Notes under the pieces: generated by a model | The model's database searches: none | What the model was told of the DNA's origin: nothing | The model's input: the letters and a program-made list of their open reading frames with translations, nothing else | Translations under genes and position numbers: made by a program | Source of the DNA: Halanaerobium praevalens DSM 2228 | Lineage (GTDB): Bacteria > Bacillota > Halanaerobiia > Halanaerobiales > Halanaerobiaceae | Assembly: GCF_000165465.1 (NCBI RefSeq) | Contig: NC_017455.1 | Coordinates: forward strand, 496,001-560,000 | Reading direction: 5' to 3' | DNA: 64,000 nt | Shown here: piece after piece, positions 1 to 64,000 of the stretch | How positions within the stretch are numbered: position 1 is the first letter of the stretch | Layout: every line of letters starts with the position of its first letter

Positions 1-951
1 CAAGAAGAAACTTTACTTAAATTAATTAAGCGTAAAGGAATTAAAACTTTACCAGAAATGGTAGTTGATGATCAATTAATAGAACAACCTTTGGCTGGTG
101 AAAAATTAATTGAAATAGTAGTTCCAGCTCATTCGTTTATGGTCAATAAAACTTTAACTGAAATAAATTTTTTAGAGCGTTATGATTGTAATGTTTTAGC
201 TTTAAGGCGTGGAGAAGAATTAACTCACCAAAAAATGGAAGATTATCGTTTTCAACCTGGAGATTTAATTTTACTTTTAGCAACTGAAAAAACATTTGCT
301 CGTTTAAGCAAAAACAATAATTTTATTATTGATCGAAAATATGATTCTAATTTATTTGATAAAACAAAAATGTTAATTTCTGTTGCAATTTTAACTTTTT
401 TTATTCTAACAGTTTCTTTTAATATACTACCTGTTGCAATTGCAGCTTTAAGTGGAGCCTTTTTAATGGTTTTAAGTGGAGTGATTAATAAAAATGATTT
501 TTTTACTGCTATAGATTGGGAAGTTTATTTTCTACTTTCTGGTTTAATTCCCCTTGGGGTAGCAATCGAAAAGACTGGAGCAGCAGCTTATATAGCAGCT
601 AAAATATTGAATCTAGCTGAAATACTGCCAGCAATAGCAATAGCGATGATAATTTATTTATTAACTTCAATTATGGCTAATATAGTCGGAAATAATGCTA
701 GTGCACTTTTAATGTTACCGATAGCAATTGGTACTGCTCAACAGTTGGGAGTTAACCCTTTTGCCTTTGTTTTAATTACAACTTTTGCTGCTAGTGCAGC
801 TTTTGCCAGTCCAGTTGGTTATCAAACAAATCTAATGGTTTATAGTTCAGGTGGTTTTAAGTTCACAGATTTTATTTTAGTTGGAGCACCTTTACAACTG
901 TTATTAGCTTTAGTTGTTCCATTTTTAGTTAAATTATTTTGGGGTTTTTAG
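1..951 (+). CDS. SLC13-type permease with TrkA-C domain, 3' part
   Basis: The reading frame is open from base 1, so the 5' end lies outside the window and the Met at base 58 is internal. The visible 316 codons begin with a TrkA-C (RCK_C) like domain (about residues 37-103, ending in a 'PGDLILLLA' strand). They continue with roughly six hydrophobic segments typical of the CitM/SLC13/ArsB anion permease superfamily, including the Gly-Asn-Asn-Ala-Ser helix-break region. Proteins with TrkA-C inserted between permease halves are common in halophiles and are annotated as sodium:sulfate or dicarboxylate symporters. The substrate cannot be read from the sequence. A hairpin at 984-1004 follows the stop codon. 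Confidence 0.75.
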   Translation, partial: QEETLLKLIKRKGIKTLPEMVVDDQLIEQPLAGEKLIEIVVPAHSFMVNKTLTEINFLERYDCNVLALRRGEELTHQKMEDYRFQPGDLILLLATEKTFARLSKNNNFIIDRKYDSNLFDKTKMLISVAILTFFILTVSFNILPVAIAALSGAFLMVLSGVINKNDFFTAIDWEVYFLLSGLIPLGVAIEKTGAAAYIAAKILNLAEILPAIAIAMIIYLLTSIMANIVGNNASALLMLPIAIGTAQQLGVNPFAFVLITTFAASAAFASPVGYQTNLMVYSSGGFKFTDFILVGAPLQLLLALVVPFLVKLFWGF

Positions 952-983
952 GCCTCAAAATAATTTTTAATAAACAGAAAATA

Positions 984-1004
984 TGGGCAATTTTAAAAAT
1001 TCCC
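984..1004 (+). terminator. weak terminator-like hairpin
   Basis: The arms TGGG-c-AATTTT and AAAATT-CCCA form a stem with a minimal loop, 30 bases after the permease stop. No T-run follows, so terminator function is uncertain. The rest of the gap up to 1196 holds small hairpins (GTTGT/ACAAC near 1032) but no convincing promoter. Confidence 0.3.
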
Positions 1005-1196
1005 AATTAAGTAAGTTTATGCCTAAAAAAGGTTGTCTGACAACTATAATTGAAGCTCAGTCGTAAATAGCTGAGTTAGAGCTAGTTTAAACTCAGAATG
1101 AATTATGATATGTTAAATAATACACAAAGCTTAAAGTTAGAACTTATGAGTAAGTTAATAAAAAATTAATATTATAATATTTTGAGGAGGAGTTTG

Positions 1197-2453
1197 ATGA
1201 GCTATTTTACTTATGATCAGGCCATGGAAGAAGCAGCAAGGTGCCTTTTATGTTATGAAGCCCCTTGTTCTGAAGCTTGTCCTGCCAACACTGATCCAGC
1301 AAAATTTATTCGATCTATTAGATTTAATAATCTTAAAGGTGCAGCTGAAACAATTAGAACTAAAAATATTTTAGGTGGAATTTGTGCTCGTGTTTGTCCT
1401 TATGATCAGCTTTGTCAAAAAGATTGTGTTAGAGCTGAACTTGATCAGAGTATTCAGATTGGTAAATTACAGGAGTTTGTTTGTGATTATGAAAAAGCAA
1501 ATGAATTAGAAATTTTAAGAACCCCAGAACTAAAAAAAGAGAAAGTAGCTATAATTGGTTCAGGGCCAGCAGGTTTAGCAGCAGCAGGAGAACTCGCTTT
1601 GAGTGGTTATCAAGTTAAAGTTTTTGAAAAAAGAGAAAAAGTAGGTGGCTGGTTAAATTATGGAATTCCTTCAACAAAGCTCCCCCCAGAAATTGTAGAA
1701 ACAGAAATTGATTACATAAGAGATTTAGGAGTAGAATTTGAAACAAATTGTGAAGTTGGCCAAGATATTACTTTAGCTGACTTAAGAGCAGGTGGTTATA
1801 AAACTTTTTTAATGGCTTTAGGTCAACCTGAAGCTAAAAAGTTAGAATTAGAAGGCAATCAATTAGCTGGAGTGAAAGATGCAGTTAGTTTTTTAATTAA
1901 GGCTAAAACTCAAGCTGAAAAATTGGATGTAAAAGCTAAAAAAGTTGTAATTGTTGGTGGGGGTAATGTAGCAGTAGACTGTGCTTTAACAGCTAAAAAA
2001 TATGGAGCAGCAGATGTTAGTATGGTCTGCTTAGAAAATTTAGCTACTATGCCAGCAGCGGAAAAAGAATTAATAGAAGCTCAAAAACATAATATTAATA
2101 TATATGCTGGTTTTAAGCCAGAAGCTATTGCAGGTGAGCAGCAAGTTGAAAAATTTAGTGCTTTTGGAGTTGAAAATAATTCAAAACTAGAACTAGAGGC
2201 AGAACAAGTAATTTTAGCTATAGGTCAAACAAATGTTAAAATTAAAGAAATAGAAGATCTAAAATTGGATCAAGCAGGTTTTATTGAAACTAATTCTAAT
2301 TTCAAAACAAACTATGAAGATATTTTTGCTGCTGGAGATATTATAAATACTGAAGAATCAGTTGTTAATGCCATTGCCGAGGGTAAAGAAGCTGCCAAAA
2401 ATATGATGGACTATTTAAATAATAAAAAAGAGAAAGTTAAGGTGAGCTTATAA
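1197..2453 (+). CDS. preT: NAD-dependent dihydropyrimidine dehydrogenase subunit PreT
   Basis: FAD/NAD(P)H subunit of a PreTA-type dihydropyrimidine dehydrogenase; it passes electrons between NADH and the PreA subunit in reductive pyrimidine metabolism. The start at 1197 was chosen because GAGGAGG (1184-1190) lies 6 bases upstream; an in-frame TTG at 1182 would sit on the ribosome binding site. The 418-residue protein has the two N-terminal Cys clusters of the glutamate-synthase small-subunit family (C16, C19, C24, C28 and C63, C67, C73, C77). An FAD-binding GSGPAG follows at 121-126, with an NAD(P)-binding GGGN in the second half and a C-terminal 'AAGD' FAD motif. The stop overlaps the preA start (TAATG), implying translational coupling. 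A general NADPH-dependent glutamate synthase-like oxidoreductase is the alternative, but preA next door supports this call. Confidence 0.8.
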
Positions 2454-3688
2454 TGAGAACTAAAGATTTATCTATAGAATTTTGTGGAGTTAAAGCTGAA
2501 AATCCTTTTTTTCTTTCTTCTTCTCCAGTAGGCAGTAATTATGATATGTGTGCTAAAGCCTTAGAAAGCGGCTGGGGTGGAATTGTTTTTAAAACAATCG
2601 GTTATTATATTGCTGATGAATGTTCACCTCGTTTTGATAATTTAAAAAAAGAAGCAACTTCTTTTGTAGGCTTTAAAAATATGGAACAGATTTCTGATAA
2701 ACCATTAGCAGAAAATTTAGCAACTATTAAAAAACTTAAACAAGATTATCCGCACAAAATAATTATTGCTTCAATTATGGGAGAAAATGAAAAAGAATGG
2801 GCTGAATTAGCTGAAATGGTAACAGAGGCTGGAGCTGATTTAATAGAATGTAACTTTTCTTGCCCTCAAATGACTAGTGGAGCTATGGGATCTGATGTAG
2901 GTCAGAATCCAGAATTAGTTAAAAAGTATAGTGCTGCTGTAAGTCAAGTAACTGATTTACCAGTTATTGCTAAGATGACACCTAATATTGGTAATATGGA
3001 AATCCCTGCAATAGCTGCAGTTAATGGAGGAGCAGATGCTTTATCTGCAATTAATACAATAAAATCTCTAACAGAAATTGATTTAGATGATTTTACTCCA
3101 ATGCCTAAAGTAAATGGTAAATCTTCTATTTCTGGTTATTCAGGTAAAGCAGTTAAGCCAATTGCTTTAAGATTTATAGCTGAATTAAAACAACATCCCC
3201 AATTAAAAGATGTTCCTTTAAGTGGAATGGGAGGAATTGAGACTTGGGAAGATGCAGCTGAATTTTTAGCTTTAGGCTGTAGAAATTTACAGATGACTAC
3301 TTCAGTTATGCAGTATGGATATCGGATAGTTGAAGACTTAATTAATGGTTTGTCTCACTATCTAGAAGAACAGGGTTTTGATAATTTAGAACAAATGGTA
3401 GGACTTGCTTTAGAGCAGATAGTTGCTGCTGAAGAATTGGATAGAGCTCATTTAATTTTACCTGAATTTGATGAAGAGCTATGTATTGGTTGTGGACGCT
3501 GTTATATTTCTTGTTATGATGGTGGTCACCAGGCCTTAGAATGGGATTCTGAAAACAGAAAACCAGATTTAGATGAAGATCAGTGTGTGGGGTGTCATCT
3601 TTGCCAACAAGTTTGTCCAGTTACAGGTTGTATTACAGCAGGTGAAATTAAATTTAAAGCTGGAAGAGAAGAATATGCAGTAAATTGA
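2453..3688 (+). CDS. preA: dihydropyrimidine dehydrogenase subunit PreA
   Basis: FMN- and iron-sulfur-containing catalytic subunit, partner of PreT. The 411 residues consist of a TIM-barrel dihydroorotate-dehydrogenase-like domain (about 1-330) and a C-terminal ferredoxin domain (about 338-395). The barrel has an 'ECNFSCP' segment near 143, as in DPYD/PreA. The ferredoxin part carries two Cys motifs, CIGCGRC...C and [12 protein letters not shown], consistent with two [4Fe-4S] clusters. The ATG at 2453 shares one base with the preT stop. No pyrimidine-catabolic hydrolase (hydantoinase, ureidopropionase) is visible nearby, so the physiological direction and substrate are unproven. Confidence 0.82.
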
Positions 3689-3697
3689 TAAATTTAG

Positions 3698-3726
3698 TTG
3701 ATAAAAAAATATTTATAGTATATAAT
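3698..3726 (+). promoter_or_regulatory. promoter of the thiT riboswitch transcript
   Basis: TTGATA (3698-3703), a 17-base spacer and TATAAT (3721-3726) give a near-consensus SigA-type promoter about 45 bases before the TPP aptamer. A weaker alternative, TTGACA at 3744, lacks a good -10. Confidence 0.7.
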
Positions 3727-3771
3727 AAATTCAAATAGAAATCTTGACATGACTAAAGCTTTAAAATTAAA

Positions 3772-3856
3772 AATTGGGGAGCCAAACTGGAGGCTGAGAG
3801 GATGAGCAATCATCGACCCAGAACCTGATCCTGGTAATGCAGGCGTAGGTAATCAT
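3772..3856 (+). promoter_or_regulatory. TPP riboswitch (THI element) upstream of thiT
   Basis: Contains the ordered conserved blocks of the TPP aptamer: GGGGAGCC, CTGAGAGGATGAG, CGACCC, GAACCTGATC, GGTAATGC and GCGTAGG. Thiamine pyrophosphate binding normally lowers expression of the downstream gene. The expression platform is the hairpin at 3866-3905. Confidence 0.95.
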
Positions 3857-3865
3857 AAGATAATT

Positions 3866-3905
3866 AAAACCCTCCGGTTTGTTCCTTCAAATCAGGAGGG
3901 TTTTT
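3866..3905 (+). terminator. riboswitch expression platform: terminator overlapping the thiT ribosome binding site
   Basis: AAAACCCTCC (3866-3875) can pair with GGAGGGTTTT (3895-3904), followed by one more T and then ACT. The right arm holds GGAGGG, the only good Shine-Dalgarno for the ATG at 3909 (8-base spacing). The same hairpin could therefore terminate transcription and also hide the ribosome binding site. Confidence 0.75.
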
Positions 3906-3908
3906 ACT

Positions 3909-4439
3909 ATGCAAAATAAATTTTCAACTAGAATGTTGGCAGAAATTGGAGTTGCAGTTGCCTTAGCAGTTGTTCTAAATTTTTTAAAATTGTGGCGGAT
4001 GCCTCAGGGTGGTTCGGTTAGTTTAGAAATGCTGCCTATTTTTGTAATCGCTTTTCGGTGGGGAGCTGGAGCGGGGGCTTTTAGTGGTTTAATTTATGGA
4101 CTACTCCAATTAATGTTTGGAGCTTATATTATTCATCCTGTACAGCTAATTATGGACTATCCTTTACCATATTTTGTTTTAGGAATTGCTGGCTTTTTTA
4201 AAATTAAAAAAGAAAAAGTTATTCAGCCTTTTAAACTTTTAGCAGCTGTTTTAATTGCCAGTTTTTTTCGATTAATAATCCATATTTTATCTGGAGTTAT
4301 TTTCTTTGCTAGTTATGCTCCAGAAGGTCAAAATGTTTGGATTTATTCTACAATTTATAATGCTAGTTTTTTAATTCCAACTACTATAGTTGTTTATATT
4401 TCACTTCTGATCATAATGAAGGCCTTAAAAAATAAATAA
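3909..4439 (+). CDS. thiT: ECF thiamine transporter S component ThiT
   Basis: Substrate-binding membrane subunit of an energy-coupling-factor transporter for thiamine. The ATG at 3909 fits the GGAGGG at 3895-3900; an in-frame TTG at 3879 lies inside the riboswitch hairpin. The 176 residues form about six hydrophobic segments. The family signatures are visible: 'RMPQGGSVSLEMLPI' near 33-47 and the aromatic/Asp region 'IHPVQLIMDYPL' near 83-94 that lines the thiamine pocket. The TPP riboswitch directly upstream supports the substrate. The shared ECF module (EcfA, EcfA', EcfT) is not in this window. Confidence 0.92.
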   Translation: MQNKFSTRMLAEIGVAVALAVVLNFLKLWRMPQGGSVSLEMLPIFVIAFRWGAGAGAFSGLIYGLLQLMFGAYIIHPVQLIMDYPLPYFVLGIAGFFKIKKEKVIQPFKLLAAVLIASFFRLIIHILSGVIFFASYAPEGQNVWIYSTIYNASFLIPTTIVVYISLLIIMKALKNK

Positions 4440-4459
4440 AACTTAATAATTATTTAACA

Positions 4460-4540
4460 TAGGGGAGCCTCTGGCTGAGATAAAGCATCTGCTTTGACCC
4501 TTAAAACCTGATCTAGATAATACTAGCGAAGGGAAGTGTG
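4460..4540 (+). promoter_or_regulatory. TPP riboswitch upstream of thiC
   Basis: A second TPP aptamer with GGGGAGCC, GGCTGAGA, TTTGACCC, AACCTGATC, TAATAC and AGCGAAGGG in order. It lies 20 bases after the thiT stop, so it may be reached by read-through from thiT or from a promoter inside thiT; none stands out. Confidence 0.95.
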
Positions 4541-4580
4541 AATTAGTATTTATTGCAGAAATTATTTAAGGCAATTTAAG

Positions 4581-4613
4581 ACACAGTTTCCTTAGTTGGA
4601 ACTGTGTTTTTTT
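4581..4613 (+). terminator. TPP riboswitch terminator before thiC
   Basis: ACACAGTTTCC (4581-4591) pairs with GGAACTGTGT (4598-4607), leaving one bulged T, and ends in a seven-base T-run (4607-4613). This is a classic transcription-attenuation platform, unlike the ribosome-binding-site-masking hairpin before thiT. Confidence 0.88.
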
Positions 4614-4660
4614 GATTTCTATTTTAATAATTTATGAAAAAATCTAAGGAGATGAAAATA

Positions 4661-5947
4661 ATGACTCAATTAACAAAAGCAAAAAATGGAGAAATAACTA
4701 AAGTGATGGAAAAAGCAGCAGCCAAAGAAGGAGTAAAGGCAGAAGTTATGCGAAAAAAAATAGCAGCAGGAAAGGTAGTTATTCCAGCCAATATAAATCA
4801 TCAGCAGCTAGATCCAGTAGCTTTTGGAGAAGGTTTAAAAACAAAAGTAAATGCTAATTTTGGTACTTCTGAAGATTATGACAGCATTGAAAATGAGCTA
4901 GAAAAATTAACAGTAGCTCTTAAAGCAGGAGCAGATGCAGTAATGGATCTTTCTACAGGTGACAAAATAAAAGCAACCAGATCTGCTATTTTAGAAAAAT
5001 CGCCACTACCAGTTGGAACTGTACCTATTTATCAAACAGCCGTAGAAACTGTAAAATCTGGTAGAGGAATAATAGAAATGGAAGTTGAAGAATTATTTGC
5101 TGTAATTGAGGCTCAGGCAAAAGAAGGTGTCGACTTTATAACTGTTCATTGTGGCTTAACTCTAGAAACCTTAAGGCATTTAGAAGCTGAAAAAAGAGTG
5201 ACTGATATAGTTAGTCGAGGAGGTTCATTTATGGCAGCTTGGATGTTCCATAATCAGCAGGAAAATCCACTTTATCAATATTATGATCGTTTATTAGAAA
5301 TATGTTATCAATATGATGTGACTTTAAGTTTGGGTGATGCTTTAAGACCAGGGAGTCTTGCAGACGCTACAGATCGTGCTCAAATCCATGAACTTTTAAT
5401 TTTAGGAGAATTAGTAGATCGGGCTCGGGCAGCAGAAGTGCAGGTTATGGTAGAGGGGCCGGGCCATGTACCTTATGATCAAATAGAAACAAATATTAAA
5501 TTACAAAAAGAACTTTGTAAAAATGCTCCTTTTTATGTTTTAGGACCTCTAGTTACAGACATAGCAGCAGGATATGATCATATTACTGCAGCAATTGGGG
5601 GAGCAGCCGCAGCTGCAGCAGGAGCAGATTTTCTTTGTTATGTTACTCCAGCTGAACATATTGGTTTACCTGATTTAGATGATGTAAGAGAAGGAGTAAT
5701 TGCAAGCAAAATTGCAGCTCATGCAGCTGACATCGCTAAAGGTGTTAAAGGAGCAAAAGAGAGAGATAATAAGATGGCTAAAGCTAGAAAAAAATTAGAC
5801 TGGGAAAAACAAATTGAGCTGGCCCTGGCCCCAGATAAATTAAGAAAATCTCGAAGCCAACATAATCAGAATTTAAAAGACGAAGATGCCTGTACAATGT
5901 GTGGTTCTTATTGTGCAATGAAAATAGTAGATCAAAGGCTTAACTAA
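4661..5947 (+). CDS. thiC: phosphomethylpyrimidine synthase ThiC
   Basis: Radical-SAM enzyme converting aminoimidazole ribotide to hydroxymethylpyrimidine phosphate in thiamine synthesis. The start at 4661 is set by AAGGAG (4646-4651), 9 bases upstream; ATGs at 4634 and 4652 precede or hug that site. The 428-residue length matches the short ThiC form of anaerobes and archaea. Visible signatures are 'DLSTGDKI' near 97-104, 'FITVHCG', 'ALRPGS' and 'EGPGHVP'. The C-terminal cluster motif reads C-TM-C-GSY-C, spacing CX2CX3C, one residue shorter than the CX2CX4C described for the longer enzymes. Control is by the TPP riboswitch upstream. Confidence 0.95.
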
Positions 5948-6035
5948 AAATTTGAATAATAATTAGAGAGAGTAATTTTTCAGCTTTCTCTAATTTAAAA
6001 GAGGAGGCAGATTAATTAAAATGCAGAGTGAACCT

Positions 6036-6447
6036 CACCACCTAAATTAAAAATTTAGATGGAGCTTCGCTATACTTCATATACTCAAAAAAACAAGTAT
6101 ATTACTAGTAGCTTTTTAGTGAAGTTTGTAGTTTAAGTTTCCTCTACAAATGTAGATTACCTTATTAACTAGGGGCTGTCCACAAACCCATTATCCCTCA
6201 TAGCTATATAGCTATTCTGGGAATACATTAATTCTGCGATACCTTGAATATTTTACACAAACAAGGATTAGTGTTTGCAACTCCATATATTCACTTTTAC
6301 GACAAGGGGCTGAACTCAGGTTGTGAGTTAGCATTACTATTTTTATAACCTTGTAATTAATATTATATCATACTAACTGGAATAGGTGTTGAACCTTACA
6401 AATATTATCTAAATTCATCTCCACCTAATACAGTAGTTTAGATGGAG
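6036..6447. repeat. thiC-thiD gap: stretch bounded by two similar hairpins, possible IS200/IS605-type remnant
   Basis: The 596-base gap between thiC and thiD holds no convincing gene. Near its left side (6036-6064) the segment CCAcCTAAATT-aaa-AATTTAGaTGG folds into an imperfect hairpin. Near its right side (6419-6447) CTCCAcCTAA...TTAGaTGGAG folds into a similar one with the same C/A mismatch, in the same direct orientation. Subterminal imperfect hairpins in direct orientation are a feature of IS200/IS605 ends and of the non-autonomous elements derived from them. The inner sequence gives only short broken frames on both strands. The exact ends and any target site are not resolvable, so the call is tentative. 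Confidence 0.35.
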
Positions 6448-6543
6448 TTTTCTTTGAATGTTTTAGATAAAAACTAAAATTAAGTTTAAATTCTTAATTG
6501 AGTTTAAGCTTAATTTTTTGATATTTTTAAAGGAGTGATCAAA

Positions 6544-7341
6544 ATGAAAAAAGCTTTAACTATAGCTGGTTCTGATTCAGGTGGTGGGGCAGGTATTCAA
6601 GCAGATTTAAAAACAATGACTGTTCATCAAATTTATGCTGCTTCAGTAATTACAGCTATTACTGCCCAAAACACTTTGGGAGTTCAGGATGTAAAAACAC
6701 TTTCCTCAAAAGCAGTTTGTTCTCAACTTGAATCAGTTTTGACAGATCTAAAATTTGAAGCTTTAAAAACAGGAATGTTGGCTAATTCTAAAATAATTGA
6801 AGTAGTGACAGCTAAAGTTAAAAAATATTCCCTTACTAATTTGGTAGTTGATCCAGTAATGGTAGCCACAAGTGGTGATTTACTTTTAAAAAAAGAAGCA
6901 GTTAAAACCTATAAAGAAAAACTTTTTCCTTTAGCAGAAATTATTACTCCAAATTTGGATGAGGCTCAGGTTTTAGCGGATTTAAAAGGTGTTCAAAAAA
7001 ATGATCCTTATGCTTTAGCTCAAGAACTAATAAAATATGGAAGTCGTTATGTTTTAATTAAAGGCGGTCATAACCCTCAAGCAGCTAAAAATAAAGTTGC
7101 TCAAGATCTTCTTTATGATGGTTCTCAATATTGGGAATTTAAGGCTCCTTATTTAAAAACTAAAAATACACATGGAACTGGTTGTAGTCTTTCGGCAGCA
7201 ATTGCTTCAAATTTAGCTTTAGGAATGGAAATGCCAACTGCTGTAGAAAAGGCCAAAGAGTTTATTAGTGGAGCAATAGAAAATAATTTTGAAGTTGGAG
7301 CAGGTCAGGGTCCAATTAATCATTTTTGGAAGTTAAAATAG
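6544..7341 (+). CDS. thiD: hydroxymethylpyrimidine/phosphomethylpyrimidine kinase ThiD
   Basis: Phosphorylates HMP and HMP-P to HMP-PP for thiamine assembly. The ATG at 6544 lies 8 bases after AAAGGAG (6529-6535); the in-frame GTG at 6535 is part of that site. The 265-residue ribokinase-like protein starts with 'AGSDSGGGAGIQADLKTM', has 'VVDPVMVATSG' mid-protein, and the anion-hole 'HGTGCSLSAAIA' near 214-225 with its catalytic Asp region replaced by the usual GTGC of ThiD. It heads a thiD-thiE-thiM operon. No TPP riboswitch precedes it; a weak promoter candidate is TTGAGT (6498) with a -10 near 6522. Confidence 0.93.
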   Translation: MKKALTIAGSDSGGGAGIQADLKTMTVHQIYAASVITAITAQNTLGVQDVKTLSSKAVCSQLESVLTDLKFEALKTGMLANSKIIEVVTAKVKKYSLTNLVVDPVMVATSGDLLLKKEAVKTYKEKLFPLAEIITPNLDEAQVLADLKGVQKNDPYALAQELIKYGSRYVLIKGGHNPQAAKNKVAQDLLYDGSQYWEFKAPYLKTKNTHGTGCSLSAAIASNLALGMEMPTAVEKAKEFISGAIENNFEVGAGQGPINHFWKLK

Positions 7342-7388
7342 CTAAACTTAATTATATTGATATTTTAGGGTTTAAGAAAGGAGTTAAA

Positions 7389-8048
7389 ATGAAAATAAAA
7401 GCTTGGGATCTTTATTTGATTACTGAACAAAGTTTATCAGCTGGTAGAAAAAGCTTAGAAATTGTTAAGGAGGCTGCAGCAGCTGGAGTTGATGTAATTC
7501 AACTGCGGGATAAAAACCTAAGTTTAAGAGCAAAGTTTAAACTTGGTCAAAAAATAAAAGAAATTTGTTTAAAGCAGAAAATAAAGTTTATAGTCAATGA
7601 TCGGGTTGACTTAGCTTTAGCCTTAGATGCAGATGGAGTTCATTTAGGTCAGAGTGATTTACCGCTTAAAGCTGCTCGAAAAGTTTTGGGTAAAGATAAG
7701 ATAATTGGTATTTCAGCTTGGAAGCCAGCAGAGATAAAAGAGGCTGAAGCTGGGGGAGCAGATTATTTAGGAGTTGGAGCAGTTTTTAGTACAAAGTCTA
7801 AAAAACTTAATTCAGCTAAAAATGGAATTGGTTTAGCTAAAATTAATGAGATTAGAAAAACAACAAAGTTACCCTTAGTTGCTATTGGCGGTTTAAATAA
7901 AGAAAATGCTGCTGAGGTGATTAAAAGTGGAGCGGATTGTATTTCTGTGATCAGTGCTTTAACTAAAGCTAAAAAAGTTAAAGCAGAAACTAAAGAATTT
8001 AAAAATATTATTCAAACTGCTAAAAAAAGATTAAGGGAGGGAATTTAA
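7389..8048 (+). CDS. thiE: thiamine-phosphate synthase ThiE
   Basis: Joins HMP-PP and thiazole phosphate to thiamine monophosphate. The start at 7389 has GAAAGGAG at 7376-7382, 6 bases upstream; an in-frame ATG at 7326 overlaps thiD and has no ribosome binding site. The 219-residue TIM-barrel protein shows 'VIQLRDKNLS' (pyrophosphate-binding Arg), 'IVNDRVDLALA', 'DGVHLGQSDLP', the 'DYLGVGAVFSTKSK' loop and 'AIGGL'. It lies 47 bases after thiD and one base before thiM. Confidence 0.94.
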   Translation: MKIKAWDLYLITEQSLSAGRKSLEIVKEAAAAGVDVIQLRDKNLSLRAKFKLGQKIKEICLKQKIKFIVNDRVDLALALDADGVHLGQSDLPLKAARKVLGKDKIIGISAWKPAEIKEAEAGGADYLGVGAVFSTKSKKLNSAKNGIGLAKINEIRKTTKLPLVAIGGLNKENAAEVIKSGADCISVISALTKAKKVKAETKEFKNIIQTAKKRLREGI

Positions 8049-8049
8049 A

Positions 8050-8850
8050 ATGAAAGCAAATAATTTTTTTGAAAGTGAGATGGCCGCTAACTTAAAACAG
8101 CTAAAAGAAATTTTGCAAAAGAAAAGGCCTTTGATTCATCAGATTACAAATAATGTGACTGCCAATGATTGTGCTAATTTGACTTTAAATTGGGGAGCTC
8201 TACCAGTGATGGCGCCAGCTCCAGCTGAATCAGCTGAGATGGTAGAAAATGCTTCTGCCTTAGTTTTAAACTTAGGAACTATATCAAAACTGCAATTAAA
8301 AGCAATGCTTAAAGCTGGTAAAAGGGCAAATGAGTTAAAGATTCCTATAATTTTAGATCCAGTTGGGGTTGGAGCGACAAAGTTTAGAGCAGAAGCTGCT
8401 AAAAAAATATTAAAAGAATTAGATATTGCAATAATCAAAGGTAATAAAGCTGAAATTTCATTTTTAGCAGGCCAATCAGCTCAGATGAGTGGGGTGGAAT
8501 CAATTGGAGAATATAAAGAAATTATTGCAAGTGCTAAAAAGCTTTCCCAGAATTTAGAGGTAGTAGTTGTAATTAGTTCTAAAGTTGATTTGATTATTGA
8601 TCAAAATCAATTCCAAAAAATAAATAGAGGCCATGAATTAATGGCTCAAGTAGTAGGTACTGGTTGTATGTTGGGAGCGACTTTAGGAGTTTTTGCTGCA
8701 GCTTTTAAGGAACTTGATTTATCTTTATATGAATTGAGCCAAACAGCGGTCTATTATTATTCTTTAGCTGCTGAGAGAGCCGCAGCTTGCCAGAAAACTC
8801 CGGCTAAATTTAAATCGGAATTTATGGATCAAATTTATTTGCTTAGTTAA
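8050..8850 (+). CDS. thiM: hydroxyethylthiazole kinase ThiM
   Basis: Salvages hydroxyethylthiazole by phosphorylation, feeding ThiE. The 266-residue ribokinase-fold protein carries 'HQITNNVTANDCANLTL' near 30-46, 'MAPAPAESAEM', 'ILDPVGVGAT' and the phosphate-binding 'VGTGCMLGA' near 202-210. GGGAGG at 8036-8041 precedes the ATG. Thiazole synthesis genes (thiG, thiH, thiS, thiF) are not in the window, so this arm may rely on salvage or on genes elsewhere. No clear terminator follows. Confidence 0.93.
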   Translation: MKANNFFESEMAANLKQLKEILQKKRPLIHQITNNVTANDCANLTLNWGALPVMAPAPAESAEMVENASALVLNLGTISKLQLKAMLKAGKRANELKIPIILDPVGVGATKFRAEAAKKILKELDIAIIKGNKAEISFLAGQSAQMSGVESIGEYKEIIASAKKLSQNLEVVVVISSKVDLIIDQNQFQKINRGHELMAQVVGTGCMLGATLGVFAAAFKELDLSLYELSQTAVYYYSLAAERAAACQKTPAKFKSEFMDQIYLLS

Positions 8851-8929
8851 CTAAATTATTTTATTTAAGCCTAATCTTAACTGTTTTAAAAAAGGTTTTA
8901 TTAATAAATTAGATTTGTAAATAAAGTAC

Positions 8930-8958
8930 TTGATAAAAAAGATTATATTTGTTAAATT
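8930..8958 (+). promoter_or_regulatory. promoter of the 8979 gene
   Basis: TTGATA (8930-8935), 17-base spacer, TAAATT (8953-8958). It lies 20 bases upstream of the start codon, so any untranslated leader is very short. Confidence 0.5.
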
Positions 8959-8978
8959 AACTCATAGGAGTTGATATT

Positions 8979-9740
8979 ATGCAGGCAGAAATATATCATT
9001 TATTTCACAGTGGTACAGCAATTAGAATAAAGAATAAATTACTTATCTTTGATTACTATGAAGATGAGCCAGCCGCTCAAAAAGGTATCAAAAGCTCACT
9101 TGAAAAAGGGGTTATTCGAAAAGAAAGTTTTAAAAATATAGATCAAGCCTTTGTTTTTGTTAGCCATGGTCATCATGATCATTATAATAAGGTTATTTTT
9201 GATTGGGAAAAATATTGTGATCAAGTCACTTATATTTTAGATTCAGGAATAGAGCTAAATGCTAATTTAAAAAATAAAAAAAAATTATACCAGTTAGAAA
9301 AAGATGAAAAATTAAGCTTAGAAAATATTGATTTAAAAACTTATGGTAGTACAGATGAAGGAGTTTCTTTTTTAGTAGAAATAGATCAGTTAAGTATTTT
9401 TCACGCTGGAGATTTAAATTGGTGGAATTGGAAAAAATTTAGTAAAAAAGTTCAAAAAAGAGAAGAAAGGGAATATAAAAGAGAAGTTGATAAACTTAAA
9501 GGTAAAAAAATAGATATTGCTTTTGTTCCTGTTGATCCACGTTTAGAAGAATATTATTATTTAGCTGGAGAATATTTTATTGATTTAATTAAACCAGCAC
9601 TTTTTATACCACTTCATTTTGCTGATAATTATGAAATAACTAAATTTTTTCGAGAAAGATTTAATTCTAATCAAACTCGAGTTGCAGCAATTACAGAAAG
9701 AGGAGAAAAAATAATTTATACCAAAAAAAGTTTTGATTAA
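8979..9740 (+). CDS. metallo-beta-lactamase-fold hydrolase, UlaG-like
   Basis: A 253-residue protein with the metal-binding signature HGHHDH at 63-68 (HxHxDH), a downstream 'HAGDLNWW' supplying the next metal ligand, and a late 'PLHFADN' His. The compact layout without extra domains matches the small Zn-dependent hydrolase group COG2220 (UlaG-like). The natural substrate is not predictable. GGAG at 8967-8970 precedes the ATG. It is followed closely by a RibU-like gene, perhaps in one transcript; no functional link is apparent. Confidence 0.75.
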   Translation: MQAEIYHLFHSGTAIRIKNKLLIFDYYEDEPAAQKGIKSSLEKGVIRKESFKNIDQAFVFVSHGHHDHYNKVIFDWEKYCDQVTYILDSGIELNANLKNKKKLYQLEKDEKLSLENIDLKTYGSTDEGVSFLVEIDQLSIFHAGDLNWWNWKKFSKKVQKREEREYKREVDKLKGKKIDIAFVPVDPRLEEYYYLAGEYFIDLIKPALFIPLHFADNYEITKFFRERFNSNQTRVAAITERGEKIIYTKKSFD

Positions 9741-9770
9741 ATATCTATTTAGTTTAAGGGAGTAAATAAA

Positions 9771-10337
9771 TTGAATTTAAAAAAATTAGTTTTAATTTCT
9801 ATTTTTAGCGCTTTAGCTTTTATTATTATGCTTTTTTCTCTAAATATTCCTCTATTTCCTTTTTTCTTAAAAATAGATTTTAGTGAAGTCCCAGCTATGT
9901 TGCTGGGATATTTATTTGGGCCAGCAGCAGCTATAACAGTAGTTTTTGCTAAGAATTGTCTTCATTTTTTTATTAGCTCTAATTTTGGCATAGGAGAATT
10001 AGCTAACTTTATAGTAGGAGCAGCCTTTGTAGGTACAGCTTCTTATTTATATAAAAAAAAGAAACAAAACTTTATTTTTTCAGCTGTAGTAGCAGTATTT
10101 GTAATGGGAGTTACTTCAGTTTTTGTTAATTTGATAATTATAATTCCGCTTTACGAAAAAATACTAGCTTTACCTTTAAGCAAAATTATCGAAATCACAG
10201 CAGCTGTTAATCCCTTTGTTGATGATCTTTTTAGTTATCTTGTTCTTAGTATTTTACCTTTTAATTTAATAAAGGGTTCAGTAACTGCTTTAATTACTTT
10301 TTTAGTCTTTGTTAAAATAAGAAAAATTAATATTTAA
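9771..10337 (+). CDS. ribU: ECF transporter S component, RibU-like (riboflavin)
   Basis: A 188-residue membrane protein with about six hydrophobic segments, using TTG at 9771 after AAGGGAG. The stretch 'LKIDFSEVPAML' near 32-43, then 'FAKNCLHF' and 'GIGELANFIVG' near 69-79, is the RibU signature, in which KxDFSDLP and GELANF lie near the flavin pocket. It would bind riboflavin and dock on the shared ECF module, which is not in this window. No FMN riboswitch is visible upstream, so regulation differs from the usual Firmicutes case. The substrate call rests on motif recognition only. Confidence 0.75.
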   Translation: MNLKKLVLISIFSALAFIIMLFSLNIPLFPFFLKIDFSEVPAMLLGYLFGPAAAITVVFAKNCLHFFISSNFGIGELANFIVGAAFVGTASYLYKKKKQNFIFSAVVAVFVMGVTSVFVNLIIIIPLYEKILALPLSKIIEITAAVNPFVDDLFSYLVLSILPFNLIKGSVTALITFLVFVKIRKINI

Positions 10338-10354
10338 AATTTAGGAGTGGTCAA

Positions 10355-10885
10355 ATGAAAAAATTATCTTTATATAATGAAATATTTGGTGAGATTAAAG
10401 GTAGTACAGAAAAATTAGGAGCTAAGGCTAGTGAAAATAAACTTAGTTCATTTTCTTTAAAATTTGAAACTAAGATTCCAAACTTAGAAAAAATGTGTTA
10501 CATAATGGAAAAAGTAATTTTAAATAAAGGTGAGGATGCTAAAATCTATGCTGGTTTTCAAAAGCTTTCAAGGGCTGAAGCTATTTGGGATAGATATCAT
10601 CAAATGGCAAATAATGCAGATCAAATTTATGTCTTTGGAGAAAATGATGCTAATTTAAAAGCTCATCCTAATATTGATTTAGTTTATTTACCACCTAAAC
10701 ATGAATTAATTAGAGAATGGTTTTTAGTAATTGATAAGCCAATTGGTAAATCAATGATGGTAGCTTATGATCTTGATGGTTTTGGGAAATATGAAAATGA
10801 AAAAGATAGAAATTTTAAAGGAGCTAAGACTCATGCTCCAAAATCTGTTAGTAAAGCAGTTAACTTATTAGAAGCATTGATTTAA
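10355..10885 (+). CDS. stand-alone DICT-like sensory domain protein
   Basis: A 176-residue soluble protein. Residues about 65-170 share ordered blocks with the N-terminal part of the next gene: 'IYAGFQ' versus 'IYALFQ', a DRY motif, 'QIYVFG' versus 'QIFIFA', an L-x-EW block and an FKG block. These match my recollection of the DICT domain, a putative sensory module found with diguanylate cyclases and two-component proteins. No catalytic or DNA-binding domain is attached. Its position directly before a DICT/HD-GYP protein suggests a partner or decoy in the same signalling path. A strong terminator follows at 10894. Confidence 0.6.
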   Translation: MKKLSLYNEIFGEIKGSTEKLGAKASENKLSSFSLKFETKIPNLEKMCYIMEKVILNKGEDAKIYAGFQKLSRAEAIWDRYHQMANNADQIYVFGENDANLKAHPNIDLVYLPPKHELIREWFLVIDKPIGKSMMVAYDLDGFGKYENEKDRNFKGAKTHAPKSVSKAVNLLEALI

Positions 10886-10893
10886 ATTTTTAG

Positions 10894-10924
10894 ACAGAAG
10901 AGATTTCAATCTCTTCTGTTTTTT
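10894..10924 (+). terminator. rho-independent terminator
   Basis: ACAGAAGAGAT and ATCTCTTCTGT form a perfect stem with loop TTCA, ending in TTTTTT. It separates the 8979-10885 genes from the DICT/HD-GYP gene. Confidence 0.92.
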
Positions 10925-10977
10925 AATTATTGCTTCTTAAACTTATTTAATTTATAATTTAAATTGGAGGTGTTAAA

Positions 10978-12324
10978 ATGAATAGTCTCTATAATAGTTT
11001 AGCAAGTAATAATTCTTTACTTGAAGCAGAAATTTTTACTAAAGCTTCAATGGTTGCGATTTCGCATTCAGTAGAAAAAGTAGTTAAAAAGTATAATTTA
11101 AAAGCAGATATTTATGCTTTATTTCAAGATTATAGATATTTTTTAGAAGAAAGAGATCGTTATTTAGAATTAGATAAATTATCTCGTCAAATTTTTATTT
11201 TTGCTAAAAATATTCCAGAAGATGCAGAAGTAGCTTTTGCAAGAACAACATTTGTTGAATTAAAAGCTGATTCCCCTTTATTAAAAGAATGGGCAGTAAC
11301 TGTAATCCACCCTCACTATTCAGCTTTGCTGGCAACTAAAGAAGAAAAAGAGGAACAAAAAATTAATAAAGAAGATTATCGGATGTTTAAAGGTTTTTTA
11401 ACTTTAGATAATCAAATAGCTGTTGAATCAGCTCTTTTTTATCAAAAAATATTAAAGCAAAAAAAGATAGCTCTGTTAGAAGATGGATGGGAATTAGCTC
11501 AATTAGCTAATCAAAAACCAAAATTAGAAGAGCTAATTTCTTTATTTGTTAATGATTCTCTGTTTGAATTAGAAACTAAATTAAGGGCTTTAGAAGAAAA
11601 AGAGATAAGTTTAAATAAAATGGCAGTTAATAATCAAGAACTTAGTCGAGAAATTATGCAAAAATTATGTGAGGCAGCTGAGTTTAGAGATGAGGATAGT
11701 ATTTTTCATATTTTGAGAATTGGTTTCACGGCAGCTATAATTTATAGAGAACTAGGTGCATCTAAACTAGACATTGAAAATATATTTTTTGCTGCTTTAC
11801 TTCATGATATTGGTAAAATTGGAATACCAGATTCAATTTTACAAAAACCCGGTAAATTAACTGCTGAAGAATATAAAATTATGCAAAATCATCCAGAAAT
11901 GGGAGCTAAAATTTTAGCTGGTTCTAAAACAGATGTCTTAAATATGGCTTATCAAATAGCCTATTTTCATCATGAAAAGTGGGATGGTAGTGGTTATCCT
12001 CAAGGGCTTAAGGGAGAAGAAATACCACTTGAAGCAAGGATTGTAGCACTGGCAGATGTATTTGATGCTCTAGCTTCTAAACGAGTTTATAAAAAGGCAT
12101 TTAGTAGAGAAAAATGTATAGATATTGTAGAAGCTGAAAGGAATAAACATTTTCAAGCTAAAATATTAGATATTTTATTAAATAAATTAGATGAAATTTA
12201 TACCTTTAGAAAAGATTTAAGAGAATTTGCAGAGTCCAAAACTACTCGAGAAATATCAGATTATTTTTTCTCAATTGATTTTAGTATATTTGAATTTCTA
12301 AAAATGAGAAAAATGCTTAATTAA
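10978..12324 (+). CDS. DICT-domain HD-GYP phosphodiesterase
   Basis: Predicted cyclic-dinucleotide phosphodiesterase of 448 residues. The N-terminal ~155 residues form a DICT-like domain ('IYALFQDYRYFLEERDRYLEL' starts near 45), followed by a linker and an HD-GYP domain. The metal-binding HD is at 276-277 in 'LLHDIGKIG', 'NHPEMGAKIL' follows at 304-313, and HHEKWDGSGYP at 331-341 contains the intact GYP. The protein should be soluble, as no membrane segment is seen. GGAGG precedes the ATG. The input is unknown; the preceding stand-alone DICT gene is the obvious candidate partner. Confidence 0.82.
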   Translation: MNSLYNSLASNNSLLEAEIFTKASMVAISHSVEKVVKKYNLKADIYALFQDYRYFLEERDRYLELDKLSRQIFIFAKNIPEDAEVAFARTTFVELKADSPLLKEWAVTVIHPHYSALLATKEEKEEQKINKEDYRMFKGFLTLDNQIAVESALFYQKILKQKKIALLEDGWELAQLANQKPKLEELISLFVNDSLFELETKLRALEEKEISLNKMAVNNQELSREIMQKLCEAAEFRDEDSIFHILRIGFTAAIIYRELGASKLDIENIFFAALLHDIGKIGIPDSILQKPGKLTAEEYKIMQNHPEMGAKILAGSKTDVLNMAYQIAYFHHEKWDGSGYPQGLKGEEIPLEARIVALADVFDALASKRVYKKAFSREKCIDIVEAERNKHFQAKILDILLNKLDEIYTFRKDLREFAESKTTREISDYFFSIDFSIFEFLKMRKMLN

Positions 12325-12354
12325 TTTTAATAAAGTGTTTGCTTTTAATAAAAA

Positions 12355-12385
12355 AGCCGAAGGAAATTTCCCTCGGCTAATTTTT
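12355..12385. terminator. bidirectional terminator between convergent genes
   Basis: AGCCGAAGG and CCCTCGGCT form a stem with one mismatch (12355-12378). T-rich sequence follows on both strands, so it can serve both the HD-GYP gene and the minus-strand transporter gene that ends at 12391. Confidence 0.8.
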
Positions 12386-12390
12386 GATTA

Positions 12391-13317
12391 TTAAACTGAT
12401 TTTTTTACTAAAAAATTAGTATAACTAATTAAAACAAAACCAACTAAGAAAATTGCTAGAAATTCTATAATTTTTGCTGGATAGCTTAAAAAATTTAAAT
12501 CAAAATTATTTGTTAAATAAAAATTACTCATTTTAAGACCAATCCCTGTAATTACAAAAGGAAAAGTAAAAGCAGAAAAACTAGGATAAAATCCATTTTT
12601 TAGCATCTTAGGTAAATAAATAATAATTGGAATTATAGAAGCTAAGCTTAAAAAAATTAAAAAGCTTAATAATATGATATTTTTTTCTGGAAATGAACTA
12701 AGATATCCTGCTAAACATAGTCCAGCTGGAGCCGTAAAAATTGTAATTGTCGGTAAAGCTGGTGTTGGTATTTGTTTTATAATAAAAACTCGATAACTAA
12801 TAATTGGAACTAAGATTAAATAAGAAATAAAACCAAAGTAAAATAATTGTTGTCCTAGTTGAAGCTTATTAAAAGCAGGTGCTGTCACACTTGCTACAAC
12901 TATACCTACATAAACTATAAAATAGCTCGGAAAAACTTTTTTTAGATTAAAATTTTTGCTAATTTTAATTGAAAATAAGATAATGAAAAGAGCATGTAAA
13001 ATAATTGCTGTATACCAAAGCAATTTAGCTAAAACAGGAGCAAAGCTTAAAATATAAGTAGTTAAAATCATGATTGCCATTGGAATTGTTAAACAAACAC
13101 TAGCAATTAAAGGATTTTCTATTTCTTTTAAACAATTAGGACAGAAAAATAAAAATTTGGCAGCTAATAAGCATAAGATAAATGCTGCTAGAAGACCAGC
13201 CGCTATTTTATAATTTTGATTATAACCTGCAATTAAATTTCCTAAGCCAGCTAAACCTAACATTAAGCCAGAAATAACCAAAGGGGTATTTTTAATAAGC
13301 TTTTTCATTTTATTCAT
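12391..13317 (-). CDS. TDT-family (TehA/SLAC1-like) membrane transporter
   Basis: About ten hydrophobic segments in 308 residues, beginning 'TPLVISGLMLGLAGLGN', with 'PSYFIVYVGIVVASVTAP' mid-protein and 'FTAPAGLCLAGY' later. This layout belongs to the telluride-resistance/dicarboxylate transporter family (TehA, malic-acid transport, SLAC1 anion channels). The transported anion is unknown. Met codons at 13317 and 13308 are both possible; the upstream one overlaps the preceding gene by eight bases and neither has a strong ribosome binding site. It is the second gene of a two-gene minus-strand unit. Confidence 0.75.
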   Translation of the reverse strand: MNKMKKLIKNTPLVISGLMLGLAGLGNLIAGYNQNYKIAAGLLAAFILCLLAAKFLFFCPNCLKEIENPLIASVCLTIPMAIMILTTYILSFAPVLAKLLWYTAIILHALFIILFSIKISKNFNLKKVFPSYFIVYVGIVVASVTAPAFNKLQLGQQLFYFGFISYLILVPIISYRVFIIKQIPTPALPTITIFTAPAGLCLAGYLSSFPEKNIILLSFLIFLSLASIIPIIIYLPKMLKNGFYPSFSAFTFPFVITGIGLKMSNFYLTNNFDLNFLSYPAKIIEFLAIFLVGFVLISYTNFLVKKSV

Positions 13318-13777
13318 TTTCTACTTCAACAACTCCATTTTCAATAAAATTTTCCATGACCCAGGCAGCAACTTCACCTGTGATTTGAATACAGTGTTTA
13401 GCTCTAGCCTCTGATTTGAAATCAGGAAAATCTTTGGTTAAAACTCTACAGCAGGTTGAACCATAAGTATTGATTATATAATTATGTAGAGCTGCATTAT
13501 TCGGAAAAGAATCAGGCATTTCAGCTCCCGGTTTTTCTCTTCCATAAGCTAAACCAAGGGCCATCACACCTCCACTAACAGCTCCACATAAACATTTCGA
13601 CTTACCAATTCCAATTGGAAAGCCTGAAGCCATTTTAACAATTGCAGGATCAAAAGGTTGACCTAAAGCATTATTAATCGTTGTAATTACAGCTTCAGAG
13701 CAGAAATAATCTCCTCTTCTAAAATAATCTTCAGCAGTTTTTCTTGTTTCAGCAATTTTTTCTGATTTTTTTAACAT
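13310..13777 (-). CDS. C_GCAxxG_C_C family redox protein
   Basis: A 155-residue Cys-rich soluble protein. The motif 'KCLCGAVSGGVMALG', an upstream 'CSEAV' Cys and a downstream 'CCR' pair plus a late 'KHC' fit the C_GCAxxG_C_C family (redox-active, often near electron-transfer genes). The ATG at 13777 lies 6 bases after TGAGGTG; the in-frame GTG at 13786 is part of that site. It is cotranscribed with the TDT transporter. The function of the family is not established. Confidence 0.75.
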   Translation of the reverse strand: MLKKSEKIAETRKTAEDYFRRGDYFCSEAVITTINNALGQPFDPAIVKMASGFPIGIGKSKCLCGAVSGGVMALGLAYGREKPGAEMPDSFPNNAALHNYIINTYGSTCCRVLTKDFPDFKSEARAKHCIQITGEVAAWVMENFIENGVVEVENE

Positions 13778-13919
13778 TAAATTCACCTCAATTAGTATTT
13801 TTTAGATTTCTGAATTATTATAACATTAAATAATTTTATAAGCAAATTTTATTAATAATATAAATTAATATTATAAAATTGGGAAATATAAATTATTTTG
13901 TAAATTTCTGAAAAATAGC

Positions 13920-13948
13920 TTGACAAATATTTAACTGTTATATATACT
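13920..13948 (+). promoter_or_regulatory. promoter of the glycine reductase operon
   Basis: Consensus TTGACA (13920-13925), a 17-base spacer and TATACT (13943-13948), about 55 bases upstream of the glycine riboswitch. Confidence 0.85.
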
Positions 13949-14002
13949 AAGACTGTAATAAAATATGTGAAAAAATTATTTTTAAACAAATATCATGGTT
14001 GA

Positions 14003-14187
14003 AGGATACAGGAGAGAGCATAATTTTATGCCGCCGAAGGAGTAAGGTTTTTATTTGCTCAAAATAAAAGCTGAAACTCTCAGGTAAAAGGACCGTATCT
14101 GGACATAACTCTGGAAAGTTTGTTTTTTTAAAAACACCGACGGAGCAGTCTGTTTTATACAGATAATCTCTCAGGTTTACGGACAGA
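14003..14187 (+). promoter_or_regulatory. tandem glycine riboswitch (gcvT type)
   Basis: Two glycine aptamers in series. The first (about 14003-14099) is closed by GGATAC/GTATC and contains GGAGAGAGC, GCCGCCGAAGGAG, CTGAAACTCTCAGG and AAAAGGACCG. The second (about 14100-14187) contains ACTCTGGA, CACCGACGGAGC, ATCTCTCAGG and TTTACGGACAGAG. Its 3' edge overlaps the left arm of the terminator at 14184, so glycine binding would be expected to prevent termination and switch the operon on. Confidence 0.95.
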
Positions 14188-14226
14188 GCAGTAATGAGTT
14201 TAATTTCTCATTGCTGCTCTGTTTTT
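14184..14226 (+). terminator. glycine riboswitch terminator
   Basis: CAGAGCAGTAATGAG (from 14184) pairs with CTCATTGCTGCTCTG (to 14221), with one T-G pair, followed by TTTTT. The left arm shares ACAGAG with the end of the second aptamer, giving the mutually exclusive structures of an ON switch. Confidence 0.92.
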
Positions 14227-14247
14227 GTTTTCAGAAAGGAGAATTTA

Positions 14248-14625
14248 ATGCAAGATCCAATTATTATTACAAATAATCCTCAGCTAAAAAAAAGAGTTAA
14301 AAAGATTGAACTTGAATTTGTGGATGACCTCTTTGCTGTTTATAGTAAAAGTCGAGATTTGATTCATCAAAATTGGAAATTGATCTCACATCCTTTAGCA
14401 GGTAGTGTGAAGCCAGCTCAGAATCCTTATCGGAGTATAATTTTAGCTCCAGCTAAAAAATTAGATTTTTATAGTTTAAAGACTATAGAAAGAGCTATTC
14501 AGAAATTAAAACAGTTTAACCAAAACCACAAAAAGAGGGAATATTCACAAAAGATTAAAGAGGATTATCAGATAATTGATCTGACTTTAATTGATTCTGC
14601 TCTGAAAAATAAAAAATTAGTCTAA
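14248..14625 (+). CDS. grdX: GrdX family protein
   Basis: A 125-residue protein of unknown biochemical role that regularly opens glycine/sarcosine/betaine reductase operons. The ATG at 14248 follows AGAAAGGAG (14233-14241); an in-frame ATG at 14194 lies inside the terminator and was rejected. The sequence starts 'MQDPIIITNNPQL' and contains 'HPLAGSVKPAQNPYRSIIL', which I recognise from GrdX proteins. It has no Cys, membrane segment or obvious cofactor motif. The position between the glycine riboswitch and trxA makes it part of the glycine-induced unit. Confidence 0.85.
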   Translation: MQDPIIITNNPQLKKRVKKIELEFVDDLFAVYSKSRDLIHQNWKLISHPLAGSVKPAQNPYRSIILAPAKKLDFYSLKTIERAIQKLKQFNQNHKKREYSQKIKEDYQIIDLTLIDSALKNKKLV

Positions 14626-14641
14626 GAAAGGAGGAAAACTA

Positions 14642-14959
14642 ATGTTAGAATTAACAAAAGAAAATTTTGAAAAAGAGGTAACTGAAAGTAAAGGTCTAGT
14701 TGTAGTTGATTTTTGGAGTGATAGTTGTGATCGCTGTCTGGAAATTATGCCTGATGTTAAAGAATTAGCTGAAAAATATGCTGATAGTGCTAAATTCGCT
14801 AAATTAAATATTAAAGGTAATAGAAGACTTGCTATTGGTCAAAAAGTTTTAGGCTTACCTTCAATAGTTTTTTATCAGGATGGAGAAAAAGTAGAACATC
14901 TTTCTGGTGATGACTTAGAAGTTGAAGATATTGAAAAAACTTTAAAGGAAATGCTTTAA
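14642..14959 (+). CDS. trxA: thioredoxin of the glycine reductase operon
   Basis: A 105-residue thioredoxin that would pass electrons from thioredoxin reductase to selenoprotein A. The active site reads W-S-D-S-C-D-R-C (Cys 29 and 32), i.e. CDRC instead of the usual CGPC, and the cis-Pro loop is 'LPSIVF'. Variant CxxC motifs are known for thioredoxins in amino-acid reductase operons. The start follows AAAGGAGG with 7-base spacing, and the gene lies 16 bases after grdX and 21 before grdE. Confidence 0.9.
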   Translation: MLELTKENFEKEVTESKGLVVVDFWSDSCDRCLEIMPDVKELAEKYADSAKFAKLNIKGNRRLAIGQKVLGLPSIVFYQDGEKVEHLSGDDLEVEDIEKTLKEML

Positions 14960-14980
14960 TTAGAAAAAGGAGGTGAGTTT

Positions 14981-16267
14981 ATGCAATTAGAATTAGGTAA
15001 AATTAAAATTGAAGATATTCAATTTGCTGAGGAAACTAAGGTTGCTAATTCTACTCTCTATATTAACCAGGAAGAACTATTAGAAATTATAGGTGAAGAT
15101 AGTCGAATTACAAATATTAATTTAGATATAGTTCATCCTGGAGATAAAGTAAGAATTATTCCAGTTAAAGATGTAATTGAACCTCGAGTTAAAGTTGAAG
15201 GTCCAGGTGGAGTATTTCCCGGCTTTATCAGTAGTGAAGAGATGGTGGGCTCAGGTAGAACTCATGTACTTAAAGGGGCTGCAGTTGTAACTACAGGTGA
15301 AATTGTTGGTTTTCAGGAAGGAATTATTGATATGTCAGGTCCTGGGGCTGAATATACACCTTTTTCTAAATTTCATAATCTAGTTGTTGATTGTGATGTG
15401 AAAGAGGATATTAAACAGCATGAACATGAAGAAATTTTAAGAATGGTTGGTTTAAAAACAGCAAGTTATTTAGGTAAAGCTGCTCAAGATATTGAACCTG
15501 ATGAGTTAGAGACTTATGAACACAAACCATTTTTAGAAGCTGCAGCTGAATATCCCGATTTGCCTAAAGTAGGCTATGTCTATATGCTCCAAAGTCAGGG
15601 CTTAATGCATGATACTTATGTTTATGGAGTTGATGCTAAAGAAATTTTGCCAACTTTAATTTCTCCAACTGAGATTATGGATGGAGCAATTTTAAGTGGT
15701 AATTGTGTTTCAGCTTGTGATAAAAATGCAACTTATGTTCATCAAAACAACCCAATTATCGAAGAATTATATAAATATCATGGAGAAAAATATAATTTTA
15801 TGGGAGTAATAATTACAAATGAAAATGTTACTTTAGCTGACAAAGAAAGATCTTCTAATTATACTGCTAAATTAGCTGAAATGTTAAGTTTAGATGCAGC
15901 TATAGTATCAGAAGAAGGTTTTGGTAATCCTGATGCAGATTTAATTATGAATAGCAAAAAATTAGCTGCTAAAGAGATTAAAACTGTTTTATTAACTGAT
16001 GAATATGCAGGGCGGGATGGTGCTTCTCAGTCTTTAGCTGATGCTGATCCATCTGCTGATGCAGTTGTAACTGCAGGGAATGCTAATGAAGTAATAACTT
16101 TACCACCAATGGATAAAGTTATTGGTCATCAAAACTTTGCTGATGTTATTGCTGGTGGCTTTGATGGTAGTTTAGCAGAAGACGGTTCAATTTCAGTTGA
16201 AATTCAGGCAATTACAGGTTCAACAAATGAGTTAGGATTTCATAATTTAACAGCTAAAGCATATTAA
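14981..16267 (+). CDS. grdE: glycine reductase proprotein GrdE (component B alpha/beta)
   Basis: Substrate-binding component B of glycine reductase. GrdE-type proteins cleave themselves at an internal Cys to give two subunits, the C-terminal one starting with a carbonyl (pyruvoyl-type) group that binds the glycine amino group. The candidate site is Cys242 in 'SGNCVSACDKNATY'. At 428 residues it has the usual length, and there is no in-frame TGA. The start has AAAGGAGGTGA 7 bases upstream. A conserved 'GPGGVFPGF' lies near 74-82. Confidence 0.93.
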   Translation: MQLELGKIKIEDIQFAEETKVANSTLYINQEELLEIIGEDSRITNINLDIVHPGDKVRIIPVKDVIEPRVKVEGPGGVFPGFISSEEMVGSGRTHVLKGAAVVTTGEIVGFQEGIIDMSGPGAEYTPFSKFHNLVVDCDVKEDIKQHEHEEILRMVGLKTASYLGKAAQDIEPDELETYEHKPFLEAAAEYPDLPKVGYVYMLQSQGLMHDTYVYGVDAKEILPTLISPTEIMDGAILSGNCVSACDKNATYVHQNNPIIEELYKYHGEKYNFMGVIITNENVTLADKERSSNYTAKLAEMLSLDAAIVSEEGFGNPDADLIMNSKKLAAKEIKTVLLTDEYAGRDGASQSLADADPSADAVVTAGNANEVITLPPMDKVIGHQNFADVIAGGFDGSLAEDGSISVEIQAITGSTNELGFHNLTAKAY

Positions 16268-16351
16268 AAAATAAGATTTTATTAACTTAAAATTAAATTT
16301 TTAAAAATAATAATAAGAATTTTCATAAAAAATATACGGAGGTGTAAGATA

Positions 16352-16822
16352 ATGCTCAAAGGAAAAAAAGTTGCAATTTTAGGAGATAGAGATGGAATTC
16401 CTGGGCCAGCAATTGAAGAATGTATTGAAACAACTGGCGCAGAAGTAGTTTTTACTACAACTGAGTGCTTCGTCTGAACAAGCGCAGGCGCTATGGATCT
16501 AGAAAATCAGCAGAGAATAAAAGATCTTGCTGAAAAAGAAGGAGCGGAAAATCTAGTAGTTATCTTAGGTGGTGCAGAAGCTGAAGCTTCTGGCTTAGCC
16601 TGTGAAACAGTAACTAATGGAGATCCAACCTTTGCTGGTCCACTAGCAGGAGTCCAGTTGGGACTCGCGTGTTACCATGTTGTAGAAGCAGAAGTTAAAA
16701 AAGAAATTGATTCAGAAGTATATGAAGAACAGATAAGTATGATGGAAATGGTAATAGATGTAGATGCTATTACAGAAGAAGTTAAAAAATATAGGGATAT
16801 GTATTCAGAATATAAACTTTAA
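16352..16822 (+). CDS. grdA: glycine reductase selenoprotein A (contains selenocysteine)
   Basis: Carries the carboxymethyl group as a selenoether between component B and component C. The frame from ATG 16352 (after GGAGGTG) is interrupted once, by TGA at 16475-16477 (codon 42). The context [13 protein letters not shown] is the known GrdA selenocysteine site, so the codon is read as Sec and the protein is 156 residues long. Automatic gene calls would start wrongly at 16493. A SECIS-like hairpin follows the UGA. selA, selB, selD and tRNA-Sec are not in this window. Confidence 0.96.
16475..16492 (+). promoter_or_regulatory. selenocysteine UGA and SECIS-like hairpin in grdA
   Basis: TGA at 16475, then AGCG (16481-16484), loop CAGG and CGCT (16489-16492). 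The stem is short and closer to the UGA than in E. coli elements, so the true SECIS may extend further. Confidence 0.55.
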
Positions 16823-16855
16823 GGATCTAATTGACCCTTAAGAAAGGGGGCAGAC

Positions 16856-18178
16856 ATGAGTAATAAACTGAAAATTGTTCACTATTTAAACCAGTTTTTT
16901 GGGCAAATTGGAGGCGAAGATAAGGCAGATATCGCTCCTCGCTTAGAAAAAGGAGCTGTTGGTCCAGGAGCTGCTCTAAATAATATGATCGGTGATGAAG
17001 CGGAAATTGTAAATACAATTATTTGTGGAGATACATTTTTTAATGAAAACTTAGAAAAAAGTAAAGTTGAAATTAGAAAAATGTTAAAAGATATAGAGCC
17101 AGATTTATTAATTGCAGGACCTGCCTTTAATGCTGGTCGTTACGGAGTAGCATGTGGTACTGTAGCTGAAATTGCAAAAGCTGAATTTGGAATAGATGTT
17201 ATTTCTGGTATCTATCCAGAAAATCCAGGTTATGAAATGTTTAGACAATATGCTTATTTTGTAGAAACTCCTGATTCTGCTGCAGGAATGAGAAATGCCT
17301 TGCCAGAAATGGGAGCTTTAGTTAAAAGCTATCTGGAAAAAGACGGAGATTTAGATAGTCCAGAAGTAGAAGGATATTTGGCTCGCGGTGTTCGCAAAAA
17401 TGTTTTTGTTGAAAAAAGAGGAGCTGCTAGAGCTGTTCAAATTCTTCTATCAAAATTAGAAGGTAAAGACTTTGAAACAGAATATCCAATGCCAGTTTTT
17501 GATCGAGTAGATCCTGCTGATCCTATTGAAAATATGGCTGAGACTAAAGTTGCCCTTGTTACATCTGGAGGTATTGTACCTAAAGGAAATCCAGATCATA
17601 TTGAATCATCAAGTGCTTCTAAATATGGAGAATATAGTTTAGAAGGTATAACTAATCTTGATGAGGCAAATTATGAAACAGCACATGGTGGCTATGATCC
17701 TGTTTATGCTAATCTTGATGCTGACCGAGTGCTGCCAGTTGATGTAATGCGTGACTTGGAAGCAGAAGGTGTAATTGGAGAATTGCATAATAAGTTTTAT
17801 TCAACAGTTGGTAATGGTACATCTGTGGCTAATGCTAAAGCTTATGCAGCAGAGATCGCTGAAAATTTAATTTCTGATGGGGTTCAGGCAGTTGTCTTAA
17901 CTTCTACTTGAGGTACCTGTACACGTTGCGGTGCAACAATGGTGAAAGAAATTGAAAAAGCTGGTTTGGCAGTAGTTCATGTGGCAACAGTAGTACCTAT
18001 TTCTAAAACTGTAGGTGCAAACAGAATTGTACCAGCAGTTGCAATTCCTTATCCTTTAGGAAACCCTGACTTAGGCCAAAAAGAAGAAAAAGCTTTAAGA
18101 CGCTCAATTGTAGAGCAGGCTTTAGCTGCTCTTCAAACTGAGATTGATGGTCAAACTGTGTTTTCAGATGAGGATTAA
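16856..18178 (+). CDS. grdB: glycine reductase component B gamma, selenoprotein GrdB (contains selenocysteine)
   Basis: The component-B subunit that, with GrdE, binds and activates glycine. Translation runs from ATG 16856 (after AAGAAAGGGGG) through TGA at 17909-17911 (codon 352). The context T-S-T-U-G-T-C-T-R-C-G-A-T-M is the known GrdB selenocysteine site, giving a 440-residue protein. The two halves look like separate genes only if the UGA is taken as a stop. It is the last gene of the first grd transcript; a terminator follows at 18196. Confidence 0.96.
17909..17937 (+). promoter_or_regulatory. selenocysteine UGA and SECIS-like hairpin in grdB
   Basis: TGA at 17909, then a hairpin GTTGC (17925-17929), loop GGT, GCAAC (17933-17937). 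The apical loop lies about 18 bases after the UGA, within the range of bacterial SECIS elements. Confidence 0.65.
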
Positions 18179-18195
18179 AACAAATAAAAGATTAA

Positions 18196-18228
18196 GCTGC
18201 AGGCGTTATTTAATGTCTGTGGCTTTTT
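18196..18228 (+). terminator. terminator after grdB
   Basis: GCTGCAGGC (18196-18204) and GTCTGTGGC (18215-18223) pair with three G-T wobbles, then TTTTT. A second inverted repeat, TTGCTTAAA/TTTAAGCAA (18233-18272), follows. trxB therefore probably has its own promoter or depends on partial read-through. Confidence 0.75.
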
Positions 18229-18358
18229 CTGCTTGCTTAAATTTTAGATTATAAGCTAATAAGTTTAAGCAAATTATGGTTTAATTTTTAAATAAGTTCT
18301 AAATTTATTCTGAAATCTAATTATATTTAGCTTTGCTAAATTAATTTAAGGAGAGATA

Positions 18359-19567
18359 ATGATGAGCGAAAAATATGATTTAATAATAATAGGTGGTGGA
18401 CCAGCTGGAATAGCAGCTGCAATTTATGGTTCTCGCTCTCGTTTAAAAACACTTGTGCTTGAAGCTAAGAGAAAGACTGGAGGTCAGCCTGCTACATATC
18501 ATGATATGGAAAATTATCCTGGAGTGCCAGAGACTACTGCTTCTGAACTAATGGATAATTTTAAAACTCATGCTGAAAAGTTTAAAGCAGAATTTAAGCG
18601 GGGACAGGTTGCTAAAATAGAAACTGATGGTTTTAAAAAGTTAGTTAAAACTAAAAAAGAGGAAGTATATGAAGCTAAAAGTGTAATTATAGCTACAGGT
18701 GCTGAGCCAAGAAAATTAGGAATTAAAGGAGAAGAAGAATTTAAAGGTAAAGGAGTATCTTATTGTGCTACCTGTGATGCAGATTTATTTACTGACTTAG
18801 ATATTGTAGTTGTTGGAAATGGTAATTCAGCTGTAGAAGAAGCTATTTATTTAACTAAATTTGTAAATAAACTGACAATGATTGTCATCCATGATGAAGG
18901 AGTAATGGATGCCGAAAAAATTCTGCAGGAACAGGCAATGGAAAATGAGAAAATTGATTTTGTCTGGAATTCTACTTTAGAAGAAATAAAAGGAGAAGGT
19001 CTGGTCGAAAAGGCTGTTGTTAAAAATATTAAAACTGGTCAAAAATCTGAAATTGATTGTAATGGAGTTTTCTTCTTTGTCGGCCGCGTTCCTAGTACAG
19101 ACTTTTTAGAAGGTGTTGTAGATTTAACTGAACATGGTTATATTAAAACAACAAAACAAATGGAAACAAATCAGCCAGGTATTTATGCAGTTGGTGATGT
19201 GCGGGATAAAGTTGTGCGTCAGGTAATAACTGCAGCAGGTGATGGTGCAACAGCAGCTGTGATGGCTCAAGGCTATATTGAAGAAGAAGATTACTGGCAG
19301 AATAATGTACTCCAAGCAGATAAAGAAGTAATTGTTGCTTTTTGGAGTGTTACAGATCAAGCAAGTATTGATTTAGTAGCAAAACTAGAGAATATGGATT
19401 TAGAAGCTAAAGGTTATAAATTCTTAAAAATTGATACTTATAAAAATAGATTGATTTCTGATCGCTATCAGATTGAGGAAATCCCAACAGTTATGAAGCT
19501 TAAGGGATCTAAAGTAGCAGAAAAAGTAGTTGCTCCAACTGAAAAAGAATTAAAAAATATTTTTTAA
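18359..19567 (+). CDS. trxB: thioredoxin reductase with fused, Cys-less thioredoxin-like domain
   Basis: FAD enzyme that reduces thioredoxin for glycine reductase. Residues 1-310 are a complete thioredoxin reductase: GGGPAG at 12-17, the redox pair C136-A-T-C139, a second nucleotide-binding 'GNGNSA' and 'AVGD' at the FAD site. The protein is 402 residues, about 90 longer than usual. The extra C-terminal part (about 318-402) has a thioredoxin pattern ('VIVAFWS', 'FLKIDTYKN', 'IPTVMKLKG') but W329-S-V-T-D-Q-A-S336 where active thioredoxins have WxxxCxxC, so both Cys are missing. ATGs at 18359 and 18362 are both in range of AAGGAG. It precedes grdC by 33 bases. Confidence 0.9.
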   Translation: MMSEKYDLIIIGGGPAGIAAAIYGSRSRLKTLVLEAKRKTGGQPATYHDMENYPGVPETTASELMDNFKTHAEKFKAEFKRGQVAKIETDGFKKLVKTKKEEVYEAKSVIIATGAEPRKLGIKGEEEFKGKGVSYCATCDADLFTDLDIVVVGNGNSAVEEAIYLTKFVNKLTMIVIHDEGVMDAEKILQEQAMENEKIDFVWNSTLEEIKGEGLVEKAVVKNIKTGQKSEIDCNGVFFFVGRVPSTDFLEGVVDLTEHGYIKTTKQMETNQPGIYAVGDVRDKVVRQVITAAGDGATAAVMAQGYIEEEDYWQNNVLQADKEVIVAFWSVTDQASIDLVAKLENMDLEAKGYKFLKIDTYKNRLISDRYQIEEIPTVMKLKGSKVAEKVVAPTEKELKNIF

Positions 19568-19600
19568 AGGATCTTTTCAAATTTTATGGAGGTGAGTTTA

Positions 19601-21142
19601 ATGGATTTTCCAGTAATTAAAGGTTCAGGTTATGTTTTAGTACATACACCTAATATTTTAAAAGAAGGCGGCTCTACTCAGACAACAACTAGGGCCAAAA
19701 ATCCTGAAGCAGAATATTTAAAGAACTTGGATGATCATTTAAGAACTTTTACAGAAGTAGTCGGATATGCACCAAATCAAGCCTATATCGGTAATATTTT
19801 ACCAGATAAATTAACAGAAATCGAAAAACCATGGTATGCTAAAGAAAATTTTGTAGAAGAAGAAAGATTTGGTAAACTAGGTGAAATTATGCCTGAAGCT
19901 GAATTTTATGCTTTGATTAAACATGTTGATGTTTTTGATTTAGTTAAATTAAGCTCAGAATTTATTCAAGAAATTGAGCCTCAGCTAGCTGAACATCCTA
20001 TTTTAAAAGAAATGGAGATTGAGCTTGGTACAGGAGAAGAAAGCTCTGAATTGGAGTCCTTATTAGAAAATGAGGCAGAACCACTTTATTTAAATAATAA
20101 ACTAATTGGTTGTGTCAAAAGAGCACACGAAAGTGATGTCAATTTAAATGCCCATACTATTTTAGAAAACTTAGTTGCCAAAGCATCTGCTGTTTTAGCA
20201 GTTAAAAATTTAGCTTTTAAAAATGATATTGATTTAAATGATGTTGACTATCTACTTGAATGCTCTGAAGAAGCATGTGGAGATATTAATCAGCGTGGTG
20301 GAGGTAACTTTGCTAAAGCAATAGCAGAAATGGCTGGTTGTGAAAATGCTAATGGCTCAGATGTTAGAAGTTTCTGTGCAGCTCCAGCTCATGCAATAGT
20401 TAATGCAGCAGCTTTAGTTAAAGCTGGAATTTATGACAATGTAGTAGTCGCAGCAGGTGGATCAGTGGCCAAATTAGGGATGAATGGCAAAGACCATATT
20501 AAAAAAGAAATGCCTGTTTTAGAAGATACTCTGGGTGGATTTGCAGTTTTAGTTTCTAAAAATGATGGACTAAGCCCAGTGATTAGAACTGATATTATTG
20601 GCCGTCATAAAGTGGGGACAGGTTCTTCTCCTCAGGCAGTAATTAGTTCTTTAGTAACTGATCCTTTAGATGAAAATGATTTAAATATTAAAGATATCGA
20701 TAAGTATTCTGTAGAAATGCAGAATCCAGAAGTTACAAAACCAGCTGGTGCAGGAGATGTTCCAGAATCTAATTATAAAATGATTGCTGCTTTAGGAGTT
20801 AAACGCGGTGATTTAGAAAGAAAAGAACTGATGAACTTTGTTAAAGCACATGGAATGCCTGGATTTGCTCCAACTCAGGGCCATATTCCTTCAGGAGTAC
20901 CCTTTATTGGTCCAGCAGCTAAAATGATGGCAGCAGGTCAGCTAAAAAAAGCAATGATTATTGGTAAAGGGAGTCTATTTTTAGGTAGAATGACAAATCA
21001 GTTTGATGGAGTTTCTTTTGTAATTGAAAAGAATTCCGGAGTAGAGGCAAAAACAGAAAGTGTAAGTGATAAAGAAATCAAAAATATGATCGCCGGTGCT
21101 ATGCGCCAGATGGCAGATAATCTTCTCGGCGAAACCGAGTGA
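19601..21142 (+). CDS. grdC: glycine reductase component C beta subunit GrdC
   Basis: With GrdD forms protein C, which takes the carboxymethyl group from selenoprotein A and releases acetyl phosphate. The ATG at 19601 follows TGGAGGTGA (19587-19594); the in-frame ATG at 19586 overlaps that site. The 513-residue protein has FabH/thiolase-like features, with a candidate acyl-accepting Cys259 in 'DVRSFCAAPAHAI', 'GTGSSPQAV' and a late 'GKGSLFLGRMT' glycine-rich stretch. The stop codon TGA overlaps the grdD ribosome binding site, implying coupling. Confidence 0.93.
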   Translation: MDFPVIKGSGYVLVHTPNILKEGGSTQTTTRAKNPEAEYLKNLDDHLRTFTEVVGYAPNQAYIGNILPDKLTEIEKPWYAKENFVEEERFGKLGEIMPEAEFYALIKHVDVFDLVKLSSEFIQEIEPQLAEHPILKEMEIELGTGEESSELESLLENEAEPLYLNNKLIGCVKRAHESDVNLNAHTILENLVAKASAVLAVKNLAFKNDIDLNDVDYLLECSEEACGDINQRGGGNFAKAIAEMAGCENANGSDVRSFCAAPAHAIVNAAALVKAGIYDNVVVAAGGSVAKLGMNGKDHIKKEMPVLEDTLGGFAVLVSKNDGLSPVIRTDIIGRHKVGTGSSPQAVISSLVTDPLDENDLNIKDIDKYSVEMQNPEVTKPAGAGDVPESNYKMIAALGVKRGDLERKELMNFVKAHGMPGFAPTQGHIPSGVPFIGPAAKMMAAGQLKKAMIIGKGSLFLGRMTNQFDGVSFVIEKNSGVEAKTESVSDKEIKNMIAGAMRQMADNLLGETE

Positions 21143-21152
21143 GGTGGATAAA

Positions 21153-22292
21153 ATGACAAAGAATGTAAAAGAAAGAGTTGCCGGAGTTTTTAATGAGGTG
21201 GCAGCAGCGATGGAGACAGGTCAGTTTGGTCAAAAAAAGAAAATTGGCCTAACTTTACTTGATAGTGAACATGGAGTAGATGAACTAAAAAAAGCTGCTC
21301 AGCTGGCTGAAAACAAATATAATGATTTAGAAGTAGATTTAATAGGTTGTGAGGGAGACAAATGCAGCTGTTTAGCAGATGCTCATTCTATAATGGATCA
21401 AAAATTAGAAAATGAGGAGCTTGATGCTGCAGTTACCTTACATTATAACTTTCCTTTAGGAGTGTCTACAGTTGGTAGAGTTATTACTCCTGGGCAGGGA
21501 AAAGAAATGTTAATTGCTACTACCACAGGCACTACTGCAACTGATCGAGTTCCAGCAATGCTCAAAAATACAATTTATGGGATTGCAGCTGCTAAAGCTT
21601 TAGGGATTGAAAAACCAACAGTAGGAATTTTAAATGTAGAAGGGGCCAGACTGGTAGAAAAAAATCTGCAGAAGTTAAAGGTAAATGGTTATCAGTTTGA
21701 ATTTGCAACTTCTGTTAGAGCAGATGGTGGTTCAGTGATGAGAGGTAATGATCTGCTTTTAGGAACTCCCGATATTATGGTAACTGATACTCTGACTGGA
21801 AATATGCTGATGAAAGTATTTTCTTCCTTTAATACAGGTGGCCAGTACGAAGCAGTGGGTTATGGTTATGGACCAGGAGTTGGAGAAGATTATGATAAAT
21901 TAATCGGGATTATTTCTCGGGCTTCAGGTGCTCCAGTAATTGCTAATGCACTGAAATTTATGGCAGAGGTAGCTCAGGGTAATTTATTGGAGCTGACTAA
22001 AACTGAATTAAAAGCAGCTAAAAAAGCTGGTTTAAATGACTTAATTGCTGAGCTAAAAGCTAAAAATTCAGCTGTAAAAGAGGAAAAAGTTAAAAAACCA
22101 GAAAAGAAAGTAACAGATGAAGAAATCTCAGGTATAGATATCTTAGAAATTGAAGCTGCTAAAGAAAGTCTCTGGCAGCAGGATATTTATGCAGAAACAG
22201 GTATGGGTTGTACAGGACCTGTAATTTTAATTGCTGAAGCTGATGAAGCTGAAGCAAGAGAAAAACTGCAAAAGGCAGGTTTTATTGAATAA
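21153..22292 (+). CDS. grdD: glycine reductase component C alpha subunit GrdD
   Basis: A 379-residue PlsX/phosphotransacetylase-like subunit that phosphorolyses the acetyl thioester to acetyl phosphate. The start at 21153 has GAGGTGG immediately upstream; an earlier in-frame ATG (21096) lies inside grdC. A conserved Cys353 sits in 'ETGMGCTGPVIL' near the C terminus, where GrdD proteins hold a catalytic Cys, and another Cys pair lies in 'GDKCSC' near 62-67. A Lys/Glu-rich linker near 305-325 separates it from the body. It is the last grd gene. Confidence 0.93.
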   Translation: MTKNVKERVAGVFNEVAAAMETGQFGQKKKIGLTLLDSEHGVDELKKAAQLAENKYNDLEVDLIGCEGDKCSCLADAHSIMDQKLENEELDAAVTLHYNFPLGVSTVGRVITPGQGKEMLIATTTGTTATDRVPAMLKNTIYGIAAAKALGIEKPTVGILNVEGARLVEKNLQKLKVNGYQFEFATSVRADGGSVMRGNDLLLGTPDIMVTDTLTGNMLMKVFSSFNTGGQYEAVGYGYGPGVGEDYDKLIGIISRASGAPVIANALKFMAEVAQGNLLELTKTELKAAKKAGLNDLIAELKAKNSAVKEEKVKKPEKKVTDEEISGIDILEIEAAKESLWQQDIYAETGMGCTGPVILIAEADEAEAREKLQKAGFIE

Positions 22293-22325
22293 CTGATATA
22301 AATTTGAAATTGAAATTCAAAAGCT

Positions 22326-22396
22326 TAAATATCTACCAGCTCGAATAATTAAAAATTAAGCTACATTTATAGACTAAGAGCTGGTTTAGATATTTA
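22326..22396. repeat. long inverted repeat after grdD
   Basis: TAAATATCTACCAGCTC (22326-22342) matches the reverse complement of GAGCTGGTTTAGATATTTA (22378-22396), apart from a two-base TT bulge. The loop is 35 bases. No T-run follows, so this is not a standard terminator. It could be a processing site, a structured 3' end or a remnant of a small mobile element. Confidence 0.6.
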
Positions 22397-22445
22397 TTTA
22401 AGAAAAATATTCCAAAAATTCTTAAAATACTAAAAGCAAGTTGAT

Positions 22446-22474
22446 TTGAAAAAGAGAAGAAAATCCTTTATAAT
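22446..22474 (+). promoter_or_regulatory. promoter of the AGCS symporter gene
   Basis: TTGAAA (22446-22451), a 17-base spacer and TATAAT (22469-22474), about 60 bases upstream of the start codon. Confidence 0.75.
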
Positions 22475-22533
22475 GATTATTGTTATATATTTCACAATTT
22501 TTATAAAATAAAATATTAGAAAGGGGAAATATT

Positions 22534-23907
22534 ATGGCTTTTTTTCAGTATGTGAATGGTATTCTCTGGGGACCGGTAATGTTAGTCTTACTTTTGGGGA
22601 CAGGAGTTTTATTTACCTGGAAGCTAAGATTTATTCAAATTAGACGGCTTAAATCTGCTTTTAAAGAAACTTTTGCTAAAATGTTTGATAAATCAATTGG
22701 GGCTGATGCAGCTGGAATATCATCTTTTCAAGCTTTAGCCACAGCAGTTGCTGCTCAGGTCGGTACTGGTAACTTAGTTGGGGTTTCAACAGCTATTGCA
22801 GCTGGTGGACCTGGAGCTGTTTTTTGGATGTGGATTAGTGGAGTTTTTGGAATGGGTACAGTTTTTGCTGAAGCAGTTTTAGGACAGGAATTTAAAGAAA
22901 GTGTAGATGGAGAGATGACAGGGGGTCCTGCTTTTTATATTCGTAATGGTTTGGGAAGTAAACCTTTAGCAGCACTTTTTGCGGTTTCTATAGTTGTAGC
23001 TTTGGGAATAGTAGGAAATATGGTTCAATCTAATTCAATTGCTACAGCCATGTCTGAGGCATTTGGAATTTCTACTTTAGTAATTGGAATTATTATTTCT
23101 ATTCTAGTGGGGCTAGTTATTATTGGTGGTCTTAAAAGAATAGCTCATATTACAGAAATGGTAGTTCCATTTATGGCAGTAATGTATTTTTTAGCAAGTT
23201 TAGCTGTGATAATAATTAACTTTGAGAGTATTATTCCTTCTCTTAAAATGATTTTTTATGGAGCTTTTAATCCAACAGCTGCTACAGGTGGAGTTATTGG
23301 AGTTTCAATTAAACAAGCTTTCCGTTATGGTGTAGCTCGTGGTTTGTTTTCTAATGAAGCTGGAATGGGTTCTACTCCTCATGCTCATGCAGTAGCTAAA
23401 GTAAATCACCCAGCTCAACAGGGATTAGTTGCTATTTTTGGTGTTTTCTTTGATACTTTTGTGGTTTGTACTATGACAGCTTTAGTAATTATCACTAGTG
23501 GAGTTTTCAAGAGTGAAGCAATGCGGGGGGCAGCAATGACTCAAGCTGGTTTTGCTCAAGCTTTAGGTGGTATGGGAGAGAAGTTTGTGGCGATTGGACT
23601 TTTCTTTTTCGCTTTTACGACTATAATTAGTTGGTATTACTTTGGTGAGGTTAATATTAAGTACTTATTTGGTAAAGGAAAAGTCAAAATTTATCGCTGG
23701 GTTGTTGTAGGATGTGTTATTTTAGGAGCTGTTATGAAAGTACCTGTTATTTGGGAAATGGCTGATATGTTTAATGGAATTATGGTTATTCCTAACGTAG
23801 TAGCTTTACTGGGGATGGTATCACTTGTTAGTAAAATTTATGATGATTATGAATATAATTTCTTAGAAGGAAAAGAATCAGAATATGAAAATAAAGATTT
23901 AAAGTAA
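22534..23907 (+). CDS. AGCS-family Na+/alanine or glycine symporter
   Basis: A 457-residue membrane protein of the alanine-or-glycine:cation symporter family (AlsT/DagA). Visible hallmarks are 'GTGNLVGVSTAIAAGGPGAVFWMW' near 76-99, 'GPAFYI', 'SNEAGMGSTPHAHA' near 273-286 and about ten hydrophobic segments. It imports alanine or glycine with Na+ (or H+). Its position after the grd genes makes glycine supply to glycine reductase the likely role, though it has its own promoter. AAAGGGGA precedes the ATG. A bidirectional terminator follows. Confidence 0.9.
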   Translation: MAFFQYVNGILWGPVMLVLLLGTGVLFTWKLRFIQIRRLKSAFKETFAKMFDKSIGADAAGISSFQALATAVAAQVGTGNLVGVSTAIAAGGPGAVFWMWISGVFGMGTVFAEAVLGQEFKESVDGEMTGGPAFYIRNGLGSKPLAALFAVSIVVALGIVGNMVQSNSIATAMSEAFGISTLVIGIIISILVGLVIIGGLKRIAHITEMVVPFMAVMYFLASLAVIIINFESIIPSLKMIFYGAFNPTAATGGVIGVSIKQAFRYGVARGLFSNEAGMGSTPHAHAVAKVNHPAQQGLVAIFGVFFDTFVVCTMTALVIITSGVFKSEAMRGAAMTQAGFAQALGGMGEKFVAIGLFFFAFTTIISWYYFGEVNIKYLFGKGKVKIYRWVVVGCVILGAVMKVPVIWEMADMFNGIMVIPNVVALLGMVSLVSKIYDDYEYNFLEGKESEYENKDLK

Positions 23908-23922
23908 AAAATTTAGATTAAA

Positions 23923-23962
23923 AAGGCTCAGCCCCTCTAATTCATAGCAGGGGCTGAGCCTT
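23923..23962. terminator. bidirectional terminator between convergent units
   Basis: AAGGCTCAGCCCCT and AGGGGCTGAGCCTT form a perfect 14-pair stem with a 12-base loop. It can end both the plus-strand AGCS transcript and the minus-strand C69 dipeptidase operon. Confidence 0.9.
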
Positions 23963-23984
23963 AATTTTAGTAGAGTAGTTTAAA

Positions 23985-25622
23985 TTACTCAGCTACAGTA
24001 CCTTCACCGAATCCTACTTCTTCTAACCATTCTGTAGGATAGCCAACAGATTGAATTTTGTCTGGATAGTTAATATATCCGTCATTATATTTATAAATCA
24101 TTTCATCAGCAAATTTCCACCATTCATCTACAACTTTTTTTGCATTATTATAGCTGTAGTCAGTTAAGAATTCTTTTGTTCTTTCTGGGCCATGTGAATC
24201 ATAGATTTCTAGAGCTGCATTATCAATAGCAGGCTGCATGGCAAAGAATTTATTTTCATATTTTTGCTGCATTGCTTGAATATCTTTTATCATATATGAA
24301 TATTTTAAGTCAGCCCAATTTGAGACGAAGTCAAAGGCCCACCAAGCAGATGATCTGTCAAATTTATCTCTTCTGCCTGAAGTAAAGGCTTCTGGTAGTT
24401 CTCTGGTACCACTGTAGATTGGAAGATAAACAGTAGAGTGAGGTGCATCTTCACCAAACCAGAGTATTGATTTAATGGGAGCAGGCATTGAACTACGTGC
24501 CTGACCAACAAAACTATAAGAACAGCGGAACATTGAAATAGCTCTTTCCCAATCCATATCTTTTTTATCTTCTGGTTTAACAGAATTAGGAGTAGGATAT
24601 CTATTTGGAGTACCAAAAGGGCCAGCTGCTAAGCCTTCAGTTAAGTCAAATCTGGTACCCTCATAATGATCACGCTTAATTGCCATTAAATCTCGAGCAG
24701 AAACTTTTTCATCAGGTTTAACTGAGAAAGGATAACGTTTTGCTTTAGGATCAAAATTCTGTGATGGAGCTAAAATAGATAAAACTCTCCATTCACGGCG
24801 TTTTTGATAATATTCTGCTCCATAAGGATTAGGATTATATGCTTCACAGAATAAGAATTCTTCTGCTGGATCCCACCAGCCCATATTTTCAGCAAAAGAT
24901 TTCACATTTTTAGAAGCCATTGCTTTTTCTGGATTATCTAGATCAAGTGTATCAATTCTACTTCTATTAGCAACTACACTAACATGGCCATCAGGCACTC
25001 TTTTAGCTGCCCAAATAGCACCAGGCTCTTCAGTTCCAGGAGACCAGATTGGACCTGGTCCAACGATTTCGAACATCCAGGCTTCTTCACCATCAATAAC
25101 AGTTAAACTTTCTCCACCATCAGCATAACCATATTTTTCAGCTAGTTCTCCCATAATTTTAACAGCTTCTCTAGCTGTTTTAGCTCTTTGAAGAGCAAGT
25201 CTTTCTAGTTCTTCAATCATTAAAATTGCATCTGTATTTTTTAATTCACTGCGACCACTAAAAGTTGCTTCTCCAATCATAACTCCGTGCTCGTTCATAA
25301 AAGGATAAGCAATATGGAAATAAGTATATGTTTCCGTTGCTTGGGGAATTTCTCCTAATTCAGTTACATTATAACCAGGTATTCCGTCATGACAGCGGGA
25401 ACTATAAACAGTAGTCATTGCATCAGCTTCAAACTTTTCTCCTTCAACAATTTGAATTCGAGCATCATAATTACCATCACAAGTGTGAGTTGTCATAACT
25501 GAGCCATCAACAGAGGCATCTTTACCAACCATAATAGAAGTACAGGCATTAACAGCAGATACTCCAACTAAACAGACTAGTAGAAAGGTTAGGGTCAGAG
25601 ATAGTAGTTTTTTATTAAACAT
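23985..25622 (-). CDS. exported C69-family dipeptidase (paralogue 1)
   Basis: Peptidase family C69 (PepD type): N-terminal-nucleophile hydrolases that use the amino-terminal Cys after propeptide removal. The 545-residue protein begins with a signal peptide (about residues 1-26) directly followed by Cys27 in 'CTSIMVGKDASVDGS', so cleavage of the signal would expose the nucleophile. Later blocks include 'WMFEIVGPGPIW' and 'MFRCSYSFVGQ'. AAGGGGG precedes the start. It is the last gene of the operon and is homologous over its length to the upstream neighbour. Substrate: probably extracellular dipeptides or short peptides. Confidence 0.85.
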   Translation of the reverse strand: MFNKKLLSLTLTFLLVCLVGVSAVNACTSIMVGKDASVDGSVMTTHTCDGNYDARIQIVEGEKFEADAMTTVYSSRCHDGIPGYNVTELGEIPQATETYTYFHIAYPFMNEHGVMIGEATFSGRSELKNTDAILMIEELERLALQRAKTAREAVKIMGELAEKYGYADGGESLTVIDGEEAWMFEIVGPGPIWSPGTEEPGAIWAAKRVPDGHVSVVANRSRIDTLDLDNPEKAMASKNVKSFAENMGWWDPAEEFLFCEAYNPNPYGAEYYQKRREWRVLSILAPSQNFDPKAKRYPFSVKPDEKVSARDLMAIKRDHYEGTRFDLTEGLAAGPFGTPNRYPTPNSVKPEDKKDMDWERAISMFRCSYSFVGQARSSMPAPIKSILWFGEDAPHSTVYLPIYSGTRELPEAFTSGRRDKFDRSSAWWAFDFVSNWADLKYSYMIKDIQAMQQKYENKFFAMQPAIDNAALEIYDSHGPERTKEFLTDYSYNNAKKVVDEWWKFADEMIYKYNDGYINYPDKIQSVGYPTEWLEEVGFGEGTVAE

Positions 25623-25635
25623 TTAATTTGCCCCC

Positions 25636-27198
25636 TTAATTATTATTAAGCTGGTAATAAAGCTCATCTCCAAGTTTCCAGTAACGATTTTCAGTCCAGT
25701 GCATTAAAGATTTAGTGTGATTTGTTAATAATTCTTTAACAGCTTTTTCATCTTGAGTTATATCAAGAATAACAGCCTTTTCTTCAATTTCTTTTTGTAA
25801 TTCAAACATATGATTTTGCATTGGTTTTAAAACAGAATCAACTTCAGGTTTTAAATCCCCATAACGCATATTAACAAAGTCATCTACGCGAGCAAAAGCC
25901 CACCAAGAAGAATCTCTATCAAATTTATCTCTGTTTAGAGTTTTCCAGGAAGTAGGTACAGCTTCAACACCAACATTCATTGGCACAAAAGGACTATTTT
26001 CTGGGTTATCAAGTCCAAACCAGATTACTCCTCCAATTTCATCAGGAAGCCAATTTCTTGATTGGGAAACAAAGAAATAAGAACAGTAATAACGAGCAAT
26101 TGGACGATAATATTCAAGATCTAATAATTGACGAGCTGCTCCATCTGCCTGTGGAGTAGCATAAACACTTTTTTTCATTTCTCCACTTTCGTCTTCATAA
26201 TACCAATTTTCATTGTCAGCCATATCATAAGGAGAATTTTCAGAAGTATCTCTAAACATTGCTATAACATCTTGAGCAGATACTTTTTTATCAGGCTTAA
26301 TAGAAAATGGATATTCTGCTGCTTTGTTATAATTCCAATTTTTAGATGGTGCCATTTCACTATAAACTCTCCAAAGTCTAAGACTAGTATCATCTTTTAC
26401 ATCACCATATACTTCATTCCAATAAAATTCTTCATTACTCTCAGAATCATAAATCCCAAGTTCTTCAGCTACCGCAATATAGTTATCAGAAACCATCATA
26501 TCATCTGCATCTGGATCTATTTTTCTGATTCTACTAAAATTAGGAACTACTGTTACATGGTTATCAGGTACTTTTTTAGCTGCCCAGACAGCACCAGGTT
26601 TTCCACTTTCAGGTGTCCATAAAGGACCAACTCCAAAAATTTCAAAAACCCAAACTTCATTTTTATCAGCAACTGTTAAGCATTCTCCTAAATAACAAGA
26701 TTCTTTGTATCCATATTTTTCAGCAAGTTTTCCCATTAATTTAATTGCTTCTCGAGCTGTTTTAGTTCTTTGGAGGGCAAAAATTTCTAACTGTTCAATA
26801 GTCATAATTGCTTCTTCACTATTAGTAGTTTCTCTTGCTCCGCCTAATGTAGTTTCACCAATAATTAATTGATGTTCATTTGCATAAGGATAAGCACCAT
26901 GAAAATATTTATAAGTATGTTCAGCTTGAGGTATTTCTCCGAGTTTAACTAAATCCATATGATCACCGTAAACAATATTTTCGTAAACTGGAGCCATTGT
27001 TCCAGACTCATGATCTTGAGCTGGAATAATTTGAATTCTAGAATCATATCTACCATCAACAGTGTGAGAAGTTATAACAGAACCATCAGTTGAAGCATCT
27101 TTACCAACAACAATATCAGTACAAGCTAAAGCAGAGCCACTAAGAACTAAAGTGATAATTAACAACAAGATTGTAGAAGTAGCAATTTTTCTTTTCAT
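25636..27198 (-). CDS. exported C69-family dipeptidase (paralogue 2)
   Basis: A 520-residue paralogue of the downstream gene. It has a signal peptide (about 1-25) and the candidate nucleophile Cys26 in 'CTDIVVGKDASTDGS'. Shared blocks are 'HTYKYFHGAYPYANEH', 'QRTKTAREAIKLMGKLAEKYGY' and 'IKPDKKVSAQDV'. AAAGGGGA lies upstream of the ATG and only 13 bases separate it from paralogue 1. Two diverged copies side by side suggest different peptide specificities. The Cys at +1 of the exported form raises the alternative that it is lipidated, but the -2 and -3 residues fit a lipobox poorly. Confidence 0.85.
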   Translation of the reverse strand: MKRKIATSTILLLIITLVLSGSALACTDIVVGKDASTDGSVITSHTVDGRYDSRIQIIPAQDHESGTMAPVYENIVYGDHMDLVKLGEIPQAEHTYKYFHGAYPYANEHQLIIGETTLGGARETTNSEEAIMTIEQLEIFALQRTKTAREAIKLMGKLAEKYGYKESCYLGECLTVADKNEVWVFEIFGVGPLWTPESGKPGAVWAAKKVPDNHVTVVPNFSRIRKIDPDADDMMVSDNYIAVAEELGIYDSESNEEFYWNEVYGDVKDDTSLRLWRVYSEMAPSKNWNYNKAAEYPFSIKPDKKVSAQDVIAMFRDTSENSPYDMADNENWYYEDESGEMKKSVYATPQADGAARQLLDLEYYRPIARYYCSYFFVSQSRNWLPDEIGGVIWFGLDNPENSPFVPMNVGVEAVPTSWKTLNRDKFDRDSSWWAFARVDDFVNMRYGDLKPEVDSVLKPMQNHMFELQKEIEEKAVILDITQDEKAVKELLTNHTKSLMHWTENRYWKLGDELYYQLNNN

Positions 27199-27223
27199 TT
27201 TTTAGAAATCCCCTTTCTAATTG

Positions 27224-28396
27224 TTATTCATAATAAACACGATCTGAATCCATATTAGCTGGATTTTTAAAATAATGCCCAACCCCATTTTCTATAATTT
27301 CTGCATATTTAGGCACATTTTTAATTTCTATCTCCTTTCCGGGGTTCATTTGGTTCCAGATCTGAGCAACCATTAGTGTAGTAGAACAGTGTCTGCCAAC
27401 TCGAACTTCAATTGGCCATCCGTCTTCATCAATTGTTTCATATAAAAGTCCAAATTCTCCTGCTCTTTGAACAAATGGATCTTGGCCTCTTAAAAGTAGA
27501 TCTTCATCTGTTACTCCACGAACTCGATCTAAAAACGGTTCTGGAGTTTCGAAAAGCAGTGAAACAGCATCTGAATGATCTCCTACCTCTCTGTGAGAGA
27601 GTCCATGTAAAGATTTAGGAGAAAATTCCATACTAATTGGCTCTTCAAATTCCATATCAGTTAAAGTCATTGAAGACATAGCAGCAATATTTCGACCAGA
27701 TTCATGAGCAACAATTGTACTAATTACTGGATATTCTAATTCTGCTTCATGATAATCAATGAAGAGATCAACCTTTTCTTTTTCAATAACTTGCATAAAA
27801 GCATAGTTTACTTGTTCAGTAAATGAACCATCTTTTTTGCCAGGCCAGGTTCGATTAAAGTTTCGAATATCCATATAAGCTAACATCTGTTTGCTGGGAT
27901 AATGAACATATACTTCAGGATCAGGCCAAGAATCTAGGGGGTTAGTCCATCTGTCTCCCATTCTATATTTTTTGGCTCCCCAATCTGTTTCTATAGTATA
28001 AAACTGTGGGTAAGCATCGCCAGGTCTAGTTACTGTCGAAGCACTCCTGTTAGCCCTAATAGCAAGAATTAATTTTCCTTTTTCTAAAATAGCATTTTCA
28101 GCAAATATTTCTGCACTAAGATTCGATGCTGGTTCTTCTGGGTGTGATCCACCTATGGCAAAGAAAGTAGCACCTGGTTTTCCACTATCTAAAATATAAA
28201 TATTACAATCCGCTACTGTACCTTTTAAAGGTTGGTAATAATCACCTAATGTATTGACTTGAGTAACAGATTTGCTTGTAACTACTGCTTCTTTGTGATT
28301 TCTGTGTTCAGTAAAAGCTTGACCTGAGATAACTAAAGCACTAATAACTATCACAGCGGTTATAACTTTGACTAAGATTAGATTTTTGCTAGACAT
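27224..28396 (-). CDS. exported M14/aspartoacylase-like zinc hydrolase
   Basis: A 390-residue protein with an N-terminal hydrophobic signal or anchor (about 8-28). Zinc-ligand motifs typical of M14/succinylglutamate-desuccinylase proteins are visible: H85-P-E-E88 in 'GGSHPEEPAS', 'NFNRTWPG' near 179-186 (the N-R-x-x-P substrate-carboxylate loop) and H216 in 'FIDYHEAE'. Such enzymes remove amino acids or acyl groups from peptide-like substrates. GAGGTG precedes the ATG. It sits between a permease and two dipeptidases in one operon, suggesting a shared extracellular peptide or polyamide substrate. Confidence 0.7.
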   Translation of the reverse strand: MSSKNLILVKVITAVIVISALVISGQAFTEHRNHKEAVVTSKSVTQVNTLGDYYQPLKGTVADCNIYILDSGKPGATFFAIGGSHPEEPASNLSAEIFAENAILEKGKLILAIRANRSASTVTRPGDAYPQFYTIETDWGAKKYRMGDRWTNPLDSWPDPEVYVHYPSKQMLAYMDIRNFNRTWPGKKDGSFTEQVNYAFMQVIEKEKVDLFIDYHEAELEYPVISTIVAHESGRNIAAMSSMTLTDMEFEEPISMEFSPKSLHGLSHREVGDHSDAVSLLFETPEPFLDRVRGVTDEDLLLRGQDPFVQRAGEFGLLYETIDEDGWPIEVRVGRHCSTTLMVAQIWNQMNPGKEIEIKNVPKYAEIIENGVGHYFKNPANMDSDRVYYE

Positions 28397-28407
28397 CTTT
28401 TTTCACC

Positions 28408-28572
28408 TCATTTAATCCTCAATATTCTAAGAATAAAAGGGATTATTATTACTGAATAGAGTACAGCTTCCTGAGCATCTTTGGTTTTTATAATTTCTCT
28501 CAGGAGTACAAAGGCAATAAAAGCACTGATAAGGTAATAACTGAACTCTATAATTGAATTTATAATACCCAT
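28408..28572 (-). CDS. 54-residue membrane protein in the transporter operon
   Basis: A small protein with two hydrophobic segments (about 3-20 and 33-52) separated by a charged turn 'REIIKTKDAQ'. The ATG at 28572 lies 7 bases after GGAGG; an in-frame ATG at 28602 has no ribosome binding site and overlaps the upstream gene. It directly follows the DctM-like permease and may be its small partner, but it is far shorter than a DctQ subunit (which has four membrane segments). No family recognised. Confidence 0.6.
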   Translation of the reverse strand: MGIINSIIEFSYYLISAFIAFVLLREIIKTKDAQEAVLYSVIIIPFILRILRIK

Positions 28573-28591
28573 AAAATAACCTCCTGATTTA

Positions 28592-29881
28592 TTATCCTCC
28601 AACTAAAAATGACAATTGATTACTAAAAACAAGAAAAACAGTACATAAAGCCAAAATAAAGCCCATTGGAATTAAACAGGTTTTAAGAAAATCTTTATAA
28701 TATCTTCCCTGATAATTTAATTCAATGACTGTTGCTCGGCCTACTACAGCTGTTGGTGGTAAAATATCTCCTAAAGGCCACATTACTGCCATAGCAGAAA
28801 GAGTTATAACTGGATTAAAGCCTTTCATATTAAATAAGAAAATTAAGGGTACTCCAATTAAAGGTGCTACAGCATATTGTAATAATCCTTCTGAGACTGG
28901 TAAGATAAGAAACAATGAAGCAAATAAAAACCAGACTGGCAGAGTTACTATAGCAAGTGAGATTAAACCTCTAGCCCCACTTAAAGCCATAATTTGAATT
29001 AAAATACCAACAACAATCATAATTCCGACTAGGGGAATTAAAGATCTAATTGTTTTTCCCGCAATATTAAGAATATTTAATTTTTTAGGACTTAAAATAA
29101 ACATTACTGAAGCAGCAATTAAAAACATTAACGGCAGTCCTAAGATCGGCATTTTAAAAGGAAAGAGTCTTCCTGCAACAATTAAGATAATTAAGATCAA
29201 AAATGGAGTTCCAACTCTAAACCAATTCATTTCTGCTGGTGGTTCTGGTAGTTCAGCTAGAATTTTTTCTAGTTCTGGATTTTCTCCCTTTGATCCCAGA
29301 AAAAACATTGTAAATAAAGCCCCAATACTTGTAATTATAAATAAAGGCTGCATAAAACCAACATAGGGCATATTTGCTCCGGCTGCAGCCATCATAGCCC
29401 AAAGATTAATGGGAGGAGCTGCAGCACTCATTGAAGCACAAACGAAAATAATTGCAGCAGTTTTGGTTTCAGAAATTCCCATATAAACTAAAACAGTCCC
29501 AACAAGTGTACCAACAGTTAAAACTGTTGCTGCCCCAGCCCCAGTTAGAGCTCCGGGAATCATTAAGATAAAGGTTAGAAATAAAAGAGTTAAATAGCGG
29601 TGCTCATGGAACCTGATTATAATTTTTCTAACCATAAAGACTATACCACCTGATTCTTTAACAAGATTAATAAAGAGAGTAGCAGTAATAAATATTAGTG
29701 AAACATCATAATATGTAAATGCACCCTCAACTAAATGTCTAACCGGCAGACCACCGGTATGATAAATAGCAGCAGCAAGAGCTGACAAAAGCATAGCCAG
29801 CTCGGTTCCTAGTTTAAAGTAGTTGCCGATTGCAAAAGTTACTGCTATTATGATGAGTATAATTCCAGCATGTAAAAACAT
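28592..29881 (-). CDS. TRAP/DctM-like (ion-transporter superfamily) permease
   Basis: A 429-residue protein with about eleven hydrophobic segments, a repeated 'G(A)ATVLTVGT' region near 118-126 and 'MWPLGDILPPTAVVGRA' in the last quarter, as in large permeases of TRAP and related transporters. The ATG at 29881 lies 6 bases after GAGGTG; the in-frame GTG at 29890 is within that site. No DctP solute-binding protein accompanies it. Instead the operon begins with an exported DUF6305 protein, which could act as the extracytoplasmic binding partner. Substrate unknown; amino acid or acyl-amino acid uptake is inferred from the neighbours. Confidence 0.68.
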   Translation of the reverse strand: MFLHAGIILIIIAVTFAIGNYFKLGTELAMLLSALAAAIYHTGGLPVRHLVEGAFTYYDVSLIFITATLFINLVKESGGIVFMVRKIIIRFHEHRYLTLLFLTFILMIPGALTGAGAATVLTVGTLVGTVLVYMGISETKTAAIIFVCASMSAAAPPINLWAMMAAAGANMPYVGFMQPLFIITSIGALFTMFFLGSKGENPELEKILAELPEPPAEMNWFRVGTPFLILIILIVAGRLFPFKMPILGLPLMFLIAASVMFILSPKKLNILNIAGKTIRSLIPLVGIMIVVGILIQIMALSGARGLISLAIVTLPVWFLFASLFLILPVSEGLLQYAVAPLIGVPLIFLFNMKGFNPVITLSAMAVMWPLGDILPPTAVVGRATVIELNYQGRYYKDFLKTCLIPMGFILALCTVFLVFSNQLSFLVGG

Positions 29882-29914
29882 TAAATACACCTCATTTCAG
29901 TAACAGTTAAACTT

Positions 29915-30478
29915 TTATTTGATATCAAATAATTCTTGAAAAGCTTTTCCCATTTCATTATTTTTATCAAAAAATATTGCTGGGATATTTAATTCTTCAC
30001 TTTTTTTACTAAAAAAGTCATCTTGATTACTTGAATCTTTAATAATTAGAGCATCACTTTGGGGCATAACAATTTCGATTGATTGAGCATCATTTTCATC
30101 TGCTCGTCTTGACATACCTTCAATATGAGCACCTAAGACCTGAAGCCCATTTTCTTTGGCAGTTTCAATTAAATTGTCAATTCTTTTAGCTTCTTGTTTC
30201 ATATTTGTGCCCGCAGCACCCATGCCTTTACCACTAGTACCCATGGTGACAATTAGAGTTTTGTAATTATTACCTTTTAAACCTTCGGCAGTTAAAAGAT
30301 CTTTTTGCTCAGCTTTAATTCCAACTTGTTGAGCAATCATTTTAACCATTAATGCACCAGGACTTTGACCACAGGTTGTGACTACAACTGGCTCTTCAAA
30401 GACCGGCATTGCAGCAGCACCAACAAATGTTAAAGTAAATAAGGTGATGACTGTTAAAAATAAGATTTTCTTAATCAT
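29915..30478 (-). CDS. exported DUF6305 protein
   Basis: A 187-residue protein with a signal peptide (about 1-22) and a single alpha/beta domain. Ordered motifs are 'VTTCGQSPGALMVKM', 'TLIVTMGTSGKGMGAAG', 'RRADENDAQSIEIVMPQSD' and 'FFSKKSEELNIPA'. The same motifs occur in the same order in the first 175 residues of the fusion protein at 32619-33827. The Rossmann-like pattern and export suggest a binding protein rather than an enzyme. The ribosome binding site GGAGG precedes the ATG. It heads the operon that continues into the permease. Identification as DUF6305 is from memory; function is unknown. Confidence 0.65.
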   Translation of the reverse strand: MIKKILFLTVITLFTLTFVGAAAMPVFEEPVVVTTCGQSPGALMVKMIAQQVGIKAEQKDLLTAEGLKGNNYKTLIVTMGTSGKGMGAAGTNMKQEAKRIDNLIETAKENGLQVLGAHIEGMSRRADENDAQSIEIVMPQSDALIIKDSSNQDDFFSKKSEELNIPAIFFDKNNEMGKAFQELFDIK

Positions 30479-30582
30479 AATTTTACCTCCTTTTTTTAAT
30501 TAGATATTTTCTTCACATAACTATATTTCCACTATTGTTGAAAGATTCCTACTTTTTCTCTTATTTCTCTTAAAAAATAAAA

Positions 30583-30626
30583 ACCACCAATTTAAATTAG
30601 CTTTTTTAAAAGCCTAAATTGGTGGT
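30583..30626 (-). terminator. terminator after the response regulator gene
   Basis: On the minus strand ACCACCAATTTA and TAAATTGGTGGT form a perfect 12-pair stem followed by TTTTTATTTTTT. It ends the pgs/two-component operon upstream of the DUF6305 operon. Confidence 0.88.
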
Positions 30627-30638
30627 GAAAAACTTAGG

Positions 30639-31268
30639 TTAAATTTTACTAGTTAGTTGATAATGATGGACAGGACGACCGATTTGACCATAATTTAATT
30701 TTACTTTTGCTAAGTTTTCATCATTTAAATAATTCAAATAACGATGGACTGTTTGGTAGGCTAAATTAGTTCCTGCTGAAATTTGGCTAATAGTTTCAGC
30801 TTTTTCTTTTTCTTTTAAATAATCAAAAATAATAGAAAGAGTTTTAAGAGTCATTCCTTTTGGGATATCTAAATCCTTTATAGCGGAATCTTTATGTTCA
30901 AGTTGGGGACTATAACTTAGGTGGAGCTTAATTCTAGAAATTAAATCAGCAGTTTTTATTGGCTTATTGGCAAAATCATCTGCTCCAGCTTCTAAGAATT
31001 TTTCAGCTAGATCTAAAGATTCATCAACTGTTAAGACTAAAATAGTAATTTCTTCATTAATTTTTCTAATCTTTTTTACTAATTTTAGTCCATTAATATC
31101 AGGCATATGATAATCAACTAATAGAAGATCAAATTTATTATTTTTAATTTGTTTTAAGGCATCTAAACCACTAGCTGTAGTTTTTAAATTTAGATCTGCT
31201 ACTTCAGCAATGGCTTCTAAGGTAAATAGAATATCTTGTTGGTCATCGACTGCTAATATTTTTTTCAT
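30639..31268 (-). CDS. response regulator, CitB/DctR-like
   Basis: A 209-residue two-component response regulator. The receiver domain (1-115) has the acidic pair D8-D9, phospho-acceptor D52 in 'LLVDYHMPD', T80 and K102. The C-terminal part (about 138-205) looks like a winged helix similar to the CitB/DcuR group ('ISQISAGTNLAYQTVHRYLNYL' near 161-182), which often controls carboxylate or amino-acid uptake. The start overlaps the kinase gene by 26 bases, with GAGGTGA inside the kinase coding region, showing tight coupling. Likely targets are the adjacent operons; no operator could be identified. Confidence 0.85.
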   Translation of the reverse strand: MKKILAVDDQQDILFTLEAIAEVADLNLKTTASGLDALKQIKNNKFDLLLVDYHMPDINGLKLVKKIRKINEEITILVLTVDESLDLAEKFLEAGADDFANKPIKTADLISRIKLHLSYSPQLEHKDSAIKDLDIPKGMTLKTLSIIFDYLKEKEKAETISQISAGTNLAYQTVHRYLNYLNDENLAKVKLNYGQIGRPVHHYQLTSKI

Positions 31269-32628
31269 TTTCTGTCACCTCTGGTAATAATATTTTAGCT
31301 TTAGTTCCTTGATTTAATTTACTTTCTATTCTAATTTCTCCATTGTGACTTGCTATCACATCTTTAACGAAATGGAGTCCTAATCCAGTATTTTCTATTC
31401 CTGTTGTATAACCTATTTTCCAAATATTATTAAGTTTGTCAGCTGGAATTCCCTGGCCATTATCCGTTATTGTTATTTTGATTAATTTATGTAATTTTTT
31501 TGCCCTAATTTTAATTTTCCCATTCTTTAAATCAATAGCTTTTAGGGCATTATCAATTAAATTAATTAAAGCTCTGGATAACCTAACTTTATTTGCTTTT
31601 AGCATTAAATTATCATTATATTCAAAAGATAGGTGGTCATCAATTTCTTCTAAAGCAAGTTGGATTTTAAGAAAATTAAATAATTCAGCTATTGATATCT
31701 TTCTTTTTTTATCATCATAAAGTATTTCTGAGATCATCTGGCCCATTTTATCAGCTGATTCGCTTATTTTTTCTGTATATTTATGTATTTTTTTATCTTC
31801 AACTTTTAAGCCTATTACCCCACTTAAACCCTGAATTGTAACAAGGGGAGTTTTTAAATCATGGACTAAATGTTTGATCTCACTAAAATATCTAGATTTA
31901 ACTGCTTCTAATTCTAATTCTCGTATCTTTTTTTCTTTTTCTTTACTTTCAGCCATTAACTTTAAATTATTATAATAATAAATAACTACTCTGGTTAAAA
32001 TTAGAGCATTAATCATAATTATGATTGAAAAAGTAAAACCAAAAAAATTCATTATATATTCGGCCCCTATAAATTCTGTTACTTCCCTAATTGAAACTAT
32101 AATTTCTCCTCTGCCAAAACCATAATCACTTAAAAACGGAATAATATCAAGCCAATCAATACTAAATAAGAAAAGAGAAATGATAATTGTTTTAATAAAA
32201 ATATGATGAATATCTTTAGTCATTAAATGGAGAATAAAAATGATTAAAATTGTTAGATAAGAAGGGCCAGCAAAAACAAAATCAATATTATAAATTAAAG
32301 TAATTAATTGATAAATTATGGGGATAATTATTAAAGTAATAAAAAAAGTGAAATTTTTAAAAGAACTTAGATTTTCAATGCTTTCTGCTAAGATAAAAGC
32401 TCCTAAATAAATAGGAAGATGTCTAAGAGTATTTAAAATAACTAATTTAGCAGAAACTAAAAGTAGTAAACCACTGTCTTGGCTTGCTATACTTTGATAT
32501 AGCTGGTGTAAAAGGTTGAATTGTGGTTTTTTAGTAAAAAAAGGTAAAACAAGGGCTCCTATAATTATAATTAAAGCTGCTAAAAATTTATTTTTGTCAA
32601 CTTTGCTAAAATCAAGTTCTAAGGCCAT
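31243..32628 (-). CDS. membrane sensor histidine kinase
   Basis: A 461-residue kinase with about six hydrophobic segments in the first 220 residues, a short coiled linker (228-248), then a HisKA-type dimerisation domain with phospho-acceptor His256 in 'HLVHDLKTP'. The HATPase_c domain has 'LINLIDNALKAI' (N box), 'DNGQGIP' (G1) and 'TGLGLHFV' (G2). There is no large extracellular domain, so sensing is likely within the membrane or through a partner such as DUF6305. It overlaps the preceding fusion gene by 10 bases and the response regulator by 26. Confidence 0.87.
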   Translation of the reverse strand: MALELDFSKVDKNKFLAALIIIIGALVLPFFTKKPQFNLLHQLYQSIASQDSGLLLLVSAKLVILNTLRHLPIYLGAFILAESIENLSSFKNFTFFITLIIIPIIYQLITLIYNIDFVFAGPSYLTILIIFILHLMTKDIHHIFIKTIIISLFLFSIDWLDIIPFLSDYGFGRGEIIVSIREVTEFIGAEYIMNFFGFTFSIIIMINALILTRVVIYYYNNLKLMAESKEKEKKIRELELEAVKSRYFSEIKHLVHDLKTPLVTIQGLSGVIGLKVEDKKIHKYTEKISESADKMGQMISEILYDDKKRKISIAELFNFLKIQLALEEIDDHLSFEYNDNLMLKANKVRLSRALINLIDNALKAIDLKNGKIKIRAKKLHKLIKITITDNGQGIPADKLNNIWKIGYTTGIENTGLGLHFVKDVIASHNGEIRIESKLNQGTKAKILLPEVTENEKNISSR

Positions 32629-33827
32629 ACTAGTTCAACTCCATTTGCTTTTAAAAATAACTCGATTAAGTTGAGTTGATAATTAATTCTTTTTGCTAAA
32701 GTTAATTTTTGACAGGTTTCTAGGGTAAAAGCTGGAATTTTCAAATGTTTACCAGTTGCCTGAGTTAAACTACCAGTTTTGGGAGGGCTAATTAAGCTAA
32801 ATTTTTCAATTTGCTTTTCTATGTCCTGATTAATTAACTCTACTACTTGTGCTCCTTGCCAAACTGATTGAGCAGTTGGATAAGCAATTATGGACTGACC
32901 CACATAATTTTTATTTAAACGATTAAAATTTTCAGATTCATGTAAATCAAGTAAAAGTTGAGGAGCAATTTTTTTAATTAAATCAAAGATAGCTGCAGCC
33001 CTTATTTGAGTATTAGTTATTTTTTTTGAGGGAGGAAAAGATCTATTAAGTTTTTCTGATTGAGGATAATTTCTTTGATTTTTATTACAGGCTTGGGGAT
33101 TTGCTCGTGGAATTACAACTAAACGACCTCCTTTGACCTCTGCTTTTTTAAGTTTTAAAGCAGCTAATTGAGATGCTATTTCATCACCATGAATACCAGC
33201 ATTTATTAAAATAGTTTTTGCTTTAGCTTGTCCATTAATATAGTAGGCAACATTTTTGGATTCTCCCTGAAAAAGTTTAGCAATTATTGGTTTTATTTGA
33301 GATAAATTTTCTGCTATAGCCAAAGGAATATCATTTTTTTGAGCTTTTTTTGAAAAATAATTATCAAAATTACTTTTTTTAGCGATAATTAAATAATCAG
33401 CAGCAGGAGCTACAAGTTCAAGTAATTGATCAGATTTTTGATCTCTACGATTTTTGCCACCTAGATGGGTTAAAATTATAAACTTGTTCTCCTGTTTTGC
33501 CTTTTTTATTAAAGCTCTACATCTTTTGAGTTCAGCTTCAAAATCAATTCCAGCTGCACTTATTCCTTTACAACTGTGACCGACTGCAATAATTAAAGTA
33601 GGATAATTTTCAATAGACTCAGCTTTTAATAAGGAATGATAGGTAAAATGAATATTTTGATTTTCTAGAACAACTTTGATCAGTAAACCATCAGGATTTT
33701 GACCAAGAGAGGTAACAGCTACAGGTTGAGCAGGATAATATTCTATATTTTTTGCTGAGCTAAAAAGATTAAAGCTCAAAAGAATGAGCAGACAGATTAC
33801 AATAACAATCCAAAAACTAGATTTCAT
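32619..33827 (-). CDS. DUF6305-like domain fused to M14-type zinc hydrolase
   Basis: A 402-residue protein with an N-terminal signal anchor (about 5-24). Residues 30-187 repeat the motif order of the exported DUF6305 protein ('LGQNPDGLLIK', 'VGHSCKGISAAG', 'YFSKKAQKNDIPL'). Residues 195-402 form an M14/AstE-like hydrolase: H213-G-D-E216, 'NRSFP' at 261-265, H296 in 'LLDLHES', and a late 'TLETCQ' with the presumed catalytic Glu. The fusion ties a possible binding module to an amidohydrolase acting outside the membrane. It overlaps pgsW by 11 bases, so its product probably acts on the polymer made by PgsB-PgsC. Confidence 0.72.
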   Translation of the reverse strand: MKSSFWIVIVICLLILLSFNLFSSAKNIEYYPAQPVAVTSLGQNPDGLLIKVVLENQNIHFTYHSLLKAESIENYPTLIIAVGHSCKGISAAGIDFEAELKRCRALIKKAKQENKFIILTHLGGKNRRDQKSDQLLELVAPAADYLIIAKKSNFDNYFSKKAQKNDIPLAIAENLSQIKPIIAKLFQGESKNVAYYINGQAKAKTILINAGIHGDEIASQLAALKLKKAEVKGGRLVVIPRANPQACNKNQRNYPQSEKLNRSFPPSKKITNTQIRAAAIFDLIKKIAPQLLLDLHESENFNRLNKNYVGQSIIAYPTAQSVWQGAQVVELINQDIEKQIEKFSLISPPKTGSLTQATGKHLKIPAFTLETCQKLTLAKRINYQLNLIELFLKANGVELVWP

Positions 33828-34935
33828 TCTTTATCCTCCTAGATTGATTATATTTAGTCCAAAATTTTGCTAAAAGCAAGGGTATAATTATAATTAATAA
33901 TAAGCTTGAAATTAGATGTTTATTATAATTGATAATATAATATACATCAGCTTGACCTGGTTTAGGTAGTGGAACAGGATCAATTTGAATTCCATTTTCT
34001 CTAGCCAAATTCTCGATATTCAATAAATGAATAACTGGAATGTTTTGACTAAGAAAATATGATAAAAGACCATTTTTGGCATATTCAGTATTCAATTTAC
34101 CTGGAATAGTTAGACCATTTTCAAACTTTACTGAAGCAGAAGTGCTGCCAAAGTTAGCTGAGGCTCCTCCAATATTAATAAAAGTTTTAATCTGATTAGT
34201 TTGAGAATTTTTCTTTAAAATATCTATTCTTTTTTGGATACTGGCCTCTAAATCTTCTTCATAAATTAAAGGGATAGATTCTTTTTCAGCTATTTTAAAA
34301 AAGGTGTTTTTGTTATCACTAAAAAAGAGATTATCTGCTCTGTCATTATCTCCCCCTAAGGAAAGAGCTCTAATCTTATAGCTTAATATTTGCTCTTTTC
34401 TGAGCTCTTTTAGCATTTCTATAAAACTGAAATTAGGGATATTAGCTCCATACATTGAAGATCCAAGTGAATAAATTAATTCCACTTTTAAATCCATTGT
34501 TTCACTTGCCGAAAGTACAGATAAAATTAAGCCGGGAAAAGAGCCGCTGGCTCCAATTGCTATTTTGTCACCTGCTTTTAAATTAAGTTTTTTAAAATAG
34601 TCAACCATTAAGGCAGCAAAGTCTGTATTAGTAGCTGTTCTCTTAGCTTTTAAATTACCAAGAGTAGTTGTAAGTTTAGTATATTCTTGACCAATCAAAG
34701 CAGTTTTATTAGGATCTAATTTAGTATTAACTTTTAAATTTCTAGCTTTTTTTGCCTGGTAAATAACTTTTTGGGCTGTCAGTACTTTTTGGGCAGCTGT
34801 GATTTGAGTTTTAAAAGCTGGATTTTCAGTCTTAGAGCTGCTAAAAAAGATAATAATTAAAGCAAAAATTGCTAGTAGAGCTGAAATAATAATTATTTTA
34901 ATATTAATTTTGGCTTTAACCCAGTTTGTAAACAT
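33817..34935 (-). CDS. pgsW: poly-gamma-glutamate system protein (PgsW-like)
   Basis: A 372-residue protein with one hydrophobic segment near 13-30 and another near 341-360, placing the middle outside the membrane. The core contains 'GDKIAIGASGSFPGLILSVL' near 138-157, 'SLGSSMYGANIP' and 'FINIGGASANFGS'. I recall this as the third-gene family accompanying short PgsB-PgsC operons. AAAGGAG precedes the ATG. Its biochemical role is not established. It may replace CapA/PgsA, which is absent here. The symbol is tentative. Confidence 0.65.
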   Translation of the reverse strand: MFTNWVKAKINIKIIIISALLAIFALIIIFFSSSKTENPAFKTQITAAQKVLTAQKVIYQAKKARNLKVNTKLDPNKTALIGQEYTKLTTTLGNLKAKRTATNTDFAALMVDYFKKLNLKAGDKIAIGASGSFPGLILSVLSASETMDLKVELIYSLGSSMYGANIPNFSFIEMLKELRKEQILSYKIRALSLGGDNDRADNLFFSDNKNTFFKIAEKESIPLIYEEDLEASIQKRIDILKKNSQTNQIKTFINIGGASANFGSTSASVKFENGLTIPGKLNTEYAKNGLLSYFLSQNIPVIHLLNIENLARENGIQIDPVPLPKPGQADVYYIINYNKHLISSLLLIIIIPLLLAKFWTKYNQSRRIKNEI

Positions 34936-34949
34936 TAAATTAAGCTCCT

Positions 34950-35378
34950 TTAGCTAAATAAAAGCATTAATAATCTTAAAAAGATTGAAAGAAAAATTAA
35001 AGCAGAAAGAGTAGCTGTAATTCCTTGTCTTAACATATCATTTGCAATTAGTCCTGGAATAATATAACCAATTACTCTTAAATCTTGTTCGATTGGAAAA
35101 AAATTTATAAAAATTGAACGGTAAAACCAGCCAATTAAATAACCGAGAATAACACAGGCTGTAAAACGGCGGCGACTATACATTATAATATAATTAGCTA
35201 AAAACTTCACAATCAAAAAAGTTAAAACTGCCGTAATAATAGTGGCTAAAATCCGGGAGGGTTCCTGCCAGAAAAAAGCCAAATAACCAGGTACAATAAT
35301 TCCTCCTGTATAAAATCCTGTTAGTTCTGTAAAAATAAAACTTAAAAGAATCCCAATTCCAACTGATTCAATTAACAT
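34950..35378 (-). CDS. pgsC: poly-gamma-glutamate synthesis membrane protein PgsC/CapC
   Basis: A 142-residue membrane protein with about five hydrophobic segments, close to the usual ~149 residues of CapC. 'GFYTGGIIVPGYLAFF' near 21-36 and 'SRRRFTACVILGYLIGW' near 68-84 are CapC-like. PgsC forms the membrane synthase/export complex with PgsB. GGAG lies 9 bases before the ATG, inside the end of pgsB, and the genes overlap by 11 bases. Confidence 0.85.
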   Translation of the reverse strand: MLIESVGIGILLSFIFTELTGFYTGGIIVPGYLAFFWQEPSRILATIITAVLTFLIVKFLANYIIMYSRRRFTACVILGYLIGWFYRSIFINFFPIEQDLRVIGYIIPGLIANDMLRQGITATLSALIFLSIFLRLLMLLFS

Positions 35379-36576
35379 TTAATTCAACTCCAAATTTTTC
35401 AAAATAAGCTGCGATTATTTCTCCATCTCCATGAATATTACCACAAGCAAAAATTATCAAATTTCTTTTTGGTTCTAAATTATTAAAAAAATTACTTAAC
35501 TTTTTAAATTTATTTAAATCAAAAAAGAATAAATTTAATTTTGAAATATTTTGTTTAGAATTTAAGTTCTTTTTTAATAATCTTTGTTGTCTAAATTTTA
35601 AGGCACCACTTAATAAAAATCCATCAAACCTATTTTTAAAGCTGAGAAAATTAATAAATTCTTTTAATCTAAATGCTCGATCACTGCGGTGGTTAATCAA
35701 AGCATAAAGAGCTGGTTTTTCAACTGGAAATTGCTCTAATTTTTTAGTTATTTTCTGCCAAATTATTTCGGTTGAATCACGATCATTAGCAGCAAAAGCA
35801 TTAATGAAAATAATATTTCTACCCTTATTTTGATAAAGATAAGTTTTTAAGCTACCGGGATCAGCAGTAACTGAGTACATACCTGCTAAAGCTGTTTTTT
35901 TATTTATCTTAAAAGAAGAGGCTACTTTTAAAGCACAGGCAATATTTTCTTTAAAAACAGTTTTTTTAAAGGGCTTCAGTTCTGCCTGACTAATCTTAAT
36001 ATCAGAAATTGTGCTGTAAAGATTATTTCTTTTTTTAGCTTCTTTTTTAATTAAAGATTCTAAATTCTTTTCAGCAGAAATAACATGGGCAGACTGTGGG
36101 AGGCTTAAACAGATTGTTTGGGCAATTTCTTTAAGATTACTCCCCATTTTATCTAAATGATCATTTCTAATATTAGTAATTATTGTATAGTCAGCTTTTA
36201 AAAAAAGGTGTTCACTACTCCATTGAATTTCTGGAGAAATAGCCATACATTCAATTACTAAAACATCGACTTTTTCTTTAACTGCTAATTGAACTATTCT
36301 TTTTTGCTCTGAAATACTGGGTGGACCATGACGAAGTAAATCTTTTTCACTTCCATCAGGATAGATTATTTTAGCAGCAGTTCCAGTCGTTTTAGCTAAG
36401 ACCTGAAGCCCATCTGCTCTTAAAGCAGCAGCAGTTAATCTAGTTGTAGAAGATTTACCCCGAATACCATTAACATGGACTATTTTGGGGATTTTATTTA
36501 AATTTTTTTTATGATTTTTCTTTTCCCAAATTCCAGTTATAATTAAAATTATTGTAATTAAAGTTATAACTTGCAT
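35368..36576 (-). CDS. pgsB: poly-gamma-glutamate synthase PgsB/CapB
   Basis: ATP-dependent amide ligase of the Mur-ligase superfamily that polymerises glutamate through gamma-carboxyl bonds at the membrane. The 402-residue protein has an N-terminal hydrophobic segment (3-16), the P-loop 'GIRGKSSTTRLTAAALR' from 37, 'RHGPPSISEQKRIVQLA' and 'VIECMAISPE' (acidic Mg-binding region), and 'TNIRNDHLDKMG', all as in CapB. GAAAGGGA precedes the ATG. It is the first gene of a six-gene operon with its own promoter at 36633-36661. The actual monomer (D/L-Glu or another acidic amino acid) cannot be read from sequence. Confidence 0.88.
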   Translation of the reverse strand: MQVITLITIILIITGIWEKKNHKKNLNKIPKIVHVNGIRGKSSTTRLTAAALRADGLQVLAKTTGTAAKIIYPDGSEKDLLRHGPPSISEQKRIVQLAVKEKVDVLVIECMAISPEIQWSSEHLFLKADYTIITNIRNDHLDKMGSNLKEIAQTICLSLPQSAHVISAEKNLESLIKKEAKKRNNLYSTISDIKISQAELKPFKKTVFKENIACALKVASSFKINKKTALAGMYSVTADPGSLKTYLYQNKGRNIIFINAFAANDRDSTEIIWQKITKKLEQFPVEKPALYALINHRSDRAFRLKEFINFLSFKNRFDGFLLSGALKFRQQRLLKKNLNSKQNISKLNLFFFDLNKFKKLSNFFNNLEPKRNLIIFACGNIHGDGEIIAAYFEKFGVELNVN

Positions 36577-36632
36577 AAATTAGTCCCTTTCTCAGAAATA
36601 TTTTTATTTTTAGAAAAATAATCACTACTTTC

Positions 36633-36661
36633 AGTTTACTATAAAGATATAGAGATATCAA
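36633..36661 (-). promoter_or_regulatory. promoter of the pgs operon
   Basis: On the minus strand TTGATA (36661-36656), a 17-base spacer and TAAACT (36638-36633), about 57 bases before the pgsB start. It is divergent from the argG promoter; the -35 boxes are about 70 bases apart. Confidence 0.65.
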
Positions 36662-36731
36662 TTATATTTTGACATTGAGTTATTTGAAAGTTAATTTAGA
36701 AAAATAAAATTAAAATATGCTCTAAATTTAT

Positions 36732-36760
36732 TTGCATAAAATAAAAATATGCTGTATAAT
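36732..36760 (+). promoter_or_regulatory. promoter of the arginine T-box/argGH transcript
   Basis: TTGCAT (36732-36737), a 17-base spacer and TATAAT (36755-36760) preceded by an extended TG (TGTATAAT), just upstream of the T-box leader. Confidence 0.82.
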
Positions 36761-36780
36761 ACTAAAAAATCAATACATAA

Positions 36781-36970
36781 ACCTTTGAGCAGAAGAGTAA
36801 AAACTTTAGTGGAGTTAGCGAATCGAGGATAGTGGAAGCTCGAGTGAAACGGAGTTTTGAAACGCATCTGTGAGGTTTTTTTCTGAAACTAAGTAGGAAA
36901 AAACGTAGAATTGCGTTAAATTAACTGAAAGCGGATAATTTTTTATCAATCAGAGTGGTACCACGGCAAC
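36781..36970 (+). promoter_or_regulatory. T-box leader, arginine-specific (specifier CGC)
   Basis: A tRNA-sensing leader. The conserved T-box AGAGTGGTACCACGG lies at 36952-36966 with TGGT for tRNA acceptor pairing. Stem I can be built from CCT/AGG and CAGA/TCTG below and AAAACT/AGTTTT above an internal loop. The 3' side of that loop reads GAAA-CGC-A, giving specifier codon CGC (Arg) at 36863-36865. Uncharged tRNA-Arg would stabilise the antiterminator and allow argGH expression. Confidence 0.92.
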
Positions 36971-36971
36971 T

Positions 36972-37010
36972 AACCTGTCTCTATATTTATATATAGAGGT
37001 AGGTTTTTTT
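36972..37010 (+). terminator. T-box terminator before argG
   Basis: AACCTGTCTCTATAT (36972-36986) pairs fully with ATATAGAGGTAGGTT (36991-37005), using two G-T pairs, and is followed by a long T-run. Confidence 0.92.
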
Positions 37011-37060
37011 TTATTTTAAACATAAATTAGAGAAGAAGAAAATTCAAGGAGGAATTTAAA

Positions 37061-38272
37061 ATGGCTAAAAAAGAAATTAAGAAGATTTTGTTGGCTTATT
37101 CAGGTGGACTTGATACTTCAGTAGCAATTAAGTGGTTAGAAGATAAATATGAGGCTGAAATTATTACTTATACAGCTCACTTAGGGCAACCACAAGCTTG
37201 GGATGCAGTTGAAGCAAAAGCTTTAGCGACAGGTGCTACTAAAGCATATATTGATGATATTAGAGAAGAATTTATTACTGATTATATTTATCCAGCACTC
37301 AAAGTAAATGCAATGTATCAGGAAAAATACCCATTAGCAACAGCTTTAGCAAGGCCATTAATTGCTAAAAGAATGGTTGAAATTGCTAAAAAAGAGGGGG
37401 TAGATGCTTTAGCTCATGGTTGTACAGGTAAGGGAAATGACCAGGTTCGTTTTGAAGTTTCTTTTAAAGCTTTAGCTCCAGAAATGGAAATTATTGCACC
37501 TTTAAGAGACTGGGAGTTTGTTTCTAGAGAGGGAGAAATAGAATATGCTGAGGCAAATGGAATTCCAGTTAAGGCTACTAAAAAAAGTCCTTATAGTATT
37601 GACCAAAATTTATGGGGAATTAGCATTGAATGTGGAATTTTAGAAGATCCTTGGGCTGAACCACCAGCAGATGCTTATCAGTGGACTAAAGAAGTAGATC
37701 AAACTCCTGCTGAGCCTAAATATATTACTATTGATTTTGAAAAAGGAATTCCAGTAGCAATTGATGGTCAAAAAATGAAGCCAATTCAATTAGTAGAGAA
37801 ATTAAATGAATTGGGTTCTGAGTATGGAGTGGGTAGAATTGATATGTTAGAAGATAGATTAGTTGGTATTAAATCACGTGAGATTTATGAAGCTCCAGCT
37901 GGTGAAATTTTAATTAAAGCACATAAAGCTCTAGAAGACTTAACTTTAGACCGTGATACTAAAAATTATAAGGCTGAAATGGCAGCTAAATATGCAAACT
38001 TAACTTATAATGGTCTTTGGTTTTCACCTTTAAGAGATGCTTTAGATGCTTTTGTTAATCAATCCCAAAAAACAGTTAGTGGACAGGTAAAAGTTAAACT
38101 TTATAAAGGTAAATGTACTTTAGCTGGTCGGAAATCAAATTATTCACTATATGAACATGGTTTAGCAACTTATGATGAAAGTGATAATTTTGACCATAAA
38201 TCAGCTCCTGGCTTTATTAATCTCTGGGCTTTACCATTACAAGTTGCAAATAAGAAAAAGAGAGAAGAATAA
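37061..38272 (+). CDS. argG: argininosuccinate synthase ArgG
   Basis: Condenses citrulline and aspartate with ATP in arginine synthesis. The 403-residue protein starts with the PP-loop 'LAYSGGLDTSV' near 11-21, then has 'AHGCTGKGNDQVRFE' near 125-139 and 'SPYSIDQNLWG' near 182-192, all diagnostic. AAGGAGG with 9-base spacing precedes the ATG. Expression is controlled by the arginine T-box directly upstream and continues into argH two bases later. Confidence 0.97.
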   Translation: MAKKEIKKILLAYSGGLDTSVAIKWLEDKYEAEIITYTAHLGQPQAWDAVEAKALATGATKAYIDDIREEFITDYIYPALKVNAMYQEKYPLATALARPLIAKRMVEIAKKEGVDALAHGCTGKGNDQVRFEVSFKALAPEMEIIAPLRDWEFVSREGEIEYAEANGIPVKATKKSPYSIDQNLWGISIECGILEDPWAEPPADAYQWTKEVDQTPAEPKYITIDFEKGIPVAIDGQKMKPIQLVEKLNELGSEYGVGRIDMLEDRLVGIKSREIYEAPAGEILIKAHKALEDLTLDRDTKNYKAEMAAKYANLTYNGLWFSPLRDALDAFVNQSQKTVSGQVKVKLYKGKCTLAGRKSNYSLYEHGLATYDESDNFDHKSAPGFINLWALPLQVANKKKREE

Positions 38273-38274
38273 AA

Positions 38275-39696
38275 ATGGCAAAAAATAAATTATGGGGTGG
38301 AAGATTTAAGGTAGACACTTCTGAATTAATGGATGAGTTTAATGCTTCACTTCCTTTTGATATTAAGCTCTTAAAATATGATGTCAAAGGTAGTTTAGCT
38401 CATGTGCAAATGCTAGCTAAACAGGGTATTTTAACTAAAGAAGAAACAAAAAAAATCAGTTCAGGCTTGCAAGCTGTTAAAAAAGAAATTGAAAAAGAAT
38501 TAGCAGCTGGTAAATTTGATTTTAAAGAGGCAGAAGATATTCATAGTTTAATAGAGGCTCGTTTAACAGCTAAAATTGGTGAAGTAGGCGGCAAATTACA
38601 TACTGGCCGCAGCCGTAATGATCAGGTTGCTCTTGATCTTCGTTTATATTTAAGAGAAGAGACTTTAGATCTTAGAAAAATGCTACTTGATTTTATGCAG
38701 GTGATTTTAGATTTAGCAGAAAAACACACAGAAACTATAATGCCAGGTTATACTCATTTACAGAGAGCTCAAGCTATTACTTTTGCTCATCACCTTTTGG
38801 CTTACTATTTTAAGTTAAAAAGAGACTATGAACGTTTTGGAGATGCTTTAAAAAGAATAAATATTTCTCCCTTAGGCTCAGGTGCTTTAGCAGGTAGTTC
38901 TTTTGACTTAGATAGAGAATTTACAGCTAAAAAATTAGGCTTTATTAGAGCTTGTAAAAACTCTATTGATGGAGTTAGTGATCGAGATTTTGTGCTTGAG
39001 TTTTTAGCTGTTGCTTCTAATTTAATGTTACATTTAAGCAGTTTAAGTGAAGAAGTAATTTTGTGGAATTCAAAAGAGTTTTCATTTATTGAGCTGGCTG
39101 ATCAATATACTACTGGTAGTTCTATTATGCCACAAAAGAAAAATCCTGATTTAGCTGAATTAGTACGCGGGAAAACTGGTAAAGTTATTGGTAATTTAAA
39201 CCAGATGTTGTTAACTTTAAAAGGATTGCCATTAGCATATAATAAAGATTTACAAGAAGACAAAGAAGGTCTTTTTGCTAGTGTAGAAACACTTAAAATC
39301 ATTTTAAAATTATATCCAGAAATGTTAAAAACAATGAAAGTTAAGAAAAAAGAGATGCAAAAAGCAGCAGCAAAAGGTTTTTTAAATGCAACTGAGTTAG
39401 CTGATTTCTTAGCAGTAAATAATATTCCTTTTCGGAAAGCACATCAAATTGTAGGCAAAGCAGTAATTTTAGCTGCTCAAAAAGAAAAAGAGCTAGAAGA
39501 TTTACAAAAATCTGATTGGGAAGAAATATTTGATTCAGATTTAAAAGAAGAATTAAAAGTTGATTTTGAAAAGCTAAAAGAAAAATTAAAAGTTGAAACA
39601 GCTGTTAATTCACATTCTACTTTAGGTGGTCCAGCTTTTAAAGAAAGTCAGTCAATAATCCAAAAAGAAAGAAGCCTACTAGCCTCTAAAAAATAA
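38275..39696 (+). CDS. argH: argininosuccinate lyase ArgH
   Basis: Splits argininosuccinate to arginine and fumarate. The 473-residue fumarase/aspartase-superfamily protein shows 'LWGGRF', 'AEDIHSLIE', 'TGRSRNDQVALDLRLY', 'GYTHLQRAQ' and the signature loop 'GSSIMPQKKNPD'. It starts two bases after the argG stop, so the pair is cotranscribed. It ends about 45 residues beyond the core with an 'LGGPAF' motif as usual. A strong terminator follows at 39733. Confidence 0.97.
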   Translation: MAKNKLWGGRFKVDTSELMDEFNASLPFDIKLLKYDVKGSLAHVQMLAKQGILTKEETKKISSGLQAVKKEIEKELAAGKFDFKEAEDIHSLIEARLTAKIGEVGGKLHTGRSRNDQVALDLRLYLREETLDLRKMLLDFMQVILDLAEKHTETIMPGYTHLQRAQAITFAHHLLAYYFKLKRDYERFGDALKRINISPLGSGALAGSSFDLDREFTAKKLGFIRACKNSIDGVSDRDFVLEFLAVASNLMLHLSSLSEEVILWNSKEFSFIELADQYTTGSSIMPQKKNPDLAELVRGKTGKVIGNLNQMLLTLKGLPLAYNKDLQEDKEGLFASVETLKIILKLYPEMLKTMKVKKKEMQKAAAKGFLNATELADFLAVNNIPFRKAHQIVGKAVILAAQKEKELEDLQKSDWEEIFDSDLKEELKVDFEKLKEKLKVETAVNSHSTLGGPAFKESQSIIQKERSLLASKK

Positions 39697-39732
39697 ATAT
39701 AATTAAGCTAATAAACAATTTAGTTTCACTTT

Positions 39733-39786
39733 AAAAGCTCCTAATTTAGTTTTTAACAATAATTCTAAATTAGGGCTTTTATTTTT
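39733..39786 (+). terminator. terminator of argGH
   Basis: AAAAGCTCCTAATTTAG (39733-39749) pairs with CTAAATTAGGGCTTTT (39765-39780) apart from one bulge, followed by ATTTTT. Confidence 0.88.
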
Positions 39787-39837
39787 ATAATAAAAGTATT
39801 ACAATATGGATAAGAGTAAAAGTTTAGGAGTGATTTT

Positions 39838-41067
39838 ATGGTCAAATTGAGATTTAAAAAAATTTGTTTAATTTTTATATTATCAATTTTAATAGCGAGT
39901 AGTTTTATTAATCCCGTTTTAGCTTTTTCTGATTATGAACAAGATGTTGCTCAAAGAATATATCAGGATTTAGCTCAGCAATATAGAATTAAAGAATTTG
40001 AGCAGAATAGCTTAGAATATAAAACTTTAAAAAAATTAGAAGCTAATATTATTCATCCTAAATTTAAAGAAGAAGAATTTAGACTGCATTATATTGATGA
40101 TAAATTAATAAATGCCTATTATATAGGTGATGGTAATATTATGATTTTTAGAGGACTTTTAGAAAAATTAGAAAGTGAAGCCCAACTGGCAGCTTTGATA
40201 TCTCATGAAATGGGACATGCTGTTAATGAACATTTAAGTGAAGACTTAGAAAGAAACTTAGGACTTTCTCTTTTGAATTTATTATTTAATCATTTTACTG
40301 ATAATCAATATCAGACTATAACAAATATAGCTCAAAATTTAATAGCTAATGGTTATTCTAGAGAGCAAGAGCGTGAATCTGATATTTATGGTTTTGATTT
40401 AATGTTAAGAAGTGATTATAATCCCCAAGCTTTAGTTGAATTAATGCAAATTTTTGCAAAAAATAGTAAAAACAATAAATTATTAGAATTTACTCAAACT
40501 CATCCTATTCCTGAAAGTAGGATTGAATATTTAGAAAAAAGAATTGGAAAGCAGCAAAACAAAAAAGAAAAAGCGCTCCAAATTGCAAAAGAAAAAGATG
40601 AAACAGAAAGAATAGAAATTAAAACAAATAAAAAACAAACTAAAAACTTTACTAATCAAATTATTTCTTTTGCTTATCCTCAATCTTGGCAATTAAAAAA
40701 AGAAAAGAATTTAACTGCTGAAATGGAATTTAAATATAGTTTGCAAACAGAAGAAGCTAGAGGAGAAATATTTTTACTTGATTTAACTAAAAAAGAATTT
40801 ATGCAAACAGCTGCTAAACAATTTAATTTTGAGAGTCTAAGGGCTGTGGAAAAGGGGTTTGAAATCAAAAAAGAGAAATTATCTCAGGCAAAGTTAAATA
40901 TTTATCGACTCCAAATTGCCAAAGGAGATAAAGTAGGTTTAAAATATTTTATTAGCCCAAAAGATAAACAATTGATGCTTAATTTTGATTTTAGGGTAAA
41001 AATTAAAGAACTAAATCAATTTGATAAAAAAATAAAAACATTGATTGATAGTTTAGACTATAAATAA
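39838..41067 (+). CDS. exported M48-family metalloprotease
   Basis: A 409-residue protein with a signal peptide (about 1-29). The zinc-binding HEMGH is at 123-127 ('LISHEMGHAVNEHL'), the third ligand Glu is in 'SREQERESDIYG' near 178-189, and 'THPIPESRIEYL' is a conserved M48 post-motif. The C-terminal ~160 residues (after 'KTNKKQTKNF') are a separate domain with 'SFAYPQSW', of a type seen in surface or stress proteins. It may act in envelope protein quality control. GGAG precedes the ATG. It stands alone between terminators and the next HD-GYP gene. Confidence 0.82.
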   Translation: MVKLRFKKICLIFILSILIASSFINPVLAFSDYEQDVAQRIYQDLAQQYRIKEFEQNSLEYKTLKKLEANIIHPKFKEEEFRLHYIDDKLINAYYIGDGNIMIFRGLLEKLESEAQLAALISHEMGHAVNEHLSEDLERNLGLSLLNLLFNHFTDNQYQTITNIAQNLIANGYSREQERESDIYGFDLMLRSDYNPQALVELMQIFAKNSKNNKLLEFTQTHPIPESRIEYLEKRIGKQQNKKEKALQIAKEKDETERIEIKTNKKQTKNFTNQIISFAYPQSWQLKKEKNLTAEMEFKYSLQTEEARGEIFLLDLTKKEFMQTAAKQFNFESLRAVEKGFEIKKEKLSQAKLNIYRLQIAKGDKVGLKYFISPKDKQLMLNFDFRVKIKELNQFDKKIKTLIDSLDYK

Positions 41068-41191
41068 TAATTATGAGGTGCTAAATTTTTCTAAGAAAAA
41101 GGGATTAAATAATTTTTATTGAAAATGTATTTTAGAGTTATAGATGAGCTAAAAATATTAAGTTATTTATTTGGAGGAAGGATTATATAAT

Positions 41192-42247
41192 ATGAGACTA
41201 GTCTTAACAGAAAATTTAGTAGAAGATATGGAACTTGCTAAACCAATTTATGAAAATGGAAATATTCTTTTAAATAAGGGAGTAGATCGATTATATAAAT
41301 ATAAAAATAAATTACTTGAGCTGGGAATTAAGCATCTTTATGTAGAAGATAAATACTCCTATGATATTGAAGTAAATGAAGTAATAAAAGATAGTACTAG
41401 AAGGACTGGCAAAAAAATAGTAACTAATACTTTTGATAAAATAAAAAAAGGCTTTTTGAACTTAAATACTAAAGATTTAAAAAATGTAATTGAAGATATT
41501 ACAAATGAATTAGTTTTTAATGAAGATGTTTTATTAAATTTAGTTAGTTTAAAAAATACCAGTGATTATACTTATGAGCACTCAGTTAATGTAAGTGTAA
41601 TTTGTATAGCCTTAGGTAAAATGCTAGGTTATAGCAAGAACGAGTTGTTTAAGCTTGGTATGGGAGGTATGTTACATGATGTTGGCAAGATTTTAATTCC
41701 TGAAAAGATTTTAACTAAACCTGAGTCTCTAACGGAATATGAATATTTTATTATGAAAAATCATCCTGAACTTGGTTTTAATTACTTACAGCAGATTGAA
41801 TCGATTAGTCCTTTATCAAGGATTGTTGTTTATTCTCACCATGAGCGGGTAGATGGTTCTGGTTATCCTAGAGGTTTAAAGGGGAATGAAATCCATGAGT
41901 TTGCCAGAGTAGCTGCAATAGCTGATGTCTTTGATGCTTTAACAAGTGATCGAGTTTATAGAAGTAGATGGCCCACTTATAAAGCAGCAGAGTATATTAT
42001 GAATAATACTGAAAAATTATTTGATTATCAGCTTGTAAAAAAGTTTTTGCCCCAGGTTTCTTTTTATCCAAACGGAGCAGAGGTGATTTTAAGTTGTGGT
42101 TATAGAGCTATAGTCAGAGCTCAGAACATAGGTTTTCCGACACGGCCTATACTTAGAGTAATTGAAGATGATGAAGGTAAAGAACTTGATCGTGAATTAG
42201 ATCTTTTAAAACATATGAATATTGTAATTACTAAAGTAATTGTTTAA
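41192..42247 (+). CDS. HD-GYP domain phosphodiesterase
   Basis: A 351-residue predicted cyclic-di-GMP phosphodiesterase. The start at 41192 is favoured over the TTG at 41171, which overlaps the GGAGGAAGGA ribosome-binding region. The N-terminal ~110 residues form a small unassigned domain ('ENLVEDMELAKPIYENG'). The HD-GYP domain has HD at 162-163, 'KNHPELGF' near 189-196 and HHERVDGSGYP at 216-226 with intact GYP. The C-terminal ~60 residues ('YPNGAEVILSCGYRAIVRAQN') are typical of this architecture. There is no DICT domain, unlike the gene at 10978. A terminator follows. Confidence 0.85.
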   Translation: MRLVLTENLVEDMELAKPIYENGNILLNKGVDRLYKYKNKLLELGIKHLYVEDKYSYDIEVNEVIKDSTRRTGKKIVTNTFDKIKKGFLNLNTKDLKNVIEDITNELVFNEDVLLNLVSLKNTSDYTYEHSVNVSVICIALGKMLGYSKNELFKLGMGGMLHDVGKILIPEKILTKPESLTEYEYFIMKNHPELGFNYLQQIESISPLSRIVVYSHHERVDGSGYPRGLKGNEIHEFARVAAIADVFDALTSDRVYRSRWPTYKAAEYIMNNTEKLFDYQLVKKFLPQVSFYPNGAEVILSCGYRAIVRAQNIGFPTRPILRVIEDDEGKELDRELDLLKHMNIVITKVIV

Positions 42248-42299
42248 TTTAGGCTGCTTTAATCTTCAGAAAATTTTAACAGAACAATTATAAGCAACG

Positions 42300-42333
42300 G
42301 CTATCTTTCTTAAGTTAAGGAAGATAGCTTTTT
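42300..42333 (+). terminator. terminator
   Basis: GCTATCTT (42300-42307) and AAGATAGC (42321-42328) form the stem, extended by TCT/AGG, followed by TTTTT. Confidence 0.85.
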
Positions 42334-42456
42334 CTATAAATTTTTGTTTGCTATTTTTTAAAGGTATCTGCTTTTTAATATAGAATATATTTAGCAGGTA
42401 GAAAAATAATTAAAGAAAGATTATTTTAAGAATATAGTTTAGAGGAGGATCTGATT

Positions 42457-44646
42457 ATGACCGAGGAGATTACCTTTGCTCTGGATATTGGGACTAGAAC
42501 AATAGTTGGAGTTTTAATTAGAAAAACTGAAAATGGTTATCAAATTATTGATTCTGCTGTTAGAGAACATCAAACTAGAGCAATGCTTGATGGTCAAATA
42601 CATAATGTAGCCAAAGTGGCAGAAGCGGTAGCTGAGCTAAAAAATGAGTTAGAAGCAAAAACTGAGTTAAAGTTAAAAAAAGTTGCTATTGCAGCTGCTG
42701 GTAGAGCTTTAAAAACGGTGACTCAAACTAATAGTCTAGAGTTAGATAAAAGTAGATATATAGAAGAAGAAGATTTAAAAAATTTAGAGTTAACAACAAT
42801 TAAACAAGCTCAAGATAAAATTCATAAATCAGAAAAGAACACAGTTAGAATGAAAAATAATAATAATCAAAAGCAAGCTAAAGAAGCTGTAGATTACCAT
42901 TTTGTTGGTTATACAGTCCGTAATTATCAATTAGATGGTATGAATTTAGGCCACCTTTTGGGTCAAAGAGGAAAAATAATGGAAGTTGAGTTAGTTGCTA
43001 CTTTTTTACCAAGGATTGTAATTGATTCTTTATTAGCTGTAATCAATAGAGTTGATTTAGAAGTAGAGCATTTAACCTTAGAGCCAATTGCAGCTTCTCA
43101 TATAGTAATTCCTGAGTCAATGAGCAATTTCAATTTAGCTTTAGTTGATATTGGAGCTGGAACTTCGGATATTGCAATAACTAAAAAAGGTTCAATTTCA
43201 GGTTATGCAATGGTTCCAATAGCAGGTGATGAAATAACTGAAATTATTTCAAATAAGTTTTTAGTTGACTATAATAATGCTGAAAAATTAAAATGTAATT
43301 TATTGAATAAAGAAAAATTAGAGTTAAAAACTATTTTAGGGGATCAAATAGAATTAGAAAAAGAAGAGGTTTTGGCTGCAATAGAAACGGAATTAGATCG
43401 TTTAAGTACTGCTATTGCAGAAAGTATTTTAGAGATTAATTCGCAGCCTCCTCAAGCTGTGATCTTTATTGGTGGTGGTAGTTTAACTCCAGGGCTGAAA
43501 GAAAAATTTGCTTCTAAAATAGATATTATTGAAAATAGAATTGGAATTCGGAAAAGAGAAGATTTAGAAAATATAGAAGGAGAAATTACTGGGGTCAATA
43601 CAACCCAAACTTTAACACCTTTAGGAATAGCAGTTTTGACTAGAGAGACAGATAATAAAGCTGTTTTTATTGAAGTTGAAGTTAATAAAGAACAAATTAC
43701 TTTATTAACTCTTACTCAACCAACTATTGCAGATGCTTTATTAGCTGCTAATATAGAGTTAAAACAATTAAATCCGAGACCAGGGATGGGAATTACAGCC
43801 ACAGTTAATGGCAATTTAAAAACTGTAAAGGGAGAATTAGGTAGTCCAGCTAAAATTTTATTAAACCAAGAAGAAAGCAAATTACAAGCAGCTGTTAATA
43901 ATGGTGATCAAATTAGTTTTAAACCTGGTCTAGCAGGTAAAGATGCAGAAGCAAAAATTAAAGATTTGATTCCTGAATCAGATTTAGTTGATTATACAAT
44001 CTATTTAAATGAGACTAAAAATGTAATTGAAACTCAAGTTTTTCAAAATGATAAGCTAGTTACTTTGGATACCGAATTGATCGATGGAGCTGAGATTAAA
44101 TATACTGTTCCTCAAACAATTAAAGATGCTTTAGTTCAAATAATGGAAGTTCCAGCTGCAGATTTCGGTAAACAAAAAATTGAATATAGTTTTAATGGTC
44201 AACCAGAAACAATTACGGACTCTAAATATTTTATTACTACAGATGCAGGAAAAATAGTTGAACTTGATCAATTTTTAAAAACTGGCTTAAAACTATTGAT
44301 TAAAAATAAAGCGAAAAGTGATTTTACTATTAAAGATTTGCTAAAAAAGAAAGGAAATCAAGAAATTCATTTTTATTTTAATGGCAGTAGATTAAGTGTA
44401 CCAGATCAAATTTGGTCAGTAGAAGTAAATGGAGAAAAAGTTGAACTTGATTATCAAATTGAGGCTGGAGATCAGATTAGAGCTTTTTCTCGGACTTTAA
44501 CTATTGCAGGAGTATTTGAATATATTAATTATAATATTTCAGAAAAAATGAAAAATAAAATGGAAATACTTTTAAATGGAAAAGTTGTTGATTTAAAAAC
44601 TAAAATTAAAGCAGAAGATAAATTAAAAGTTAAATTAAATATTTAA
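42457..44646 (+). CDS. long FtsA-like actin-fold ATPase
   Basis: A 729-residue protein. The first ~400 residues match FtsA/PilM-type ATPases: phosphate-1 'ALDIGTRTIVGVL' at 8-20, 'LALVDIGAGTSDIAI' near 228-242 and 'VIFIGGGSLTPGL' near 333-345. FtsA is normally ~420 residues; here ~310 more follow, with several repeated small beta-rich segments ('EVNKEQITLLTLTQPTIADALLAANIELKQLNPRPG', in which 'ALLAAN' is typical of ubiquitin-like or SLBB-type units). No C-terminal amphipathic FtsA helix is evident. It may be a cell-division, pilus or coenzyme-related ATPase. GAGGAGG precedes the ATG. ftsZ is not adjacent, so a division role is not supported by context. Confidence 0.7.
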   Translation: MTEEITFALDIGTRTIVGVLIRKTENGYQIIDSAVREHQTRAMLDGQIHNVAKVAEAVAELKNELEAKTELKLKKVAIAAAGRALKTVTQTNSLELDKSRYIEEEDLKNLELTTIKQAQDKIHKSEKNTVRMKNNNNQKQAKEAVDYHFVGYTVRNYQLDGMNLGHLLGQRGKIMEVELVATFLPRIVIDSLLAVINRVDLEVEHLTLEPIAASHIVIPESMSNFNLALVDIGAGTSDIAITKKGSISGYAMVPIAGDEITEIISNKFLVDYNNAEKLKCNLLNKEKLELKTILGDQIELEKEEVLAAIETELDRLSTAIAESILEINSQPPQAVIFIGGGSLTPGLKEKFASKIDIIENRIGIRKREDLENIEGEITGVNTTQTLTPLGIAVLTRETDNKAVFIEVEVNKEQITLLTLTQPTIADALLAANIELKQLNPRPGMGITATVNGNLKTVKGELGSPAKILLNQEESKLQAAVNNGDQISFKPGLAGKDAEAKIKDLIPESDLVDYTIYLNETKNVIETQVFQNDKLVTLDTELIDGAEIKYTVPQTIKDALVQIMEVPAADFGKQKIEYSFNGQPETITDSKYFITTDAGKIVELDQFLKTGLKLLIKNKAKSDFTIKDLLKKKGNQEIHFYFNGSRLSVPDQIWSVEVNGEKVELDYQIEAGDQIRAFSRTLTIAGVFEYINYNISEKMKNKMEILLNGKVVDLKTKIKAEDKLKVKLNI

Positions 44647-44705
44647 TTTAACAATATAAAATATAAATTAAAATTGTTAACTGAATTTATTAGGAGGAAT
44701 AAGGA

Positions 44706-45683
44706 ATGTTTTATCCACTTAAATTTGATCATAAATATATAGAAAAGATTTGGGGAGGACGAAAATTAGAAAATTATAGAAATGATGTACCTGCAGGAAA
44801 AATTGGTGAAAGTTGGGATATTTCTGCTCAAACAAAAGCTATGAGCACTGTTCAAAATGGGAAATTAGCTGGTAAAAGTCTTAAAGAATTAACTGCTATG
44901 TATCCTCAACAAATATTGGGTGAAGAAGTTGAAGTGGAAGAATTTCCACTTTTGCTTAAAATTATTGACGCTCAAGCACAACTTTCACTTCAGGTTCATC
45001 CTGATGATAGTTATGCTGCTCAGTATGATGGAGAAGCAGGTAAAACAGAAGCTTGGTATGTTATTGATGCTGAAGAAGATGCTTATTTAATTGTTGGAAC
45101 TGAAGATTGCACTGAAAGTGAATTTAAAAAAGCTGTTCAAAATGATGAAATAAACCAATATGTAAAAAAAATTAAGGTTAGTCAGGGAGATGTATTTTTT
45201 ATTAAAGCAGGTCTGCTCCATGCTATTGGTTCTGGAATTATTTTAGCTGAAATTCAGCAAAGTAGTGATACAACTTATAGAGTTTATGATTATGGAAGGG
45301 GAAGAGAATTAGATTTAGCTAAAGCAATGGATGTTATAGATTTTAAATTAGAGTCTCAAAAAAGAAAAGGCTTAAAAATATGTAAAGATAATAATAATTA
45401 TAGTTATTATTGTTTAAATGATAAATTTGCTTTAGATATTATTGAAGTTAAGAAAGTATATAAAGCTCAGGGAAATAAAAAGAGATTTTATATTCTCACT
45501 GCTGTAGAGGGAGCAGGGAAATTAATTTTTGCTGGCCAAGAAATTGATTTGAAAATAACTGATAGTATTTTAATTCCTGCTTATTCAGAAGAATTTAGAA
45601 TTGAAGGTAATTTAAAATTAATGAAAAGTTATGTCCCTAATTTAGAAGAAAACAGAAAAGAAATTTTATCAATAGTGGAATAA
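44706..45683 (+). CDS. manA: mannose-6-phosphate isomerase, class I
   Basis: Interconverts mannose-6-phosphate and fructose-6-phosphate. The 325-residue protein is the short Firmicutes type: 'PLKFDHKYIEKIWGG' at the N terminus, the zinc-binding 'LQVHPDD' near 96-102, 'GKTEAWYVI' near 112-120 and 'AGLLHAIGSGIILAEIQQSSD' near 168-188 with further ligands. AGGAGG precedes the ATG. Neighbours give no further pathway context. Confidence 0.93.
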   Translation: MFYPLKFDHKYIEKIWGGRKLENYRNDVPAGKIGESWDISAQTKAMSTVQNGKLAGKSLKELTAMYPQQILGEEVEVEEFPLLLKIIDAQAQLSLQVHPDDSYAAQYDGEAGKTEAWYVIDAEEDAYLIVGTEDCTESEFKKAVQNDEINQYVKKIKVSQGDVFFIKAGLLHAIGSGIILAEIQQSSDTTYRVYDYGRGRELDLAKAMDVIDFKLESQKRKGLKICKDNNNYSYYCLNDKFALDIIEVKKVYKAQGNKKRFYILTAVEGAGKLIFAGQEIDLKITDSILIPAYSEEFRIEGNLKLMKSYVPNLEENRKEILSIVE

Positions 45684-45726
45684 TTAATCTAGATGCTGCT
45701 CTAAATGAGAAAGGATATTTATATTT

Positions 45727-46362
45727 ATGACACAAGAAAAATTACAACTTTATTTAACACGATTTTTCTTATTTTTATTATTAGTTTCAGTTATTGGTAA
45801 TATATTAGCAAAAAACTGGTTAAATCTTTTTACTTCAGTTTTAGCAATAATTTTAATTTATTTACCTGCTTATTTAACTGATAATGGTTATTTAAAAATC
45901 CCTAATGCTTTGCAGTTTCTGATAGTAGTTTTTATTTTTGCAGCTATGTATTTGGGTGAACAGCAGAATTTTTATTACCGTTTTTGGTGGTGGGATAGTA
46001 TGCTGCATATGATTTATGGGATGGGAATGGGTTTTATTGGTTTTGTAATGGTCTACATTTTAAATAATAATGAGAAGATTGATATGATGTTAAGTCCAGT
46101 TTTTATAGCTATTTTTGCTTTTTGTTTTGCAGTCACAATTGGAGTTTTTTGGGAAATCTTTGAATTTTGGATGGATACAATTTTTTCTTTAAATATGCAA
46201 AAAAGCGGTATAATAGATACCATGTTTGACCTAATGGAAGATTGTATTGGAGCTTTTGTGACTTCAACTATTGGTTATTTTTATATTAAAAATAGAAAAC
46301 CATCTCGTTTTCAAAGGTATTTAAGTGAAGTTTTAGAAAGAAATAGTAATTTTTTTAAATAG
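45727..46362 (+). CDS. membrane protein, DUF2238/YjdF-like
   Basis: A 211-residue protein with about five hydrophobic segments. 'RFWWWDSMLHMIYGMGMGFIGF' near 85-106 and 'GVFWEIFEFWMD' near 140-151, followed by an Asp-rich 'IDTMFDLMEDCIGAF', resemble YjdF/DUF2238 membrane proteins, whose function is unknown. The His and acidic residues next to membrane segments could bind a metal. It ends 29 bases before the next start and may be cotranscribed with the activase set. Confidence 0.6.
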   Translation: MTQEKLQLYLTRFFLFLLLVSVIGNILAKNWLNLFTSVLAIILIYLPAYLTDNGYLKIPNALQFLIVVFIFAAMYLGEQQNFYYRFWWWDSMLHMIYGMGMGFIGFVMVYILNNNEKIDMMLSPVFIAIFAFCFAVTIGVFWEIFEFWMDTIFSLNMQKSGIIDTMFDLMEDCIGAFVTSTIGYFYIKNRKPSRFQRYLSEVLERNSNFFK

Positions 46363-46391
46363 AAAAAGAATTAGTAGTGAGGTATCAAACC

Positions 46392-47432
46392 ATGAAAAAA
46401 ATAAAAATTGGGATTCCAAAAGCACTGCTTTATTATTATTATTTTCCTTTTTGGCTTCAACTTTTAACTAAGCTTGAAGTTGAAGTCATTATTTCTGATA
46501 GTAGCTCACGTCAAATTTTAGATCAAGGGGTAAAAAAATCTTTGGCTGAAATTTGTGTACCAATTAAAGTAATGGTTGGTCATATTTTAAACTTGGAGCA
46601 GAAAGGAGTTGATTTTATTTTTCTGCCCAGGTTTAGATCTATTGAGAAAAATTTAGTTTTATGTCCTAAGTTTTTAGGGCTGCCAGATATGGTCCAACAT
46701 TCTTTGACTAAATTAAAGACTACTTTAATTATAGATCAAATTGATTCAGAAACTGAACTTATTGACCAATATTCAAATCATCAACAATTAGCTAAGGCTT
46801 TAGATATTTCTGAAAGAGAAATGAAAAGAGCTTTAAAAGTAGCTGCAGATTTTTGGCAGCGCTATCGTAAACTTTTGTCTGCTGGCTATTTAATTGATAA
46901 TTTTGCTAATATTAAAAATATAATGCAATTGGAAAATAAGATTGTTGAGGCCGAAATGGAATTATCTCAACCTGAAAATAATTTTATTCAAGCTCCAGCA
47001 GGTGAAGAAATAATTGATATTGCAGTTATTGGTTATGTTTATAATCTTTTTGATAATTATTTAAATATGAATATTATTAATAAATTAAGAGAGATGGGAG
47101 TTAGAATTCATACTTTTTCTATGGTAGAGGACAAAATTATTAGAGAAGAACTATCTCAATTGAGAAAACCAATGTTCTGGCAATTTACAAATAAGCTTTA
47201 TGGAGCAGCTGAACATTATTTAAAAAATGAAGAAATAGCTGGCTTAATTCATTTAACTGCTTTTGGCTGTGGACCTGATTCTATTTTAGGTCAAATTTTA
47301 GAAATTGATGCTCAAAAATATGATAAATCCTTTATGACTTTAAGAATAGATGAACAAACTGGAGCAAGTCATATTATTACTAGAATTGAAGCTTTTATTG
47401 ATTTATTGAGATTAAAAAAGGAGAGTAATTAA
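46392..47432 (+). CDS. CoA-dehydratase activase-associated protein, DUF2229-like (first)
   Basis: A 346-residue protein starting at ATG 46392; the in-frame GTG at 46377 is part of the probable ribosome binding site GTGAGGT. Opening 'KIGIPKALLYYYYFPFW', the 'EICVPIKVMVGHIL' block with Cys, 'FLPRF', 'HLTAFGCGPDSILGQ' and 'RIDEQTGASHIITRIEAF' near the end are features of 2-hydroxyglutaryl-CoA-dehydratase-related (HgdB-like/DUF2229) proteins. The conserved Cys could bind an iron-sulfur cluster. It forms a tight three-gene unit with the next two genes (gaps of one and zero bases). Confidence 0.72.
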   Translation: MKKIKIGIPKALLYYYYFPFWLQLLTKLEVEVIISDSSSRQILDQGVKKSLAEICVPIKVMVGHILNLEQKGVDFIFLPRFRSIEKNLVLCPKFLGLPDMVQHSLTKLKTTLIIDQIDSETELIDQYSNHQQLAKALDISEREMKRALKVAADFWQRYRKLLSAGYLIDNFANIKNIMQLENKIVEAEMELSQPENNFIQAPAGEEIIDIAVIGYVYNLFDNYLNMNIINKLREMGVRIHTFSMVEDKIIREELSQLRKPMFWQFTNKLYGAAEHYLKNEEIAGLIHLTAFGCGPDSILGQILEIDAQKYDKSFMTLRIDEQTGASHIITRIEAFIDLLRLKKESN

Positions 47433-47433
47433 A

Positions 47434-48516
47434 ATGAGATTATCTTTTCCTTATATGGGACCAACTATAGTTTATCAAAGATTATTGGAATTACTAGGTC
47501 ATGAAGTAATAATGCCACCTAAACCAAATAAAGAAATTATAGATTTGGGTGTTAAATATAGTCCAGAATTTGCCTGTTTCCCCTTTAAAGTAATTACTGG
47601 CCTCTATCTTAAATTAATGGAAGAAGATTTAGATGCAATAGTTACTAGTGGTGGGCATGGTCCTTGTAGAGCTGGATACTATGGTGATCTTCACCAAAAA
47701 ATATTAGCTAGTTTAGGTTATCAAGTAGAGCTGCTTGTTATTGATTCTCCTCATGATAATTATCAATATTTTTATCAGTTAATTAAGCGTTTAAAAGCTA
47801 ATAATTCCTGGCTTAAAGTACTAAAAGTTATTCAAATAGTTTATGAATTAACTAAAGCACTTGATGAAATAGAAAAAGAAATATCAATTTTACGAGCTTA
47901 TAATAATCCTGCTCAGATCAATAATCTGTGGTTTAAAGCTCAGTCAGATTTAGCTAAATCTGATTCAATTGCGGAAATTAAGAAAATAAAAAATAAATAT
48001 TTAACAAAGTTAAAGCCTTATCAGACTCAGATTCCAGGTGCAGATCAGCGTTATAAAATTGGAATTATTGGTGAAATATATGTTGTTTTAGAAAAGTCGA
48101 TTAATAATCAAATCGAAGAAAAATTAAATAGTTTTGGTTTTGAAGTTGAGCGCTCACAATATCTTTCTGATTGGATTAGAGAAAATATTTTTCCTTTTGC
48201 TGGTCAGGATTTAAAAAAAATTGGAGCTAAGGGAGCCGAATTTATAGAAATTGAAATTGGAGGTCATGCTCAAGCGAATATAGGCCATGCTATTGATTTT
48301 AAAGAAAAAGGCTTTGCTGGTATTATTCAACTTAAACCTTTTGGTTGTTTACCAGAATTAGTTGCTCAAAGTGTAATGGATAAATTATCTAAAAAATATG
48401 ATTTACCTGTTTTGACTATTTCTATTGATGAACAAACCGCTGATGCTAATGTTTTAACAAGGTTAGAAGCCTTTTTAGAAATGATAAAAGAAAAGAATTA
48501 TAGGGAGGTTATTTAG
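47434..48516 (+). CDS. CoA-dehydratase activase-associated protein, DUF2229-like (second)
   Basis: A 360-residue relative of the preceding protein: 'MRLSFPYMGPTIVYQRLLELLG', 'SPEFACFPFKVITG' with Cys, 'SGGHGPCRAGYYGDLHQKIL', 'LKPFGCLPELVAQSVM' and 'SIDEQTADANVLTRLEAFLEM'. The C-terminal block 'DEQT...LTRLEAF' is shared with its neighbour, so the two are paralogous halves of a larger assembly. In many anaerobes these parts are fused to the activase in one protein above 1000 residues; here they are separate genes. Confidence 0.72.
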   Translation: MRLSFPYMGPTIVYQRLLELLGHEVIMPPKPNKEIIDLGVKYSPEFACFPFKVITGLYLKLMEEDLDAIVTSGGHGPCRAGYYGDLHQKILASLGYQVELLVIDSPHDNYQYFYQLIKRLKANNSWLKVLKVIQIVYELTKALDEIEKEISILRAYNNPAQINNLWFKAQSDLAKSDSIAEIKKIKNKYLTKLKPYQTQIPGADQRYKIGIIGEIYVVLEKSINNQIEEKLNSFGFEVERSQYLSDWIRENIFPFAGQDLKKIGAKGAEFIEIEIGGHAQANIGHAIDFKEKGFAGIIQLKPFGCLPELVAQSVMDKLSKKYDLPVLTISIDEQTADANVLTRLEAFLEMIKEKNYREVI

Positions 48517-49536
48517 ATGAAAAATCTGTATCTGGGAGTAGACATTGGTTCAGTGAGTATTAATTTAGTGGCAATTGATGCTAAAAATGAACTGCAGTTT
48601 AAACTTTATACTCGTAATTCTGGTAATCCAATTGAGTTAGTACAAGCAGCTTTAAATCAATTTCAAGCTGAAATAGATATTGATTATCAAATTAAAGGAG
48701 TGGGAGTTACTGGTAGTGGAAGACAGCTAATAGCTTATATTTTGGGTGCTGATACTGTTAAAAATGAAATTACAGCTCATGCTAGAGCCTCAACCTATTA
48801 TTATCCAGATGCTGGGACAATTTTTGAAATTGGAGGTCAAGATTCTAAATTAATAATTGTTGAATCAGGAATTGCAGTTGATTTTGCGATGAATACTGTC
48901 TGTGCAGCTGGTACTGGTTCATTTCTTGATCATCAGGCGCAAAGATTGGGAATAGCGATAGAAGATTTTGGAAGTCTGGCTTTAGAAGCTAAAAGAGATG
49001 TTAGAATAGCTGGTCGCTGTACAGTTTTTGCTGAATCTGATATGATTTCTAAACAGCAGTATGGTTTTACTAAAGCTGAAATTATTAAAGGTTTATCAGA
49101 AGCTTTAGTCAGAAATTATATAAATAACTTAGTTCGAAATCGTGTTTTAAAAGGAAAATACATATTTCAAGGTGGAGTAGCTGCTAATATTGGAATCAAA
49201 GCAGCTTTTGAATCAGAAATTGAAGCAGAAGTTATTGTACCTGAGCATCATGCTGTAATGGGGGCAATTGGAATTGCAATTTTAGCTAAAAGAGAAATTA
49301 AAAAGACTGGCAAAAAAACCAATTTTAGAGGTTTTAAGTTAACAGATCAAAGTTTTGCAACTAATAGTTTTGAGTGTCAAGATTGTCCTAATCACTGTGA
49401 AGTAATTAAAGTACTAGCAGACTCAAAGGTAATTGCAGTTACTGGTGATCGTTGTAATAAATGGTCTAATTCTTTACTAAATTCTAATTTGAAAACTAAT
49501 TCTCATAGTTCTCAAAAGGAATATGCTTATCTTTAA
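48517..49536 (+). CDS. acyl-CoA dehydratase-type activase (BadF/BcrD/HgdC ATPase)
   Basis: A 339-residue ASKHA-fold ATPase that injects a low-potential electron into a partner iron-sulfur enzyme using ATP. 'GVDIGSVSINLVAID' at 7-21, 'GVTGSGR' near 63-69, 'EIGGQDSK' near 104-111, C129 in 'NTVCAAGTGSF' and C168 in 'AGRCTVFAESDMI' are all present; the two Cys are the cluster ligands bridging the homodimer in HgdC. A C-terminal Cys-rich tail 'CQDCPNHC' near 297-304 is an addition not found in short activases. The dedicated acceptor is probably the two preceding gene products. Confidence 0.85.
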   Translation: MKNLYLGVDIGSVSINLVAIDAKNELQFKLYTRNSGNPIELVQAALNQFQAEIDIDYQIKGVGVTGSGRQLIAYILGADTVKNEITAHARASTYYYPDAGTIFEIGGQDSKLIIVESGIAVDFAMNTVCAAGTGSFLDHQAQRLGIAIEDFGSLALEAKRDVRIAGRCTVFAESDMISKQQYGFTKAEIIKGLSEALVRNYINNLVRNRVLKGKYIFQGGVAANIGIKAAFESEIEAEVIVPEHHAVMGAIGIAILAKREIKKTGKKTNFRGFKLTDQSFATNSFECQDCPNHCEVIKVLADSKVIAVTGDRCNKWSNSLLNSNLKTNSHSSQKEYAYL

Positions 49537-49585
49537 TTTTGTATTTAATTTAAGTTTATTAATCTAAATTAAAAAGGAGTATAAA

Positions 49586-50980
49586 ATGAATTATCGGATA
49601 GAAAAAGATAGTTTAGGAGAAATAAAAGTTAAGGCAGATAAATTATATGGAGCTCAAACTGCCAGAGCAGTTAATAATTTTCCTATTGGGAAAGAAAAGA
49701 TGCCAACGAAAATAATTAGAGCATATGGTATTGTCAAAAAAGCAGCAGTTTTAGCAAATTTTGAACAAAATTTGATTAGTGAAACTAAAAGAGACTATAT
49801 TATAAAAGCTACAGATGAATTAATAAAAGGTGATTTAGATCAACATTTTCCTATTTCTCTTTGGCAAACTGGTTCTGGAACTCAAACCAATATGAATGTT
49901 AATGAGGTTTTAGCAAATAGGATTTCTCAATTGGCAGGCCAAAAATTAGGAACTAAAAAACCTGTTCATCCAAATGATGATTTAAATATGTCACAGTCTT
50001 CTAATGATACTTTTCCAACTGCAATGGCAATAGCAGTTGTGATAAAAATTGAAGATTTTTTATTACCTACTTTAGTAGATTTAAAAGTTGAATTAGAAAA
50101 AAAAGAGGAAAAATATAAGGATTTAGTTAAAGTCGGAAGAACTCATTTAATGGATGCTACCCCAATTACTTTAGGTCAAGAATTTGGTGCTTTTGCTGCT
50201 CAATTAGAAGAAATAATTGAGATTTTAGAAGATAGTTTGAAATATTTAAAAAGATTGCCAATAGGAGGGACAGCTGTTGGTACTGGTTTAAATACTAAGT
50301 CAGGTTTTGACAAAAAGGCAATTAAGTATATTAATTTAGAAACAGATAGAGAATTTAAAACAGCTATTAATAAAGCAGCTGGAATTGCAGCTCATAATAG
50401 CTTTGTTAATTTAAGTGGTGTTTTAAAAACTGCTGCTTCTGTTTTAATAAAACTTGCTAATGATACTCGTTGGTTAGCTTCTGGACCCCGAGCTGGAATT
50501 GGAGAACTTAAAATTCCTAAAAATGAACCTGGAAGCTCTATTATGCCAGGTAAAGTTAATCCAACTCAAGCTGAGGTTTTATTCCAGGCTGCAGCTCAGG
50601 TAATAGCTAATGATACAGCTGTTAATATTGGTGGTGCTAGTGGTAATTTTCAGCTTAATGTAGCTAAACCTTTAATTATTTATAATATCTTACAATCAAT
50701 AAATTTGTTAGTAGATTCTGTTAATTCTTATAATACAAGGTGTTTAAAGGGAATTGAGGCAGATAAAGAACAAATTGCTGCATATCTAAAAAAATCTTTG
50801 ATGTTGGTGACAGCTTTAAATCCAATTATAGGTTATGATCAAGCAGCTGAAATTGCTCAAAAAGCTTTTAAAGAAGATATAACTTTAAAAAAATCAGCAC
50901 TCAGATTAGGATATTTAACAGAAGCAGAATTTGAAGACTATATTCAGCCTCAAAAAATGACAAAAGCTAATTTAAAGTGA
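49586..50980 (+). CDS. fumC: class II fumarate hydratase
   Basis: Interconverts fumarate and malate. The 464-residue protein has 'TGSGTQTNMNVNEVLANR' near 94-111 (fumarase-type rather than the AGTSTNMN of aspartase), 'SQSSNDTFPTAM', 'GRTHLMDATPI' and 'GSSIMPGKVNPTQAEV' near 315-330. Oxygen-stable and iron-free. Fumarate from ArgH could feed it. AAAAGGAG precedes the ATG, and a terminator follows at 51004. Confidence 0.93.
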   Translation: MNYRIEKDSLGEIKVKADKLYGAQTARAVNNFPIGKEKMPTKIIRAYGIVKKAAVLANFEQNLISETKRDYIIKATDELIKGDLDQHFPISLWQTGSGTQTNMNVNEVLANRISQLAGQKLGTKKPVHPNDDLNMSQSSNDTFPTAMAIAVVIKIEDFLLPTLVDLKVELEKKEEKYKDLVKVGRTHLMDATPITLGQEFGAFAAQLEEIIEILEDSLKYLKRLPIGGTAVGTGLNTKSGFDKKAIKYINLETDREFKTAINKAAGIAAHNSFVNLSGVLKTAASVLIKLANDTRWLASGPRAGIGELKIPKNEPGSSIMPGKVNPTQAEVLFQAAAQVIANDTAVNIGGASGNFQLNVAKPLIIYNILQSINLLVDSVNSYNTRCLKGIEADKEQIAAYLKKSLMLVTALNPIIGYDQAAEIAQKAFKEDITLKKSALRLGYLTEAEFEDYIQPQKMTKANLK

Positions 50981-51003
50981 TTAAAATTAAATAGAAAAAA
51001 TTT

Positions 51004-51034
51004 AGCTGATAAGAATATTCTTATCGGCTTTTTT
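51004..51034 (+). terminator. terminator of fumC
   Basis: AGCTGATAAGAAT and ATTCTTATCGGCT (51004-51029) are nearly complementary with one T-G pair, followed by TTTTTT. Confidence 0.88.
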
Positions 51035-51175
51035 AGTTTAGTTTTAAATCAATGTGATATAGCTCACAGAAAACTTATTTTTTTAATTATAAAATAAACT
51101 TGATAAAAATACTAAAGATTAAATTGAATCATTTAAATTCGAAAAAGAACTTAAGTTTATAAGGAGGAATTTAAA

Positions 51176-52348
51176 ATGTTTAGAAAAATAAAAGAAGATA
51201 TCTATAGTGTTGGTGTTATTGACTGGCACCGCAAATTATTTGATGAACTGATCCCTCTACCTGATGGTACAAGTTACAACTCATATTTTATTAAAGGTGG
51301 AGAAAAGAATGCAATAATCGATACAGTAGAGCCAGATTTTGTGGAAGATTTTCTGGACAATTTGGATGATCTGGGTGTAAAACAGATTGATTATATTATT
51401 TCAAATCATGCTGAGCAAGATCATTCTGGTTCAATACCAGCTCTATTAGAAGAATTTCCAGAAGCTAAAGTTTTAAGTTCTAAAAAAGCAAAGCCAATGC
51501 TTTTGGACCTGCTAGAACTTGAGGCTAATCAAATTAGAACTGTTGAAGATGGTGAAACACTTGACTTAGGTGGTAGGACCCTGGAATTTATTGATACACC
51601 TTGGGTTCATTGGCCAGAAACTATGTCGACTTATCTGCAGGAAGAAAACATTTTATTTCCCTGTGATTTCTTTGGGTCTCACCTGGCTACAAGTAACCTA
51701 TTTGTAGAAGATGAAGCTGAAGTATATAAGGCAGCTAAACGATATTATGCAGAAATTATGATGCCTTTTAGAATGATTATTAAAAAGAATCTGGCTAAAT
51801 TAGAAGATTACGAGATTGATATGATTGCCCCAAGTCATGGTCCAATTTATGATAATCCTGATCTGATTTTAGATGCATATAAGGAATGGGTAAGTGATGA
51901 GGTAAAACCTGAGGTTGTAGTTCCTTATGTTTCGATGCATGGAAGTACTAAAGATTTAATTAAATACTTTATCAGTTCTTTAATTGATGAGGGAATTAAA
52001 GTTAAGCCTTTTGATTTGACTGATGTTGATTTAGGTGATCTTGCAATTTCATTAGTTGATGCTTCAACAGTTGTTTTTGGTTCTCCAACTGTTTTGACTG
52101 GTCCCCATCCATCTGCAGTTTATGCAGCTTATCTGGCCAACGTATTAAAACCAAAAACACGTTATGCTTCAATAATAGGTTCTTATGGTTGGGCTGGTAG
52201 AATGACTGATAAACTGCTTGATTTGATGCCGAATCTAAAAGTCGATCTTTATGATCCAGTTATAGCTAAAGGTCATGGTGCTGATGAAGATTATCAAGAA
52301 ATTGACAGGCTTGTAGCAGAAATTGTCAGTGATTTAAATGAAATTTAA
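51176..52348 (+). CDS. FprA-family flavodiiron protein (A-type flavoprotein)
   Basis: Reduces oxygen to water or nitric oxide to nitrous oxide in anaerobes. The N-terminal metallo-beta-lactamase-like domain carries the di-iron ligands H78-x-E80-x-D82-H83 ('NHAEQDHSG'), 'DTPWVHWPETM' near 140 and 'PSHGPIY' near 221. The C-terminal flavodoxin domain (about 245-390) has the FMN-binding 'SMHGSTKDLI'. At 390 residues it is a class A protein without rubredoxin. AAGGAGG precedes the ATG. It stands as a single gene with its own terminator. Confidence 0.93.
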   Translation: MFRKIKEDIYSVGVIDWHRKLFDELIPLPDGTSYNSYFIKGGEKNAIIDTVEPDFVEDFLDNLDDLGVKQIDYIISNHAEQDHSGSIPALLEEFPEAKVLSSKKAKPMLLDLLELEANQIRTVEDGETLDLGGRTLEFIDTPWVHWPETMSTYLQEENILFPCDFFGSHLATSNLFVEDEAEVYKAAKRYYAEIMMPFRMIIKKNLAKLEDYEIDMIAPSHGPIYDNPDLILDAYKEWVSDEVKPEVVVPYVSMHGSTKDLIKYFISSLIDEGIKVKPFDLTDVDLGDLAISLVDASTVVFGSPTVLTGPHPSAVYAAYLANVLKPKTRYASIIGSYGWAGRMTDKLLDLMPNLKVDLYDPVIAKGHGADEDYQEIDRLVAEIVSDLNEI

Positions 52349-52400
52349 AATTTTAATTAGTAATTAAGTTTGTTAAAATAAATCTATAATAAGATCAATG

Positions 52401-52429
52401 AGCCCTGCTCTTAAGCAGGGCTTTAATTT
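52401..52429 (+). terminator. terminator of the flavodiiron gene
   Basis: AGCCCTGC (52401-52408) and GCAGGGCT (52415-52422) with loop TCTTAA, then TTAATTTT. Confidence 0.85.
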
Positions 52430-52485
52430 TGCTTAAAAATTTAAATATTTATATTTTTGCAAATTAATAGAATTATATTTGCTTT

Positions 52486-52513
52486 TTGAGCTTTGAGATT
52501 ATATATTTATAAT
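52486..52513 (+). promoter_or_regulatory. candidate promoter of the 52597 gene
   Basis: TTGAGC (52486-52491), a 16-base spacer and TATAAT (52508-52513). Confidence 0.5.
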
Positions 52514-52596
52514 AAGGAATTATTGTTAATAAAACAATTAAGTTAGAAAATAGAATTAAAAATTAAATTCATTTTAATTCAAAGGAGGCAAATTAA

Positions 52597-54054
52597 ATGT
52601 ATGATATTAGCATTATTGGAGCAGGTGTTGTAGGCTCAGCAATTGCAAGAGAACTTGCTAAATATGATCTTAAAGTAGCCTTATTAGAAAAAGAATCTGA
52701 TGTGGCAACTGGAGCTTCTAAGGCAAATACTGGAATTGTCCATGGTGGTTATGTTGCTAAAGAGGGAACAGTTAAGGGTGAGCTTTGTATTAAAGGTAAT
52801 TCAATGTATGAAAAATTAGAATCAGAATTAAACTTTGGTTATCAAAACACTGGTGGTTTAGTTTTAGCTTTTGATGATGATGATGAAAAAACATTAGAAA
52901 AAATATATGAAAATGCTCTAAAAGTAGGACAATCAGAATCGGAAATAGAAATTCTTTATGGTGATCAAATCAAAGAAGTTGAACCTCATGTAGGAGAAGG
53001 AGCTCAAGCAGCTTTTTATTGTAAAACTATTGGTGTTACTTCTCCTTATGAATTTACTATTGCTCTGGCAGAAAATGCAGTTGATAATGGAGTTGATTTA
53101 AAATTAGAGTCAGAAGTATTAGCTATTGAGAAAAAAGATAATACTTTTGAAATTAAAACAGCTCAAGAAAAAATAGAAAGTCGTTTTGTGATTAATGCAG
53201 CTGGAATTTATGCAGATAAAATAGCAGCTATGCTCAATACTGATGATTTTGAGATTTATCCAATGCGGGGAGAATATGTAGTTTTTAGTAAATCTCAGAG
53301 TCATTTAGTGAACAGTGTTATTTTTCAGGCTCCAAATCCAAAAACTAAAGGTGTTGTAGCTACAACAACAACTCATGGTAATTTTATGATTGGACCAAAT
53401 GCAGAAGAAATAGATAAAAAATATGATGTCAGTACGACTTTTAAAGAAATAAAATACATAATTGAGCAGGCTAGAAAATCAATCCCTGATTTCGATACAA
53501 ATAGAATGCTCAAAACTTTTGCTGGTTTAAGACCTAAAAGCACCAGGGGAGATTTTATTATTGAGGAAAGCAGTGTTAAAGGGTTTATTCAGGCAGCCGG
53601 TATAGATTCTCCTGGTCTTACATCATCACCAGCGATTGCCAAAAAAGTAGTTAATATTTTAGCTGAGTCGGGAGTAAAACTTGAGCCAAAGAAAGACTTT
53701 AAGCCTGAAAGACCAGCTATCGCAATTGATAAAGATGAGAATTTTGCTGGCGAAATTGATCATCAAGATCCAACTAAAAATATTATCTGTCGCTGTGAGA
53801 AAGTTACAGAAGCTGAGATATTAGATGCCTTAAGTCGTTCAATTCCAATTAAAACAACTGATGCAATTAAAAGAAGAACCTGGGCCAAAACAGGAGAGTG
53901 TCAGGCTAATTTTTGCAGCAGTAGAATTAAAGATCTGCTGAGTCGTGAGTTGGATATACCAGTAGATGAAATAAAAGATAGAGATGAAGATTATGTTCCT
54001 GAAAGATTAAATGTTTATAAATTAAAAAAGAAATTAGCTAAAGTTGAGGAATAG
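52597..54054 (+). CDS. FAD-dependent oxidoreductase with BFD-type [2Fe-2S] domain (GlpA/LhgO-like)
   Basis: A 485-residue protein. The DAO-fold N-terminal domain has 'IGAGVVGSAIARELAKY' at 7-23 for FAD, 'ASKANTGIVHGGY' near 45-57 and 'GLRPKSTRGDF' near 309-319. The C-terminal domain has C-R-C in 'IICRCEKVTEAEI' near 397-409, then 'TGECQANFC' near 431-439, the BFD-like iron-sulfur pattern seen in anaerobic glycerol-3-phosphate dehydrogenase GlpA and in 2-hydroxyglutarate-oxidase-like proteins. The substrate is a hydroxy acid or glycerol-3-phosphate; no glpB, glpC, glpF or glpK lies nearby. GGAGG precedes the ATG. Confidence 0.8.
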   Translation: MYDISIIGAGVVGSAIARELAKYDLKVALLEKESDVATGASKANTGIVHGGYVAKEGTVKGELCIKGNSMYEKLESELNFGYQNTGGLVLAFDDDDEKTLEKIYENALKVGQSESEIEILYGDQIKEVEPHVGEGAQAAFYCKTIGVTSPYEFTIALAENAVDNGVDLKLESEVLAIEKKDNTFEIKTAQEKIESRFVINAAGIYADKIAAMLNTDDFEIYPMRGEYVVFSKSQSHLVNSVIFQAPNPKTKGVVATTTTHGNFMIGPNAEEIDKKYDVSTTFKEIKYIIEQARKSIPDFDTNRMLKTFAGLRPKSTRGDFIIEESSVKGFIQAAGIDSPGLTSSPAIAKKVVNILAESGVKLEPKKDFKPERPAIAIDKDENFAGEIDHQDPTKNIICRCEKVTEAEILDALSRSIPIKTTDAIKRRTWAKTGECQANFCSSRIKDLLSRELDIPVDEIKDRDEDYVPERLNVYKLKKKLAKVEE

Positions 54055-54163
54055 TAATTAACTTAGAATAAAATTTATAATAATTAGATTTTTAATAGCT
54101 TTAAATTTATTCTTGACTCTGCTATAATTAGATAAGTAATTAAAAATTTAATTAAAAAAGATT

Positions 54164-54196
54164 GAGCTCCAGAAGCTTTTAAGCTTGATGGAGCTC
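54164..54196. terminator. hairpin between the GlpA-like and SEC-C genes
   Basis: GAGCTCCA and TGGAGCTC enclose AAGCTT repeats, giving a long near-perfect stem. The sequence after it (TATTAATGTTT) is only moderately T-rich, so it is either a terminator of the upstream gene or a structured leader of the next. Confidence 0.5.
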
Positions 54197-54241
54197 TATT
54201 AATGTTTAGATCTTAGCTTTAAAAGAGAGAGGTTGATAAAT

Positions 54242-56146
54242 ATGGATAAAAGATTAAAAGGTTTAAAGCAAAGTATAGCTAAGCGGCGAGAAAAAGATAC
54301 TGTTCGCTCTTATAGTGTTGGTCGGAATGACACTTGTCCCTGTGGCAGTGGAAAAAAATTCAAGAAGTGTTGTGACCAAAATAAGCCTAAAAAAAGTATA
54401 GAAGAATATTTTGAAGCAATTAAAAAAGCAGAAAAAGAAGAGGCTGTTTTAGATTTACTCAAAGAAGCAGTTAATGATTATCCTTTAGAACACAGATTTC
54501 TCTTACCTTTAATTGTTTATAGTTTACAAAATAATAATTATCAAGAATCGGAAAAATACTTAAGACATGCCTGGCAGTTGATGGGAACTGACCTAGATGA
54601 AGCTTTTATTTCTCCTTTAGTAAATATTATCTTAGAAAAAGAAGAAATGGAGCAAGCCGAAGATATTGTGCGTCAGGCCTTGGAAGCTAAAGGTGCTAAT
54701 ATACCTTTATTGATTGCATTGGCTGAAATTTATAAAAAAGCTCAAGACTTTCAAAAAGTTAATGATATTATTGCAAGAGCAATGAAAATCGAAGCAGAAA
54801 ACTTACAATTAATTATTTTCCGTTTGGAAACTTTAATGGATTTAGATGATGTTGTAAGTGCTTTAAGTCTTTTTGCAAAATATTATGAGCAACTTAAAGA
54901 TTATAAACATATGCGGGTAATTTCATTTTTAAGTAATTTTGTTGAGGAAAGATTTAATATAGCAAAAAACAAAGGGCTTAAGTTACCCCAGGCCTTAAAT
55001 CAAGCAGCAGAAATTTTTAATGTTTTCCAAAGGCTAGATAATTTAAAAATTAATGATAAAAAAACTAAGGCTAAAAAATTATTAAGTCAGATTAAAGATT
55101 TACCACCTAAAAATTCTCAGATGGCCCTTGATATTTTAGCCCGTTATTTAGCAGCTGAATTATATATAGACTTTGCTGATTTTGCTGATGATTTAGCAGT
55201 AAAGCAGCAAAAAAATCCTGCTTTTTTAAGACTTTTATTTGTAGCTGATTATCAGCAAGGAAAAATTAAAGCAGCAGAACAAAAAATTAAAACTGCTTTT
55301 GAAATTGAAAAATCGAAAAAAAATAATCAGTTTAAAAACTGGCAGATAGCTGCTGATTATCTCAGATTTTTAGTGGAACACGGCCAAAAAGATGATTTAG
55401 CTGATTTTATTAATCAATTTGATTCTTTATTAAGTAAAACAGATAATTTATTAGCAAGTTTAATGATGTTAATTGAAAACAAAGAAGCTAGAAATCATCA
55501 AAAAGAACTTCTAAGATCTATTTTAAAATTAATAGAACTGGGATTAATTGAGCAAATAAGTAAAAAAGATATTTATAATAATCGGCTTTTTATTAGTTTA
55601 GCTGCTTTAGATGGAGATGAAACTATTTATGAGCAGGGAAGAGAATTGACAACTAAATCCTTAAAAGAGCTTATTCAAGAAGTGGAAAAATCTGAGATTA
55701 AAACTCCAGCTTTAAGTTATGCGAAGTTAAGACTTTTAAAATATCAGTCAGAACTTAAACAGGCCCGTAAAAAGAAATTAATAGACGCAGTTAAAAATGC
55801 TAAAGTAGAAAGCTACTTTGATACTATTGCTTATTATGAGACTATATTGAGATTTGCTGATCCAGCACCTATTTTAACTGAAATTCCACATGGTAAATAT
55901 TTAGATGATCAATATTTAGATTTTTATAGATTAATAGCTGCTTTAAAACTAAAATATTATGAAATAGCCAAAGAACTTTTTCAGCGTCAGCTAAGAAGAG
56001 AAAGTAAAAGAAATAAAGTTATGAATTTCTTAGTTAGATTACTGCGCTATTTTGAGCAGGAAACTTTAATTTCTCATTTAAAAACAATGGAAGTTGATCA
56101 AGTGGTTATTAATTATTTAAAAAAATTAGCACAAAAAAGAGTATAG
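54242..56146 (+). CDS. SEC-C zinc-motif protein with helical-repeat body
   Basis: A 634-residue soluble protein. The start at 54242 has GAGAGAGG 9 bases upstream; the in-frame TTG at 54233 is too close to that site. The SEC-C motif C-P-C-G-S-G...K-C-C (about residues 31-43) lies near the N terminus, whereas in SecA it is at the C terminus, where it binds zinc and contacts SecB or ribosomes. The remaining ~590 residues are helical with TPR-like units ('EQAEDIVRQALEAKGANIPLLIALAEIYKKA' region). Function unknown; chaperone or ribosome contact is a reasonable guess. Confidence 0.75.
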   Translation: MDKRLKGLKQSIAKRREKDTVRSYSVGRNDTCPCGSGKKFKKCCDQNKPKKSIEEYFEAIKKAEKEEAVLDLLKEAVNDYPLEHRFLLPLIVYSLQNNNYQESEKYLRHAWQLMGTDLDEAFISPLVNIILEKEEMEQAEDIVRQALEAKGANIPLLIALAEIYKKAQDFQKVNDIIARAMKIEAENLQLIIFRLETLMDLDDVVSALSLFAKYYEQLKDYKHMRVISFLSNFVEERFNIAKNKGLKLPQALNQAAEIFNVFQRLDNLKINDKKTKAKKLLSQIKDLPPKNSQMALDILARYLAAELYIDFADFADDLAVKQQKNPAFLRLLFVADYQQGKIKAAEQKIKTAFEIEKSKKNNQFKNWQIAADYLRFLVEHGQKDDLADFINQFDSLLSKTDNLLASLMMLIENKEARNHQKELLRSILKLIELGLIEQISKKDIYNNRLFISLAALDGDETIYEQGRELTTKSLKELIQEVEKSEIKTPALSYAKLRLLKYQSELKQARKKKLIDAVKNAKVESYFDTIAYYETILRFADPAPILTEIPHGKYLDDQYLDFYRLIAALKLKYYEIAKELFQRQLRRESKRNKVMNFLVRLLRYFEQETLISHLKTMEVDQVVINYLKKLAQKRV

Positions 56147-56201
56147 TCAAGATTTGATTTAAGTTTAAATAAATATCTGCTCGAAAAAATAAAAAAAATA
56201 C

Positions 56202-56230
56202 TTGTTATTTAAATAAATAATTATTATAAT
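56202..56230 (+). promoter_or_regulatory. promoter of the 56345 ECF gene
   Basis: TTGTTA (56202-56207), a 17-base spacer and TATAAT (56225-56230). It would start a ~100-base leader near 56237. Confidence 0.75.
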
Positions 56231-56236
56231 ATATTT

Positions 56237-56336
56237 AGAGTAGCAGGGGCGGAACCTTAACTTTAAGAGCTGCACCCAAAAAACGCTGCTAAATAAAACG
56301 TTTAGTCCACCTGGATCAATGGACTGGGATGGGAGG
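56237..56336 (+). promoter_or_regulatory. structured leader of an ECF S component, riboswitch-like, class unknown
   Basis: Begins near the predicted transcription start. The 5' AGCAG can pair with either of two GCUGC copies (in GAGCTGCACCC and ACGCTGCTA), giving mutually exclusive folds, and a GGG/CCC pairing is also available. A later stem AGTCCA/TGGACT sits just before GGGAGG. I could not match it to TPP, FMN, cobalamin, THF, preQ1, SAM, glycine or T-box patterns. Leaders of ECF vitamin transporters are often riboswitches. Confidence 0.5.
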
Positions 56337-56344
56337 AAAAGAAA

Positions 56345-56866
56345 ATAAAACTTAAAACGAGACAGATTGTAATTGCTGGTATGTTAGGTGCGATTTCTAT
56401 TATGTTAGGTGCTACTGGCTTAGGTTTAATTCCCTGGCCGAGTGCTGCAGGTCATGCAACTATAATGCACTTACCTGTTATTTTGGGCGGAGTTATTGAA
56501 GGCCCAATTGTCGGTCTTTTAATTGGTTTGATTTTTGGCTTTTTTAGTTTTATCAGAGCAACTAATCCAATTTTTGCTGATCCAATTGTTGCTATTTTGC
56601 CTAGACTTTTAATAGGTGTTGCAGCTTATTATACTTATTATTTGACTAAAAATATTAGTCAAAGTACATCTTTAATTTTAGCAGGTGCTTTTGGTACTAT
56701 TGTTAATACCGCAGGAGTTTTAATCTTGGCTGTAGTTAGAGGTTATTTACCTGCAAGTGCTGGTTTAGCTGTGGCTATTACTAATGGTATTCCTGAGATC
56801 ATAGTTGCTTCAGTATTTTCTTTAATTATTGGTAAAGCTTTAATAAATTTTCAAAAAAATAATTAA
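56345..56866 (+). CDS. ECF transporter S component, apparent ATA start
   Basis: A 173-residue vitamin- or cofactor-binding membrane subunit. The only upstream ribosome binding site, GGGAGG (56331-56336), is 8 bases before ATA at 56345, and translation from there gives a normal S-component N terminus ('KLKTRQIVIAGMLGAISIML'). The first ATG, at 56381, has no ribosome binding site and would cut into the first membrane segment. 'PWPSAAGHATIMHLPVILGGVIEGPIVG' followed by 'RATNPIFADPIVAILPR' resembles the broad PanT/FolT-like S-component family, so pantothenate, folate or another cofactor is possible. A terminator follows. Confidence 0.75.
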   Translation: MKLKTRQIVIAGMLGAISIMLGATGLGLIPWPSAAGHATIMHLPVILGGVIEGPIVGLLIGLIFGFFSFIRATNPIFADPIVAILPRLLIGVAAYYTYYLTKNISQSTSLILAGAFGTIVNTAGVLILAVVRGYLPASAGLAVAITNGIPEIIVASVFSLIIGKALINFQKNN

Positions 56867-56870
56867 ATCT

Positions 56871-56902
56871 AAAAAGACTGAAGCCTAAACTTCAGTCTTT
56901 TT
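56871..56902 (+). terminator. terminator of the ECF gene
   Basis: AAAAAGACTGAAG and CTTCAGTCTTTTT form a perfect 13-pair stem with loop CCTAAA, then T-rich sequence. Confidence 0.9.
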
Positions 56903-57015
56903 AACGTTAACAATTTTAATAGGCTTTGACTTCATGAGTTCAAATATTATATAATATAAAATATAGATTAAAAAAATCAACTCCATTTTATTTAGTTTTG
57001 AGAGGAGGAGTTAAA

Positions 57016-57753
57016 ATGAAAGATAATCAAAAAATTAAAGATGTACTTGAAAATACTGAGATATTACTTGAACCAGATGATTTAATTTATACAGATCGTG
57101 ACACTACTCTTCATTATTTTGTAATTAGTGAGCCTTATTATTTAGAAGAATTTCCACAAGAGGGTCCAGAAACTAAAATCAGAGAAGGGGAAATCACCTG
57201 GGAAAAGCCCAAGCTTTTAACTCCAGATTATATGATCAATATGAGCGGATTTAGTGGTGAAGCTAAACAGGCTATGCAAATGATTGCTCAGGAAAATCCT
57301 GATTTAGCAGCTTTGCTTTATAAAATGAATTATAAAAAACAGTCTATTAGAACTTTTACTTTGGCCAAAGAGCTTGCAGCAGTAGAGGCTAAAATACGAG
57401 AAGAAATAGATCAAGCTACTGATAAATTAACAGTTATTATTAAAGGAGTTGATGAACTTTGGGATGTTTCTTTAATGAAATTTATCCAGTCATTAATGCA
57501 AAAAAGTGCATATAAATCACAACTTCCTTATTATGAAGAAAAAGGATTTTTAAGTACAGATGATAAAGGTTATTCTGTAGTTACTAGAAATTTGGAAGGG
57601 CTCCCGATAGCTGCTAGTGAAGAAATAGAAAAAATGTTTAAACTTGTAAAAGAAGGAGAGGAAGATCCCTCAAAATTGAAAAAAGAACTTGATCGTTGGG
57701 GAGTTTTTAATGCTTATCAAGATAGATTTTTTGATTTGTTTAAGGAGGGCTGA
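57016..57753 (+). CDS. unrecognised 245-residue soluble protein
   Basis: The start at 57016 has AGGAGG 8 bases upstream; an earlier in-frame TTG (56998) precedes that site. There is no signal peptide, membrane segment or Cys pattern. The sequence is acidic, with 'LLEPDDLIYTDRDTTLHYFVISEPYYLEEFP' early and helical segments later ('AKELAAVEAKIREEIDQATDKL' region). It is followed six bases later by a second unknown gene, so the two likely act together. I do not recognise a family. Confidence 0.6.
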   Translation: MKDNQKIKDVLENTEILLEPDDLIYTDRDTTLHYFVISEPYYLEEFPQEGPETKIREGEITWEKPKLLTPDYMINMSGFSGEAKQAMQMIAQENPDLAALLYKMNYKKQSIRTFTLAKELAAVEAKIREEIDQATDKLTVIIKGVDELWDVSLMKFIQSLMQKSAYKSQLPYYEEKGFLSTDDKGYSVVTRNLEGLPIAASEEIEKMFKLVKEGEEDPSKLKKELDRWGVFNAYQDRFFDLFKEG

Positions 57754-57759
57754 TATTTA

Positions 57760-58338
57760 ATGAAAAGTGCTTATGAAATTGCAATGGAAAGAGCAGATGA
57801 AGTTTATGCTGCAGATGAAAATGATTTTAATTCTTTAGAAATTAGAGAAGAATTAAAAGAGATAATGGCTCCATTTTTTAAAAAGGAAATTGATGCTGAG
57901 GACTTATGGGCTCAATTAAAGTCTAAAAGCAAGCCAGTTTTAAAAGAGGCACAATTGATGTTAATTGAGTCAATTGGACTTCGTAATTCATCTCAGCAGA
58001 TTGAAAGGCGTAAAGAAGCTGTTATTGCAGTTGAATCATTAAAAGAGAGTGGAAAAAGTGGTTTTTTTGAAAAACAATTTACTCAAGCTCAAAGCTTACA
58101 ACAGCAATATCAGACACAAAAAAAGCAGTTAGATGAACAAGTTAAGCAGCATTTAGAGCAAGCAGAACAAGGACAGCAAAATCCTTTAGCTGGAACTAGT
58201 TCTGGTCAATCAAAGGTTCAAAATGGAATGAATGCTCAGATGAGACAGCAGTTAGCACAAAAGGTTTCAGAATTTCAGGAAAGTTATAATCAAAGATTTA
58301 ATAATTTATTAGAAAAAATGAAAGCTGAAATTGAATAA
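57760..58338 (+). CDS. unrecognised 192-residue Gln-rich coiled-coil protein
   Basis: AAGGAGG lies within the end of the previous gene, and the ATG comes six bases after its stop. The N-terminal ~100 residues are helical and acidic. Residues ~105-155 are unusually Gln-rich with a heptad-like pattern ('QAQSLQQQYQTQKKQLDEQV' region), and the C-terminal ~40 residues form another coiled coil. There is no catalytic motif. It could be a structural or scaffolding partner of the upstream product. The terminator after it is the probable target of the group II intron. Confidence 0.6.
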   Translation: MKSAYEIAMERADEVYAADENDFNSLEIREELKEIMAPFFKKEIDAEDLWAQLKSKSKPVLKEAQLMLIESIGLRNSSQQIERRKEAVIAVESLKESGKSGFFEKQFTQAQSLQQQYQTQKKQLDEQVKQHLEQAEQGQQNPLAGTSSGQSKVQNGMNAQMRQQLAQKVSEFQESYNQRFNNLLEKMKAEIE

Positions 58339-58366
58339 AAGCTTTTGTGGAGATCTATATTTAGTT

Positions 58367-58394
58367 AAAATCCGACTTTAAAGTCGGATTTTTT
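58367..58394 (+). terminator. terminator adjoining the group II intron
   Basis: AAAATCCGACTTT and AAAGTCGGATTTT make a perfect 13-pair palindrome ending in TTTTTT. The intron begins about 8 bases later. Confidence 0.92.
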
Positions 58395-58401
58395 GCTTTG
58401 T

Positions 58402-60446
58402 GTGCTCCGTAAATTATTCTGATAGTAGGTGAAAGTCCTTCCTATGTTGTGGCATGTATCATGTAGAAGTCAACAGTGACAGGGTGTTCACCGCGAGGTG
58501 GAATCTGAAGAGTCTGAGACGTGCTGTTAGTCCAAAACATAATGTGAACCAGAGGTGGCATCTGTAGATGGCGATTCGCCTAAGTAACGGAGAAGCTCAA
58601 TGCCGGCATAAAAACCATGCAATCTAGGCTGGATTTACGGGTGTGATTAGGGTTGGAATGACAGTAAGATAGAATAATTGACCGGAGGAGTTCTGTATTT
58701 GTCTAAAAACTGAAACTAGTTTTAGTAAGTCGAGGCATAACCTGAACGGGAAAACTAAGATAAAGCAGATACAGAGTTCAGATGGCGTCAATAGTAGCAA
58801 GGATAACTGGTCCTTAGATAGCAGGGCGACCTGCAGGAGGATAAAGCCAGTTTAGCAAAGGACAGCCAGCGCAGTCGAAGTTGAAGATAATACAGGAGTG
58901 GTAAATAGATTTTAATGGTTTAAACACTGCTTAAAGCAGTGGGTCAGGCTTGTAACTGAAGGGAGAAATCTAATTCTAAAGGTGGTAGGTCAGAAACACC
59001 ATAACCTCAGTAGTAATATGTCAGAGGGGGCGATTGGTGAGAACCTAAAACGTGGCTGATAATATTATGAAGATAGGGTCTGTTTAACTGGACTGTAGAG
59101 TTAGAGACTGGTAAGTCGTGAAGTAAGGACTGGTGAAAGAGATAACTGAGAAAACGTACTACACTCTTAAAGACAAAGTGACAAAGATTAGAAATATGAA
59201 AGCAGCCGCAAAACATGTCTTAGATAAAGGTGGTAGTGCAGGTGTTGATAGAATAGATACAGTAGAATTCAAAGAAAACTATGCAGTTCATATGAGAGAA
59301 CTATACAGAGAATTTCTAGAGGATAGGTATCAACCCAAACCATCACTGAGAGTATTTATCCCAAAAAGTGATGGAAGACAGCGACTACTGGGAATACCCA
59401 CAGTTAAAGATAGAATAGCTCAGGCTGCAGTGAGAGGAATACTGGAGCCGATATATGAAAAAGAATTCTGTGACTGTTCTTTGGGATTTAGAAAAGGTAA
59501 ATCGCAGATTGATGCAATAAACAAAATAGAAGAATACAAAGAACAGGGATACAAATGGGTATTAGATGCAGATATTAAAGGGTTTTTCGATAATATAAAT
59601 CATGAGCTTTTAATAGAATTCATCAGACAAAAAGTAACAGATGGCTGGGTAATTGAAATAATAAAATTGTGGCTGACCATGGGAGTCATGAAGGATGGAG
59701 AATATATACCCAAAGAGAAAGGAACCCCTCAGGGTGGTGTAATATCGCCACTTTTGGCAAACATCTTTCTGCATGAGTTCGATAAAATAATGGTAGAAAG
59801 AGGGTACAAGCTGGTGCGATTTGCTGATGATTTTGTTGTAATGACAAAATCAAAAAGGAAAGCTAAAAGAGCTTATGAGGTAGTTAAAGAAATTATCACA
59901 GAAAAACTCAAATTAGAACTGCATCCAGAAAAGACAGTAATAACTAACTTTGGTGAGGGTTTTGTATTTTTAGGATTTGAATTCATAGCCTGGAGATACA
60001 AAAGACCGAGAAAGAAATCACTAGAAAAATTCAAAGATAAAGTTAGAAAAGTTACTAAGAGAAATCAGCCCTGGAAAGTGGATTCAATTATAAAAAGATT
60101 AAATCCTAAAATATATGGTTGGGCTAATTATTTCGGCCATGGAAATGTGAAGAAACTTTTCTGGCGTTTAGATAAATGGATACGAATGCGGTTAAGGTCA
60201 TATATGGAGAAAAAGAAAGCAGTTATGAATCAAAACAAAAGAATCCCCAATTCCTTTTTCAGGAAGAAGGGACTCGTTTCATTACTTACTAGATTGTCCT
60301 AAAGGACTAAAATATACAGCTGTGGTAACACAGTGACGAAGACTTATTCCTTGAGATGGGGCAACGACTGACGGAAAGCTGTATACGGGAGAACCGTACG
60401 TGCAGTTTGATGAGGGGTCCCAGCCGAAAGGCTGGTCCTACTCTAT
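58402..60446 (+). mobile_element. group IIC-like intron
   Basis: About 2.05 kb with a structured 5' part (58402-59132; begins GTGCTCC, with the GTGAAAGTCC typical of domain I), an intron-encoded reverse transcriptase in domain IV, and a 3' part with domains V and VI. Domain V is visible as AGCTGTATACGG-gaga-ACCGTACGTGCAGT near 60374. Domain VI is GTCCCAGCC-gaaa-GGCTGGTCC with a bulged A near 60440, six bases before the proposed AT end. Group IIC introns characteristically insert just after rho-independent terminators, as here. The 5' end is uncertain by a few bases (GTG at 58400 or 58402). Confidence 0.88.
59133..60302 (+). CDS. ltrA: group II intron-encoded reverse transcriptase/maturase
   Basis: A 389-residue protein with GTG start. 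The reverse transcriptase core has 'DADIKGFFDNINH' at 145-157, 'GTPQGGVISPLLANIFL' at 197-213 and F-A-D-D at 230-233 in place of the usual YADD. The maturase X domain ends with 'INPKIYGWANYFGHG'-like sequence at 323-337. There is no HNH endonuclease, matching the endonuclease-less class C proteins, which rely on terminator or replication-fork DNA as target. The frame is intact, so the element may be mobile. It promotes splicing of its own intron RNA. Confidence 0.92.
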   Translation: MKEITEKTYYTLKDKVTKIRNMKAAAKHVLDKGGSAGVDRIDTVEFKENYAVHMRELYREFLEDRYQPKPSLRVFIPKSDGRQRLLGIPTVKDRIAQAAVRGILEPIYEKEFCDCSLGFRKGKSQIDAINKIEEYKEQGYKWVLDADIKGFFDNINHELLIEFIRQKVTDGWVIEIIKLWLTMGVMKDGEYIPKEKGTPQGGVISPLLANIFLHEFDKIMVERGYKLVRFADDFVVMTKSKRKAKRAYEVVKEIITEKLKLELHPEKTVITNFGEGFVFLGFEFIAWRYKRPRKKSLEKFKDKVRKVTKRNQPWKVDSIIKRLNPKIYGWANYFGHGNVKKLFWRLDKWIRMRLRSYMEKKKAVMNQNKRIPNSFFRKKGLVSLLTRLS

Positions 60447-60558
60447 TATTTTATTTGAAAATAAACAGGAAATTCTTAATTGAACTTGAATAATATATTT
60501 AAGAACTAAATAATTTAAATTATAATTTTTATGACTAAAAAATAGAGTAGGTGAAGTG

Positions 60559-61155
60559 ATGATAAAAAATATTATTTTTGATTTAGGCAATGTTTTGCTT
60601 GATTTTGATCCTGAGAGTTATTTAAAAGATTTAGGTTATCAAGAAAAATTAAAATCAAAATTAAAAAAGTCAGTATTTGAAACAGAGGAATGGTTGTTGT
60701 TGGATAAAGGATTAATTAAAGAAAGAGAAGCAGTAAAAATATGGAAAAGAAAAAATCCTAATTTAAAAAATGAAATTGAAAACACTATTATTGGTTGGGA
60801 AGAAATCTTAAAATTAAAACAAGATAGTTTAGAAATAGTAAAGGACTTAGTTGTTCAAGATTATAATCTCTATATCTTATCTAATTTTCCAGAAAAAGCT
60901 TTTACTTATATCAACTCTAAATATGATTTTTTTAAATATTTTAAAGGTCAAGTAATTTCTTATCAAGTAAAAATGATAAAACCTGATCTTAAAATTTATC
61001 AACATTTATTAGAAAGCTTTAATTTAAAAGCAGAAGAGACTTTATTCATTGATGATTCTAAAGAAAATATAGAAGCAGCATTACAAGCAGGAATTAGAGG
61101 ACTTCAGTTTAAAGATGCTATTAACCTAAAAGAAAAATTAAATGCATTATTATAA
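60559..61155 (+). CDS. HAD-superfamily hydrolase (subfamily IA)
   Basis: A 198-residue protein. Motif I is 'IIFDLGNVLLDFDP' (Asp8 nucleophile, with Asn in place of the second Asp region, as in YihX-like phosphatases), motif II is 'LSNFPE' near 114-119, the Lys motif is in 'VKMIKPDLKIY', and motif III is 'LFIDDSKENIEAA' near 162-174. The ATG at 60559 is chosen over the GTG at 60556 by distance from AGGTGA. The likely substrate is a sugar or nucleotide monophosphate. Confidence 0.85.
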   Translation: MIKNIIFDLGNVLLDFDPESYLKDLGYQEKLKSKLKKSVFETEEWLLLDKGLIKEREAVKIWKRKNPNLKNEIENTIIGWEEILKLKQDSLEIVKDLVVQDYNLYILSNFPEKAFTYINSKYDFFKYFKGQVISYQVKMIKPDLKIYQHLLESFNLKAEETLFIDDSKENIEAALQAGIRGLQFKDAINLKEKLNALL

Positions 61156-61200
61156 AGCTATAAATTATACTTATTAAAAAAATAGTAGAGGGGGGATTTA

Positions 61201-62517
61201 GTGTTTGAAAATATACAAATCGATCTTTATTTAGAATCACTGATTACTAAACTTGGAAATAATATTTTTGTTTGGAGCAACTTAATTGAGTTAATTATTA
61301 TAACTTTCTTTTTGATTTTGGCTTATTTTATCAATAAATTGATTTTTAAACAGGTTAGAGAATTATTGAGCAAAATTGATTTTTTAGATGAGAGAAAGCA
61401 ATTTAGAATAATTGATCAACTATTATATCCTTTAATTTTAATGTTTTTAATTGGAGTTTATTATATTATAGCAGCTTCTTTTGCAATTCCAGCTGTAATT
61501 ATAAGTATATTTGGTAATTTAGTTTCAGCTTGGTTATTAGTGAAAGCTCTTAGTTTATTTTTTCCTAGAAATAAAATGTTTCGTTTTTTATCAGCTTTAA
61601 TTTGGTTAATTGCTGCTTTAAGGATTTTAAATATTTATCAAGAAACACTAAATTTACTTGAAAGTTTAGCTTTTCACAGTGGGAATTTGAGAATTTCATT
61701 ATTAATGATTATTAAAACAGTAATAATTTTTAGTATTTTATTTTGGTTAGCTGGAAAATTAAGTCGTTTAGTTACAAATAAAATTGATAATAGTGAAGAA
61801 TTAACTCCTTCAGTTAAAGTTTTATTAAATAAAATAGCGAAATTTATAATTTTTACAGCAGCAGTTTTATTTACTTTAAGTTCAGTTGGGGTTGATTTAA
61901 GTGCTTTTACTTTTCTTGGTGGTGCAGTTGGTGTTGGTTTAGGTTTTGGTTTACAGAAAATTGTATCTAATTTTATAAGTGGAATAATAATTTTAGCTGA
62001 CAAGTCTATTAAACCAGGTGATGTAGTTGAAATTGATGATGTTTATGGTTGGGTTCGAAAACTAGATACTCGTTTTGTCTCAGTAGTTACTCGTTCTGGT
62101 AAAGAATATTTAATTCCAAATGAAGATTTTATTACTAAAGAGGTTATTAATTGGTCTTATAGTGATGAATTAGTTCGAGTAGAAGCCAAAGTTGGTGTTT
62201 CTTATAATAGTGATTTAAGATTAGTTCAGAAATTAATGCAGCAGTCAATTGAATCTAAAACAAGAATTTTAGATAAACCTGAGCCTAATGTCTTATTAAT
62301 GGGGTTTGGAGACAGTTCTATTAATTTTGAGCTTCGTTTTTGGATTAGTGATCCTCAAAATGGTATTCAAAATATTAGAAGTGAAGTTTTATTATCTATT
62401 TGGGATTATTTTCAAGAAAACGAAGTTGAAATACCTTTCCCTCAACAAGATTATCATCTGAAATCATTACCAGCTGAATTAAATAATTATTTAAAAAAGA
62501 AAAATGAAGTCAAATAA
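61201..62517 (+). CDS. MscS-family mechanosensitive channel
   Basis: A 438-residue protein using GTG at 61201 after GGGGGG. Five or so N-terminal hydrophobic segments precede the pore-lining helix 'GGAVGVGLGFGLQKIVSNFISG' (Ala/Gly packing) near 240-261, followed by the beta domain with 'VVEIDDVYGWVRKLDTRFVSVVTRSGKEYLIPNEDFI' region and a C-terminal alpha/beta part. It is longer than E. coli MscS (286), with extra N-terminal segments. The expected role is release of solutes on osmotic downshift, useful for a halophile. Confidence 0.92.
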   Translation: MFENIQIDLYLESLITKLGNNIFVWSNLIELIIITFFLILAYFINKLIFKQVRELLSKIDFLDERKQFRIIDQLLYPLILMFLIGVYYIIAASFAIPAVIISIFGNLVSAWLLVKALSLFFPRNKMFRFLSALIWLIAALRILNIYQETLNLLESLAFHSGNLRISLLMIIKTVIIFSILFWLAGKLSRLVTNKIDNSEELTPSVKVLLNKIAKFIIFTAAVLFTLSSVGVDLSAFTFLGGAVGVGLGFGLQKIVSNFISGIIILADKSIKPGDVVEIDDVYGWVRKLDTRFVSVVTRSGKEYLIPNEDFITKEVINWSYSDELVRVEAKVGVSYNSDLRLVQKLMQQSIESKTRILDKPEPNVLLMGFGDSSINFELRFWISDPQNGIQNIRSEVLLSIWDYFQENEVEIPFPQQDYHLKSLPAELNNYLKKKNEVK

Positions 62518-62553
62518 ATGATAATTAAAATTTAAAATTAAGGAGGCTAATTT

Positions 62554-63102
62554 ATGGCTAAAATTTTAATTCCCTTAGCTTCAGGTTTTGAAGAAATTGA
62601 AGCAATAACAAATATTGATGTTTTAAGAAGAGCAGGTCTTGAGGTTTTAACTGCTGGTATTGGCAGTAAAGAAATAGAAGGAGACCATGGAATTAAGGTT
62701 AAAACCGATACTACGATTGAAGAGGTTAAAGTTGAAGATTTAAAAGCTGTGGTTTTACCGGGTGGAATGCCAGGAGCATCTAATTTACGTGATAGTAATC
62801 AACTGCTTAATATTATTAAAAAATTAAGCGAGGAAAATAAATTATGTGCAGCAATTTGTGCAGCCCCAATAGTTTTAGAAGCAGCAGGAATCTTAGATGG
62901 CAAAAAAGCAACTAGTTATCCTGGTTTTGATAAAGATATGAGCTCCTGTAATTATCAGAATGATAGAGTTGTAATTGATGGTAATCTGATTACTGGGAGA
63001 GGACCAGGAGTTGCAATGGAATTTGCAATGACTATTGTGGAATGTTTAATTGATGAGGAAACTAAAAGAGAATTACAAAAATCGATGATAGTGAAAAACT
63101 AA
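62554..63102 (+). CDS. DJ-1/PfpI family protein (YajL-like)
   Basis: A 182-residue protein with the DJ-1 layout: 'PLASGFEEIEAITNIDVLRRAG' at 7-28 with the conserved Glu, 'VLPGGMPGASNLRD' at 67-80, and the nucleophile-elbow Cys102 in 'LCAAICAAPIVLEAAG'. Members act as glyoxalase III/deglycase-type or redox-stress proteins; the exact activity is disputed for this group. GGAGG precedes the ATG. The gene ends at a structured element shared with the convergent glgP gene. Confidence 0.9.
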   Translation: MAKILIPLASGFEEIEAITNIDVLRRAGLEVLTAGIGSKEIEGDHGIKVKTDTTIEEVKVEDLKAVVLPGGMPGASNLRDSNQLLNIIKKLSEENKLCAAICAAPIVLEAAGILDGKKATSYPGFDKDMSSCNYQNDRVVIDGNLITGRGPGVAMEFAMTIVECLIDEETKRELQKSMIVKN

Positions 63103-63103
63103 T

Positions 63104-63221
63104 AAAATTAAGAAAAGCCTACCCATTTTCGCACTAATCCTTGATTTCATAACGCAAGGCGGGTTAGTATTAGGCTCTCGAGGTCGTCTGACTGTAAAGA
63201 GTTTGGGTAGGCCTTAATTTT
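63104..63221. ncRNA. structured intergenic element, three-way-junction fold
   Basis: The outer stem AAAATTAAG/CTTAATTTT and a second stem GCCTACCCA/TGGGTAGGC (63117-63125 and 63204-63212) enclose 78 bases. Those bases can fold into two hairpins: ACTAA-CCTTG/CAAGG-TTAGT (63133-63168) and CTCT...AGAG with an inner GTC/GAC. T-rich sequence flanks both ends, so it may serve as a bidirectional terminator for two convergent genes. Its size and branched shape exceed a normal terminator; a non-coding RNA or repeat is possible. Confidence 0.45.
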
Positions 63222-63226
63222 ATTAT

Positions 63227-64000
63227 TTATTTATTATACATTTCGGTATAATATCTTTCTAGCATTTTTTTAGCAGAAAATCTTTGATAAGTTGTATCAA
63301 TACTTTCTATCATCATATCTTCCCAGCGATCTTGATTATTATAAAAAGTAGGTAAAACATCATTGAATAAAACTCTATATAAAGCATAAAGATCATTTTC
63401 GTCCTGACCTTCACCTACATAACCATCTCCAAATTGCCAGCCATTAATTCCATGTTCACAACCTTCAACCCACCAACCATCAAGAATACTGAGGTTTAAG
63501 CCTCCATTCATTGCGGCTTTCATACCTGAAGTACCACTTGCCTCAAGTGGTTTACGGGGGTTATTTAACCAAATATCAACTCCCCGGGTTAGATAACGTG
63601 CAATTTCCATATTATAATCTTCTAGAAAGACTACACTATTTGGGAATTCTTTAGCTTTTTTTACAAGGTTTGCTACAATTCCTTTTCCATTATCATCAGT
63701 AGGATGTGCTTTACCAGAAAAAACTAACTGTATTTCTCCTGACTTTAAATAAGGATCTATAATTTCAGGTTTTTTGAAAATTAAATTAGGTCTTTTATAA
63801 GCAGTTGCTCTTCTAGCAAAACCAATTATAAGTTTATTTGGATCTAGTTTAGCTCCATTTCTGTTTTTAATAAATTCTACTAATTCTTTTTTCATCTTAA
63901 CTTTAGTTTCAATAATTGCTTCTTTGTTTCCTTTGTTTGCTACAATTCTATCATCAACCCAAGTGCTGCGATGAACTCCATTTGTGATTGAGATAATTGG
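63227..64000 (-). CDS. glgP: alpha-glucan phosphorylase, 3' part
   Basis: The frame is open to the window edge (minus strand), so the N-terminal part is missing. The visible 257 residues begin 'PIISITNGVHRSTWVDDRI', continue with 'FARRATAYKRPNLIF', 'FSGKAHPTDDNGKGIV', and 'PRKPLEASGTSGMKAAMNGGLNLSILDGWW', matching the shorter alpha-glucan phosphorylase family, in which the substrate- and PLP-phosphate-binding loops lie here. It releases glucose-1-phosphate from glycogen or maltodextrin. It ends at the structured element 63104-63221. Confidence 0.9.
   Translation of the reverse strand, partial: PIISITNGVHRSTWVDDRIVANKGNKEAIIETKVKMKKELVEFIKNRNGAKLDPNKLIIGFARRATAYKRPNLIFKKPEIIDPYLKSGEIQLVFSGKAHPTDDNGKGIVANLVKKAKEFPNSVVFLEDYNMEIARYLTRGVDIWLNNPRKPLEASGTSGMKAAMNGGLNLSILDGWWVEGCEHGINGWQFGDGYVGEGQDENDLYALYRVLFNDVLPTFYNNQDRWEDMMIESIDTTYQRFSAKKMLERYYTEMYNK

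Follow-up and report, generated by a model that had tools for sequence, protein, structure and literature searches.

Twelve genes, all on the minus strand of Halanaerobium praevalens DSM 2228 (positions 23985-36576 of the window, the stretch of 64,000 nucleotides that was analysed), form two adjacent blocks whose sequences and genomic distribution support their belonging to one conserved system. The block as a whole has, in our estimate, about an even chance of being one functional unit that runs an extracytoplasmic gamma-glutamyl polymer cycle of synthesis, hydrolysis and uptake.

Gene order and family assignments

Block A carries pgsB-pgsC-pgsW, followed by a gene that fuses DUF6305 to an AstE-type hydrolase and by the genes for a histidine kinase and for a response regulator. 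In block B, a DUF6305 gene precedes those for a permease of the IT superfamily (PERM), for a membrane protein of 54 residues, for an AstE-type hydrolase and for two Ntn-hydrolases of the C69 type (Table 1). The gene order and strand proposed in the first-pass annotation were borne out by the positions of the genes and by Pfam and NCBIfam assignments, as were the overlaps of 10-26 bases at four junctions of block A (pgsB/pgsC 11 bases, pgsW/fusion 11, fusion/kinase 10, kinase/regulator 26). The pgsC/pgsW junction is a 14-base gap without overlap, and the intergenic gaps of block B measure 11-25 bases. The same twelve-gene order was found in three other Halanaerobiaceae, two of which lack the first C69 gene.

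Table 1. Features of the twelve-gene block and its flanking signals (window positions).
Feature	Position	Strand	Evidence
pgsB promoter-like site	36633..36661	-	TTGATA-17-TAAACT
pgsB, poly-gamma-glutamate synthase ligase	35368..36576	-	Mur-ligase type, P-loop GIRGKSS; TIGR04012 equivalog
pgsC, membrane subunit	34950..35378	-	TIGR04011 equivalog
pgsW, "poly-gamma-glutamate system protein"	33817..34935	-	TIGR04332
Fusion: hydrophobic N-terminus, DUF6305, AstE/AspA-type zinc hydrolase domain	32619..33827	-	PF19823, PF24827
Sensor histidine kinase	31243..32628	-	HisKA/HATPase_c; about six hydrophobic segments
Response regulator, winged-helix output domain	30639..31268	-	Response_reg 91.6 bits, HTH_45 29 bits
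Terminator-like hairpin between blocks A and B	30571..30627	-	CACCACCAATTT...AAATTGGTGGTTTTT
Candidate regulatory site: conserved 24-bp box ahead of block B	30547..30570	-	nearly identical in four Halanaerobiaceae
Exported stand-alone DUF6305 protein	29915..30478	-	PF19823 177.8 bits; hydrophobic N-terminus
PERM, IT-superfamily (DctM/CitMHS/DcuC-like) permease	28592..29890	-	~12 hydrophobic segments; relatives' profile matches
54-residue protein	28408..28572	-	two hydrophobic segments; C-terminal iPF.LR.lriK motif (consensus, 69 rows)
AstE/AspA-type zinc hydrolase, hydrophobic N-terminus	27224..28396	-	invariant H85, E88, H216, E283 (alignment)
Exported C69 Ntn-hydrolase 1	25636..27198	-	PF03577 182.7 bits; Cys at expected processed N-terminus (ALA-CTD)
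Exported C69 Ntn-hydrolase 2	23985..25622	-	PF03577 243.7 bits; VNA-CTS

The 160 bases between the blocks contain the terminator-like hairpin and the 24-bp box. Relatives retain a hairpin with T after it at this place, although its sequence varies. When up to 3 mismatches were allowed, the box had no second copy in the window or the rest of the genome, the pgsB promoter included, and a promoter motif shared by blocks A and B was looked for and not found. As the promoter scan returned a count equal to the shuffled expectation (61 vs 60.8), single promoter sites carry no weight unless conserved; four genomes retain the -10 side, CTTTATAGTAAACT, of the site before pgsB.

PgsB and PgsC scored above the cut-offs of their equivalog profiles (359 bits vs 222.7 for TIGR04012 and 127.3 bits vs 96.45 for TIGR04011), and PgsW is a clear member of its family (381.5 bits vs a TIGR04332 cut-off of 100), with a Rossmann-like domain flanked by one hydrophobic helix at either end. 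A search of solved structures with the PgsW model (pLDDT 92.3) gave a best Z of 7.2, no Foldseek match at E<=0.001 and no close relative; the matches of this predicted model reflect a common arrangement only. Comparison of the PgsW and PERM profiles with the sequences of solved structures gave no meaningful match. PgsA/CapA (PF09587) was not detected in the whole H. praevalens genome (best 22.5 bits vs a cut-off of 27). A literature search of open-licence full texts found no paper on the wider context of TIGR04332/PgsW, nor one on DUF6305 in the context of poly-gamma-glutamate (PGA).

Of the two hydrolases that the first-pass annotation had labelled M14, the fusion scored 50.9 bits against the AstE_AspA cut-off of 25 (PF24827) and 175.7 bits for DUF6305 (PF19823), whereas the free enzyme of the window was itself sub-threshold (15.8 bits, same cut-off). 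All 20 relatives of the free enzyme match PF24827 (best 1.2e-9), and its predicted AstE_AspA assignment holds at the family level; the profile match was thus found in the fusion domain itself and, through relatives, for the free enzyme, in whose alignment the metal-site residues H85, E88, H216 and E283 are invariant. Both C69 proteins have a Pfam C69 match and a candidate nucleophile Cys after the hydrophobic N-terminus, the second scoring 211.6 against the cut-off of 250 of the NCBIfam dipeptidase NF033678.

The name DctM-like fared similarly. PERM of H. praevalens scored 18.7 bits against DctM, below the cut-off of 23.8, but 9/12 of its relatives match DctM at E up to 0.5 (best 2.6e-12), and the putative DctM-type assignment holds at the family level. 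The profiles matched by PERM relatives also include CitMHS, DcuC and Na_H_antiporter.

The stand-alone DUF6305 protein was modelled (pLDDT 94) as a single alpha/beta Rossmann/flavodoxin-like domain, unlike a classical two-lobed binding protein and with no clear solved relative. Its fold search returned many Rossmann/SGNH/flavodoxin-like chains at middling scores with no single family prominent, the best being a B12-binding domain (Z 9.3, 114 residues at 2.9 A), and on the predicted model these matches are a common arrangement only. DUF6305 and the hydrolase domain of the fusion are separate genes in the loci of three relatives, including Clostridium tetanomorphum and C. pascui. A trio of DUF6305, kinase and regulator was present in 14/15 fetched DUF6305-only genomes as a conserved free three-gene unit, and also adjoins PgsBCW in three further loci. 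Because of this free unit, the sensing proposed in the first-pass annotation is plausible for DUF6305 and the kinase.

Linkage of the two halves across genomes

Among 299 genomes of the same phylum, PERM was found in 19 and PgsW in 21, with PgsW in 19/19 PERM genomes (p=4e-28) and no case of PERM without PgsW. In the sample of a second phylum (247 genomes), PERM was present in 19/19 PgsW genomes (p=2e-26), and the two cases of PERM without PgsW were both truncated copies at contig ends. A strong PERM was also detected in 15/16 further PgsW genomes from several phyla, even when PgsW was not adjacent; PgsW was non-adjacent to PERM in 9/29 loci having 8 kb on either side. Across other phyla the PERM and PgsW halves are linked in all four relative orientations (9, 10, 9 and 12 of 40 loci), and in C. 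tetanomorphum GGT (gamma-glutamyltransferase), DUF6305, PERM, hydrolases, PgsBCW and kinase/regulator make up one head-to-tail run, both halves also forming a single head-to-tail run in C. pascui. The single run in Clostridium, the four orientations and the genome-wide co-occurrence of the markers are the grounds on which the two halves are taken as one conserved system. Linkage in relatives had been named beforehand as a point on which the proposal could fail, and it was kept, far beyond chance. Gene order within Halanaerobiaceae could be inherited, which would suit a neighbourhood due to chance or inheritance with no functional meaning; the two p values and the four-orientation linkage across phyla contradict this reading, which we find hardly credible.

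The neighbours of PERM were counted on the same strand and within 3.5 kb for 65 distinct PERM genes. The 54-residue gene lay beside all 65 of those fetched, an AstE-type hydrolase gene beside 63/65 and a DUF6305 gene with 59/65, and C69 was within the module in 27/65 cases. In many relatives GGT takes the place held by C69 in H. praevalens (22/65 PERM modules), and GGT is present in 20/21 PgsW genomes compared with 85/278 others (p=3e-9). GGT is a known gamma-PGA exo-hydrolase (PMC4497714). Together with the PgsB and PgsC equivalog matches, the GGT genes in relatives' modules support the gamma-linked product suggested by the first-pass annotation. GGT is absent from the H. praevalens genome, so its depolymerising step would rest on C69 and AstE-type enzymes.

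The combination of synthase and PgsW with permease, small membrane partner and hydrolases extends over Bacillota, Acidobacteriota-type, Thermotogota, Spirochaetota and other genomes, and the taxa with the system include gut Oscillospiraceae, Clostridium and Aminicenantes records. Both DUF6305 and PgsW are missing from 10/11 other Halanaerobium genomes searched. On this distribution, the salt-stress role suggested in the first-pass annotation is not supported as a general purpose and was rejected as the main role; that of a nitrogen store is possible.

A predicted polymer cycle and its alternatives

GGT in the place of C69 and the Clostridium gene run point to gamma-glutamyl bonds and to a cycle of synthesis, hydrolysis and uptake. 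From family membership, PgsB and PgsC would join glutamate by gamma-amide bonds and extrude the chain, with PgsW as a probable accessory subunit that accompanies them where PgsA/CapA is undetected. Once outside the membrane, the chain would be shortened to glutamate or small gamma-glutamyl fragments by AstE/AspA-type zinc hydrolases together with Ntn-hydrolases, the latter being C69 here and GGT in many relatives. PERM may constitute, with the exported DUF6305 protein and the 54-residue protein, whose genes are associated with its own, the transporter that re-imports these products. DUF6305 would also work with the histidine kinase as its extracytoplasmic partner, and in Halanaerobium its fusion to a hydrolase may make the response regulator answer to polymer or fragments that are present. 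For the organism, such a cycle would amount to a surface-held, recoverable glutamate store or buffer. In this scheme, the chemistry of the polymer, the substrate of the transporter and joint regulation of the blocks are inferred. The lack of a shared promoter element, of GGT in H. praevalens and of a two-lobed DUF6305 model counts against the cycle, as do the 9/29 loci in which PgsW is not adjacent to PERM and the presence in several genomes of three to five PERM modules per single PgsW, more transporters than a single polymer needs.

This last observation, with each module carrying its own Ntn-enzyme, could be explained if the PgsBCW polymer were an external gamma-glutamyl donor from which GGT/C69 tag amino acids or peptides that DUF6305/PERM/small-protein transporters import, the products then being split. 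PERM without PgsW was not found in either phylum sample bar the truncated contigs, and the DUF6305-kinase-regulator trio adjoins oligopeptide transporters in other genomes, both as this explanation would have it. It would be costly in energy, and the hydrophobic N-terminus of the free AstE-type hydrolase suggests action outside, where trimming fits better than splitting after import; we think it unlikely. That PGA serves as an external gamma-glutamyl currency, one PgsBCW feeding several GGT- or C69-loaded transporters of tagged nutrients while a DUF6305 three-component sensor keeps watch, is a reading we would call distinctly unlikely; it may be likened to the glutathione gamma-glutamyl cycle, of which it would be a polymer-based counterpart.

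The free trio beside the opp transporters, which has the same kinase family as the H. praevalens block, fits peptide use, as do the C69 and AstE-type enzymes. (The opp-linked neighbours of 715/736 and 668 residues were ruled out as peptidases, being PcrA helicase and DNA ligase.) Two separate functions might then lie side by side in peptide-fermenting anaerobes, PgsBCW making capsule or wall polyglutamate and DUF6305/PERM/hydrolases scavenging peptides, with GGT acting like CapD, which anchors PGA and belongs to the GGT family (PMC4497714). Independent functions should often separate, however, and PERM without PgsW occurred in 0/299 genomes and as two truncated contig-end copies in 247, while Clostridium has both halves in one gene run, so that this explanation is given low odds.

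IT-superfamily carriers (CitMHS, DcuC, DctM) usually move small anions, which, with PgsA undetected in the genome, would suit a PgsBCW that makes a small gamma-glutamyl amide or modified surface molecule, with no long polymer and PERM as its exporter or exchanger. PgsB and PgsC exceed equivalog cut-offs set for polyglutamate synthases, several permeases per PgsW are ill-suited to an exporter, and B. subtilis pgsBC alone yields PGA without pgsA (PMC6029982); a small product is accordingly improbable.

Comparison with known systems and implications

The predicted cycle shares with Bacillus PgsBCA/CapBCA the PgsB and PgsC equivalogs and, in relatives, a link of GGT-type hydrolases to the synthase (cf. 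CapD and B. subtilis GGT). It differs in having no detected PgsA/CapA in H. praevalens and in adding PgsW, a transporter, AstE-type hydrolases and the DUF6305-kinase system; moreover, B. subtilis ggt is unlinked to pgs (PMC4497714), whereas GGT lies within the modules of relatives here. The putative uptake genes resemble those of TRAP transporters (DctP-DctQ-DctM) in combining a large IT-superfamily permease with a small membrane partner and a soluble protein that is exported. A TRAP transporter proper was rejected, given the sub-threshold DctM score and a small protein that is not DctQ-type (54 residues and two hydrophobic segments vs the four-helix DctQ); the linked soluble partner is assigned to DUF6305 and modelled as a single domain. 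PghP is a known gamma-PGA hydrolase of zinc carboxypeptidase type, and, as with PghP/YndL, enzymes of that type are linked, here by prediction, to gamma-PGA; those of the block differ in their AstE/AspA-type sequence, hydrophobic N-terminus and apparent encoding in the producer's own cluster. As in three-component sensors, an exported domain is encoded directly ahead of kinase and regulator, except that this domain is DUF6305, fused to a hydrolase in Halanaerobiaceae.

PGA is usually seen as a Bacillus capsule or slime that is lost or slowly degraded. That synthase and transporter occur together across several phyla suggests a route, not described so far, by which the polymer is made, cut and taken up again. 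The hypotheses are testable in the cultured H. praevalens DSM 2228, C. tetanomorphum DSM 4474 and C. pascui DSM 10365, and they provide a first functional hypothesis for DUF6305, PgsW and the conserved 54-residue membrane protein. If the cycle is real, it would define a recoverable extracellular pool of glutamate or gamma-glutamyl units.

Gene content of the H. praevalens block

The first-pass annotation had listed pgsB-pgsC-pgsW, a DUF6305/hydrolase fusion, a histidine kinase and a response regulator (block A), and DUF6305, a permease, a 54-residue membrane protein, a hydrolase and two C69 Ntn-hydrolases (block B), and all of these genes were found in place. Pfam and NCBIfam confirmed PgsB, PgsC, PgsW, the kinase, the regulator, both C69 enzymes and two copies of DUF6305, one of them as a fusion with an AstE/AspA-type hydrolase domain. 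When scanned singly, the permease and the free hydrolase scored under curated cut-offs; comparison with their relatives places them in the IT superfamily (DctM, CitMHS, DcuC) and the AstE/AspA family, respectively. The four overlaps of 10-26 bases reported for block A measured 11, 11, 10 and 26 bases. A terminator-like hairpin lies between the blocks, as does a 24-bp box with no second site in the H. praevalens genome at up to 3 mismatches. As the type strain GSL has been described as Gram-negative in architecture (PMC3156398), the exported proteins probably face a periplasm. An AgcS amino acid carrier gene (TIGR00835) lies just left of the block, a neighbourhood kept in one other genome (G014).

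Coordinates of features within the window and at surveyed loci
Feature	Sequence	Position	Remark
24-bp box AGAGAAATAAGAGAAAAAGTAGGA	window	30547-30570	upstream of DUF6305 gene, between blocks; kept in four Halanaerobiaceae
Likely glycine/betaine reductase genes	window	18359-23907	just left of block; as read from sequence
DUF6305-kinase-regulator trio	L069	9402-11987	free trio in a genome lacking PgsW
Gene between DUF6305 and GGT	L092	12795-13913	presumably DUF917-like
Gene between DUF6305 and GGT	L176	7085-8230	presumably DUF917-like

The PgsW model (pLDDT 92) shows a Rossmann-like core flanked by end helices, with no clear relative among solved structures. No PgsA/CapA scored over the cut-off in the whole H. 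praevalens genome; B. subtilis pgsBC still makes polymer without pgsA (PMC6029982).

Co-occurrence and rearrangement

The proposed linkage of the two halves was not refuted by a survey of relatives. Among 38 genomes of the order, PgsW was found in 5 and DUF6305 in those 5 plus G028, a 76%-complete genome with DUF6305, permease, small gene, hydrolase and kinase at one locus (L082) and no detected PgsW. Three Halanaerobiaceae besides the window carry the block in identical order, two of them lacking the first C69 gene. In the phylum sample (299 genomes), DUF6305 occurred in 39, PgsW over cut-off in 21 and both in 19 (p=2.5e-17). Permease tallies are independent of adjacency, because the profile (A2), built from PgsW-linked permeases, was searched genome-wide: 19 of the 299 genomes gave strong matches, all 19 also with PgsW (p=4e-28), and two PgsW genomes (G253, G300) gave none. 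In a second phylum sample, of 247 genomes around an Aminicenantes genome, 19 had PgsW and 21 the permease, including all 19 with PgsW (p=2e-26); the other two (G415, G556) carry truncated permeases.

A PgsW-alignment search of genome contigs retrieved 80 loci, labeled Bacillota/Clostridia, Atribacterota, Thermotogae/Kosmotogales, Spirochaetes, Acidobacteriota, Aminicenantes, Gemmatimonadales and KSB1. Closeness of permease and PgsW survives rearrangement, since in the 40 loci with both the permease lies downstream (9), upstream (10), back to back (9) or facing (12). Permease, DUF6305 and hydrolase are all present in 20 of 29 loci with 8 kb on both sides, a rate conditional on PgsW, through which most loci were retrieved. 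Genomes whose PgsW locus has no adjoining permease mostly encode one at another site (15 of 16 tested). Pairwise identity of PgsW tracks that of the permease beside it (r=0.585, against at most 0.212 in 999 permutations), a correlation that reflects shared inheritance as well as coupling. Four Kosmotogales loci (L103, L104, L111, L135) have the order PgsW-PgsB-PgsC instead of PgsB-PgsC-PgsW. In Atribacteria (L089-L091, L095), PgsB/PgsC do not adjoin PgsW, whose gene run includes a sodium/solute symporter along with genes of the acyl-CoA dehydratase-activase type; in G339, which is among these genomes, the permease profile gave no strong match.

Permease modules and DUF6305

Around 65 distinct permease genes (same strand, within 3.5 kb), the small membrane gene was present in 65, an AstE-type hydrolase in 63, DUF6305 in 59, C69 in 27 and gamma-glutamyltransferase (GGT) in 22. 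The small protein has 48-62 residues and a conserved C-terminal iPF.LR.lriK motif. Profile matches confirm the GGT identity: the Clostridium tetanomorphum GGT scores 591 bits (PF01019) and 596 bits (TIGR00066), and PF01019 matches across the phylum sample coincide in position with module GGT genes. At locus L169 several GGT genes follow one another. In both C. tetanomorphum and C. pascui, the order GGT-DUF6305-permease-small gene-hydrolase-second hydrolase-PgsB-PgsC-PgsW-kinase-regulator is found on a single strand, the second hydrolase being the one fused to DUF6305 in Halanaerobiaceae. Up to five permease modules accompany one PgsW (L165-L184; G073, G150, G211, G236, G115 and others), which prompts a less likely alternative to the function proposed below: the PgsBCW polymer might be an external gamma-glutamyl donor, the transporters importing tagged products.

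Fifteen genomes that have DUF6305 and lack PgsW were retrieved; in 14 of them the DUF6305 gene stands immediately before kinase and regulator genes of the same families, mostly near oligopeptide transporter genes. Free trios lie beside oppABCDF in such Bacillota (L067-L081). The DUF6305 model (pLDDT 94) is a single domain of Rossmann/flavodoxin-like type; its loops GQS, G.S.KG.GAAG, E..R and RR are conserved, and its matches to solved structures are generic. The C. tetanomorphum copy weakly matches an S-methyl thiohydantoin desulfurase model (2.4e-7, far under cut-off). We infer that DUF6305 is an extracytoplasmic ligand-sensing domain common to a kinase and a transporter.

Proposed function

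GGT is a known exo-hydrolase of gamma-PGA, and zinc carboxypeptidase-type PGA hydrolases are known (PMC4497714). PgsBC chemistry was established in earlier work and PgsW is already named in NCBIfam; family membership, gene order, co-occurrence and motif conservation are established here. The literature searched did not describe the permease, small protein, AstE-type hydrolases or DUF6305 sensor as obligate company of PgsBC/PgsW. Genomic support for a putative PgsBCW-permease-DUF6305 system is strong. In it, PgsBCW would make gamma-PGA or gamma-oligoglutamate, C69 and AstE-type enzymes would cut this gamma-linked product, the permease with the small protein and DUF6305 would bring in the pieces, and DUF6305 would signal to the histidine kinase.

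Follow-up and report, generated by a model that had tools for sequence, protein, structure and literature searches.

The window, by which the whole analysed stretch of 64,000 nucleotides of Halanaerobium praevalens DSM 2228 is meant, contains two genes for proteins with a domain of unknown function, DUF6305, and these are exactly the two such genes of the whole genome. One encodes a free exported protein and the other a fusion with a zinc hydrolase, and both lie among the following features:

23985..25622, minus strand: second exported C69 peptidase (PF03577, E 4.4e-72; 41% identity to the first by BLASTP)
25636..27198, minus strand: exported C69 peptidase (PF03577, E 1.5e-53)
27224..28396, minus strand: M14-like hydrolase of AstE/DoeB type, with a hydrophobic segment at its N-terminus and weak Pfam/NCBIfam matches
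28592..29890, minus strand: DctM-like permease, 432 aa, 24 bp after the free copy
29915..30478, minus strand: free exported DUF6305 protein, 187 aa (PF19823, E 1.4e-52, 177.8 bits)
30583..30626, minus strand: terminator-like hairpin (fold z-score -4.8) separating the unit of the free DUF6305 gene from the pgs/kinase operon
30639..31268, minus strand: response regulator with winged-helix output (Response_reg, HTH_45)
31243..32628, minus strand: histidine kinase (HisKA/HATPase) with a hydrophobic N-terminus of five segments, tied to DUF6305
32619..33827, minus strand: fusion of an exported DUF6305 domain and an AstE/AspA-type M14-like zinc hydrolase, 402 aa (PF19823, E 6.3e-52; PF24827, E 1.8e-13)
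33817..34935, minus strand: PgsW-type poly-gamma-glutamate system protein (TIGR04332, E 2.7e-114)
34950..35378, minus strand: PgsC (TIGR04011, E 4.6e-37; 127.3 bits, equivalog cut-off 96.45)
35368..36576, minus strand: PgsB poly-gamma-glutamate synthase (TIGR04012, E 2.3e-107; 359 bits, equivalog cut-off 222.7)

A poly-gamma-glutamate synthesis system is thus represented, PgsB and PgsC both scoring above their equivalog cut-offs; the product of 33817..34935 is presumably PgsW, the matching model being called gamma_Glu_sys. With its PgsB, PgsC and PgsW-type genes the locus resembles the known pgs/cap operons for poly-gamma-glutamate synthesis, although here it also includes a kinase pair, what looks like an uptake cassette and the fusion of DUF6305 with M14. 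In the literature searched, nothing was found on PgsW together with poly-gamma-glutamate, nothing on poly-gamma-glutamate in Halanaerobium and no mention of DUF6305 by name. The strong hairpin, absent from a simple terminator scan, is followed by a U-rich tract, and since the two separate the response regulator from the free copy, the latter starts its own unit, as the preliminary description had it. The M14-like gene and the two C69 genes of this operon had been passed over there, as had the kinase/regulator pair lying between the two DUF6305 copies.

The two DUF6305 regions are homologous. Both exceed the curated cut-off of PF19823, set at 25 bits (177.8 bits for residues 28-184 of the free copy, about 29927-30397, and 175.7 bits for residues 34-186 of the fusion, about 33270-33728), and a BLASTP comparison gave 37% identity over 163 positions (E 4e-31), so that the domain does occur both free and fused to a zinc hydrolase, as first proposed. 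The ordered motifs on which that proposal was based are all present in both proteins, namely, in the free and the fused copy, respectively, GQSPGAL and GQNPDGL, GTSGKGMGAAG and GHSCKGISAAG, SRRAD and NRRDQ, FFSKK and YFSKK, and NIP and NDIP; moreover, all 13 family-conserved positions checked are the same in the two. PF19823 is the only family matched above its cut-off by the DUF6305 protein, and the C-terminal part of the fusion matches AstE_AspA_cat (residues 203-377, about 32697-33221). The export signals are hydrophobic N-terminal segments.

The AlphaFold2 model of the free copy is confident (pLDDT 92.2) and Rossmann-like, with G36-Q37, G79-S81-K83-G84, G120-R123-R124 and D152-F155 following strands 1, 3, 4 and 5, and with E95/R98 in the helix after strand 3. 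The conserved residues at the strand ends are arranged in this model as in one ligand site. The structure alignment comprised 73 rows, the first two being the window copies and the other 71 coming from loci; a redundancy cut at 92% and the removal by hand of L166 and L176 had left 72 of the 83 copies of the wider contig set described below. The fold matches listed include SGNH hydrolases (PatB and GDSL proteins; VIA Z 8.2-8.5, rmsd 4.0-4.4 over 134-147 residues), enzymes with a catalytic Ser, Asp and His. Across 34 diverse DUF6305 rows no His or Cys is conserved, and the domain is therefore without the SGNH triad. No TRAP binding protein was found among the 50 fold matches listed for the model, a list that may have missed one, and the best PDB match by sequence, alanine racemase (E 0.055), was taken as chance, which left no solved relative. 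A distant homology between DUF6305 and PgsW, an impression arising from a similar order of motifs, was also rejected, with probabilities of 1.2 and 0.5 in profile comparison and no Foldseek match of the PgsW model (pLDDT 88.8) at E 0.001 (best VIA Z 7.3).

In a phylum set of 398 genomes, 82 DUF6305 genes (the number of Pfam matches) were found in 45 genomes. Neighbours were counted in stretches cut off at contig ends, and the DUF6305 profile used for them included fusion tails and mislabelled one M14 gene, in L217. On this basis, the permease lies within 8 kb of 52 of the 82 genes, and all 52 permease-linked loci also have an M14 gene within that distance; in 39 of the 82 the permease follows DUF6305 directly. 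The earlier view that the domain serves a permease in one case and an M14 hydrolase in the other is only partly right: the contrast fails, since an M14-like gene lies right behind the permease in the operon of the free copy too. The partnership is a tight one: the permease is found in 23 of the 398 genomes, 22 of them with DUF6305 (p 1e-22), and the same 22 all have PgsW, a co-occurrence which, together with the hydrophobic N-terminus, supports the initial idea of an exported domain linked to poly-gamma-glutamate. One permease fragment without an adjoining DUF6305 gene was seen, of 95 aa at a contig end (G331), and two DUF6305 genes adjoin oxoprolinase-like genes, with neither permease nor kinase.

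The cassette pgsBCW-DUF6305-permease-M14-C69 recurs on contigs of other phyla, including Thermotogota, Atribacterota, Aminicenantes, Gemmatimonadota and Bacteroidota. In this wider contig set, for which 80 of 411 relatives were kept by means of a permease-type alignment and which is therefore biased against the kinase class described below, a permease accompanied 75 of 83 DUF6305 genes, a permease and M14 64, and a permease and pgs genes 34. A 584-aa DUF6305-permease fusion (L106) was not used as Rosetta-stone evidence; about 40 residues from the middle of DUF6305 are absent, which could reflect gene decay or faulty assembly. A protein of about 200 aa encoded before the Aminicenantes permease was rejected as DUF6305-like (hhalign probability 0.3 in a comparison of 24 rows chosen by length, some unrelated frames included), most of these proteins having two hydrophobic segments.

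The window permease scores 18.7 bits against the DctM Pfam family, below the cut-off of 23.8; 13 of 18 members of its family match DctM at E 0.01 or better, and the family profile matches PDB 9pym, a TRAP DctMQ structure (E 7.5e-4). The binding proteins of known TRAP transporters are larger and two-lobed. The arrangement is like that of TRAP transporters (DctP/TAXI, DctQ and DctM) in that a gene for an exported protein immediately precedes that of a DctM-like permease, whereas here the exported product is small and Rossmann-like, with no clear sequence relatives in the PDB. It also differs in that neither a DctQ gene nor a DctQ-DctM fusion was found in the window, where the 24 bp from DUF6305 to the permease and the 195 bp from the permease to M14 are too short for a DctQ gene, and where the permease has no N-terminal extension. 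The DctQ small subunit, separate or fused, is described as essential for TRAP transporters (PMC5812351).

Regarding the hydrolases, AstE/AspA enzymes have an M14-like zinc site in which HxxE and a downstream H are ligands and E is catalytic. The corresponding motifs are HPEE/DYHE in the unfused M14-like protein of the window and HGDE/DLHE in the fusion, and H85, E88, H216 and E283 are invariant in a 61-row alignment of the unfused family; by these residues, the zinc site of the protein encoded behind the permease is intact. According to PMC4497714, PghP is a carboxypeptidase-A-like zinc enzyme that cuts gamma-PGA into short gamma-glutamyl peptides, and PghP/YndL cut gamma-glutamyl bonds. The window M14-like proteins, which would likewise be carboxypeptidase A-related zinc enzymes, differ in matching AstE/AspA, M99 or DoeB profiles and not the PghP family in the Pfam and NCBIfam searches. 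The fusion of DUF6305 with M14 occurs in three genera, that of the window genome and two related ones, and in the tree the fused copy clusters with those free copies that adjoin M14 genes (98/64), a placement not fully supported; several loci have the order M14-DUF6305-M14. Gamma-glutamyltranspeptidase (GGT) lies within 8 kb of 28 of the 82 phylum genes. The idea that C69 and GGT substitute for each other was dropped, as the two sets point opposite ways: with related loci non-independent in both, the 52 permease-linked phylum genes had C69 only in 23 cases, GGT only in 19, both in 6 and neither in 4 (p 1.5e-5), and the 75 genes of the wider set had C69 only in 27, GGT only in 0, both in 5 and neither in 43 (p 0.01, in the opposite direction).

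In a second DUF6305 class, which forms one clade, the partner is a histidine kinase, and oligopeptide transporter (Opp) genes lie next to the pair; in the tree the kinase is the only partner in this clade of 16 rows. The preliminary description had passed over this third partner. The kinase N-terminus was found in 37 of the 398 genomes, and 32 of these have DUF6305 as well; two kinase loci lack DUF6305 (G003 and G155). It went unmatched at 1e-6 in 13 of the 45 DUF6305 genomes, in two of which (G004 and G051) a kinase with a diverged N-terminus adjoins DUF6305. Within 8 kb of the 22 kinase-class genes no gamma-glutamyl genes were found, and a single ligand for the whole DUF6305 family is therefore unlikely. 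A lipoprotein anchor was dropped as a mark of this class (a loose lipobox pattern was present in 5 of the 21 copies linked to a kinase and in 66 of the remaining 144). Binding-protein-assisted two-component sensing exists as a kind of system, and DUF6305, as an exported domain encoded beside a kinase whose N-terminus lies mostly within the membrane, would resemble it, but differs in not being a two-lobed binding protein.

From this, poly-gamma-glutamate seems to be degraded and imported by means of a gene set common to many distantly related bacteria, and DUF6305 probably binds fragments of the polymer outside the cell. The general reading, to which we give about an even chance, is that DUF6305 is exported, binds a ligand and serves, alongside a DctM-like permease, a sensor kinase or, when fused, an M14 hydrolase, in recycling such fragments; we infer the ligand, the direct binding to permease or kinase and the direction of transport. 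Against it speak the larger size and the two lobes of known TRAP binding proteins, the permease fragment and the two kinase loci that lack DUF6305, the kinase class with its want of gamma-glutamyl genes, the two genes beside oxoprolinase-like ones and the incomplete support for the fused copy in the tree. The module would be extracytoplasmic, single-domain and Rossmann-like, and its partners would be of three kinds. In the main class the chain would be shortened by exported hydrolases, M14-like ones and C69 or GGT, for which PghP is a precedent, and DUF6305 would bind the gamma-glutamyl fragments via Arg/Lys at the strand ends and pass them to the permease. In the second class it may do the sensing for a histidine kinase of the membrane that has no large sensor domain itself, and the fused copy may hold the chain for its M14 hydrolase beside the pgs synthase genes.

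Other roles have to be weighed against this proposed recycling function. DUF6305 could serve mainly in sensing, controlling the kinase by way of a bound peptide or gamma-glutamyl signal, and its place before the permease would then reflect co-regulation and not transport; the clade linked to the kinase only, the tracking of DUF6305 by the kinase N-terminus across genomes and the kinase pair between the two window copies all speak for it, but the 13 genomes without an N-terminus match (G004 and G051 with a diverged kinase N-terminus) and the constancy of permease and M14 as neighbours in the main class make it unlikely. Somewhat less probable still is that the domain is itself an exported enzyme with gamma-glutamyl chains as its substrate, such as a transferase or an esterase-like protein: strictly conserved polar residues do lie at the ends of Rossmann-like strands and SGNH hydrolases are among the structural look-alikes listed, yet the triad is missing and the cassette already holds two or three hydrolases. 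The least probable of these roles is that of a polymer-docking module which, like a carbohydrate-binding module, keeps hydrolases on the PGA layer without a part in transport, since the permease so often follows DUF6305 directly and the kinase class occurs without PGA genes, even though the M14 fusions and the M14-DUF6305-M14 order would suit it.

Returning to recycling, a bolder and more doubtful version is that DUF6305 and its DctM-like permease form a new class of secondary transporter that depends on a binding protein, in which a single-domain Rossmann-like binder replaces the two-lobed one, DctQ is absent, and the system is specific to gamma-glutamyl fragments of the poly-gamma-glutamate that the cell itself produces, an extracellular store that would be made, sensed and taken back. 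If true, it would be uncommon for a DctM-like transporter to work with a binding protein of one small domain. The recycling role would also give a domain of unknown function and an unnamed permease family a testable function, and would bring the synthesis, hydrolysis, sensing and uptake of poly-gamma-glutamate together in one locus of many bacteria.

The DUF6305 locus lies in the window, which spans bases 496001-560000 of the 2,309,262-base genome, and its genes, all on the minus strand, follow the order pgsB, pgsC, pgsW, DUF6305-M14 fusion, histidine kinase, response regulator, free DUF6305, DctM-like permease, M14-like gene and two C69 peptidase genes, the main features being:

33817-34935, minus strand: PgsW-type protein (TIGR04332)
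32619-33827, minus strand: DUF6305-M14 fusion (fused copy)
29915-30478, minus strand: exported DUF6305 (PF19823) protein (free copy)
28592-29890, minus strand: DctM-like permease

The region just past the C69 genes (21096-23907) encodes a protein matching PF02504 (FA_synthesis) as well as a sodium:alanine symporter. The homology of the two DUF6305 regions, proposed in the preliminary description, was borne out: they share 37% identity (E 4e-31), both exceed 175 bits where the family cut-off is 25, and they are the only copies in this genome. A hairpin with a U-rich tail (fold z -4.8), absent from the output of a pattern-based terminator scan, divides the pgs/kinase unit from free DUF6305. The free copy had also been assigned to a transporter operon, and the permease is indeed there, but this operon also holds, 195 bp past the permease, an M14-like hydrolase gene with a signal-like N-terminus. 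In the unfused M14-like family H85, E88, H216 and E283 are invariant (61-row alignment), and the fused M14 domain carries zinc motifs of the same kind. Since M14 is thus a partner in both places, the contrast originally drawn, with a permease serving the free copy and an M14 hydrolase the fused one, fails.

In the phylum set, PF19823 was found in 45 of 398 genomes (82 genes, at most nine per genome), and the neighbours of all 82, the window included, were labelled with profiles made from the window proteins. The next downstream gene on the same strand encoded the permease in 39 cases, the kinase in 24, M14 in 10, gamma-glutamyltranspeptidase (GGT) in 2, an oxoprolinase-like protein in 1 and others in 6. 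Within 8 kb, the permease accompanied 52 of the 82 genes, M14 being present too in all 52 and pgs genes in 19. Of the 22 that have the kinase but lack the permease, oligopeptide ABC genes adjoined 19, and M14, pgs, C69 or GGT occurred within 8 kb of none. A named-contig set (80 of 411 relatives kept, 83 DUF6305 genes), biased against the kinase class by its permease-type selection, gave the permease within 8 kb of 75 of 83, with M14 in 64 and pgs genes in 34 of those 75. The full one-direction cassette pgsB-pgsC-pgsW-DUF6305-permease-M14-C69 was found at loci L211 (Gemmatimonadota), L173 (Bacteroidota), L158 (Longimicrobiales) and L150.

Some loci stand apart. On a contig labelled Thorarchaeota, L139 shows this gene order from DUF6305 through permease and M14 to C69 and falls with Thermotogota in the tree, reflecting either transfer or a binning error. 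At L106:7585-9339, a single frame of 584 aa encodes DUF6305 together with the permease and lacks some 40 residues from the middle of DUF6305, which is either a decayed fusion or an assembly fault. In L154 (12896-13504) and similar Aminicenantes loci, a protein of about 200 aa with two N-terminal hydrophobic segments directly precedes the permease, DUF6305 lying further upstream, beyond a gene for about 690 aa on the opposite strand; as a DUF6305 relative this protein was rejected, hhalign giving no relationship.

The partnership of DUF6305 with its gene neighbours is shown by genomics. By profile search, the permease family occurred in 23 of 398 genomes, 22 of them with DUF6305; the 23rd has a piece of 95 residues lying at the end of a contig, and no DUF6305 adjoins it. 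PgsW exceeded its cut-off in 24 of the 398, 22 with DUF6305 and the same 22 with the permease, and in none of the 20 with kinase and DUF6305 and no permease. In the other two, G218 and G267, contigs break near the locus, and in G218 GGT and an M14 gene come first on two contigs, just where one would expect to see DUF6305 and the permease. The five-segment hydrophobic N-terminus of the kinase occurred in 37 of 398 genomes, 32 with DUF6305; among the five others, G218, G267 and G374 carry it close to the end of a contig, which leaves G003 and G155 as real exceptions. Only 3 of 45 DUF6305 genomes matched neither permease nor kinase, two of these having an adjoining kinase with a diverged N-terminus. 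Fisher p for co-occurrence ranged from 1e-21 to 1e-31, values which are not true probabilities because the genomes are related. At L218 and L219, a DUF6305-type kinase and regulator adjoin peptide ABC genes with no DUF6305 present; the upstream gene in L218 encodes a MASE9-HD protein.

In a tree of 96 DUF6305 rows, the kinase-linked copies formed one group (100/99), as did the three fused copies (100/100). The latter joined five free copies labelled M14-linked (98/64, not fully supported), and in four of those five loci (not L083) DUF6305 lies between two M14 genes. From this grouping, the fusion is a local event, within one family and three genera in the sample, and probably united already adjoining genes. 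Transfer between phyla is suggested by the position of the window's free copy, whose neighbours in the tree are permease-linked copies from Thermotogota and Atribacterota.

The AlphaFold2 model of free DUF6305, built from 73 sequences, is an alternating alpha/beta, Rossmann-like domain (mean pLDDT 92.2, pTM 0.87). Foldseek gave weak, mixed best matches (TM by query at most 0.47 among the matches listed), and VIA placed UDP-GlcNAc 2-epimerase at the top (Z 9.8, 3.0 A over 132), followed by GDSL/PatB and glycosyltransferases (Z about 8-8.5); for the modelled domain, such matches mean a common fold, not function. Across 34 diverse rows G36, Q37, E95 and R98 are invariant, and G79, S81, G84, G120, R123, R124, D152 and F155 nearly so. 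In the model (strand limits 30-34, 73-77, 112-117 and 142-146) the conserved positions sit after the ends of strands 1, 3, 4 and 5, the exceptions being E95 and R98, which fall within the helix that follows strand 3; strand ends are the usual place of the ligand site in Rossmann-like folds; several conserved Arg/Lys would fit an acidic ligand. The PgsW-type protein also gave a confident Rossmann-like model (pLDDT 88.8), for which neither Foldseek nor VIA found a clear PDB relative.

As regards the substrate, the permease class is tied to poly-gamma-glutamate synthesis genes. GGT adjoins DUF6305 or the permease in many loci (by Pfam, L049, L052, L040 and L057) and lies within 8 kb of 28 of the 82 DUF6305 genes, some GGT being present in 140 of 398 genomes. 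Two divergent copies (L097:8902-12699 and L099) adjoin oxoprolinase/hydantoinase-like genes and are possibly a 5-oxoproline variant; at L097 there is also a histone-deacetylase-type gene. GGT and the oxoprolinase/hydantoinase-like families act on gamma-glutamyl or 5-oxoproline compounds. A precedent is PghP, a carboxypeptidase-A-like zinc enzyme described as cleaving gamma-PGA to tri- to pentapeptides (PMC4497714). The open literature searched yielded no paper containing the name DUF6305, and none on PgsW together with poly-gamma-glutamate; the papers that mention both poly-gamma-glutamate and a TRAP transporter concern, judged by title, other subjects.

The permease resembles DctM of TRAP transporters, but the operon is without DctQ, called essential in a TRAP review (PMC5812351), and the cassette contains no recognisable DctP or TAXI protein; therefore the system is not classed as TRAP; it may work like one. 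The best-supported description is that DUF6305 would be an exported binding domain for an acidic gamma-glutamyl ligand, which it would give to the DctM-like permease, alternatively report to the histidine kinase or, in the fusion, hold for its attached hydrolase, both ligand and physical contacts being what we infer.
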